35,844 bases of DNA. Source: an uncultured Bacteroidales bacterium (GTDB lineage Bacteria; Bacteroidota; Bacteroidia; Bacteroidales; UBA932). A program made the translations under genes and the position numbers. Below, in pieces: positions 1 through 35,844 of this stretch; position 1 is the stretch's first letter, and each line of letters opens with the position of its first letter. The stretch lies in contig CASFLY010000091.1 in assembly GCA_949295645.1 (NCBI GenBank), positions 1 through 35,844 of the forward strand, written 5' to 3'. Under the pieces are notes generated by a model, which was not told the DNA's origin, ran no database searches, and was given only the letters and a program-made list of their open reading frames with translations.

Positions 1-37
1 AAATAAATCAATACCTTTGTAGTGCTGCATCGTTGTT

Positions 38-141
38 ACCGAAATCGCTGTACTCTTGTTACCGAAAATGATGCATCATTGTTACCGATTCTGATGTACT
101 CCATTTTACCGAAAATGATGTACTTCTCGTTACCGATTACA
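38..141. repeat. Five 23-24 bp direct repeats, probable IS21-type element end
   Basis: The core ACCGA recurs at 38, 61, 84, 108 and 132, a spacing of 23, 23, 24 and 24 bases. The unit reads roughly TTACCGAAAATGATGTACT, and copies differ at a few bases. The array stops at 141 with ...ATTACA. IS21-family elements are known to carry several subterminal repeats and ends of the form TG...CA, so this could be the terminus of an element lying mostly to the left of the window. No transposase gene is visible here. It could instead be a set of binding sites for a regulator. Confidence 0.45.
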
Positions 142-217
142 ACAGGCAATTTCAAATGATGCCTGGGGTGCTATCGCCACCTGGCTCAAAAGCGAAATGC
201 AGGCATTGCATATATGA
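142..217 (+). pseudogene. Possible 3' remnant of an interrupted gene
   Basis: Immediately after the repeat array one frame reads ...ISNDAWGAIATWLKSEMQAL and stops at TGA 215-217. The same frame hits a stop inside the repeats at 116-118. The short peptide looks like a real protein C-terminus, with alternating hydrophobic and polar residues, but I do not recognise the family. If the repeats are a transposon end, this would be the tail of the gene it entered. Evidence is only reading-frame appearance and position. Confidence 0.25.
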
Positions 218-260
218 CCCCGGCAACATAATTTATCAAGATATAATTCAAAATGAAAGT

Positions 261-923
261 ATGAAACAAATTATTATCGGTATAGTATTGTTCTATGGAC
301 TTATATGCAATGCGCAACCATCAGAACAAATTGACACTCTCAAAATCAAATCCGTAATATATCAGTCAGATACATTAATTAAAGAAAACTGGCCTGCGGA
401 AGCAATATTCAAATCCAAGTCAGATTTTCATATAGGAAATATGAAACTTGAAATTGCTGATATTCTCGCTGAAAACAATTATATATTTTATATTGTTTCG
501 GATTCAAACGGTAATTTTAATACATTGGAATATATTATAAATAAAAGTGGGACTATAAATATCAAGTTTTCAGACTATGAATTTGTATGCTATACTAAAA
601 ATCAAACTAAAACCGTAGTATTAGATGCAAACCCTTCATTTATGGGAGGCGATGCCAATGCTTTTGCCGTTTGGGTAAATCAAAGTCTCGTATATCCTGA
701 ACTTGCCAAAGAGAACGGTGTACAGGGACGTGTAATCCTGGAGTTCACTATAAACACTGATGGGTCTGTTTCTGATGTAAGTGTTCTCAGTGGTGTAGAC
801 CCATCTCTTGACCAGGAAGCTGTACGGGTCGTATCAAGTTCTCCGAAATGGACGCCTGGAATACTGGATGGAAGACCGATAAGAGTTACTTATACATTCC
901 CATGTGTTTTTCAATTGCGATAA
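261..923 (+). CDS. Secreted protein with C-terminal TonB domain
   Basis: A 220-residue protein. The ATG at 261 is preferred over in-frame starts further upstream because MKQIIIGIVLFYGLICNAQ is a clean signal peptide, and the extra 35 residues upstream look non-coding. The middle (about 25-120) is not recognised. The last 90 residues form a TonB C-terminal (TonB_C) domain, with VYPELAKENGVQGRVILEF and the typical DGSVSDVSVLSGVDPSLDQEA. In TonB this fold contacts outer-membrane receptors. Here there is no proline-rich linker and the N-terminus looks cleavable, so it is probably one of the stand-alone periplasmic TonB_C proteins common in Bacteroidota rather than the energy transducer. The gene is A+T-rich and lies beside a possible transposon end. 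There is no operon partner. Confidence 0.75.
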   Translation: MKQIIIGIVLFYGLICNAQPSEQIDTLKIKSVIYQSDTLIKENWPAEAIFKSKSDFHIGNMKLEIADILAENNYIFYIVSDSNGNFNTLEYIINKSGTINIKFSDYEFVCYTKNQTKTVVLDANPSFMGGDANAFAVWVNQSLVYPELAKENGVQGRVILEFTINTDGSVSDVSVLSGVDPSLDQEAVRVVSSSPKWTPGILDGRPIRVTYTFPCVFQLR

Positions 924-974
924 TATGATTTTCCATTCATAGATGCTGCGGTCAGTATTCCATTCTCAAATGGC

Positions 975-1025
975 ATATTTTATTGGAGAAAAATGGAAAA
1001 ATCCCATTTTTCTCCAATAAAATAT
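975..1025. repeat. Perfect 22-bp inverted repeat upstream of the AAA ATPase
   Basis: Arms 975-996 and 1004-1025 are exact reverse complements around a 7-base loop (AAAAATC). The arm begins ATATTTTATTGGAG. It lies between the TonB-domain gene and the ATPase gene, ending 35 bases before the ATPase start. It could act as a terminator for the upstream gene, an operator for the ATPase, or a repeat that travels with this ATPase family. No long T-run follows either arm, which argues against a plain intrinsic terminator. Confidence 0.75.
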
Positions 1026-1047
1026 CCGGGTTACGGATATTTTTCCC

Positions 1048-1055
1048 TACTTTTG
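1048..1055 (+). promoter_or_regulatory. Candidate -7 box, TACTTTTG, abutting the ATPase start
   Basis: TACTTTTG fits the Bacteroidota -7 consensus TAnnTTTG. The ATG of the ATPase follows after four bases, so transcription would begin at or near the start codon and give a leaderless mRNA. I see no good TTG box about 20 bases upstream, which weakens the call. The inverted repeat at 975-1025 covers the region where such a box or an activator site would lie. Confidence 0.35.
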
Positions 1056-1059
1056 CTCT

Positions 1060-2316
1060 ATGATCATACATAGAAGCAAATACTTAAGTGAGTTGAGAAG
1101 CGTAATGCACAACGGAATGATTAAGATCATTACCGGAGTGCGTCGTTGCGGGAAATCCTACCTTTTGTTCGAACTGTTCAAAAAATACTTGCTTGAAAAT
1201 GGCGTGGACGAAAAACATATCATTCAAATTGACTTGGAAAGCCGACGCAACATACAACTCAGGAATCCTGATGTGCTGTTGGAGCACATCGACAACCGCA
1301 TTACGGATGATTGTTTTTACTACATCTTATTGGACGAAATTCAAATGGTCCAGGAGTTCGAGGATGTGCTCAACAGTTATCTGAAAGTGAAAAATGCCGA
1401 TGTATATGTAACCGGCAGCAACAGCCGCTTCTTATCCAGCGATGTAATAACTGAATTTCGTGGACGCGGATATGAAATCAGGGTCCATCCGCTGAGTTTT
1501 TCAGAATTTCTTAAAGCAAAACAGCATGAGAGCGAACTTTCAGCACTGCAGGACTATATGATATATGGCGGACTGCCGCAGATTGCGTTTTTTTCAACCA
1601 GAGAGGAGAAGGAAAAGTATCTGAAGTCATTGTTTCAAGGCACCTATATCCGCGATATAAAAGAACGCTACGGCATCAGGAATGATGACGATTTAAGTGA
1701 GCTTATAGACATCATTGCTTCCAGTATCGGATGCCTGACAAATCCGACCAATCTTGAAAACACATTCAAATCAGTAAAAGGTCACAGTATTTCAGATACC
1801 ACCATACAGAGTTATCTTGGTATGTTGCAGGATGCGTTTCTGTTGGAAAAAGCTGTCCGGTATGACATCAAGGGAAAGCGTTATATCAATACACCGTCAA
1901 AATATTACTTTGAAGATACAGGGCTGCGCAATGCCCGTTTGAATTATCGGCAGATTGACAGCGGGCATCTTATGGAGAATATAATATACAATGAACTCCG
2001 TATCAGAGGTTATTCTGTCGATGTGGGACAAGTGGAAGTCCGCAAAACAAATGATGACGGAAAGAAAATACGGAAACTGCTGGAAGTGGACTTTATCTGC
2101 AACAGGGGCAACAAACGCATGTACATCCAATCGGTGCTTGATATGCCTACGCAGGAGAAAATCGAACAGGAGACCAATTCTCTACGTCATATAAGAGATG
2201 GATTCCCTAAAATCATCATAACCGGAGGTTTGACGCCGTCTTATGTAAATGAAGATGGCATATCGATCATTAATGTCATTGATTTCCTAAAAGACACGGA
2301 AGGTTTTTCGCTATAG
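1060..2316 (+). CDS. AAA ATPase with DUF4143-type C-terminus
   Basis: A 418-residue cytoplasmic ATPase of a family greatly expanded in Bacteroidota. Walker A is GVRRCGKS (26-33). Walker B is YILLDEIQMV, with Asp92 and Glu93. The N-terminus MIIHRSKYLSELRSVMHNG is canonical for the family, which supports the start at 1060. The C-terminal half (about 190-400) resembles DUF4143, and LLEVDFICNRGNKRMYIQ corresponds to a nuclease-like core. The biological role of this family is not established; defence, mobile-element and DNA-transaction roles have all been suggested. The gene stands alone, is A+T-rich compared with the fructan locus, and has a perfect inverted repeat just upstream. Length and motifs look intact. 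Confidence 0.85.
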   Translation: MIIHRSKYLSELRSVMHNGMIKIITGVRRCGKSYLLFELFKKYLLENGVDEKHIIQIDLESRRNIQLRNPDVLLEHIDNRITDDCFYYILLDEIQMVQEFEDVLNSYLKVKNADVYVTGSNSRFLSSDVITEFRGRGYEIRVHPLSFSEFLKAKQHESELSALQDYMIYGGLPQIAFFSTREEKEKYLKSLFQGTYIRDIKERYGIRNDDDLSELIDIIASSIGCLTNPTNLENTFKSVKGHSISDTTIQSYLGMLQDAFLLEKAVRYDIKGKRYINTPSKYYFEDTGLRNARLNYRQIDSGHLMENIIYNELRIRGYSVDVGQVEVRKTNDDGKKIRKLLEVDFICNRGNKRMYIQSVLDMPTQEKIEQETNSLRHIRDGFPKIIITGGLTPSYVNEDGISIINVIDFLKDTEGFSL

Positions 2317-2482
2317 GTCCGATACTCATGTAAAAACATTATTATGTGTGCGTATAAAGAGTTATTTGAAAACATGAGTGATATAATGGTCTGAACAGTC
2401 TGGTATTTTCTTATCCGTTGCCCGTTCTCATGCAAGTTTCTTATAAAAAGTTGATAATCAGATAATTACACAAGTGCGCTGC
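2317..2482. other. Intergenic stretch after the ATPase
   Basis: No gene was found between the ATPase stop and the first structured repeat. ACTCATGT (2324-2331) has its reverse complement at 2372-2379, but the 40-base spacing and short arms make a terminator only a weak possibility. The rest is A+T-rich and shows no recognisable promoter or RNA. Confidence 0.4.
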
Positions 2483-2588
2483 AAATATACGCAGAAGCCG
2501 AGAGCAATGCAAGAGGCTGAGGGAATATGCGAACTTGTTCGCAATATGACCGAAGTCTTTTGCATTGCCGAGGCGTGAACAGTATATG
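2483..2588. repeat. Structured repeat, copy A
   Basis: The left end is AAATATACGCAGAAGCCGAG and the right end is TTGCCGAGGCG...AGTATATG. ATATAC (2485-2490) pairs with GTATAT (2582-2587), GCC pairs with GGC, and GCAATGCAA (2504-2512) pairs with TTGCATTGC (2560-2568). The conserved unpaired segments GCAGAA and GAGA/CGA lie between the stems. Unlike the other copies, the apex holds a second imperfect hairpin (about 2525-2547). On the minus strand the left end carries TATATTTG, a match to the -7 promoter box. Confidence 0.7.
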
Positions 2589-2600
2589 TGGACAAAGTCC

Positions 2601-2660
2601 AAATATACGCAGAACTGAGAGCAAAGAAAATAAATTTTCTTTGCCGAAGTGCCACAGTAT
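2601..2660. repeat. Structured repeat, copy B
   Basis: A direct repeat of copies A and C, ending four bases before the stop codon of the AAA/PD-(D/E)XK gene. The apical stem GCAAAGAAAAT pairs with ATTTTCTTTGC around a two-base loop. The inner helix has changed from GCC/GGC to ACT/AGT, so pairing is kept by compensatory change. A small hairpin GGAC-AAA-GTCC sits just before it at 2590-2600. The conserved segments GCAGAA, GAGA, CGA and GCCACA are all present. Confidence 0.7.
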
Positions 2661-2664
2661 AACC

Positions 2665-4215
2665 TTACGAAACGACCTTCCAGTCCTCGATGCGACGGTT
2701 TTCTTTCGAGAAGGAGACGCCGATTCTGAACAGTTTGCGTGTATCTGCGGCGAACGGTCTGGCATATCCCTTCTCCTCGATCTGCTGCAGTGCGGCATCC
2801 GCGGAGGAGCCGGTCTTGATTTCCATGATGTAGACATAGTCCCCGGTCTGCAGGAGAATGTCGATGCGGCCGTTGCTGGTCTGCTTTTCGGTCTGGACAT
2901 ATTCCCCGAGGAGTTCGAAGATGATGTACATGGCATATTGGAAGTCCTTCTCGGAATCGCCCTGTATCTGATAGTTCGCCCGGGCGAAAATCCCTTCGAG
3001 AATCTGCATCATATCTTCGGGCCTGCCCTCAGTCACGGCCTTGTATAATTTGGAAATCAGGACATTCCCCTCTTTCTCCCGGACAGGGACATAGCAGGCC
3101 AGAAGCATTTTCATGAAACCTTTCCTGACTTCCATGTTGGGGAAGCCGAGGCTGTAGATGCCGAACATTTCATCGAAAGACCTGATGGTCAGGTATCCGC
3201 TTTGGTAAAGGACAGGAATCGGGTCGTTTATATAGTCGTTCACACCGGAAATCATGTCCATATCTATCTCCACATCATTGTCAGCAATCCGCCTGATATC
3301 ATAGTCCGTCTGTTTCAGCATTTTCACGAGGAAAGTCGGAGTGCCGGTCTCGAACCAGTATTCCCGGAATTTGTTCGAGGCGAAAGTGTTCAGGAGGCTG
3401 AACGGGTTGTACATCCCGACAGTGTCTTCGCAGAAATGATAACCGTCGTACATTTCGGCCAGTTTTTCATAGCACTGCTCCTCGGTAAGGCCGTTGGCGG
3501 CGGCAAGTTCCCCGACACTTTCGGGGAAATACGTGTGCAGGTCCTTTTCGCTGATGCCGCAGATGTCGGCATACTGAGGCAGCATCGAAATGTCCCTGAG
3601 GTTGTTCAGGCCGCTGAAAACGCTGAGTTTGCCGATTTTGGTCACTCCGGTCAGGAAGCCGAACTTTATGCAGCCGTCCATGGCCTTCAAGACGCTGTAG
3701 AAACCCTGCAGGGTCTTTCTGTAGTATTCCTGAAGGTCAGGATTGTCGAGATTGTCGATAAGGGGTTTGTCGTACTCGTCTATGAGGACCGCGACCTGGC
3801 GTCCGGTTTTTTCATAAGCGGCTTTTATTACTGCCTGAAAACGCAGGCCGATAATGTCCGTCGTGGCTGTAACTCCATATGCGGCCTCCCATTCGGACAG
3901 CTTCTGTCCGAGCACTTCCGGAAGTACTTCCTTTGCATCGTATGTCACACCGCTCAAATCGATATGCAGGACAGGATATTCCGTCCAGTTGTGCTCCACC
4001 GAATCTATCGCCAGACCTTTGAAAAGTTCTTTTTTGCCCAGCAGATAAGCCTCCAGGGCAGAGACCAGCAAACTTTTCCCGAACCGTCTCGGACGGCTCA
4101 GAAAATAATATTTTCCTGACGACACAAGAGCATGTATCTTGTCCGTCTTATCTATATATACGTAATCGCCACTACGAAGACTTTCAAAATCTTGGATTCC
4201 GATAGGGTACAGCAT
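2665..4215 (-). CDS. AAA-ATPase-like protein with C-terminal PD-(D/E)XK nuclease domain
   Basis: A 516-residue cytoplasmic protein of the AAA-ATPase_like/PDDEXK_9 (DUF1703) type. Residues 1-300 hold the ATPase, with Walker A SRPRRFGKSLL (40-50) and Walker B VLIDEYDKP (Asp146, Glu147). The C-terminus has a PD-(D/E)XK core: GRIDILL (Asp452) followed by IMEIKTG (Glu465, Lys467), then a Gln-rich helix (ALQQIEEKGYA). The start fits the family, which opens with a short IGIQDFESLRSGDYVYIDKT-like segment. The gene stands alone and is bracketed by copies of one structured repeat, two after its stop and one before its start. The upstream copy supplies the likely -7 box. The substrate is unknown. The motifs suggest ATP-dependent nucleic-acid processing, and the flanking repeats raise the possibility of a mobile or repeat-associated unit. 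Confidence 0.85.
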   Translation of the reverse strand: MLYPIGIQDFESLRSGDYVYIDKTDKIHALVSSGKYYFLSRPRRFGKSLLVSALEAYLLGKKELFKGLAIDSVEHNWTEYPVLHIDLSGVTYDAKEVLPEVLGQKLSEWEAAYGVTATTDIIGLRFQAVIKAAYEKTGRQVAVLIDEYDKPLIDNLDNPDLQEYYRKTLQGFYSVLKAMDGCIKFGFLTGVTKIGKLSVFSGLNNLRDISMLPQYADICGISEKDLHTYFPESVGELAAANGLTEEQCYEKLAEMYDGYHFCEDTVGMYNPFSLLNTFASNKFREYWFETGTPTFLVKMLKQTDYDIRRIADNDVEIDMDMISGVNDYINDPIPVLYQSGYLTIRSFDEMFGIYSLGFPNMEVRKGFMKMLLACYVPVREKEGNVLISKLYKAVTEGRPEDMMQILEGIFARANYQIQGDSEKDFQYAMYIIFELLGEYVQTEKQTSNGRIDILLQTGDYVYIMEIKTGSSADAALQQIEEKGYARPFAADTRKLFRIGVSFSKENRRIEDWKVVS

Positions 4216-4253
4216 ATTCCAAACTTTTTATCAGGCAGATCCCCCGCCAATTA

Positions 4254-4261
4254 CAAATATA
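4254..4261 (-). promoter_or_regulatory. Candidate -7 box for the PD-(D/E)XK gene, inside repeat copy C
   Basis: The minus strand reads TATATTTG here, an exact TAnnTTTG match. It would give a leader of roughly 30 bases before the ATG at 4215. The box belongs to the conserved left end of the structured repeat, so each copy brings the same motif pointing towards lower coordinates. A -33 box at standard spacing is not clear, since the structured stem occupies that position. Confidence 0.4.
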
Positions 4262-4318
4262 CGCAGAAGCCGAGAGCAGAACAAATTTATTTGTTTTGCC
4301 GAGGCGCCACAGTATATG
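4255..4318. repeat. Structured repeat, copy C
   Basis: In the same orientation as copies A and B, but upstream of the AAA/PD-(D/E)XK gene. ATATAC (4257-4262) pairs with GTATAT (4312-4317), GCC pairs with GGC, and the apical arms GCAGAACAAAT and ATTTGTTTTGC pair with one G-T wobble. A small AGCC-GTCA-GGCT hairpin follows (4320-4331), then a further TAAATATA start leading into the palindrome at 4346. The modular layout (unit, mini-hairpin, unit) matches that of copies A and B. Confidence 0.7.
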
Positions 4319-4345
4319 TAGCCGTCAGGCTAAATATAGCGATTA

Positions 4346-4385
4346 AGCGAGAACAAAGGCAAATTAATTTGCCTTTGTTCTCGCT
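4346..4385. terminator. Perfect 40-bp palindrome downstream of the GLUG lipoprotein gene
   Basis: AGCGAGAACAAAGGCAAATT (4346-4365) is followed without a spacer by its exact reverse complement (4366-4385). It lies 24 bases past the stop of the minus-strand gene ending at 4410, a suitable place for a terminator. There is no clear T-run after it on the minus strand. It also appears to be the apex of a fourth, degenerate structured repeat starting near 4332. Terminator function is therefore uncertain, while the palindrome itself is certain. Confidence 0.6.
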
Positions 4386-4409
4386 GGAACCATTAACGCT
4401 GAAGCCGGA

Positions 4410-6530
4410 CTATTTTGTGATGCCGACGGTTTTCAGGGCCTCGTCAAGAGAGGTGGCCGGGGTGCCGTTGTATCTGTTTTTCATAACACTCTGGTCTCCG
4501 GTGTCGACAGGAGCCGATTCGTCGTCGGAAGGAGAAAGGAGCTCTTCCTCGCTATTGCCGGGATTCAGCCAGTTGAGATCGGTTTCGTTGCTGTTCGAGT
4601 AGCAATTGTCAAACTTATTGTATCCTCCGCGCCACGCTCCGACAATATATCCGTTTCCATACATTTCGTCACATACATAAGGCGCAGTATGATAAACTTT
4701 ACACCACGCGACACAGTTTATGACAGTCAGGCCCCAGGTGTCCCAAGCCGAACCGACAATTCCGCCGGCGTTTACCCTGCCGTAAAGCTCTGCTGTAGAA
4801 TACGATGTCTCTATCCCTGAATCATTCTCGGCAAAGCCGGCAATCCCTCCGGATGAATATGCGATGTCAGTAGACGTAATGCATCCTTCGCTATACGATT
4901 CCTTTACCCAGAATTTATTATCGCCGTTCTTCCCGGAAATCAAACCTGCAATGCCTCCGGCATAATACGTATTTGCACTATCACCGGTTCCTAATGCCGT
5001 CACATCACCGTACGATTTACACCCTGTGATCTCGCCGGACATTTCGCAGGAACCTGCAATACCGCCGGCTATCGTTCCCATGACATCCGCAGTAGACGAG
5101 CAGTACATAATTTTGCTGCCGTTGCGCATTATTCCGGAAATTCCGCCCGCGCCATACGCCGGAGAATCCGAATTCCCTATTCTACCGTCAGTGGTATAAG
5201 CATCCTGAGGCAATACGACTCTTGGTCCCGAAATACTCCCACCTGTAACAGAAACATTGCTAATTTCACTTTTTTCCGTGCGGTCGTCAAAACTCAGCAG
5301 CACAGAAGCCACAGTACCGGCAGATGTCGTATTGTCACTCTCTACCAGAGGGTTTTCGAAAACGACATCCGAGCATTTTCCTATAAGTACACCAAAGAAA
5401 CTGGCATATTTCCCACTCGTACTCAGATTCGAGATTTTATGACCGTTGCCATCGAAATAAATCACAGGATAACTGTATGATGACAATGATTCCGGAGTCC
5501 ATACCGGAGTCCACTCCACCCCCGACATATCGATGTCGGCGACAAGCGAAAAATACACTGACGGGGCGTCGGCAGCATCCGTATAGTCCAGGTCAAGGGC
5601 GCCGATGATATTCTTCATATTCTGCAGATCCTCCACGGAAGCGAGCTTGTAAGGGCTTGCCTCGGTGCCGGCCTCGGGTGCAGGGGCGGCCACGGAAGGC
5701 AGGACGGTCTTCACTCCCGCCTTGAAAGAGAGGGCGGAGCCGCTTACGACTTTCGACGAGCCCAGGTCGCCGTAATGGAACGTGATGATGACTCCGTCCC
5801 GGAGCTCCGCCGGATGTACGGTAAAGACGTAGGTGCCTGCGGCAATGGATTCTCCCGTAAGGGTGACGCCCTCATTTCCGGACACCGTAGAAGTCAGTTC
5901 CGGAACCTCGATGGAGACATTCCCTGCAAGAGCCTCGTCACCGCGACCCTGGATGGTGACCGAAGTCAGGGTACAGCCGTCCGGAACGGAAGTGATTTCC
6001 AGGGATGCAAGGGCGCAGAGGTTCCTGAAAATGAAGCTGCCGTCGGAAGCCACGGCTGCCGAAAGGTTTATTCCGCTGCCGAATGTGCCCTGGACTGCCG
6101 GCTGGGAAGCGGGAAGTGCAGCAGTGATGACCCCTTCCGCCATAGAAGCGGTCCCTGAATAAGGATAGACGGCGTAGTATGTCCCTGTCGGAACGGCCAG
6201 CCCGGAAAATACGGCCGACGAACCGTCGATGCCGGAGACTGTAAATTGTTCGTTTTCCACACCGTTGAACACGCTTATCGCGTCGTTTTCAGACCAGACG
6301 ACAGTAAGCCCGTCTTCTCCGAGCTGCGTTTTCGTAGTCAACGGCAGGGCATCGCCGGCGGGCCGGCCATCGTTTCCATTCACGGCGGGAGCCGTGGCGT
6401 TAAAGGTCATTTCCACCTTTGAAACTTCATTCAGGGTGTTCTCATTGTCGTTTTCAGACATTTTCTCCGAACAGGAGACCGGCACTGCCGCTACGGCAGC
6501 TGCCGCCAGAATATAATTCAGCTTTTTCAT
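4410..6530 (-). CDS. Fimbrillin-like/GLUG-repeat surface lipoprotein
   Basis: About 706 residues. The start at 6530 is preferred because MKKLNYILAA begins a lipoprotein signal ending VPVSC (Cys20), and GGAGTG lies 6-7 bases upstream; an ATG five codons earlier is also in frame. Residues about 40-290 resemble fimbrillin-like domains of Bacteroidales adhesins (KTQLGEDGLTVVWSENDAIS, then a TYYAVYPYSG-type strand). Residues about 290-650 carry repeated Gly-rich segments of the GLUG type (AGGISGIM, AGGIAGSCEMSGEITGC, AGGIAGL, SGGIAGFAEN, AGGIVGSAWDTWG), expected to form a beta-helix. It is probably exported to the surface as an adhesin or matrix protein; the ligand is unknown. A 40-bp palindrome follows the stop. 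It is co-directional with the fructan locus, but a terminator lies between them. Confidence 0.75.
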   Translation of the reverse strand: MKKLNYILAAAAVAAVPVSCSEKMSENDNENTLNEVSKVEMTFNATAPAVNGNDGRPAGDALPLTTKTQLGEDGLTVVWSENDAISVFNGVENEQFTVSGIDGSSAVFSGLAVPTGTYYAVYPYSGTASMAEGVITAALPASQPAVQGTFGSGINLSAAVASDGSFIFRNLCALASLEITSVPDGCTLTSVTIQGRGDEALAGNVSIEVPELTSTVSGNEGVTLTGESIAAGTYVFTVHPAELRDGVIITFHYGDLGSSKVVSGSALSFKAGVKTVLPSVAAPAPEAGTEASPYKLASVEDLQNMKNIIGALDLDYTDAADAPSVYFSLVADIDMSGVEWTPVWTPESLSSYSYPVIYFDGNGHKISNLSTSGKYASFFGVLIGKCSDVVFENPLVESDNTTSAGTVASVLLSFDDRTEKSEISNVSVTGGSISGPRVVLPQDAYTTDGRIGNSDSPAYGAGGISGIMRNGSKIMYCSSTADVMGTIAGGIAGSCEMSGEITGCKSYGDVTALGTGDSANTYYAGGIAGLISGKNGDNKFWVKESYSEGCITSTDIAYSSGGIAGFAENDSGIETSYSTAELYGRVNAGGIVGSAWDTWGLTVINCVAWCKVYHTAPYVCDEMYGNGYIVGAWRGGYNKFDNCYSNSNETDLNWLNPGNSEEELLSPSDDESAPVDTGDQSVMKNRYNGTPATSLDEALKTVGITK

Positions 6531-6699
6531 AGTATTCACTCCCATTCGAAATCAGGTCTTTCCTCCGTGAATGATTCATGTTCTACCGAGTTGCAGAAAC
6601 CGTTCTCGCACCCGGCGAAAACCGTCTCGATTGCGGGGCTTTCGTAATTACGCCCCCCCTTTGACAAGATATTCTTTTTCATTTTTCTGTAAAATTTCC

Positions 6700-6750
6700 A
6701 GGCCGGACCGGCGGATCACTGTCGTTCGGGACTATGGATCCGCCCGGCCT
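6700..6750 (-). terminator. Probable terminator after the fructokinase gene
   Basis: Minus-strand sequence after the fructokinase stop folds into a G+C-rich hairpin. AGGCCGGGCGGATCC pairs with GATCCGCCGGTCCGGCCT (imperfect, with a small bulge) around an apex of about 18 bases. GGAAATTTT follows. This would end the fructan operon. The remainder of 6546-6757 shows no convincing gene or promoter. Confidence 0.65.
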
Positions 6751-6757
6751 TATTTTA

Positions 6758-7636
6758 TCATAATCTGAATTTTGCAGGCAGTTCCGGCATGGCGCCGTTC
6801 TGTGTGCAGACGTATGCCGAGACTTCCACTGCAAGATGGTGCGCGTCGTAAACGCTCTTTCCCTTGAGTATGGACGAAACGAATGCCGACGTAAAGGAAT
6901 CGCCGGCCCCTACGGTGTCCACCACTGCGACCTTGGGCGTCTCCACGAAGGAGATGTTCCCCGGGGTAAAGACATAGCTGCCGTTCACGCCGCAGGTCAG
7001 GATGAGCATCTTAAGATTGTATTTGGCAAGCAGTATCCAGCACTTGTCCTCGAGGTCGATTCCCGGATAGCCAAAGAGACGGCTGACAGTCACCAGCTCC
7101 TCGTCGTTTATCTTCAGGATGTTGCACTTCGACAAAGACTTGCAGACAGTGTCCTTGTCGTAGAAATTCTGGCGCAGGTTTATGTCGAAGATCTTCAGCC
7201 TGCCGTCACCGTCCGGCATGTCGTCGAGGAAACGGTCGATGGTCTCGCGTGAAACGCTGCTTCTCTGTGCAAGAGACCCGAAACAAACGGCTTTCGTTCG
7301 CATAGCCAGGTCTTTCAGTTCGCTGGAATAAGGGATATTGTCCCAGGCCACGCCCTGCCTGATTTCGTAACGGGGCACACCTGCCGAATCGAGCTCGACC
7401 TGCACGGTACCGGTCGGATAGTCCACACAGGAGACATATCTGTCCAGGTTCTTGGTTTTCAGTATGTCGAGTATCTCCCGACCGAGCGGATCATTGCCCA
7501 CGGAACTGACAGCATAGCTTTCAAAACCGAACTGAGACGCATGATAAGCGAAATTCGCAGGGGCTCCGCCCAATTTTCTACCCTCGGGAAGCATATCCCA
7601 AAGCAATTCCCCGAGGCCTACTACTATATCTTTCAT
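6758..7636 (-). CDS. Fructokinase, PfkB family
   Basis: A 292-residue cytoplasmic sugar kinase expected to turn fructose plus ATP into fructose 6-phosphate. The N-terminal PfkB signature is present (KLGGAPANFAYHASQFG, residues 21-37). The C-terminal signature DTVGAGDSFTSAFV carries the catalytic base Asp246. Length is typical of ribokinase-type fructokinases. It is the last gene of the fructan locus, directly after a sugar permease, as in the B. thetaiotaomicron levan locus (BT1757 after BT1758). That context makes fructose the likely substrate. A separate -7-like motif (7685-7692) could give it extra transcription. It is followed by a strong hairpin. Confidence 0.9.
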   Translation of the reverse strand: MKDIVVGLGELLWDMLPEGRKLGGAPANFAYHASQFGFESYAVSSVGNDPLGREILDILKTKNLDRYVSCVDYPTGTVQVELDSAGVPRYEIRQGVAWDNIPYSSELKDLAMRTKAVCFGSLAQRSSVSRETIDRFLDDMPDGDGRLKIFDINLRQNFYDKDTVCKSLSKCNILKINDEELVTVSRLFGYPGIDLEDKCWILLAKYNLKMLILTCGVNGSYVFTPGNISFVETPKVAVVDTVGAGDSFTSAFVSSILKGKSVYDAHHLAVEVSAYVCTQNGAMPELPAKFRL

Positions 7637-7684
7637 TTCAAAAATGTTTTAGAAACGGTCCGGTACATTCAGGGCCGCCTCTTG

Positions 7685-7692
7685 CAAAAATA
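7685..7692 (-). promoter_or_regulatory. Possible internal -7 box before fructokinase
   Basis: The minus strand reads TATTTTTG, a match to TAnnTTTG and the same octamer as the susC candidate. It overlaps the start of the gap after the permease stop and would leave a leader of about 45 bases. No -33 box is visible, so this is weak. Confidence 0.25.
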
Positions 7693-7696
7693 AGAA

Positions 7697-8866
7697 TTAT
7701 CCCCGTGCGGTCTTTATCCTGAAGCCGTAAAAAAGCAGGTACAGCGTACCGGCAAGCATCACGGCCACAGCCCCGGCCTGTCCCACTGCATCGCTCGCGA
7801 ATCCCATCAGGAGAGGGAAAACCGTACCGCCGAAAAGGCCCATAATCATAAGTCCGGATATCTCGTTCTTCTTTTCCGGCATGTTCAGGAGAGCCTGGGA
7901 GAAGATGATGGAGAAGACGTTGGAATTGCCGTAGCCGACCAGTGCGATAGCCGTGTAGATGGCAGCCTGTCCCTGGCAGAAAAGCAGCATCACCATCGAA
8001 GCCGTCATCATAGCTATACTGATGAAGAAAAATATCTTCGGCGAGAGCTTCTGAAGAATCAGCGCCCCGGTCAGACAGCCTATGGTCCTGAAAATGAAAT
8101 ACAGGCTGGTAGAGAACGAAGCTTCCTCGAGAGTGAAGCCGAGCCTTTCCATCAGGATTTTCGGGGCTGTGGTGTTAGTGCCTACATCCACACCGACATG
8201 GCAGATGATTCCGAAAAAGCACAGGAGGATAAACGGCTTCCCGAGAAGTTTCAGACAGTCGCCGAAACCGGAAGCCTTGTCGGGTTTTTCCTCATCGATG
8301 GAAGTAAGGCCGAGCCACAGTACGGCAATGACGGCAATGATGCAGTAAATCGGGAAAAGCACTCTCCAGCCCAAACCGAGGGTAGGGATGGCCTGGGTGG
8401 CACCCCACATGGCGATATAAGGAGCGAGGAAAGAAGCTATCGCTTTGACGAACTGCCCGAAAGTCAGTGAACTGGCGAGCTTGTCGCCCTTGACGATGGT
8501 GCTGATGAGCGGATTCAGCGAAGTCTGCATCAGGGCGTTGCCTATGCCTAAGAAAGAGAATGCCAGAAGCATCGCGTAGTAACTGTCCCCGAATGAAGGG
8601 ATAACCAGGGAGACAGCCGTCACGACGAGGCTGAGGAGGACTGTCTTTTTACGGCCGATCCTGTTCATCAGCAGGCCCGTAGGCACCGAGAAAATCAGGA
8701 ACCAGAAAAAGACCAGGGACGGAAAGACGTTTGCCTGCGCGTCGGACAGGGAAAGGTCTTCCTTGACATAGTTGGAGGCGATACCCACAAGGTCGACAAA
8801 GCCCATTGCGAAAAAGCAGAGCATGACCGGAAGGAGTTTCGCGATGTTTGAAGTCTGTCTGTTCAT
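7697..8866 (-). CDS. Sugar permease, major facilitator superfamily
   Basis: 389 residues with about 12 hydrophobic segments, and the MFS loop MNRIGRKKTVLLS between segments 2 and 3 (about 68-80). It should move a monosaccharide across the inner membrane, probably by proton symport. Position, directly before a PfkB fructokinase and after a periplasmic GH32 enzyme, points to fructose, as for BT1758 of B. thetaiotaomicron. The sequence belongs to the FucP/GlcP-like sugar MFS group by general appearance, and specificity cannot be read from it. The gap to the upstream GH32 gene is 90 bases with no evident terminator, so it is probably in the same transcript. Confidence 0.85.
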   Translation of the reverse strand: MNRQTSNIAKLLPVMLCFFAMGFVDLVGIASNYVKEDLSLSDAQANVFPSLVFFWFLIFSVPTGLLMNRIGRKKTVLLSLVVTAVSLVIPSFGDSYYAMLLAFSFLGIGNALMQTSLNPLISTIVKGDKLASSLTFGQFVKAIASFLAPYIAMWGATQAIPTLGLGWRVLFPIYCIIAVIAVLWLGLTSIDEEKPDKASGFGDCLKLLGKPFILLCFFGIICHVGVDVGTNTTAPKILMERLGFTLEEASFSTSLYFIFRTIGCLTGALILQKLSPKIFFFISIAMMTASMVMLLFCQGQAAIYTAIALVGYGNSNVFSIIFSQALLNMPEKKNEISGLMIMGLFGGTVFPLLMGFASDAVGQAGAVAVMLAGTLYLLFYGFRIKTARG

Positions 8867-8956
8867 TATGTCGTTAATAATATAATGTTATGTCGATAAA
8901 AATGTCTGTCATCGGGAAATGCCGGATGTTTCCGGGATGGGCCCGCGAACCGTCGG

Positions 8957-10765
8957 CTACGGGACGATGGGGTAAATGTCCAGAGAGGTGACGGTAAAGG
9001 AGCCGCGGTCGGAATAGAAGCCGAGACCCGAATAAGGCTCTGTCGGGAAAATGAGATTGGTCATCACGAATTCCCCGCCGTTGCCGAAGATTTCGACACT
9101 CGTCCTGTCGAAAAACAGCCTGAGGGTCATTTCCCCGTCCGTTTCCGCCGGTGCGGCCGTGACTGCCGCGAAATTCGCGTTGAATCCGGTCTCCCCGCTT
9201 TCCGTCCTGTCCGCGACGAACTGTCCGTGAGAAACATCGTAGTACATTTTCACCTGTTCCCCGGCCTTGTTGCCGAATACGATACCTATCTTTTCGGCTC
9301 CGTTGTTCCGGATTTTCATTTCCACCTCGAAGGCTCCCCCGTCAGGCAGGCACCAGTCCATAGCGCATTCCATCCCGGAGACCCTGAAAGGTTTTTTCTC
9401 CAGCACATCCCCGCGCACGGAAAGCATTTCCCTCACCGGAGCGGATTTCAGACAGGTCACTCCGTCCCTTTCGTAAAGGCTCAGTTCCCGGGCTATCGTG
9501 TTCGTCCCCCTGTAGCCTTTCTGCGGGAGATCGACCTGGTACTGCCAGTTGCTCATCCACCCGATGGCGATACACCTTCCGTCCGGAACGTTGCTCCAGG
9601 TGACGGTGGCATAATTGTCCTTGCCCCAGTCCATCCACTTCGTGAGGGTAGGGGCTTCGTTGACGAATTTCTTCCCGTCGAAAGACCCGGTGAAATACTG
9701 TGTGGCGCTTCCGCCGAACGGCCCGCCGGGATTTATGTTGCACAGCAGCACCCACTTCTTTTCTCCCGTGCCCTCGACTTCGAGTTCCACCAAATCAGGG
9801 CATTCCCACACTCCCCCATGCGCTCCCTGGGTCTGGCCGAAGGAACTTTCATAAGTCCAGGATTTCAGGTCGCGGGAAGAATATATCCGCATCTGCTGTC
9901 CGGCGGCAAGTATCATCACCCAATGCTTCCCGGGAGCGTACCAGAAGACCTTAGGGTCACGGAAATCCTGGATGTCGGACACCAATACCGGATTGGACCC
10001 GTATTTCGTAAAGGTACGGCCCCCGTCGGTACTGTAGGCTATGCTCTGGGTCTGGCAGTCGCTCCACCTTGTCGGCTTCGAAGAAGTGTAGAAAGCCACG
10101 ACGGCATTCTCCCCGAATCCGGCAGTATTTTCCTTGTCCACTACAGCCGAACCGCTGAAAATGTATCCCCAGGCATCGGGGGCAAGGGCGGGACCGGCGT
10201 CTTCCCAGTGGATCAGGTCTTCGGAAACGGAATGCCCCCAGTGCATGTTTCCCCAGGTACATCCGTACGGGTTCGACTGGTAGAAAAGATGGTATTTTCC
10301 GTCCTTCCAGAACATCCCGTTGGGGTCGTTCATCCAGCCGTGTGCAGGGATATGGTGATAGAGAGGTTTCGGGGAAAGCTCCGCCGAGAACGTGTCGGAA
10401 CAGGAGATTTCCGACCAGCACAGGGATGACGCCGGCACAGCCTGCACGTCGAGACGCAGATTCCGGCCCCGGTAGGCAGACAGGTCGAGGGGGACGAAAT
10501 AATCCACCTTTTCCCGCGCCAGGCGGATGTTTATCCCCGCGCCGCAGACATTGTTGTCCGCCACGAGCTGAATCCTGCCCTCCGGAGCGCTGTCCTGCAC
10601 AGGAAGAAGCAGATAGCGGTGCTCCGGGCACACGTCTATGATATTCTGCTCGTTGGACATGTGCATAACGGTGATTCCCTTGCGTTCCGCAGCGGCCGCG
10701 TCCGTGAAAAACGCCCCTGATATGGAAAAGACGGCGAAAAGACAGGCCGGCAAAATGTGTTTCAT
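8957..10765 (-). CDS. Periplasmic GH32 fructosidase with DUF4980-like N-terminus
   Basis: About 602 residues, hydrolysing beta-fructosyl links. MKHILPACLFAVFSISGAFF is a signal peptide ending near AAAAE with no lipobox, so the enzyme should be free in the periplasm. Residues 30-130 form a beta-rich N-terminal domain resembling DUF4980. The five-bladed GH32 domain follows, with WMNDPNG (144-150, nucleophile Asp147), FRDP (Arg269, Asp270) and WECPD (acid/base Glu321). A GH32 C-terminal beta-sandwich ends the protein. In-frame starts at 10783 and 10789 are possible; 10765 gives the cleanest signal peptide. The gene starts about 30 bases after the surface GH32 gene ends. Its probable role is an exo-acting enzyme releasing fructose, comparable to BT1759, but exo or endo mode cannot be proven from sequence. 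Confidence 0.9.
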   Translation of the reverse strand: MKHILPACLFAVFSISGAFFTDAAAAERKGITVMHMSNEQNIIDVCPEHRYLLLPVQDSAPEGRIQLVADNNVCGAGINIRLAREKVDYFVPLDLSAYRGRNLRLDVQAVPASSLCWSEISCSDTFSAELSPKPLYHHIPAHGWMNDPNGMFWKDGKYHLFYQSNPYGCTWGNMHWGHSVSEDLIHWEDAGPALAPDAWGYIFSGSAVVDKENTAGFGENAVVAFYTSSKPTRWSDCQTQSIAYSTDGGRTFTKYGSNPVLVSDIQDFRDPKVFWYAPGKHWVMILAAGQQMRIYSSRDLKSWTYESSFGQTQGAHGGVWECPDLVELEVEGTGEKKWVLLCNINPGGPFGGSATQYFTGSFDGKKFVNEAPTLTKWMDWGKDNYATVTWSNVPDGRCIAIGWMSNWQYQVDLPQKGYRGTNTIARELSLYERDGVTCLKSAPVREMLSVRGDVLEKKPFRVSGMECAMDWCLPDGGAFEVEMKIRNNGAEKIGIVFGNKAGEQVKMYYDVSHGQFVADRTESGETGFNANFAAVTAAPAETDGEMTLRLFFDRTSVEIFGNGGEFVMTNLIFPTEPYSGLGFYSDRGSFTVTSLDIYPIVP

Positions 10766-10794
10766 ATCATCTGAAAGTCTCATAATCATATCAT

Positions 10795-12420
10795 TCAATA
10801 TTTCCTTATCTGAAGATCCGAAACCTCTATGCTGCCGCCGTCGGTGAGGCAGTCGACGGACCAGCAGTTCCTGGAGATGCCGTATATCCTGTTCGTCCAG
10901 ACTATCTCGTCGTTCACATAAACGGTGCATACGGAATTGTCGGTGATGACAGTGACGTTGTAGACATTGTCATCGGATGCAGGGAAAAAGCTGCTGTCGA
11001 TACCGGAGATAAAGCCCTTTCCCTCAGGCCCGCGCTCCTCGAAATTGAGTTTGCGGCTGGCTCCGTTGTCTTCCGGATTGAAAATGACGGAATAATATTT
11101 TTCAGAGTCGCTGCCCCTGACGAGGGAAATGCCGAAAGCCGTGGTCGCGGCATCTGCCTTTACGCTGAATTTCAGGAGATTGTGATAAGAAAGGCGGGAG
11201 AAAAGGATATGGGAATTTCCGGTCAATGAATACGTCCCGCCAGAGGCGGTGTAGCCTTCCCCTCCCATAATCCTGACCTCGCAGGTCTCTGAATATTTGT
11301 TCTCTACAGCCTCCGGAGCGACGCAGCGCAGGGTTCCGTCCTCCGCATTCTGAACCAGTTCGTGGCAGACCAGGGCCCCTCCCCAGTTCGGCTCCGCCTC
11401 GGCACTTACCTCCGTATTGTCCTCTCCGTCGCGGGTCGGACACCAGCCCCAGAGCAGGCGGTGCCCACCATCCGAAGCGGTCTTTCCGGCATAGAAGGCC
11501 CGTGAATCGAGGGCTCCCTCCTTGCTGTCCGGCCAGAGGGGTTCGCCTGCGGTAGCGGACTTGAGTTCATCGAGGGTTTTCCCTTTCATATAGTGCACCT
11601 TCCGGTCGAAGGCTGCGATGTCGGAATAGACGAGATACCACCAGTCACCCATTTTGAACACGTCCGGGCACTCGTAGAAGCGGTCCCATATCATATTCAT
11701 AAACACGCCGTTGTGCGTCCATTCATTCATGTCATCGGAAACATACTCCGCCAGAACGCCTTTACCGTCCGATGTCCTTTTTGTGGAAATTACCATATGC
11801 CACTTCCCGGCATCGTCCTGAAAGACGCATGGGTCGCGGAAATCGCTCTTGCTGTAGCCGTTGTCATTTCCTTTCAGGCTGAAAGACAGGTCCTTGGTCC
11901 AGGTCACGAAATCCGTGGAAACGGCACGCATCACGACCTGTCCGTTTTCGGAAGCCGTCGGCTGGTATTTGTTTCCGGTATAATAGATATGGTACAGGCC
12001 AGTATCCTCGTTGTAAACGGCGCATCCTGTACCTATGGCCGCATCCTGCTCGTCGATGCTTCCGTACGGGACGAGTTCACCCAATGATGTGTATGAAGCC
12101 CCGTCGGAGGTCTCGACGGCCCAGATAGGATGATAGGTGCCGGTCTTGTTGGTCGTGAAATCCTGCAGATAGAGAATCCTGTATGTCCCGGACTTCGGAT
12201 CGAAGAACGGCATAGGGTCGCCTACGTTGCCGACATACGGTTTGTAATAAGTGGTGAACTGCGTCTCGTCGTCCGTCAGGAAATAGTCCGAGGTGCCTTC
12301 CCAGTCCTTTGCAGTATCGGGGTAAAGGTCTTTCTCCGAGCAGCCGGCCACTGCCGAAATGGCGAGGAAAGCGGTAAGAAGAGATGCCATCGGTTTTGTA
12401 TTTATGATAATCTGTTTCAT
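10795..12420 (-). CDS. Surface GH32-type lipoprotein, probable endo-fructanase
   Basis: 541 residues. A lipoprotein signal ends VAGC (Cys27), followed by SEKD. Residues about 60-370 form a GH32-like propeller: FRDPCVF (Arg195, Asp196) and YECPDVF (Glu250) are clear, but the usual WMNDPNG block is replaced by VGDPMPFF, with Asp68 the likely nucleophile. A C-terminal beta-sandwich (about 380-541) resembles DUF4975. Position between the surface binding protein and the periplasmic GH32 gene matches BT1760, the surface endo-levanase of B. thetaiotaomicron, so endo-cleavage of levan outside the cell is the best guess. The altered nucleophile block could mark a distinct subfamily or specificity. An intergenic hairpin precedes it. 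Confidence 0.8.
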   Translation of the reverse strand: MKQIIINTKPMASLLTAFLAISAVAGCSEKDLYPDTAKDWEGTSDYFLTDDETQFTTYYKPYVGNVGDPMPFFDPKSGTYRILYLQDFTTNKTGTYHPIWAVETSDGASYTSLGELVPYGSIDEQDAAIGTGCAVYNEDTGLYHIYYTGNKYQPTASENGQVVMRAVSTDFVTWTKDLSFSLKGNDNGYSKSDFRDPCVFQDDAGKWHMVISTKRTSDGKGVLAEYVSDDMNEWTHNGVFMNMIWDRFYECPDVFKMGDWWYLVYSDIAAFDRKVHYMKGKTLDELKSATAGEPLWPDSKEGALDSRAFYAGKTASDGGHRLLWGWCPTRDGEDNTEVSAEAEPNWGGALVCHELVQNAEDGTLRCVAPEAVENKYSETCEVRIMGGEGYTASGGTYSLTGNSHILFSRLSYHNLLKFSVKADAATTAFGISLVRGSDSEKYYSVIFNPEDNGASRKLNFEERGPEGKGFISGIDSSFFPASDDNVYNVTVITDNSVCTVYVNDEIVWTNRIYGISRNCWSVDCLTDGGSIEVSDLQIRKY

Positions 12421-12454
12421 ATTGTTCCGGTAAAATTAATGATAAATCTTCTCA

Positions 12455-12494
12455 CCGGCGGATCGGTTCCGTAAAGAACCGTGGAATCCGCCGG
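12455..12494 (-). terminator. Intergenic hairpin before the surface GH32 gene
   Basis: CCGGCGGAT (12455-12463) pairs with ATCCGCCGG (12486-12494), and an inner GGTTC/GAACC helix forms the top. No T-run follows, so it is more likely an attenuator, processing site or mRNA stabiliser inside the operon than a full terminator. Confidence 0.5.
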
Positions 12495-12514
12495 AGATGA
12501 CGGGAAAACGGAAG

Positions 12515-13900
12515 TTACTGTTTCGAGACATAGTCTATGGCGTTCTCTGTCAGTGCGGCGACATTGCCATGGTACTGGTCGGAAGAGGTGTCCGTCCCGT
12601 AGGCATACCAGTCGTAGCAGCCGGAGCCGATACAGAGGACCTTGCCGCGGGTGCCGTCGGATTCGTATTCCCAGACAGTGACTGCGCCGTCGCCGCCATA
12701 GCCGAGATCCGTTCCTCCGTGCTTTGTCCGCCAGTCGGCAGCATCGGAATAGACCACCCAATCCTTGCCCAAAGCCCACTGGCAGGTACTGTTGGTCGTC
12801 CTGTACCCGGTGTCGAAGGTGTAGATTCCCGTCTTGCCGTCGGAATCATGGGTCGCTATCCCTGAATACAGCGGATGGGATTCATGCCCGGTGATGAAGA
12901 AATCCCACGCATTCCCGGCCGTTTCAGGGGTTTCCTCGGTTCCTCCCCAGCAGTTGTTCGGGCAGGCATCATCTGCAGTAACCCCGAGATAAGGGGCATA
13001 GAAGGTCGCGAACCTGGTCAGGACGAAGCCCGTGCCTGCATCCAGCAGCTCTTTCATCTTGTTTACGGCTGTAACGGCGTCAGGAGCGGCATTCTCGAAC
13101 TTGGTCTTGTTGTCGATACCCCCGTCGATGTGATAATGCCACCACACGACCACGACCTCGCTCAGATCGGTCCGTCCCGCATTGATGTCGGAGAACGAAA
13201 CATACTGGCTGTTCGGGACATTGTTCAGCATCCAGGTCGCAGCCGCCTTCTCCTCGTAGCCGAGCTGGTCATAAGAGCCTGCAAGTCCGACGAATATCGC
13301 TGTCGGAGCATCGGATTCGATGACTTCCACGGTGTACACCGATGTGGCGGTTTTATAAGTCACGGTGTATTCGACCTCGCGGGAGAAATCCTGTGCCACG
13401 CCCGACTCCGGACTTACCGCAGCCCCGTCGTTTACCGTAATGGAAGGCACCATAGCCGTAAGATCGGTACCTACAGGGACGCGGACCGTGATGTGCCTCG
13501 TGTCCTGGTTTATGACTCCGGCGTATTCTCCGAGAGCGAAGGAAAGAATCTTCGCCTCGTCATGACTGAGGACGATTTCATAGTCCTGGAAGACATTTGC
13601 ATTGGTGACCCTCAAAGACCTCGGGACTGAAAAATCGACGACGTCTCCGACCTTGATGGAAGCCTCGGCCCCCTCCGTGACTTCCAATGCGGTAACCGTC
13701 ATCGCGTCCGTTTCGTAAATTTGCGGCAAAGCCACGGTTATCGTATTGGCACTCAGGTCGATGTCACCAGGGTACCCGTCTATCGCGAAAGCCAGGACGT
13801 CCACGCTTCCGCTGACATCGAAGTCGCTTTCCTGTTTGGCGCATCCGGCCAGGGCTGCCAGCAGGCATGCGGTTCCGGTTATTATTTCGGTTATTTTCAT
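12515..13900 (-). CDS. Surface glycan-binding lipoprotein with DUF4960
   Basis: 461 residues. The lipoprotein signal ends LAGC (Cys20). Two Ig-like repeats of the DUF5018 kind cover about 30-200; each has a VLAFAIDGYPGDID- or ILSFALGEYAGVI-type opening and a VEYTVTYKTA-like end. The DUF4960 domain (about 205-461) contains VVVWWHYHIDGG and TGFVLTRFATFYAPYLG. The levan-binding surface protein BT1761 occupies the same locus position in B. thetaiotaomicron. It should hold long fructan chains at the cell surface for the surface enzyme and SusD. No catalytic motif is seen. The gap to the upstream susD-type gene is unusually long and structured (13901-14105). Confidence 0.8.
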   Translation of the reverse strand: MKITEIITGTACLLAALAGCAKQESDFDVSGSVDVLAFAIDGYPGDIDLSANTITVALPQIYETDAMTVTALEVTEGAEASIKVGDVVDFSVPRSLRVTNANVFQDYEIVLSHDEAKILSFALGEYAGVINQDTRHITVRVPVGTDLTAMVPSITVNDGAAVSPESGVAQDFSREVEYTVTYKTATSVYTVEVIESDAPTAIFVGLAGSYDQLGYEEKAAATWMLNNVPNSQYVSFSDINAGRTDLSEVVVVWWHYHIDGGIDNKTKFENAAPDAVTAVNKMKELLDAGTGFVLTRFATFYAPYLGVTADDACPNNCWGGTEETPETAGNAWDFFITGHESHPLYSGIATHDSDGKTGIYTFDTGYRTTNSTCQWALGKDWVVYSDAADWRTKHGGTDLGYGGDGAVTVWEYESDGTRGKVLCIGSGCYDWYAYGTDTSSDQYHGNVAALTENAIDYVSKQ

Positions 13901-13949
13901 TTTGCTTTTATTTTATTCGTTACTTTTTTGCAGATCCCTCGACTACGCT

Positions 13950-14005
13950 CGGGATGACACAGGGCGGTTCCGTATCCACTATGTACCGGGATGACACAGG
14001 GCGGT
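13950..14005. repeat. 19-bp direct repeat, CGGGATGACACAGGGCGGT
   Basis: Two identical copies, at 13950-13968 and 13987-14005, are 37 bases apart. The first is preceded by GATCCCTCGACTACGCTC, which forms a small hairpin with the GGGAT that follows. This reads like an interspersed intergenic repeat that I recall as common in Bacteroidales genomes. It lies in the gap between the SusD and binding-protein genes. Confidence 0.6.
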
Positions 14006-14028
14006 CACTTGTCAATTTCGCTGCAGGC

Positions 14029-14098
14029 CGGCTGTCGGACCGAGGGCACTGTTGCGCCCGCCAGGGCGTGTATCCCTGTGCCCTCGGTCCGACAGCCG
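14029..14098 (-). terminator. Long 21-bp stem hairpin after the susD-type gene
   Basis: GGCTGTCGGACCGAGGGCAC (14030-14049) pairs exactly with 14078-14097, and one more C-G pair closes the base. Within the 28-base apex a second stem CGCCC/GGGCG forms. The hairpin starts 8 bases after the SusD stop. There is no T-run, so partial termination, 3'-end protection or processing is more likely than complete stopping. It would lower expression of the five downstream genes relative to SusCD. Confidence 0.6.
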
Positions 14099-14105
14099 CC
14101 TCACC

Positions 14106-15863
14106 TTACCAGTTCCCGATATTCTGTGTATAATGCCCATTGCTCGCACTTATCTGCGCAAACGGAATCGGCAGATACTCGTTCTTGTCGGCAGTAAACG
14201 ACGCCGAAGAATAGATGGTGCAGTCATTGGCCTCCTCACGGTAGTACTTGTTCAGGACCGCAGCCGCTTCGCCCCAGCGCACCAGGTCGAAAAACCTGTC
14301 GCTCTCCATCGCCAGTTCGAGACGTCTCTCGAACTTCAGACGCTTCAGGGCCTCCTCCTGAGAATACGACCCGCTGTACGGCTGCACTCCGATATGCACC
14401 CCGTATTCCGCCTCATAGTCCGAAATCATGGACGTGCTCTGTCTGGCACGGTTGCGGACCTCGTTTATCAGTCCCATCGCCTCGTCTATACGGCCGTCGT
14501 TAAGCCGTATCAGGGCCTCGGCACGCATCAGAAGCACATCCGAGTACCTCAGGACGATGTGGTTCATCGGAGTTCCCCACCAGCCCGAGCCTTTCACGAG
14601 ATAGCCGCTGTCCGGATCCACATTCTGCTTCAGCGATACATAGTAGCCGTACAGACCGTTGCTGCGGCTCCAGGTGCTGCTCTCGGTCATCTTGTAGGCA
14701 GTGTTGAACTCGAACGGAAGCCCCGGCATGCCGACAGTCAGGAAAAGACGCGGATCGGCATAGTCTGTGGCCATTTCGTAGTCTTCATTATTGAAATCAT
14801 CGAGATACGGATGACCGTCGGCATCGGTCTTGAACGCATTGACGAGGTTCTGGCTCGGCTTGTAGAAATCGCAGCCGCCGTCCGTCACTCCAGGGATATT
14901 GGGCACGATAAGCCCTATGGACCAGTTGCAGTTTCCGTTAGTGGTCCCGTCGTTGACAGAGTACTGCATCGCCCAGATGGATTCAGGTCCGTTTTCGTAC
15001 TCCGGTTCGGGACGGAAATTGTTGTTGAAGTCGGGCTCCAGAGCCACTCCGCTTGCCGTCATTATCGATTTCTCGGTGTAGGTGACGACTTTTTTCAGAT
15101 CTTCCTTGTCGATGGATGTCACGGCATGGGAATCCGGGTTATCCTGACGGTAGGCCTTGTAGAGGTAGGTCTTTGCCAGATAAGATGCCGCCGCGGCCTT
15201 TGTCGGACGGCCCTTGTCGGCCTGGGTGGCGGGAAGATTGTCGAAAGCGTACTGAAAATCGTCGGCTATGAGCTGCCAGCCCTCGTCGTTGGTGTAGGTG
15301 GTGTTGGAGAGGTTGTTGTACTCCTCCGTACCGAGATAAGGATCGGTGACGAAGACTATCCTCTTGAAAAGCTGCTTCAACAGGAAATGTCCGTGACCGC
15401 GCAGGAAACGCATCTCGCCAATCCTTTGGTTTTTCAGCGGATAATCGTCTTCATCCATATTCTCCAGGACGGCCAGTGCGGTGTTCACCCTCGAAAGGGC
15501 ATTGTAAAGCCTCTGCCAGATGTCGCTGATGTTCCAGGCCGTGGTCATGATTCCGGTCGAAACCTCCAGTGCGTGGAACACGTCTCCGTCCTCTGTCCCG
15601 TTTCCGCCCTTGTAGGCATCGTCGGAGCGGACATCATAGTTCCACAGCGAGAAAGAAGAGTTTATGTCCTCCGCAGAAATGAATATCGCATAGGCGGAAA
15701 TCACAAGATTTTCCACATATTCCGGATTCGAGACCTGCTCGTCGTCCAGAACGCCCTGAGGCCGCGGAGAACCGAGGAAATCCGAGCAGGAAGAGAGGGG
15801 AAAAACGGCTGTCGCCAGTGTCAGGACGGCTGCCGCCAATATCGTTGTCCTTTTATCTTTCAT
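14106..15863 (-). CDS. SusD/RagB-family nutrient-binding lipoprotein
   Basis: 585 residues. The ATG at 15863 starts MKDKRTTILAAAVLTLATAV, a lipoprotein signal ending LSSC (Cys26). The body has the SusD-type architecture: an N-terminal helical TPR-like part, a C-terminal ligand-facing part, and the family signature near the end (LKFERRLELAMESDRFFDLVRWGEA), plus VLLMRAEALIRLNDGRIDEAMGLINEVRNRA. It sits on the outside of the outer membrane as the lid of the SusC transporter encoded 28 bases upstream. By synteny with BT1762 the ligand should be levan oligosaccharides. A very long hairpin follows the stop. Confidence 0.95.
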   Translation of the reverse strand: MKDKRTTILAAAVLTLATAVFPLSSCSDFLGSPRPQGVLDDEQVSNPEYVENLVISAYAIFISAEDINSSFSLWNYDVRSDDAYKGGNGTEDGDVFHALEVSTGIMTTAWNISDIWQRLYNALSRVNTALAVLENMDEDDYPLKNQRIGEMRFLRGHGHFLLKQLFKRIVFVTDPYLGTEEYNNLSNTTYTNDEGWQLIADDFQYAFDNLPATQADKGRPTKAAAASYLAKTYLYKAYRQDNPDSHAVTSIDKEDLKKVVTYTEKSIMTASGVALEPDFNNNFRPEPEYENGPESIWAMQYSVNDGTTNGNCNWSIGLIVPNIPGVTDGGCDFYKPSQNLVNAFKTDADGHPYLDDFNNEDYEMATDYADPRLFLTVGMPGLPFEFNTAYKMTESSTWSRSNGLYGYYVSLKQNVDPDSGYLVKGSGWWGTPMNHIVLRYSDVLLMRAEALIRLNDGRIDEAMGLINEVRNRARQSTSMISDYEAEYGVHIGVQPYSGSYSQEEALKRLKFERRLELAMESDRFFDLVRWGEAAAVLNKYYREEANDCTIYSSASFTADKNEYLPIPFAQISASNGHYTQNIGNW

Positions 15864-15891
15864 TGTCAATATTCTTTTAACAGTCTGGTCC

Positions 15892-18800
15892 TTAGAAACT
15901 TAAATTTACTCCGAAAGTCAGTGTAAGAGGTATCGGATAGCCGTAGTTCGGATTTTCCGGATCTACGCCGGTGAAGTCCCCGGATGTAATCGTAAAGACG
16001 TTCTGGGCGCTCAGGTACAGCCTCAGCCTCTGCATCTTCACCTTGGAAGCCCATTTTTCAGGCAGATTGTAGCCTATCTGGGCATTGCGCAGCTTCAGGA
16101 AAGAACCGTTTTCGACGAAATAGGTCGACACCCGCTTCTCGTTGTTGATGTCGCTGCGGGACACTGCCGGGATGTCGGAATCCGGATTCGAAGGACTCCA
16201 GGCATCGAGCAGGCGGGAGCCCTTGTTCAGGAAACCTATGTTCAGCCCGCTCCAGAGGTCTGTCTCCTTTTTCAGGTCGCTGATGATATCCACTCCCTGG
16301 ACGCCCTGGAAAAACAGGGTCAGGTCGAAGTTCCTGTATTCGAAATAGAAATTGATACCGTAGCTGAAATCCGGTACCGGATTGTATATCCAGTCCTGGT
16401 CCGCCTCGGTGATGAAGCCGTCGCCGTCCAGGTCGGCCCAGCGTATGCGGCCTAATCCGGCACCCTCCTGCACCGCATGGTTGTCTATCTCTTCCTGGGA
16501 CTTGAAAATCCCGTCAGCCACATAGCCCACCTGGGCCCCGTAAGGGTGGCCTATCACACTTTTGACCCCGTTGCCTCCGAATGTGCCGTTGGCGGCCACC
16601 GTGGCCGGGAGCTCTGTGATTTCGTTGCGGTAAGCGGAGATATTGGCACTGATGTCATAGACGAAACCGGATTCCGTGCTGTTGCGGTAGCCGAGATTGA
16701 ACTCGAAACCGTTGTTCTTCATCGCTCCGGCATTTATCCACTGCGAACTTCCCTCTCCCATGGCCGCGATTCCGGCCATCTGCACCAAGATATCCTTCGT
16801 GTCCTTCCAATACCAGTCGAACGAACCGTAGAGTGATTCCTTCAGGAAAGAGAAGTCAAGACCGATATTGGTCTGGGTCGTGGTCTCCCAGCGCAGGTCG
16901 TCGTTCCCTATCTGGTTCCGCTTGAAACCGGACGGAAGGATGCTGCCGCCGTTCGAGCCGGTGATGTCGTATGATGTTCCATAGCTCTGTCCTCCGGACT
17001 CGCTCACTCCGTAGTTCGGGACATAGATCGTGTAGCGTGCGGTGTTCGAGATTTCCTGGTTTCCTGTCTGGCCCCAGGATGCGCGGATTTTCAGGTCGTC
17101 TATCCAGCCGGCGGACTTCAAGAACGGTTCGCGGCTTATCCTCCAGCCCACGGATGCGGACGGGAAGGTGGCGTAACGGTTGTTCTTGCCGAAGCGGGAT
17201 GAGCCGTCATGACGGACCGTCAGGGAAAGAAGGTATTTGTCGGCGTATGTATAATTGGCTTTCGCAAAATAAGATACGAGAGCATAGCTTTCGGACGAGC
17301 CGTATGCCTGGGCAGTCCCCACACCGGCATCCGGCCACATGAAATCCGGGTTCAGGATGGTAAATTCCTCCTTGTAGCCCGAGAACCAGGTGGAGTTGTC
17401 GTGGTTCAGTTCGACACCGGCCAGGACGTCGCCCCTGTGCTTCCCTTTCTCGAAGGCGTAGGAAGCCACCAAGTTCCACATCCATTTCATCCAATGCTCC
17501 TGCTTGGCCTCCACGGCATTCGTCTCAGTCGCCACATTGCCCTCGGTAACAGGCATGGTGAAGATCCGCTGCTGTTTCTGCGAATAGTCCACTCCGAAGA
17601 CCGTCTTCACATTGAAGCCTTTGAACGGGGTAAGGTTCAGGTAGGCGTCCCCGAAGGTCCGCCAATAGGTGTAGCGGTTGTTCGAGTTCCTCTCCAATCT
17701 TGCCACAGGATTTTCCCTGTCCGGATAGCCGCCCACCGGTCCGGCATAGTCGCCGTCCACGGTATAGACGGGAAGAGACGGGTTGAACTGCAGGACATTC
17801 TGCAGGAAGCCGCCCGGAGCCTGCACCTCGGAAGTCCTGTTCAGGGTGAAATGTTCTCCGATGGTCAGGATATCCTCGATGAGCTTGTACTCGGTATTGA
17901 TACGGGCGGAATAGCGGTCGAAGTCGGTAGTCTTTATGATACCCTCGTTCTTATAATATCCCAGCGAAAAATATGCGCTGGTCCTGTCCGTACCGGCAGA
18001 GGCCGACAGGTTGTAATTCTGGATGATACCGGTGCGTGTGGTTTCGTCGAACCAGTCGGTGTCGGCCGATGGGGTCGTGTTGGCATCGTCCAAATACCTC
18101 TGCATGGACACCTTGTTCAGCACCGGGAGGCCGTCGGCCCCGTAATTCCAGTCATAGGCGTATCCGAGAGAGTTCGAATTCGGATCCTGACCTTCGTTGA
18201 TGTAGGCCTGCCACATCACGCGGCCGTATTCCTCGGCATTCAGGACATCCATTTTGTTCGTGTACATGGAGCCGGCCACGGAAGCGTCGAAATTTACCCT
18301 CACCGCCCCTTTCTCGCCTTTTTTGGTGGTAATGATGATCACGCCGTTGGCCGCCCGCGAACCGTAGATGGAAGCGGAGGAAGCGTCCTTCAGGACCTGG
18401 ATGGACTCGATGTCGTTCCCGTTCAGTTCATGCATACCTGCCTTGGTGGGCACGCCGTCGATGATGTAGAGAGGGTCGTTGTTGTTCAGCGTGCCGACAC
18501 CCCTGATTCTCACGGTAGTGGAGCCGCTCGGGTTTCCGTCTGCCGTGATGTTCATGCCCGGGATACGCCCCTGGAGGGCCTTGATAGGGTTGTTTTCATT
18601 CTGCTTGGCCAGGTCGTCCATGTCCACGACGGAAATGGATCCGGTAAGGTCTGCCTTGCGCTGCACGCTGTAGCCCGTGACTACGGTCTCCTCCAGCATT
18701 ACGGCATCTTCCTCGAGGACGATGTCCATGGCCGCTGCGGCAACGGCCGTCACCGTCTTGTAGCCCAATGACGAGAAGACGAGACTTGCACCGTCAGGTA

Positions 18801-19005
18801 CGGTAATGGCGAACTTGCCGTCGGCATCGGTAGTGACGCCGTTGGCGGTATTCCCCTCCTCATAGACGACTGCTCCGATGACCGGCAGGCCGTCCGTCGC
18901 GGATACGACTGTGCCTCCCGACTGCAGGGTCTGTGAAAAAAGGCTGAAGGCCGGGGTGCAGAGCACCGTAACGGCCAAAACGAGTTTTTTCAGTTGTCGA
19001 TTCAT
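15892..19005 (-). CDS. SusC/RagA-family TonB-dependent outer-membrane transporter
   Basis: 1037 residues. The signal peptide MNRQLKKLVLAVTVLCTPAF ends before residue 26. A carboxypeptidase-D regulatory-like domain spans about 27-105. A TonB-dependent plug follows (about 110-235), with RIRGVGTLNNNDPLYIIDGV and LKDASSASIYGSRAANGVII. The 22-strand barrel ends in a C-terminal Phe (LTFGVNLSF). It forms a complex with the downstream SusD partner and imports fructan oligosaccharides using TonB energy; BT1763 is the syntenic levan transporter. It is the first gene after the regulator. A 182-base gap upstream holds a -7 box and inverted repeats that probably bind the regulator. Confidence 0.95.
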   Translation of the reverse strand: MNRQLKKLVLAVTVLCTPAFSLFSQTLQSGGTVVSATDGLPVIGAVVYEEGNTANGVTTDADGKFAITVPDGASLVFSSLGYKTVTAVAAAAMDIVLEEDAVMLEETVVTGYSVQRKADLTGSISVVDMDDLAKQNENNPIKALQGRIPGMNITADGNPSGSTTVRIRGVGTLNNNDPLYIIDGVPTKAGMHELNGNDIESIQVLKDASSASIYGSRAANGVIIITTKKGEKGAVRVNFDASVAGSMYTNKMDVLNAEEYGRVMWQAYINEGQDPNSNSLGYAYDWNYGADGLPVLNKVSMQRYLDDANTTPSADTDWFDETTRTGIIQNYNLSASAGTDRTSAYFSLGYYKNEGIIKTTDFDRYSARINTEYKLIEDILTIGEHFTLNRTSEVQAPGGFLQNVLQFNPSLPVYTVDGDYAGPVGGYPDRENPVARLERNSNNRYTYWRTFGDAYLNLTPFKGFNVKTVFGVDYSQKQQRIFTMPVTEGNVATETNAVEAKQEHWMKWMWNLVASYAFEKGKHRGDVLAGVELNHDNSTWFSGYKEEFTILNPDFMWPDAGVGTAQAYGSSESYALVSYFAKANYTYADKYLLSLTVRHDGSSRFGKNNRYATFPSASVGWRISREPFLKSAGWIDDLKIRASWGQTGNQEISNTARYTIYVPNYGVSESGGQSYGTSYDITGSNGGSILPSGFKRNQIGNDDLRWETTTQTNIGLDFSFLKESLYGSFDWYWKDTKDILVQMAGIAAMGEGSSQWINAGAMKNNGFEFNLGYRNSTESGFVYDISANISAYRNEITELPATVAANGTFGGNGVKSVIGHPYGAQVGYVADGIFKSQEEIDNHAVQEGAGLGRIRWADLDGDGFITEADQDWIYNPVPDFSYGINFYFEYRNFDLTLFFQGVQGVDIISDLKKETDLWSGLNIGFLNKGSRLLDAWSPSNPDSDIPAVSRSDINNEKRVSTYFVENGSFLKLRNAQIGYNLPEKWASKVKMQRLRLYLSAQNVFTITSGDFTGVDPENPNYGYPIPLTLTFGVNLSF

Positions 19006-19093
19006 ATAGTTATCAGTTTATCCGAGTGTCTGTGGTCATACGGGAGCGAACGATGCCCCGCGGCTGCGGACATTTCCTGTCGACAGTCACGGG

Positions 19094-19101
19094 CAAAAAT
19101 A
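19094..19101 (-). promoter_or_regulatory. Candidate susC promoter -7 box
   Basis: The minus strand reads TATTTTTG, matching TAnnTTTG, with a leader of about 80 bases before the susC start. No good -33 TTG is found at 19-21 bases. That would fit a promoter needing an activator, and the inverted repeats at 19136-19183 sit just upstream in the activator position. Confidence 0.5.
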
Positions 19102-19135
19102 ACACTGTTGCGGATTCGGACGGATAAACGGATGT

Positions 19136-19183
19136 TGCAAATGATTGCAGGAATGTTTCGGATGAAACATTTGTTCCAGCAAT
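19136..19183. promoter_or_regulatory. Candidate operator for the hybrid regulator
   Basis: A nested inverted repeat at 19144-19183 reads ATTGC-n-GGAA-TGTTTC-GGAT-GAAACA-tttg-TTCC-n-GCAAT, near-symmetric except for a four-base insertion on one side. Next to it TGCAA-ATGA-TTGCA (19136-19149) is a second small inverted repeat. The block starts about 35 bases upstream of the susC -7 box and just after the regulator's stop codon, as expected for an AraC-type activator site. Confidence 0.45.
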
Positions 19184-19187
19184 TGTA

Positions 19188-21914
19188 TCATTTGTTACGG
19201 GATGCCGGGGTCTCGCCGAAATATTCCCTGTAGCATTTCGTGAAATACGACGGGGTGGAAAAGCCTACGGCATACGCGGCCTCGGACACGGACATCCCCG
19301 TCGACGAAAGGAGGGAAGCGGCCTTGCGCAGCCGGCATATCCGCAGGAATTCGTTCGGTGAATAGCCGATCAGTGATTTTGTCTTGCGGTACAGCTGCAC
19401 CCTGCTCAGCCCGATTTCCTCCCCGATGGCCTCGACGGAAAGCGCCGGATCGGAAAGTCTCGAATTTATAATGTCTTTCAGCTTGTCTATGAAGTCCCTG
19501 TCCACCTGAGTGACGCCTGAGACACCGGCAGCGGAATCCCCGAAAACGGAAGCAAGCATCTGCCTGTTTCCGATAAGGTTGCCAAGGCGGGCCATAAGCA
19601 GGTCCGCACTGAAAGGTTTGGAGATATACGAATCAGCCCCGCATTCATACCCTTTGATCTTCTGTTCCTCGGCAGCGTATGCCGTCAGCATCAGTACCGG
19701 AATATGGGACGTATTTATCTTCGATTTCAGGATACGGCAGCACTCCATCCCGTCCATCCCCGGCATCATCACATCGCAGATAATGGCGTCGGGCACATAC
19801 TTTCCGGCGAGCCTTATCCCCTCCGCGCCGTTCGATGCCTCCAGGATGTTGTACTCGTACGAAAGTATGGATTTCAGGTACGAACGGACATCCAGGTTGT
19901 CATCGATGACAAGAACCGTCTTCTTGGCCTCTAAGATTTCCTCGTCCGAAAACAGGCCCGTGGAAAGCGATTCCTGGGAAGCGTCATAGACGGCCCCGTC
20001 CCTGAACTTGACCATCCTGTCTTCCGGCACCGCGGCATCCTGCAGGCACTCCCCCGGCTGGCTGACAGGTAGAGTCAGCCTGAACACGGAACCTTTTCCC
20101 TCCGCGCTCGAGACCGTCAGGGTGCCTCCATGAAGTTCGGCAAAGGCTTTTGACAGCATCAGACCTATCCCCGAGCCGGAGTGATGGACGTCCGCCTGGT
20201 AAAAACTGTTGAAGATGTTGTTTATATGCGCGGCAGAGATGCCGGTGCCATTGTCCTGCACGTCTATCTCCACCTCGTTTTCATTTTCGGCGGACAAAAA
20301 AACCGAAATGCGTCCGCTGCCGTTGGCTTCGGTGAACTTGAAAGCGTTCGAGAGCAGGTTGTACACGATTCTTTCCACCTTTTCCTTGTCGGCTACGAGA
20401 GTAAAGCCACCATCCGGGCCGTCTGCAGTCAGGGAAAAATCTATGCGCTTCACCCTTGCTATGGAATCGAAGGCGGACATCCAGTCTTTCAGGGCCGCGG
20501 CCAGGTCGAAGCGGGTAAGGGAAAGGGTCAGTTTCCCGCTTTCGAATTTTCTGAAATCGAGGATCTGGTTCACGAGCCGGAGCAGAATCGTCACGTTCTT
20601 GTGCGCGATATTTATGAGAAACCGTTCCTTTTCCCCGAGGTTTCCGGATCTGATCAGCTGGTTTACGGGGTCTGCGACCAATGTCAGAGGCGTACGGAAA
20701 TCGTGGGAGACGTTGGTGAAGAACGAGAGCTTGGCATTCGTCGCCTCCTCTAATTTCCCGTTCATTTCTTCGAGTTTTGCCTTGGCCCTGCGGTTGTTTC
20801 TGAGCAGGACGGCAGTCACCGCCAGCAGCACGGAAAGGAGGATGACTATGATGAAACAGGCGGTCAGGAACATCTTCTGCAGAGAAGTGACGGTAAAGTA
20901 TTCATCCACCTTGCCCTGAAGGATGCGCACCTTCGAATCGAGAGCCTCCAGGCTTGCCGACTGCATCTGCAATATCCTGGCATTGGTGCTGTCCACGAGT
21001 GCCGTCCCCAGGATATTCGTCCTCTTGAAGTCTTTCCCTTCCAGAATCTTCATCGCCAGCTGGACAAGCCGGTCTCCTCCCGTAGGGTAGATGAACGATG
21101 CCGTAAGCGTCCCGTCCAGGACCATCTCTATACCGTTGCCCTGTCCCGGCATGGCATCTATGCCTATTATCACGATATCGTCCTTTCCTCTCTCTCCCGC
21201 CACTTTCCTTGCGCTTGCGGCCATCCTGTCGTTATGGGCGAACACGGCCTTCACGTCGGGAAAGACGGCCAGCAGCGAATCCGTCAGCGCCGCCGCCCGC
21301 GTTTCCGACCAGCCGGCGTCCACCGAAGCCGCGATTTCGATATTGTCCGCATTCTTCAGGGCATCGGCAAAGCCTTTCGAGCGCCCGATAGCCGGGGAGG
21401 AGCCGGACAGTCCGGTCAGTTCGATGACCTTACCGGAAGCGATGCCTGCCAGGTAATGCCCTATCTGCCAGCCTATATCATAATTGTCAGCCCCTATGAA
21501 AGCGGTATATTTCTGCGAACTTATGGTCCTGTCCACCAATATGACAGGAATGCCTTCGGCAAAGGCTGCCTCAACGGCCTGCGACACGGGGCCGGCCTCG
21601 TTGGGAGCCACGACGAGCAAATCAACTTTTCTGTCTGTAAAATATCCGATGTCGGCGATCTGGCGTGCATTGTCATCGTATGCAGACCTGATTTCCACTT
21701 CGACCCCGGGATAAAAAAGCGCCTCCCTCCTGATTTCCCGGTTCATCTGTTCTCTCCACGCATCGTCGCTGCACTGGGAAACCCCGATCAGACACCCGTC
21801 TTCCCGAGACCCGGAGCAGGACACGGCGAAAGCCAGACACAGGGCCGCGAACGGTATAAGAAGGACTGGCCTCGGCAGTCCCGGACGGGCAGGATCGATT
21901 ATGCGGTTTTTCAT
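19188..21914 (-). CDS. Hybrid two-component system regulator with periplasmic sugar-binding sensor
   Basis: 908 residues. A signal/anchor segment covers 17-33. A type I periplasmic-binding domain spans about 40-315 (LIGVSQCSDDAWREQMNREI, VVAPNEAG, VFAHNDRMA, GIDAMPGQG). One transmembrane helix (about 349-371) leads to the kinase: HisKA FTNVSHDFRTPLT with His404, and HATPase DNGTGIS and SGIGL. The receiver holds ICDVMMPGMDG with phospho-acceptor Asp714. A C-terminal AraC HTH (about 805-905) includes VQLYRKTKSLIGYSPNEFLR. It lacks the long beta-propeller sensor of most such regulators; this short design matches BT1754, which senses fructose in the periplasm. It should activate the downstream fructan genes. 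It lies directly upstream of the SusC gene on the same strand. Confidence 0.95.
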   Translation of the reverse strand: MKNRIIDPARPGLPRPVLLIPFAALCLAFAVSCSGSREDGCLIGVSQCSDDAWREQMNREIRREALFYPGVEVEIRSAYDDNARQIADIGYFTDRKVDLLVVAPNEAGPVSQAVEAAFAEGIPVILVDRTISSQKYTAFIGADNYDIGWQIGHYLAGIASGKVIELTGLSGSSPAIGRSKGFADALKNADNIEIAASVDAGWSETRAAALTDSLLAVFPDVKAVFAHNDRMAASARKVAGERGKDDIVIIGIDAMPGQGNGIEMVLDGTLTASFIYPTGGDRLVQLAMKILEGKDFKRTNILGTALVDSTNARILQMQSASLEALDSKVRILQGKVDEYFTVTSLQKMFLTACFIIVILLSVLLAVTAVLLRNNRRAKAKLEEMNGKLEEATNAKLSFFTNVSHDFRTPLTLVADPVNQLIRSGNLGEKERFLINIAHKNVTILLRLVNQILDFRKFESGKLTLSLTRFDLAAALKDWMSAFDSIARVKRIDFSLTADGPDGGFTLVADKEKVERIVYNLLSNAFKFTEANGSGRISVFLSAENENEVEIDVQDNGTGISAAHINNIFNSFYQADVHHSGSGIGLMLSKAFAELHGGTLTVSSAEGKGSVFRLTLPVSQPGECLQDAAVPEDRMVKFRDGAVYDASQESLSTGLFSDEEILEAKKTVLVIDDNLDVRSYLKSILSYEYNILEASNGAEGIRLAGKYVPDAIICDVMMPGMDGMECCRILKSKINTSHIPVLMLTAYAAEEQKIKGYECGADSYISKPFSADLLMARLGNLIGNRQMLASVFGDSAAGVSGVTQVDRDFIDKLKDIINSRLSDPALSVEAIGEEIGLSRVQLYRKTKSLIGYSPNEFLRICRLRKAASLLSSTGMSVSEAAYAVGFSTPSYFTKCYREYFGETPASRNK

Positions 21915-21944
21915 TATCTTTTCAATTCGGCGTATAAAGATAAT
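21913..21944. repeat. Small inverted repeat at the regulator start
   Basis: ATTATCTT (21913-21920) and AAGATAAT (21937-21944) are exact reverse complements 16 bases apart, overlapping the regulator's start codon. It could be an autoregulatory site or a leader hairpin. Arms are short and A+T-rich, so chance is possible. Confidence 0.3.
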
Positions 21945-22056
21945 ATTTTTCCTCCAAAACCAGCCATCGCCCCGTCACAGCGGTTTTCCCGGGGAATCAG
22001 CGCTGCGGCGACGGGCATTCGGCAAGGCATTCGACGTGGCCCCGACGGGAAAGGGG

Positions 22057-22086
22057 TTTGGAAACGGAAAGAATTTGCTATATTTA
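22057..22086 (+). promoter_or_regulatory. Candidate promoter of the sulfatase-ftcD operon
   Basis: TTTG (22057-22060), 18 bases, then TATATTTA (22079-22086), close to the Bacteroidota consensus with one mismatch in the -7 box. It lies 35 bases before the sulfatase start and faces away from the fructan regulator. Confidence 0.5.
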
Positions 22087-22121
22087 GGAATTGTTTGAAT
22101 CATTTCATCATTAAACGGTAT

Positions 22122-23618
22122 ATGAAAAAATCCCTGATGTTCATTCCCCTCGCCGGCGCGGCTCTTGCCGCCTGCGACGACAACGTACCGCAGAGACCGA
22201 ACATCCTGCTGATTGTGGCGGATGATCTCGGACTCGGAGACGTAAGCGCATACGGAAGCACGACCATATCCACGCCCAACATCGATTCGCTGGCAAACAA
22301 TGGAATCCGTTTTACCAACGGCTATGCCACCTCGGCCACATCCACACCGAGCCGCTATGCGATGTTCACCGGGATGTATCCCTGGCGCAACGCCGAGGCC
22401 AAAATCCTGCCTGGAGACGCCCCGCTCATAATCCCTACCGACATTCCGACCCTGCCCAAAATGATGCAGGAGGCGGGGTACTCCACTGCCGCGATAGGCA
22501 AATGGCATCTCGGTATGGGAGACGGGGACACCGACTGGAACAGGCCGATCTCGCCGAGCGCGAATACCGTGGGCTTCGACTACACCTGCCTGATAGCCGC
22601 CACGAATGACAGGGTTCCGACAGTCTATGTCGAAAACGGGCTTGTGGAAGGCCTCGACCCGGATGACCCTATCTATGTGGACTACGAAAAGAACTTCGAG
22701 GGCGAACCTACGGCCCTGACGAACCCCGAAATGCTGAAGATGGACTGGTCCGTAGGGCACAATTTCTCCATAGTGAACGGAATACCGCGCATAGGATATA
22801 TGAAGGGCGGGCAGAAGGCCCGGTGGGTGGATGAAGATATGGCGGACTATTTCGTGGCCAAGGTGAAAAACTGGGCCGACCGGCTGGACCCGTCCGAGCC
22901 ATTCTTCCTCTACTACGGCCTGCACGAGCCGCATGTACCGCGGGCCCCGCATTCGAGATTCGTCGGCAGCACGACCCTCGGACCGCGCGGAGATGCCGTG
23001 GCGGAAGCCGACTGGTGCGTCGGGGAAGTGCTGGCTTACCTGGATGAGAAAGGGCTGATGGACAACACCATAGTCATCTTCACAAGCGACAACGGGCCTG
23101 TCCTGAACGACGGCTATGACGACAAGGCCGAAGAAATGCTCGGCGACCATGATCCGCGCAACGGGACACGCGGAGGGAAGTACAGCCTCTTCGATGGAGG
23201 AACTCACATTCCATTGATTATAAGCTGGAAAGGGCATATAGCACCTGCCGTTTCCGATGCTTTGGTCTGCCAGATGGACTTCTTCGCGAGCCTCGGGAAA
23301 CTGATCGGAGGGAATGTTCCTGCAGGGCTCGACAGCCGGGACATTTCAGACGCATTTCTCGGGAAATCCTCCACCGGCAGACAGTCTCTCGTCCACGAGG
23401 CCGAAGGACGGCTGGCCCTGCGGAAGGGAGACTACACGATGATCCCGCCGTACGAAGGCCCGGAGCGGAACTATTCCGGCAACGAACTCGGAAACCTGCC
23501 GGACTACGCCCTGTTCGATATGAAGGCCGATCCGTCGCAGATGACCGACATAGCCGACCGGGAGCCGGCGAAACTTGAGGAAATGAAAAGGGAACTCTCC
23601 GGAATCACCGGCCGCTGA
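22122..23618 (+). CDS. S-type sulfatase lipoprotein (S1 family)
   Basis: 498 residues. The start at 22122 gives MKKSLMFIPLAGAALAAC with a lipobox (Cys18); longer in-frame readings upstream overlap the divergent regulator and are not credible. The alkaline-phosphatase-fold sulfatase motifs are complete: metal ligands DD in VADDLGLGD (34-35), STPSR (74-78) whose Ser74 would be oxidised to formylglycine, GKWHLG (about 126-131) and FTSDNGP. The Ser-type motif needs an anaerobic sulfatase-maturating enzyme, not present in this window. The substrate is unknown. Levan is not normally sulfated, so its position beside the fructan regulator may be incidental. It starts an operon with ftcD. Confidence 0.9.
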   Translation: MKKSLMFIPLAGAALAACDDNVPQRPNILLIVADDLGLGDVSAYGSTTISTPNIDSLANNGIRFTNGYATSATSTPSRYAMFTGMYPWRNAEAKILPGDAPLIIPTDIPTLPKMMQEAGYSTAAIGKWHLGMGDGDTDWNRPISPSANTVGFDYTCLIAATNDRVPTVYVENGLVEGLDPDDPIYVDYEKNFEGEPTALTNPEMLKMDWSVGHNFSIVNGIPRIGYMKGGQKARWVDEDMADYFVAKVKNWADRLDPSEPFFLYYGLHEPHVPRAPHSRFVGSTTLGPRGDAVAEADWCVGEVLAYLDEKGLMDNTIVIFTSDNGPVLNDGYDDKAEEMLGDHDPRNGTRGGKYSLFDGGTHIPLIISWKGHIAPAVSDALVCQMDFFASLGKLIGGNVPAGLDSRDISDAFLGKSSTGRQSLVHEAEGRLALRKGDYTMIPPYEGPERNYSGNELGNLPDYALFDMKADPSQMTDIADREPAKLEEMKRELSGITGR

Positions 23619-23625
23619 AACAGGA

Positions 23626-24669
23626 ATGGAAAGGATAATGGAATGCGTGCCGAACTTCAGCGAAGGTCGGGACAAGGCAAAAATAGGAAAGATAGCGGAG
23701 GCGATCGCCGGGAAGTCCGGCCGGGCGCCGGCGGGCGGGGCGGAGATACTCGACATAGACCCTGGAGAAGCGGCGAACCGCACCGTAATCACGTTCAAGG
23801 GCAGCCCTGAAGCTGTCGTCGAAGCGGCATTCAGAGGCGTCAGGACAGCTGCGGAAGTCATCGACATGCGCCTGCACCACGGGGAACATCCCCGCATCGG
23901 GGCCACGGACGTACTGCCGCTCGTCCCGGTTTCAGGCATCTCGCTGGAAGAATGTGCGGAACTGGCCCGCGGACTTGCCGGCAGGATATTTTCCGAACTC
24001 GGAATCCCATGCTACTGCTACGAAGCCGCCGCCTTCAGACCCGAAAGGAAACGTCTGGAAGTGTGCCGGCACGGAGAATACGAGGCCCTGCCGGCTAAAA
24101 TGGCGGATCCCGGAGAACGCCCGGACTTCTGCCCGGAAACCTTCACGGAAACTGCGGCACGGGCCGGAGCCACTGTGGTCGGCGCCAGGAACTTTCTAAT
24201 AGCCGTGAATTTCAATCTGGACACGGCATCGGCCGGGACGGCATCCGAGATAGCCCGCGACGTCAGGGAAAGCGGACGCATGTCCGTACGTCCGGACGGC
24301 AGCAGGGTGCGGATTCCGGGAATTCTGAAAGGGTGCAAGGCCATAGGCTGGTACATAGAGGAGTACGGCATCGCCCAGGTCTCCATGAACATCACGGACA
24401 TCTCCGCCACTCCCCTCCACAAGGCCTTCACGGAAGTCTCAAGGGCAGCACAGGCACATGGGACCAGGGTCACCGGTACGGAAATCATCGGCCTTGTCCC
24501 CCGGCAATGTCTCATAGATGCCGGCCGACATTTTCTGGCGTCGTATGAGAACTTTCCGCCACTGACGGAAAACGGCCCCGAGTCGGAACGCATCCTCCTC
24601 GAAGCCGCCGTAAGATACATGTCATTGGACGATCTGCGCCCCTTCGACCTGTCGGCAAAACTGCTGTGA
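23626..24669 (+). CDS. ftcD: Glutamate formimidoyltransferase
   Basis: 347 residues, slightly longer than the roughly 300 usual for stand-alone enzymes. It transfers the formimino group between N-formimino-L-glutamate and tetrahydrofolate, in the cytoplasm, in histidine breakdown. The N-terminus MERIMECVPNFSEGRD and the block HHGEHPRIGATDVLPLVP (about 84-101), with the active-site His region, are characteristic; IGLVPRQCLIDAGRHFL lies near the C-terminus. It has no fused cyclodeaminase domain. The start is seven bases after the sulfatase stop with AGGA just upstream, so the two are probably co-transcribed. No hutH, hutU, hutI or cyclodeaminase gene is present nearby. It converges with the next gene, with only 12 bases between stops. 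Confidence 0.92.
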   Translation: MERIMECVPNFSEGRDKAKIGKIAEAIAGKSGRAPAGGAEILDIDPGEAANRTVITFKGSPEAVVEAAFRGVRTAAEVIDMRLHHGEHPRIGATDVLPLVPVSGISLEECAELARGLAGRIFSELGIPCYCYEAAAFRPERKRLEVCRHGEYEALPAKMADPGERPDFCPETFTETAARAGATVVGARNFLIAVNFNLDTASAGTASEIARDVRESGRMSVRPDGSRVRIPGILKGCKAIGWYIEEYGIAQVSMNITDISATPLHKAFTEVSRAAQAHGTRVTGTEIIGLVPRQCLIDAGRHFLASYENFPPLTENGPESERILLEAAVRYMSLDDLRPFDLSAKLL

Positions 24670-24681
24670 CGCCAGTTCTGC

Positions 24682-25809
24682 TCAGTCGTTGACCTCTATG
24701 CCGCCCTGGTCGATCAGCACGAGCTGGAGGCTGCCCTGGTACAGGGTCAGGACGCCGGTGGCGTTTATCGTCTTTTTCACGCCGTTCACTCCTTCCCTGA
24801 CCTCTTCCGGGATTTCAAGGTCGGCAAAACGGCTGTAGCCGCTGGTCCGGATCTGTATCTCGGTCCCGTTCGGCATGGTGAAATACTGGCTCACGCTTGC
24901 CGGAGAGGCATACCTCATCATCACGGACTTGTTCTCCGGATCGCCGACTGCCCCGTAATTCTGGTCATTGCCGTTCCCGAGCAGGACGTCATCCCAGTCC
25001 CCTGCAGCCAGATGCTCCTTTACATTCTGCTCGCTCATGGCCCAGGTGACAATGTTGTAGTTGTCCGGCTCTTCGCCGTCATCGGTGGAAAGGAAGACCC
25101 TGTTCGATGAACGGTCCCCGTCCACGTTCGAATTCACATAAAGCAGGGCGAAGATCTCCCCCGTATAAGTCAGGTTATTCAGGGTAATGAGTTTCCCTAT
25201 GTACCCGTTGTCGGCCTGAGTATCATCCCAGTCCGGCAGCCGGCTTTCCTCCACCGCTACCGGCTCCACGGGTTTCCCCGGATTTCCGCGGAATATGTGG
25301 GAATCTATCAGGTACTGCACCTCGATGTAGGAAGTCTCGTATTCTCCTGTAAGGTCTTCATAACCGAGCTGTACCATCCCGTTGCCGTATTTGTTGTACC
25401 TGTCGTCCCGGGTCTTGTAGCCGTACATCCCGAGCCAAAGCCCTTTGCAGTCCACATAAACCGTCTGCCCCGGCTTGTAGTCGTTGTAAAGCCCGGTCTT
25501 GCCCATCTTTATCTCGATGCCTCCTGTCTCGTCCTGGATGTAGAAACTCCGGTAGAAGTTCCCGGCCTGGTCCGAGGTGGAGACCTGTCCGGCTATCACG
25601 ATGTCATCCGTTATCTCCATCGGGTGCTCCGTCCGGTACATGGCGGCCAGCTGCTTTATCGTGTGCGTCGCCTCCATCTCCACCGGAGCGTACGCCTCCG
25701 GCTCCGGATACTGTCCGGTAAAGACCGGGGTAAACTCCTCGCAGGAATTCAATGCCGGCAAAGCCGAGACCATTGCGACAGCCCCTATAATTTCATATGC
25801 TATCTTCAT
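24682..25809 (-). CDS. DUF5689 OB-fold lipoprotein
   Basis: 375 residues. The ATG at 25809 is chosen because AGGA lies about six bases upstream and the signal is good, ending LNSC (Cys23); a GTG eight codons earlier is possible. The region about 45-210 matches DUF5689: TIKQLAAMYRTEH, DIVIAGQVSTSDQAGNFYRS, FYIQDETGGIEIKMG, PGQTVYVDCKGLWLGMYG. This is an OB-type barrel. The rest is beta-rich and unassigned. It is probably anchored in the outer membrane beside the TonB-dependent receptor encoded 101 bases upstream, as an accessory binding protein. OB folds often bind oligonucleotides, and the neighbours include two nucleases, so nucleic-acid fragments are a plausible ligand. No catalytic motif is seen. 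Confidence 0.75.
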   Translation of the reverse strand: MKIAYEIIGAVAMVSALPALNSCEEFTPVFTGQYPEPEAYAPVEMEATHTIKQLAAMYRTEHPMEITDDIVIAGQVSTSDQAGNFYRSFYIQDETGGIEIKMGKTGLYNDYKPGQTVYVDCKGLWLGMYGYKTRDDRYNKYGNGMVQLGYEDLTGEYETSYIEVQYLIDSHIFRGNPGKPVEPVAVEESRLPDWDDTQADNGYIGKLITLNNLTYTGEIFALLYVNSNVDGDRSSNRVFLSTDDGEEPDNYNIVTWAMSEQNVKEHLAAGDWDDVLLGNGNDQNYGAVGDPENKSVMMRYASPASVSQYFTMPNGTEIQIRTSGYSRFADLEIPEEVREGVNGVKKTINATGVLTLYQGSLQLVLIDQGGIEVND

Positions 25810-25910
25810 CTTGTCCTGTATATTATTTTTCACAATCTTCCTTTATCCTGAACAGTCCGTCGGGACCGGCAGTCCGCACATCCGCAGGCTCCGGCCGCCG
25901 CAAACGGGAC

Positions 25911-28900
25911 TCAGAATCTGAAGTACAGATTCAACATATAATTGATACCGCTCATATAGAAATACTTGGAGTCGAACCTGTAGTACCTCGTCCGGCTCTC
26001 GCTGTCGATGAGCCTCGTCTGCTCGTAGCCGCCGGTCTTGACACCCCTGTTGTTCAGGATGTTCTTCACCTCGAGGGAGAATCCGAAATTGTACTTCCTG
26101 TCGATGTACCAGGACTTGCCGATGCTTGCATTCAGCAGGAATACCGGGTCGAACTTCTCCTGAGCTGCCATATACTCTATTTCTTCCGGCGAAAGCCCCA
26201 TATTGTCCTGGATGGTCTTGTTCAGGAACCAGGTGTTGCTGTGCTCTTCTATGGCCCCTGCAGTCATGGTATTGTCCGGCCCGGCCACAGCCGTCATCGT
26301 CCTGTACAGAGGGTTCATATCGAGATAGGAATTCGCGAAATACTGTGCATTCAGTTCGAAGAACCAGTAGGTATTCGTCCTGTAGCGCAGCCCGAGATCG
26401 GCCGCCAGCTGAGGCGTGCTCGGCACATAATGCTTCTGCTCCTTTTCGAGGATATAGTTCCCAGCGGCATCCCTGTCGAACATTTCGACGCCGTCGACCG
26501 TGATTTTCCTGTAGATCGGATGGCTCCTCCAGTAGGTCACAGGCTGGTTGTCTATAATGACTTCAGCGCTGTTGTCGATGGTCTGGGTCATATACGGAGT
26601 GGAAGTGTAGATGTACTCGCCCCAGCTCAGGACGCCCTGAAGGAAGAGATTCTGAAGGTAAAGAGGAATCTCGAAACCGAGCTCTATACCCATGTGCCTC
26701 TGGTCGATGCCTGTCATCGCAAAGTTGGTGAACGAGTTCTGGGAATCGTCGTAGAAACTCATCATGTCGGTCTGGTCCATAATCTTGGTCCAGAAGCCGG
26801 TAAGACGGATGTCGTAGCCGTTGTTGCTGTAGGTATAGTTGATGTCGGCCGACACGGTCTTCGTGGTGGTCAGGTTCGGCACGAGGGTGTTGCGGGTCCT
26901 CGGGGAAATGAACGACTGGTTGAATGTAGGGGCATCGTTGAAATAGCCTGCATTCGCATAGACCCTGTGGCCTCCGCTGAAAAACCAGCCGGCGCCGAGT
27001 TTGGCGGAATAAGTGAAGAAGTCCGCGACATCGGAACGCCCTTTGGAGGTAATAACGTTGCCCTTGCTGTCGTAAGAGGTAAGCACCTTGCCGGTAACCG
27101 GGCTGATGAATTCGCTGCCGTCTTCGTTCAGGCCCGGGAAAAGGCCTTTCCTGTAGACACCGTCCCTCCAGAACTTCGAATAGCCGGCCTCTACCGCCGC
27201 ATAGCCGCGGAACGGACCCTTTTCGAACGAGGCATTGGCCCAGAGCCGTGCATCGCGCACGTTGGCGAAATAATCATAGCCGTACTTGTCGCCTTTGTAG
27301 AGCCTCTGCGCCTGGTTATGGGCCATATAGTAGTCGAGGTCATTCTGGATCATCGCGGCATCCGAAGCGAAGTCGCGCTCGGCGAACTGGTCGATGTTCA
27401 CATAGTAGTCGCCTCCGAGCAGGTCATCAGCCACCTTGTAATATTCGGTCTTGTTCCATCTGTAGTTCAGTCCTCCTGTCAGGGTGAACCAGTCCTTTGC
27501 CCTCCACTTCACGCTGCCGTTCAGGTTCAGGTCGTTCTGATCAGTGCGCCTCTCCTCGATGATGTACTTGGAGCGGCTGAATCCGTCGGCGTCGGTATTG
27601 TTCCAGTTCACATTATAGAGCCTGTCCCAGTTTATATGCCTGGTATTGTTGTAGTCCGTAATCCAGGCCTCGGTCGCCCAGGCGTATTTCTCGTAGCTGT
27701 CCCTCCCGTAATCGTCATTGGCCATGTAGAAATAGCTCGGGAGGTTCCTGTAGTAGTCCGGTCTCGGGTCATAGGTGTCGTACCAGTCGAGGGCCGTATA
27801 GCCGTTCTTTCCCGTCCGGTAGGTCACCGTGGCCGAAGCCTCGAGGTTTTCGAGCGGGGTGGCCGTGTATTTCAGGACGAAGACCGGCTCATGGGTCTTG
27901 CGGACACGGGCGTTGCGGAGCTTCCCGTTCTGATAGCCCCAGTTCGAGTTGTACATGTTGTCCCCGACCAGATCATAGACTTCCTGGGTCGAAGCGTTCT
28001 GCGCTCCCCTCTGCGTCGGTGAAGCGAAAGCCGCGAGACTGAGCCTGTGGACATCCCCGAATTTCTTCTCCACTCCGGCATAGTAGGCGAACGAGCGGTA
28101 GTAGACGCCCTTCACCCAGTCGTTTCCGCCGAGACGCGCAGAAACGTTGAACGCATAGGACCAGCCGTTGTCCAGTTCACCCGAAGCGTATGTGGCCATC
28201 AGCCGCAGGCGGTACAGGGCGCTGTTGGTCAGGGCGCTGAATCTCCAGCCCTTACGCACGTTGGAAGGGGTCGCGAGGATATTCGTCACACCGTTGTACC
28301 CTCCGAAACCATAGTCGTAGACTTCAGTGCCGTTCACAGTTTCCTTGCTTCTCATGGCCTCGTTCAGCCCGCTCCACAGAGACCACGGCGTGTAGCCGGT
28401 AAGCGCGTCGTTCATCCGCACTCCGCTCACATAGACGTCCTGGGACTCACTCGAATAGCCCCTGTTCCTGAATCTGATAGCACTGAAACCGTAGCCGGCG
28501 ATAGTCGTGTATACGTCGTTCCCGTAAAGCAGGGACGGGGCATCGTCGTAGCCCGAATCGTCCATATCGAACTCCATGAAACTGGATTCGTCGAAATTGG
28601 CCAGCCGCTCGGAAGACACCAGCGAGACGAAAATCAGATCCCGGACGAAACCTTCCACAGAGACATTCACCTGCGTTCCCGTAAATCCGGGAGCCGTCAC
28701 CGACAGGCGGTAGGTGCCGTTTTCCAGCCCCTCGAAAATGAAGGATCCGTCAGGGCCCGCCGTGCCTCCGGCAATGTGTTCGTCGCCGCAGTACAGTTCT
28801 ATGGCAGCCCCGGGAACCGGCACACGGCCGTTCCTGTCCACGACGGTTCCCCTGACCCCGCCCTCGCTTCCGAGTACGGGCACCTTGTACCATTCTATCC

Positions 28901-29000
28901 TGCCGCCGTATGTGGGCTTCCGGTCGTTCTGCTGTGCATCCGCTGCCGCCGGCAGAAAGAAAACCGCAGCCAAAAGTATCGACAATAATTTGCTGTTCAT
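25911..29000 (-). CDS. TonB-dependent receptor without SusD partner
   Basis: 1029 residues. The signal peptide MNSKLLSILLAAVFFLPAAA is followed by a carboxypeptidase regulatory-like domain (about 48-120: VRGTVVDRNGRVPVPGAAIE). A plug and a large aromatic-rich barrel end in LNLYFRF. It lacks the SusC plug wording (no YIIDGVP block), and no SusD gene is adjacent, so it is a separate class of transporter. Its substrate must be judged from context: a DUF5689 lipoprotein downstream, and an EEP nuclease, a DNA/RNA endonuclease and an OB-fold/BACON lipoprotein upstream, all co-directional. Import of nucleotides, nucleosides or oligonucleotides is the leading idea; phosphate or metal complexes remain possible. 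Confidence 0.85.
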   Translation of the reverse strand: MNSKLLSILLAAVFFLPAAADAQQNDRKPTYGGRIEWYKVPVLGSEGGVRGTVVDRNGRVPVPGAAIELYCGDEHIAGGTAGPDGSFIFEGLENGTYRLSVTAPGFTGTQVNVSVEGFVRDLIFVSLVSSERLANFDESSFMEFDMDDSGYDDAPSLLYGNDVYTTIAGYGFSAIRFRNRGYSSESQDVYVSGVRMNDALTGYTPWSLWSGLNEAMRSKETVNGTEVYDYGFGGYNGVTNILATPSNVRKGWRFSALTNSALYRLRLMATYASGELDNGWSYAFNVSARLGGNDWVKGVYYRSFAYYAGVEKKFGDVHRLSLAAFASPTQRGAQNASTQEVYDLVGDNMYNSNWGYQNGKLRNARVRKTHEPVFVLKYTATPLENLEASATVTYRTGKNGYTALDWYDTYDPRPDYYRNLPSYFYMANDDYGRDSYEKYAWATEAWITDYNNTRHINWDRLYNVNWNNTDADGFSRSKYIIEERRTDQNDLNLNGSVKWRAKDWFTLTGGLNYRWNKTEYYKVADDLLGGDYYVNIDQFAERDFASDAAMIQNDLDYYMAHNQAQRLYKGDKYGYDYFANVRDARLWANASFEKGPFRGYAAVEAGYSKFWRDGVYRKGLFPGLNEDGSEFISPVTGKVLTSYDSKGNVITSKGRSDVADFFTYSAKLGAGWFFSGGHRVYANAGYFNDAPTFNQSFISPRTRNTLVPNLTTTKTVSADINYTYSNNGYDIRLTGFWTKIMDQTDMMSFYDDSQNSFTNFAMTGIDQRHMGIELGFEIPLYLQNLFLQGVLSWGEYIYTSTPYMTQTIDNSAEVIIDNQPVTYWRSHPIYRKITVDGVEMFDRDAAGNYILEKEQKHYVPSTPQLAADLGLRYRTNTYWFFELNAQYFANSYLDMNPLYRTMTAVAGPDNTMTAGAIEEHSNTWFLNKTIQDNMGLSPEEIEYMAAQEKFDPVFLLNASIGKSWYIDRKYNFGFSLEVKNILNNRGVKTGGYEQTRLIDSESRTRYYRFDSKYFYMSGINYMLNLYFRF

Positions 29001-29047
29001 TTAGTTGTTGTTTTAATGGTTGTACAATGCCGTCGTCATCACGGGCC

Positions 29048-29138
29048 TGCAACGGCCTCCGGTACCGGCAGTGTCCTGCATTGCCTCCGGCTGACGGGGC
29101 TGCAATGTTTCCGGTTTACGTGGCCGCATTGCCTCCGG
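29048..29138. repeat. Four-copy short repeat between the EEP and receptor genes
   Basis: Copies of a TGCATTGCCTCCGG-like unit start at 29048, 29077, 29101 and 29125, with steps of 29, 24 and 24 bases. The last copy ends two bases before the EEP stop codon. On the minus strand the core reads CCGGAGGCAATG. It may be a tandem-duplicated spacer or a set of binding sites. In one alternative frame it encodes RPEAM/KPETL/QPEAM repeats, but that frame has no credible start. Confidence 0.55.
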
Positions 29139-29140
29139 TC

Positions 29141-30220
29141 TCAGTCGGCCTTTTCCAGGACTATGTAGGTCGGCAGATGGTCGCTGTAGCCTCCTATGAA
29201 CGCCCCGTATGAAAACGTCCTGAACGGATAGCCCTTGTACTGTCCGCGCTGCGAAATCATAAACGGCTTCTTGTAGATGACCCCGTAGAAGCCCTTTTTC
29301 CCAACAGGCCTGATTTTCATCCCGCCGTCCGGAGCATTCAGCAGGGTCTCGTTCACGAGTATCACGTCGTAGATGTTCCACGTCCCCTGGTAGCCTAGAG
29401 AGCCGTAACCGGCCTTGAGCATCGAGATGAACGGAGAGAAATAGTCATCCTTCCCCACCTGCTCCGGCTTCTCCTTCCCGTGCATATATTCAGTCATGCT
29501 GACATCTGTCGGATTGTCATTCATATCCCCCATCACCACGATTTTTATCCCCGGATGCTTCTCCGCCATTTTCCGCGCATGGCCGTAGATGATTTCAGCC
29601 CCGCGGCTCCTCAGATCCCAGCCTTTCCCGCCGATGCGCGACGGCAGGTGGGCCACATAGAAAGCGAACTCCTCCCCGTCCAGAAGGCCGTGGGCCATAA
29701 GTATGTCCCTCGTCTTGAAGCCCTCGCGGTCTTCGGCCGACATCGCGAATCCGATGGTTTCACTGTTGAAGTCGAACGGTACGGACTCGCTGTCTATCAG
29801 CGTGAAATGATCCGGCCTGTACAGCAGGCCCACGTCCACACCTCTCACGTCCGGGCTGTCGTAATGCACTATCTGATAGTTCGCATCCGCTATTTCCGGC
29901 TGGCTCACAAGGTCTTCCAGCACAAGCCGGTTTTCTATTTCGCTCACTCCGAGCACGGAATGGAAGCGCCCGTTCGTTTCGGCCATAGACCTTATGACCG
30001 TCGCCATGTTGTGCAGCTTTTTCAGGTATTTTTCCTCTGTCCATTTGTTCGCCCCGTCCGGCAGGAACTCCTCATCGTTTTTTACCGGATCGTCATAGAT
30101 ATCGAACAGGTTTTCAAGATTGTAGAACCCGACTACGAATGTTTTCGGACGTCCGTCCCGGGCGATTGCCGCAGATACGGAAACGAGAAGGACGACAAGA
30201 AAAAGTGTAAATTTTTTCAT
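29141..30220 (-). CDS. Secreted DNase I-like endonuclease/exonuclease/phosphatase
   Basis: 359 residues. MKKFTLFLVVLLVSVSAAIA is a signal peptide without a lipobox, so the enzyme should be periplasmic or released. The EEP fold motifs are complete: FYNLENLFD (Asn34), GVSEIEN (metal ligand Glu94), VDVGLLYRP, AHLPSRIGG (His191), VMGDMNDNP (Asp232, Asn234) and terminal YSDHLP (His348). Members cleave phosphodiester bonds in DNA or RNA or act as phosphatases on small substrates; sequence alone does not choose. It follows the endonuclease lipoprotein gene by 22 bases and precedes the TonB-dependent receptor, so an operon role in nucleic-acid degradation is likely. Confidence 0.88.
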   Translation of the reverse strand: MKKFTLFLVVLLVSVSAAIARDGRPKTFVVGFYNLENLFDIYDDPVKNDEEFLPDGANKWTEEKYLKKLHNMATVIRSMAETNGRFHSVLGVSEIENRLVLEDLVSQPEIADANYQIVHYDSPDVRGVDVGLLYRPDHFTLIDSESVPFDFNSETIGFAMSAEDREGFKTRDILMAHGLLDGEEFAFYVAHLPSRIGGKGWDLRSRGAEIIYGHARKMAEKHPGIKIVVMGDMNDNPTDVSMTEYMHGKEKPEQVGKDDYFSPFISMLKAGYGSLGYQGTWNIYDVILVNETLLNAPDGGMKIRPVGKKGFYGVIYKKPFMISQRGQYKGYPFRTFSYGAFIGGYSDHLPTYIVLEKAD

Positions 30221-30242
30221 TTGCGAACAATAAGATTTTCAG

Positions 30243-31397
30243 TTAATTCAGCCCCCACAGACTGCTATAGTCCTTCGGATCCTGAGCCTCCACGGCCGCA
30301 GCCTCGGCCGCGGAACCGATTCTTGCAGGCAGGTTTACGAAAAAGTCGATGCCGGTCTTTTCTTCAAGATCGTCGATGGACATGCTTTCTTCGGCCGTAA
30401 TGGAGCCGTAGCTTCTGTGCTCGACATAGAACGCGGCGCCCATATACCTGGAACTGTACGTGGAATGGCTGTTGTACCACAGCAGCGCCTTGAAATAGCC
30501 CACAGGAACAGTGACCGCCTTACCGTCATTGTCATAAGCCTTTTTCGTACTTCCCTCTATGACGCATCCCGTCACGACGTACAAGGTGTCGGCAGTCTTG
30601 GACCAGCCGCGGACCTTTTCCTCCAGACCGGCCCAGGCCGGGGAGTTGAGCGACTGAAGCTGGGGTGTCATATTGGTAAAATAGAAAGTCGAAGGGTTCG
30701 AACCACCCGCATATCTGTCCGCAGACGGCAGCTGGTGTCCGCGCGAATAGCCCCCGCTGAATCCGTTGAAAAGGACAGGCTGGTCTTCCTTCGGCACTTC
30801 AGGGTCATAGCCCCAGTCATCCGTCCGTTTCCCGTCACCGATCAGGCCTGCATTCAGCGGATAGGCTACCCAGTGCGCCACAAGGTTTTCCCTGTCCCAG
30901 AGAAAGGAATAGTTCCGGATTCTTTTCCCGGCAACGGTCATGTCGTGCGAATAGAACCGGCAGATTTCGTCCTGCTCCAATTTCGGAAGTTCGAGCCATT
31001 TCGGATCCGCTGCCGGCAGGTCCGTGGAAGACTGTCCCTGCTGCGTGAAAGTCACCGCATAGTCATGATCCGAAGTCGTGAGGATGATTCTGAGCGAACG
31101 GCTGTCTTCCGACGGATTCTCCCCGTATGTCAGGATAATGCCCGACTTGCTGCCCCGCCCCGAGGTGGAGGTCAGCGACGCCCAAGGTTCCGCCCCGTCC
31201 ATATAATAAAGGGAAAGCAGCCATTTCCCCGACGCCTTTACCGAAACTGTCCTGTATCCCGCCTCGCAGGACACCGATTTTTCCGACACGCTGACATCCG
31301 GAGTCACCCCCATGTCCTCGCACGAGACCACCCCCGGCACAGCCATCATCAGCATCGCGCCTGCCGCCAAAGCCTTCATTACAGAGAAACGGAACAT
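30243..31397 (-). CDS. BACON-domain lipoprotein with DNA/RNA non-specific endonuclease domain
   Basis: 384 residues. The lipoprotein signal ends GVVSC (Cys26). A BACON-type Ig domain covers about 33-122 (VSEKSVSCEAGYRTVSVKAS ... DYAVTFTQQG). The catalytic part (about 145-375) is of the NucA/Serratia nuclease type: SRGHQLPSADR with general-base His221, then FTNMTPQLQSLN with metal-region Asn242 and Asn251, and VPVGYFKALLW. The common DRGH reads SRGH here; the Asp is replaced by Ser. It should sit on the surface and cut DNA or RNA without sequence preference. An alternative start at 31379 would shorten the n-region. It is followed closely by the EEP nuclease gene. Confidence 0.88.
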   Translation of the reverse strand: MFRFSVMKALAAGAMLMMAVPGVVSCEDMGVTPDVSVSEKSVSCEAGYRTVSVKASGKWLLSLYYMDGAEPWASLTSTSGRGSKSGIILTYGENPSEDSRSLRIILTTSDHDYAVTFTQQGQSSTDLPAADPKWLELPKLEQDEICRFYSHDMTVAGKRIRNYSFLWDRENLVAHWVAYPLNAGLIGDGKRTDDWGYDPEVPKEDQPVLFNGFSGGYSRGHQLPSADRYAGGSNPSTFYFTNMTPQLQSLNSPAWAGLEEKVRGWSKTADTLYVVTGCVIEGSTKKAYDNDGKAVTVPVGYFKALLWYNSHSTYSSRYMGAAFYVEHRSYGSITAEESMSIDDLEEKTGIDFFVNLPARIGSAAEAAAVEAQDPKDYSSLWGLN

Positions 31398-31426
31398 TTT
31401 TCGTTAAGTTATGAATTTTGGGAAAG

Positions 31427-31457
31427 AAAGGGATGCCCCGGGCGGGGCGATCCCTTT
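31427..31457 (-). terminator. Hairpin between the OB-fold lipoprotein and endonuclease genes
   Basis: On the minus strand AAAGGGATCGCCCC pairs with GGGGCATCCCTTT (one-base bulge) around a short loop, and CTTTCCC follows. It lies about 90 bases after the lipoprotein stop and 30 bases before the endonuclease start. It may terminate part of the transcription and so reduce the nuclease genes relative to the abundant surface protein. No convincing new promoter is visible after it. Confidence 0.6.
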
Positions 31458-31549
31458 AATAGTTTTATACTTCACACTTATATACTTTTAAGATTTAGCC
31501 ACATAGACTGAGTGACAAGATCTTAAAATTTACAGGATTTCTTATAAAA

Positions 31550-33607
31550 TCAATACTCGACTTCTATTTTGTAAAGCCAAATAGCAGCACTGGAAGCTAT
31601 GTTAAAATATGTCGGTGCTCCGGAAATCGTAACGTCATACACAAAAACATCTAATTCTACAGGACCGCTGCCATAAGAATCTCCTGTTGCAGTGATTTTT
31701 TCAGTAGATGTTGTATAAACTGCCTCAGTTGTAGGATTCGCATCCGTTCCGATTGTAATTTTAGTATCAGCAATATCTGCTTCGTTATTAGAAGGATCTT
31801 TATCTTTGTCTACGACATAAACTTTCAAAGACTTGATTTCCTTTGCTGTTTTATTTGTAATATAACCAACAGACTTCCTAATCTGAATGAATTGACCGGC
31901 ATCTATTTTAAGTGTACCGTCCTTACTGTTTTTACAGATCTCCATCGCGGCATATTCCACATCTGAGATCGTTCCTGTCTTTTCTGTAGAGTAATTACCA
32001 TAGCTATTACTTCCCAACTCACCTAATGCCGATTCTATACTCTTGACATCGATGATTACCGCACCTGAAACTGCCGCAGACTTGCCTTTCTGTGTAACGT
32101 TTATCGTAAATGACTTCGTGGCGACTTCTGCATTTTCTGTCTCTACAGTAATCTTGGCCTGACGTTCGGTTTCACTGTCATTTGCAGTATATGTTACAGT
32201 AATTGTCGCATTGCCGTTTCCGGTTTCCTTGTCTACGGAAAAATTAGCTTCGTCGGAAGATGTAACCGTCCAATCGACGTTAGACTTGATTTCAAATGTT
32301 GTGGTGCTGGCTGCTGCACCGACATTAAGAGTTTCCGTAGAGACACTCAGACGAGGTGTTGTATTTTCAGCCACTTCCTTAGGGAGAATGTTGAAATAGC
32401 CTCTTGCATTCCTTCCTCCGTAATAGCCGGTAATGGTCAGTTCTGCTCCATCGGTAAACTTCTCGTCCAGGGAAGAAGACACGACAGAACCGGTACCGCC
32501 TTCGCCGTCAAAATTCAGGTTGGTATAATCCCCGTCTATTTTTACAGTTGCGTTGACTTTCACATACTCCGTCGACTGGCTGCTGAATGAAGCGAGTTCC
32601 TGTCCTGAGAGTTCTTTGGCTGTCTGCTGGCTTGGCGTGAATGTATCTGAAATCTTCTCGATTGTCGGAGAGGCAATCTGGATCATTTTCGTAGCAATTG
32701 TCACACCGTCATTTACATAGTCCGGATATTCTGTCTTAGTTCCGGTCACTTTGACATTATCTCCTACAGCCACTCCAGGGTCCTCGTTCACATAAACATA
32801 CAGGTTCTTTTCTCCGCCGTCATTTATTACAAAACTTACATTGCCGGCTGCAATGACCTGCCCTTTAACCGCCACTTTCAGTTCGGTCGTAGTGAATATG
32901 TCTTCTATTGAATTCAGTTCTGCCGCTTCTACTTCGTTTGCCGGAACATGGCTGACATAATATGTTGGCATACTCTTGCTTCCAGCCTGCGGAGTGCCGT
33001 TATAGTCACTCCTGATTCCGCAGATAGTCACGACATCGCCGACTTCCAGTCCAAGCGTAGCAAAACTTTTATCATTTGAGCCTTCCTGCTTCGTGGCTGT
33101 CAGACCTTGAATGTCCAACGTACCTGTACCATCCTGAATCACCAGATTTCCATACGTATCATTCTTTATCTTGGTAATCATTCCTTCAAGATAATACCAG
33201 ACATCCTCACTTACGGATTTCGAGATAAAATCTTTGATAGTAGTGATTTGAATCGGAGCCCCGGCTTGTTTTATCTCCAACGTTGCAGATGCTACAGTAG
33301 CATTGAATGTAATTTTCGTAGATTTTTCAAAGCCAGTATTAGCCTTCACTTCAACAGTCACGGTTTCCCCTTCTGTCGCAGCCCCGCTTGCCGGTGTTAC
33401 GGTCACCCATTCCTTGGCTGATTCAGGAACTTCAGCTACCCAGTCCCGGGTAGAAACGACAGTCACAGACTGAGTTTCGCCGTCTTCTCCAAAAGTAAGC
33501 GTTGCAGGCTCTACCGAGATAGACGGAGTCGTAACCTCATCCTCTTTGCAGCCGACAAATGTAGCGGCGGCCGCAAAACCGATTAAAAATAGAGTTTTTA
33601 ATTTCAT
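31550..33607 (-). CDS. BACON/OB-fold surface lipoprotein
   Basis: 685 residues. The lipoprotein signal ends FVGC (Cys20). A first BACON domain covers about 30-117 (SVEPATLTFGEDGETQSVTV ... ASATLEIKQAG). Two or three OB-like barrels follow (about 118-410): YLEGMITKI ... NLVIQDGTGTLDIQG ... GLEVGDVVTICG, then KVAVKGQVIAAG ... GVAVGDNVKVTG, and YVKVNATVKIDG ... DGAELTITGYYGG. A second BACON domain lies at about 412-508, and the C-terminal 170 residues form a beta-rich domain ending in IWLYKIEVEY. No catalytic motif is seen. It has the strongest promoter in this part of the window and is first in line before two nucleases and a TonB-dependent receptor, so it is probably the surface binder. Base composition is more A+T-rich than the genes downstream. 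Confidence 0.78.
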   Translation of the reverse strand: MKLKTLFLIGFAAAATFVGCKEDEVTTPSISVEPATLTFGEDGETQSVTVVSTRDWVAEVPESAKEWVTVTPASGAATEGETVTVEVKANTGFEKSTKITFNATVASATLEIKQAGAPIQITTIKDFISKSVSEDVWYYLEGMITKIKNDTYGNLVIQDGTGTLDIQGLTATKQEGSNDKSFATLGLEVGDVVTICGIRSDYNGTPQAGSKSMPTYYVSHVPANEVEAAELNSIEDIFTTTELKVAVKGQVIAAGNVSFVINDGGEKNLYVYVNEDPGVAVGDNVKVTGTKTEYPDYVNDGVTIATKMIQIASPTIEKISDTFTPSQQTAKELSGQELASFSSQSTEYVKVNATVKIDGDYTNLNFDGEGGTGSVVSSSLDEKFTDGAELTITGYYGGRNARGYFNILPKEVAENTTPRLSVSTETLNVGAAASTTTFEIKSNVDWTVTSSDEANFSVDKETGNGNATITVTYTANDSETERQAKITVETENAEVATKSFTINVTQKGKSAAVSGAVIIDVKSIESALGELGSNSYGNYSTEKTGTISDVEYAAMEICKNSKDGTLKIDAGQFIQIRKSVGYITNKTAKEIKSLKVYVVDKDKDPSNNEADIADTKITIGTDANPTTEAVYTTSTEKITATGDSYGSGPVELDVFVYDVTISGAPTYFNIASSAAIWLYKIEVEY

Positions 33608-33662
33608 AACTTTGAGTTATTTAAGTGTAAATTCCGTATTTCCTTGCCTTGCTCTGAAACGA

Positions 33663-33694
33663 CAAATATATAACATTTAGCCCCATTATACAAA
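33663..33694 (-). promoter_or_regulatory. Consensus Bacteroidota promoter for the OB-fold lipoprotein
   Basis: On the minus strand TTTG (33691-33694), 20 bases, then TATATTTG (33663-33670), an exact fit to the Bacteroidota TTTG-N19-21-TAnnTTTG form. The leader would be about 50 bases. It is the best promoter match I found in the window. Confidence 0.75.
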
Positions 33695-33782
33695 AAGAAT
33701 TTTAATTAATTTTCTATTAAATTTTCAAATTATTATCTTCCGCCCTCATTTTCCTATCATTTATTAACGCCGCCACAGAAAA

Positions 33783-33945
33783 ATGACTCAAAACGAACTT
33801 GCCATAAAGGCAGGCACCACAAAATCATATATTTCCAAAATCGAAAAAGGCTGTGTCGAGCCCGGGGTCGACAATTTACATTACCGATTTCTGCAAAATT
33901 TATATCTTCGCAGAAAATCCCAAATGGTTTGATGATGCAGCATAA
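33783..33945 (+). pseudogene. Frameshifted XRE-type HTH remnant
   Basis: From ATG 33783 the frame encodes MTQNELAIKAGTTKSYISKI-EKG, a clear helix-turn-helix of the XRE/HTH_3 kind. After ...CVEPG the frame drifts and stops early. If one base is removed in the CCCGGGG run (about 33861-33867), reading continues as STIYITDFCKIYIFAENPKW and stops at TAA 33943-33945. The first helix of a normal XRE domain is also missing, since an in-frame stop lies at 33765. It is therefore probably a decayed regulator or antitoxin. Its extended frame overlaps the start of the next gene by about 14 bases, suggesting the two were once translated together. A programmed shift is possible but less likely. Confidence 0.65.
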
Positions 33946-34291
33946 GACATTGGAAAACGGCAGATGGGCTGAACTTCCGTTCATAGAACAGATGGCCAAC
34001 ATCGGAAGTGAAGTCGGAAGGACATATTCCGCAAAGAAAAGAGGAGATGCCGTACGGGCGGAAAAGGCCTTCGAAAGAGCACTGGAACTGTTCGACCTGA
34101 CTAAAAAATACGGTCGGTTGAACGATCCGGACAGAGGGGCGATGCTAAAAGAAGTATGCCGGCTCAGAGAAGTTTTCTGTAAAGACTATCTTTCTTCCGA
34201 CCCCCAGGCCCTTGCCGGACTCGACAAGTATTTCTTCCAGTTCGCCGTAGCCGCACGGCTCCGCCGCCACAATCAGGCCCCGCAACGATAA
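33932..34291 (+). CDS. Small conserved helical protein of unknown function
   Basis: 119 residues from ATG 33932 (a second ATG follows at 33935). It reads TLENGRWAELPFIEQMANIG-SEVGR, then a helical stretch (KAFERALELFDLTKKYGRL) and an LREVFC-containing C-terminal half. I recall a widespread uncharacterised family of about 120 residues with the same TLENGRW/EQMANIGSEV opening. No signal peptide, metal motif or enzyme motif is visible; predicted structure is a helical bundle. It overlaps the frameshifted HTH remnant, so it may be the surviving half of a two-gene module. A terminator lies 60 bases downstream. Confidence 0.7.
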   Translation: MMQHKTLENGRWAELPFIEQMANIGSEVGRTYSAKKRGDAVRAEKAFERALELFDLTKKYGRLNDPDRGAMLKEVCRLREVFCKDYLSSDPQALAGLDKYFFQFAVAARLRRHNQAPQR

Positions 34292-34350
34292 TCTCCCGCT
34301 TATTTTTACGCTGCAAGTAACTGATTCTTAACCAAATAAAAAGGAAAAAC

Positions 34351-34380
34351 AAAATAAACAGGTTCAAACCTGCTTATTTT
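34351..34380. terminator. Bidirectional terminator between convergent genes
   Basis: AAAATAAACAGGTT pairs with AACCTGCTTATTTT (one mismatched pair) around a two-base loop. A-rich and T-rich flanks give U-tracts on both strands. It ends the small plus-strand gene and the minus-strand ATPase gene, whose stop is four bases away. Confidence 0.8.
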
Positions 34381-34383
34381 TAC

Positions 34384-35841
34384 TCAAAGCCCGCAGTGCA
34401 GTACCTTGCGATTCAGCGTATTTTCTCCGACCGTATAGGAATAGCAGGCTACAGGCATAAAATTCATGGTCATATCATCATCAACCCCGACAACCCCGCT
34501 TTTGCTTATGCTGGTAACGATTGTGGATTTCAGATTGTTCTTCTTCATAAAATACCTCAACGAACGCAATGAATCCGGTCGTTCATAATATCTGTCGCTC
34601 CACTTCACTTCTACGGCCCATTCCGGCTTCTGCGTAAGGCTGTCCATTCCGACAATATCGACCTCCCCCTGCTCCCGTCCCTGCATCCAGTTTGCATAAT
34701 GCACATCCTCCTGGCGAGGAATCCATTGCGCATATACCGCTGTCTCGACCATATCCCCTATCTCATTGTCATTCCCTCCTATAGGCTGGAAAAGGGCACA
34801 ACGCAATGACGGATTTGTAAGGTAAATCTTGAACTGCGTTTCTCTCTGATATTTTTTCGCATTGTCATCCGTTCTGTGAATGACTTTTATCAGAAATGCG
34901 GCCTCAAGATAACTTATGTATCTCCGCAACGTGTCTTTTTTCACGCCGGATTCCTTTGACAGGACTTCATACGAAAACTGCCTGCCGGAATGATAGGCCA
35001 TCATTGTAAAAAGAGAATTCAGTTCCTGAACATCGGAGATGCCATAAAGGCTCGGCAAATCCCTTAAAAGCACCTTGTCAATGATGTCATGCCGTATGAA
35101 TTGTCCCGGATTTTCCCTGATTCTCTCGGAAAAGACGACCTCGGGATATCCACCGTAATTTATATAGTCGATAAAAAGTTCATTCAGCTTCGCTATGGAT
35201 ATTGTTTCATAACAAGGTACCTTTTCTCCATTATGAACAATCGATGACGGAATCATAATGTTCGAATAGCCTTTAAGATGTACGTACTCGTAGAACGTCA
35301 GCGGCGGCAAACTGAAATCGGAAAATCGGCCGGCCCCGCTTTCGTCACTTCTCTTTCTGAGTTCTGCCGCAGCCGATCCCGAGGCCACGAATTTAACATT
35401 CAGATAGGTGTCCACCATTGATTTCAGGCTGACTTCCCAATCCTTAAGATATTGTATTTCATCATAAAACACATACATTCTGTCTTTTGTCCGGTCTTTA
35501 CCGAGGATTCTGCAGGCAAGCGCGAACAACAAGTCCAGATCGATTTTGTTATATATCGGCGTTTCGACGGAAATGTAGACTATATTCTGAGCCGGAACTC
35601 CGCTTTCAATAAGACGTTCTATCGTATGGAACATCATGACGGTTTTTCCTACGCGTCGCGGTCCCATCAGAATGACGGAACGCCGCAAATCCGTAGCCTC
35701 AACCATCGGCAGAAACGAATTGATATAGAACCGGGGAGTCATCCTGGCATAGTATTCAGGAATATGCCCTTCTGTCCACCACGGATTGTCTACTTTCAGC
35801 CTTCCTATAATCTGACTTTCCAACAAATCGGTATATTGCAT
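34384..35841 (-). CDS. AAA ATPase with DUF4143-type C-terminus
   Basis: 485 residues. Walker A is GPRRVGKT (60-67). Walker B is MYVFYDEIQYL (Asp127, Glu128). The C-terminal third carries the DUF4143 pattern and a nuclease-like core: GEVDIVGMDSLTQKPEWAVE-VKW, in which Asp, Glu and Lys are spaced as in PD-(D/E)XK folds. The start MQYTDLLESQIIGRL lies four bases from the window edge, so an upstream start cannot be excluded. It belongs to the same broad family as the ATPase at 1060-2316 but is a different subgroup (485 against 418 residues, with a longer N-terminal segment before Walker A). Cellular role unknown. Confidence 0.85.
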   Translation of the reverse strand: MQYTDLLESQIIGRLKVDNPWWTEGHIPEYYARMTPRFYINSFLPMVEATDLRRSVILMGPRRVGKTVMMFHTIERLIESGVPAQNIVYISVETPIYNKIDLDLLFALACRILGKDRTKDRMYVFYDEIQYLKDWEVSLKSMVDTYLNVKFVASGSAAAELRKRSDESGAGRFSDFSLPPLTFYEYVHLKGYSNIMIPSSIVHNGEKVPCYETISIAKLNELFIDYINYGGYPEVVFSERIRENPGQFIRHDIIDKVLLRDLPSLYGISDVQELNSLFTMMAYHSGRQFSYEVLSKESGVKKDTLRRYISYLEAAFLIKVIHRTDDNAKKYQRETQFKIYLTNPSLRCALFQPIGGNDNEIGDMVETAVYAQWIPRQEDVHYANWMQGREQGEVDIVGMDSLTQKPEWAVEVKWSDRYYERPDSLRSLRYFMKKNNLKSTIVTSISKSGVVGVDDDMTMNFMPVACYSYTVGENTLNRKVLHCGL

Positions 35842-35844
35842 AAG

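Follow-up and report, generated by a model that had tools for sequence, protein, structure and literature searches.

The closest experimental precedent for the locus described here is DNA uptake for transformation and not nutrition or phosphate scavenging. In Riemerella anatipestifer, mutagenesis uncovered RA0C_RS04915, which encodes a CarboxypepD_reg outer-membrane protein, and RA0C_RS04920, whose product carries DUF5689 and DUF5017; markerless deletion of either gene reduced transformation from 5.4e-5 to below detection, about 4.2e-10, while seven other markerless mutants named in that study were not significantly changed (PMC8459023). The same study offered only a speculative model for the pair and reported receptor homologues only in Flavobacteriaceae. 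The phenotype is a requirement and not transport through the receptor. Mutants in tonBA and tonBB of R. anatipestifer are described as transforming less efficiently, with the tonBB effect possibly acting via iron (PMC8383284), and Flavobacterium johnsoniae is described as having homologues yet not being transformable under the tested conditions (PMC7965970, PMC8459023). The pair bears on how DNA crosses the outer membrane of Bacteroidota. Secreted nucleases are also described in sludge Bacteroidota (PMC11495043), and BT3563 of Bacteroides thetaiotaomicron, likewise an extracellular DNase (PMC11078008), is compared here by description with no claim of orthology.

The window, by which we mean the whole 35,844-nucleotide stretch that was analyzed, carries five co-directional ORFs on the minus strand at 24682..33607, delimited by our own ORF picking in scripts and not by a trained gene caller. 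In order of transcription, these encode a 685-aa lipoprotein (31550..33607) with two BACON regions flanking a putative OB-type core, predicted to be a surface binder; a 384-aa lipoprotein (30243..31397) joining BACON to a DNA/RNA non-specific endonuclease; a 359-aa secreted endonuclease/exonuclease/phosphatase (EEP; 29141..30220) of the DNase I-like type (PF19580, Pfam Exo_endo_phos_3 8.7e-92); a 1029-aa outer-membrane receptor of the TonB-dependent-receptor type (25911..29000) belonging to the RA0C_RS04915 family; and the receptor's partner, a 383-aa DUF5689 lipoprotein (24682..25833). A sequence-only reading had described five co-directional genes with these domains and a receptor without SusD, and both descriptions agree with the ORF coordinates and Pfam results, the five genes giving no Pfam match to SusD or to carbohydrate-active enzymes. 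The last four genes lie close together in the genus relatives too: in 15 of these, the spacing ranges from -26 to +23 bases. Ahead of the cluster, a minus-strand match to TTTG-N20-TANNTTTG, which we take to be the Bacteroidota-type promoter consensus, lies at 33663..33694, 55 bases from the first gene's ATG; the window holds two such matches against 0.33 expected, and two or more were obtained in 3 of 100 shuffles.

In layout the cluster resembles SusC/SusD loci, since both gather surface lipoproteins, enzymes that cut and a receptor of the TonB type into one co-directional set; however, it lacks SusD and glycoside hydrolases and carries nucleases and OB/DUF5689 lipoproteins instead. A SusC/SusD polysaccharide utilization locus is present at 8957-21914 of the same window, and unlike the SusC encoded there, the 1029-aa receptor itself gives no Pfam plug or barrel match, even with E-values as high as 0.01 admitted. 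Its CarboxypepD_reg domain was matched at 7e-12, and the match of the receptor profile to solved structures is confined to this part. Family member L101 scores 23.7 bits for Plug, just below the 23.9 cut-off, and the earlier designation of the protein as a TonB-dependent receptor therefore holds through its family and not through any plug or barrel match in the protein itself.

The DUF5689 gene lies directly downstream of the receptor in 137 of 142 loci, the window included, as against one of ten paralogous-receptor control loci (L061), two of which end before the downstream neighbor and one before the upstream neighbor. On this gene-order evidence, the receptor and the DUF5689 lipoprotein form one conserved pair, whose receptor was found in 92 of the 198 genomes sampled from the window's own order. 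The 142-locus tallies leave out L058 and L060; the receptors of L119, L120 and L121 are identical in sequence to L135, L129 or L128, so that three Riemerella genomes count twice, and no other duplicates were found. In L058 (genome G019) the EEP and nuclease genes are present, the receptor is shortened to 542 aa and DUF5689 is missing, and eight other genomes of the 25 from the genus gave no full-length receptor. The receptor tree drew on 18 named loci out of 56, picked by taking every third one among the 53 whose receptor reaches 700 aa, and on 39 of 40 loci from the second order sample. In it, 103 receptors form one clade separate from the 10 paralogues (node support 0.805, midpoint rooting), and the window receptor sits within a 21-tip clade with support of 0.999.

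The window's DUF5689 protein, which probably starts at an internal ATG at codon 9, holds DUF5689 alone (Pfam 1.2e-41), without DUF5017, and scores 49.9 bits against NCBIfam lipo_M949_1556, under that model's cut-off of 475. When the DUF5689 profile was compared with solved structures, one chain was matched by the C-terminal part of the profile and none by the DUF5689 part. DUF5017 is not constant in the pair family, because it was found in L049, L050, L101 and L117 and fell below the reporting threshold in L111, L112 and L102. In L185 and L205, DUF5689 itself occurs within the upstream lipoprotein, and in L220 within a downstream one.

The window receptor is 30% identical to the receptor of R. 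anatipestifer CCUG25054 (L128) and falls in the same clade. By sequence, the pair family includes RA0C_RS04915/RS04920. The assignment to RA0C tags depends on numbering and on the gene order of L117, where ComEC is followed by two other genes and then by EEP, receptor and DUF5689, in agreement with RA0C numbers 04895 to 04920; the stretch read there does not reach the place of RecA, which would be expected five numbers ahead of ComEC. At about 30% identity, the substrate could have shifted. Riemerella was sampled through R. anatipestifer, R. columbina and R. columbipharyngis and through a set of six loci of the genus. As in the described pair (PMC8459023), the window's receptor belongs to this family, is followed immediately by a DUF5689 gene and has an EEP gene beside it, the position of the Riemerella EEP gene fitting RA0C_RS04910. 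Unlike in the window, the EEP gene is divergent in the Riemerella loci that were read, all six loci of the set being arranged as EEP(-), receptor(+), DUF5689(+) in receptor orientation; in L117 a DUF5017 part comes after DUF5689, and within five genes the Riemerella loci give no Endonuclease_NS-type match. The window, by comparison, has five co-directional genes including two nucleases, and the ComEC encoded elsewhere in the genome is shortened. The published study names the matching EEP gene of Riemerella a single time, when testing expression, and its markerless mutants do not include this gene (PMC8459023).

Across the family, the EEP gene is the next gene upstream of the receptor in 111 of 142 receptor loci compared with none of ten paralogous-receptor loci, and at least four of the 31 exceptions are due to contig ends. 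It adjoins the receptor in loci ranging from Riemerella to the window's order, and all 92 rows of the EEP family alignment share the same active-site residues (N, E, H, D, N and SDH). The second nuclease is more narrowly distributed: 118 of the 142 loci show no Endonuclease_NS-type match within five genes of the receptor, whereas in the 21-tip clade of the window receptor every tip has such a gene, located at most 5 kb away and on the same strand, and this was confirmed in each of the six on which Pfam was run (the window, L045, L185, L205, L208 and L220). Each of the 16 loci from the genus whose receptor is full-length likewise gave a profile match for this enzyme, at 372-498 bits. The receptor and DUF5689 gene are thus regularly found without Endonuclease_NS, although the EEP enzyme more often than not accompanies them. 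Because many receptor loci are without Endonuclease_NS or an adjoining EEP gene, this comparison suggests an uptake pair that is older than the nucleases, with these as its accessories.

The Endonuclease_NS domain of the 384-aa lipoprotein was matched at 3.5e-36 (125.4 bits against a cut-off of 23) and its BACON domain at 1.8e-6, and phmmer aligned the protein with Serratia nuclease 1ql0 (9.2e-18), placing H, N and E in register. It thus shares the Endonuclease_NS domain and the conserved His, Asn and Glu positions with the Serratia marcescens nuclease, EndoG and EXOG; unlike these enzymes, however, it is a lipoprotein with an N-terminal BACON domain, and the Asp of DRGH is replaced by variable residues, with Ser in the window (SRGHQ) and A, T, D, S or Q among relatives. 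Sixteen of the 26 aligned rows keep R, H and the N and E that come after them, the other rows being largely BACON lipoproteins pulled in through the common domain. These alignments bear out the earlier statement that the catalytic residues of the nucleases are present save for the Ser in DRGH. That this Ser marks a dead nuclease is not supported, since the position varies among relatives.

The 685-aa lipoprotein, whose lipobox was read off the sequence as TFVGC-KED, matched BACON_2 (5.8e-14) and BACON (5.6e-12) in two stretches each. It gave no OB match above the Pfam cut-off, the RMI2 score being 17 bits against 29.4; its core nevertheless aligns with those parts of the L043 and L046 lipoproteins that pass the Pfam cut-offs for tRNA_anti-codon and tRNA_anti_2, and this homology supports a putative OB core at about residues 115-412. 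Among the 12 genus relatives scanned, seven, L043 and L046 included, have upstream lipoproteins with OB nucleic-acid-binding domains above Pfam cut-offs; the upstream lipoproteins of the other five and of the window give no OB match at that threshold. Against solved structures, the 685-aa protein matched two chains, both in BACON-type regions, and the L042 lipoprotein matched nothing. Of the two OB-fold lipoproteins proposed earlier, the first is therefore retained by homology to L043 and L046, while an OB fold in DUF5689 was not accepted, as its profile comparison with the 685-aa core gave a probability of 10.9%.

Collectively, these data incline us, by somewhat more than even confidence, toward a locus encoding an outer-membrane DNA-uptake complex of the Riemerella-transformation kind, which together with its surface nucleases would bind extracellular DNA, cut it and bring it into the cell. 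The BACON/OB and DUF5689 lipoproteins would hold DNA (or RNA) at the cell surface, the anchored Endonuclease_NS enzyme and the secreted EEP enzyme would cut it, and the large receptor, driven by TonB, would carry strands or fragments into the periplasm. In the family with shortened ComEC, the imported material would then somewhat more probably serve as food, supplying phosphate, nucleobases and deoxyribose, than as a substrate for recombination. We infer the surface position, the DNA binding, the passage of DNA through the receptor and the nutritional use. Kinship with the Riemerella pair, the frequent EEP neighbor and the OB domains of relatives lend strong indirect support to the bind, cut and import scheme that had been proposed from the window; the receptor loci without Endonuclease_NS (118 of 142) and those without an adjoining EEP gene (31 of 142) in part weigh against it. 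Transformation in Riemerella needs no Endonuclease_NS, and this too counts against our main reading. More tentatively, it is possible that the receptor is a TonB-powered pore moving DNA polymer over the outer membrane, so supplying the step at this membrane that is still missing from DNA uptake in Bacteroidota, and that one clade made of it a nucleic-acid feeding locus, laid out in the manner of a polysaccharide utilization locus, by adding surface nucleases and OB binders.

What is new here is that the pair reaches into the window's own order, where almost half of the genomes sampled carry it, together with a secreted nuclease gene as its frequent neighbor and a nuclease-armed form; the result is a concrete list of candidate genes for DNA uptake in Bacteroidota. 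Were import confirmed, environmental and host DNA would be a recognized class of food for these bacteria, or else a means by which they exchange genes. By title or the start of the abstract, we found no report in the open literature of the Bacteroidales pair or its nuclease-armed form, and DUF5689 appears there in a single paper.

We consider it unlikely that the locus is still a natural-transformation complex, in which DNA would be nicked at the surface, long strands imported for recombination and food use secondary. Transformation in Riemerella requires the related pair (PMC8459023), and the genomes examined have a ComEC core and DprA, the latter in 15 of 15 with the window's own included. 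Multi-HHH candidates resembling RS02645 (299-388 aa, judged on domain and size) are present in 7 of 9 genus genomes, which speaks against transformation loss, and both f92 genomes that carry an Endonuclease_NS nuclease retain full-length ComEC. However, the ComEC ORF spans just 351-406 aa in all 20 genomes of the window's family examined, and the two shortened proteins scanned are, unlike that of Riemerella, without DUF4131 and the end of the Competence domain; among 61 other genomes, 57 have a ComEC of 566-771 aa, with 527 aa in G027, 461 aa in G030, 317 aa in G035 and no match in G026. The window's own genome, which is 83.55% complete, and G005 yielded no multi-HHH candidate, and two cutting enzymes in the cluster would be expected to shorten donor DNA. 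The shortened ComEC of the window's family (20/20) makes feeding a somewhat more probable end use of the proposed DNA uptake there than transformation. In the f92 genomes ComEC shortening does not track nuclease presence, and we rejected a general rule by which nuclease gain goes with ComEC loss. We also dropped deoC as evidence of DNA catabolism, as its presence in 17 of 18 genomes, outgroups too, is non-discriminating.

TonB-dependent-type receptors usually carry small ligands. A receptor importing some other substrate (nucleosides, peptides, metal or a small ligand), with an indirect Riemerella phenotype and nucleases that only process extracellular DNA, for instance in biofilm, nonetheless strikes us as decidedly unlikely. 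An M3 peptidase gene follows DUF5689 in all three genus loci scanned (L036, L038 and L041), similar-sized ORFs occupy this position in several more, and BT3563 is described as acting on biofilm DNA (PMC11078008). Against this, the EEP gene keeps its place beside the receptor from Riemerella to the window's order, and the loss of transformation on deleting the receptor or DUF5689 gene is complete, unlike in the seven other mutants (PMC8459023). A phosphate-scavenging locus, with DNA as a phosphorus source only and the cluster induced under phosphate limitation, is very improbable: the gene content is compatible, medium phosphate is described as affecting R. anatipestifer transformation (PMC8383284) and phosphorus is given as one proposed use of the secreted nucleases of sludge bacteria (PMC11495043), but Riemerella transformation is described as dropping, not rising, without phosphate (PMC8383284), and phosphate-transport genes were not found among the scanned neighbor proteins, a subset of the neighbors.

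Two f20 DUF5689 proteins scored 753 and 717 bits against NCBIfam lipo_M949_1556 (cut-off 475), a weak suggestion that M949_1556 of R. anatipestifer CH3 may be the same gene as RS04920. M949_1556 reportedly, going by the title of a study cited in PMC12566107, has a role in antigenicity and pathogenicity.

The sequence-only reading had proposed a five-gene locus for capturing and importing nucleic acid. An open-reading-frame check of the window recovered the five genes at the claimed positions on the minus strand, and Pfam bore out their domains: in transcription order, a 685-aa BACON lipoprotein (31550-33607), an Endonuclease_NS lipoprotein (30243-31397), an EEP (endonuclease/exonuclease/phosphatase, DNase I-like) protein (29141-30220), a receptor whose Pfam matches are of CarboxypepD_reg type only (25911-29000), and a DUF5689 lipoprotein (24682-25833). 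The intergenic gaps are 152, 22, 140 and 77 bases; in 15 relatives within the genus the last four genes lie tightly together, -26 to +23 bases apart. A motif scan of the window placed a Bacteroidota-type promoter match upstream of the first gene. The EEP catalytic residues are present, and all 92 sequences in the family alignment are identical at the active-site positions. The serine noted in the DRGH motif of the other nuclease was likewise found, as SRGHQ, at a position that varies among the aligned relatives. The receptor and EEP genes have a G+C of 0.53-0.57; over 31000-35000, spanning the first lipoprotein gene and beyond, the value drops to about 0.44-0.46, as would fit a lipoprotein gene that evolves faster or was acquired.

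The receptor and DUF5689 lipoprotein form a pair already known from Riemerella. Among the open papers searched, DUF5689 appeared in a single one, which screened transposon mutants of Riemerella anatipestifer for natural transformation (PMC8459023). In that study the adjacent genes RA0C_RS04915 (a CarboxypepD_reg outer-membrane protein) and RA0C_RS04920 (DUF5689 + DUF5017) are both essential for transformation, with markerless mutants of either below detection (average limit 4.2e-10) compared with 5.4e-5; its authors offer, as a speculation, DNA binding by RS04920 and passage through the outer membrane by way of RS04915, and report RS04915 homologues in Flavobacteriaceae only. Two further papers describe lowered transformation in R. 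anatipestifer tonBA and tonBB mutants, the tonBB effect possibly acting via iron (PMC8383284, a companion paper), and competence in R. columbina but not, under the same conditions, in F. johnsoniae (PMC7965970). The Riemerella locus that we read (L117, genome G238, 2,164,087 bases) runs ComEC, two more genes, EEP, receptor and DUF5689+DUF5017, an order that fits the RA0C numbering 04895, 04910, 04915 and 04920; the stretch read excludes the RecA position further upstream. Its receptor is 93% identical to that of R. anatipestifer CCUG25054 and 77% to that of R. columbina, and the window receptor is ~30% identical to the Riemerella receptors. A midpoint-rooted tree that combined 103 receptors with 10 more distant paralogues groups all 103 in a single clade apart from the 10 (support 0.805, stem 0.70).

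At a threshold of at least 570 bits, the receptor occurs in 22 of 148 genomes of an even phylum sample, all of the window's class (weaker relatives, at 263 bits or less, are not counted), and in 92 of 198 genomes of the window's order, our own count from 99 matching genomes minus 7; at E 1e-80 it occurs in 142 of 148 genomes of f20, the sampled family of genome G052, which includes Riemerella. We compared 142 receptor loci, three genomes being counted twice (genus 16, order 4, phylum 20, Riemerella 6, named 56, second order sample 40). A DUF5689 gene lies next on the same strand in 137 (16, 3, 19, 6, 53 and 40, respectively), with two of the five misses at contig ends. An EEP gene lies next upstream in 111 (16, 2, 14, 6, 45 and 28), 91 divergent and 20 co-directional, with at least four misses at contig ends. 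Ten control loci of paralogous receptors yielded one DUF5689 gene, no EEP gene and no nuclease gene; because that one control receptor (L061) also adjoins a DUF5689 gene (the two genes at 5217-7133 and 7152-9650), a DUF5689 partner is not exclusive to the receptor family described here.

Endonuclease_NS-type matches, from a profile that also includes the BACON domain, lay within five genes of the receptor in 24 loci (16 genus, 8 second order sample). Pfam confirmed Endonuclease_NS in all eight run (window, L045, L185, L205, L208, L220, L209 and L223), and the remaining loci of the genus have profile scores of 372 to 498 bits. The window receptor falls within a 21-tip clade (support 0.999) comprising 17 tips of its genus, one of a sister genus (L185), two of family f92 (L205, L208) and one of family f120 (L220). 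Each of the 21 carries, within 5 kb and on the receptor's strand, an Endonuclease_NS-type gene; of the 82 receptor tips outside the clade, only L209 and L210 have one at that distance, on the opposite strand. Members of the genus, of the sister genus and of f92 share the order Endonuclease_NS, EEP, receptor, DUF5689; the f120 locus has a divergent EEP gene and its nuclease gene downstream of DUF5689. One genus relative (L058, genome G019, 5175-12833) keeps the nuclease and EEP genes beside a receptor cut to 542 aa, with no DUF5689 following.

Loci of the genus have a large lipoprotein gene upstream. Pfam scans of the window and 12 relatives put seven relatives (L038, L040, L041, L042, L043, L044 and L046) over the OB nucleic-acid-binding cut-offs, with no match over cut-off in L034, L035, L036, L047, L048 or the window. 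The OB fold first ascribed to the window protein is supported by alignment to relatives (31% identity, 2e-17, with the OB part of L043; 366 bits between its core and L046 in a family-profile search), not by Pfam cut-offs. DUF5689 itself occurs in the upstream lipoprotein of L185 and L205 and the downstream lipoprotein of L220; the upstream lipoprotein of L208 gave no match in a Pfam scan. The window's own genome has a second DUF5689-containing protein, within a 699-aa frame (L060, G000:C159:68881-69480). Four genus relatives carry a further large outer-membrane barrel (OMP_b-brl_4) upstream of the cluster: L041 (3-4049, with a BACON lipoprotein), L045 (3-2360), L046 (3-2570) and L048 (16610-19501).

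Whether DNA taken up in this way would serve transformation or food was weighed from competence and catabolic genes. All 20 genomes examined from the window's family have a short ComEC open frame (351-406 aa), and the two scanned (L124, 2698-3825; L126, 3278-4369) show no DUF4131 match and miss the end of the Competence domain. Riemerella ComEC (L117) has 602 aa with DUF4131 present, and 57 of 61 other genomes examined encode 566-771 aa, the exceptions being G027 (527), G030 (461, cut by a contig end), G035 (317) and G026 (no match). For the window's family the shortened channel lowers the likelihood of recombination; it does not explain the nuclease gain, because both f92 genomes combine the nuclease with a full ComEC. 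DprA is present in 15 of 15 genomes, and RS02645-sized frames with HHH_3 repeats in seven of nine genus genomes, with none in the window's genome (83.55% complete) or G005; deoC is nearly universal (17/18). Collectively, we therefore read the cluster as one for DNA capture, cutting and import, with food a somewhat likelier end use than transformation, both import and end use being inferred. Among the open-access papers searched, none reported the pair in the window's order, its frequent proximity to an EEP gene or a nuclease-armed form.

Elsewhere in the window, a fructan-type polysaccharide locus (8957-21914, minus strand) comprises two GH32 genes (one BT1760-like), a DUF4960 protein, SusD, SusC and a hybrid two-component sensor. 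Close to each window end is one AAA_14/DUF4143 ATPase gene (1060-2316, plus strand; 34384-35841, minus strand), and G+C is low at both ends (0.385 over 1-2000; 0.444 over 33001-35000).
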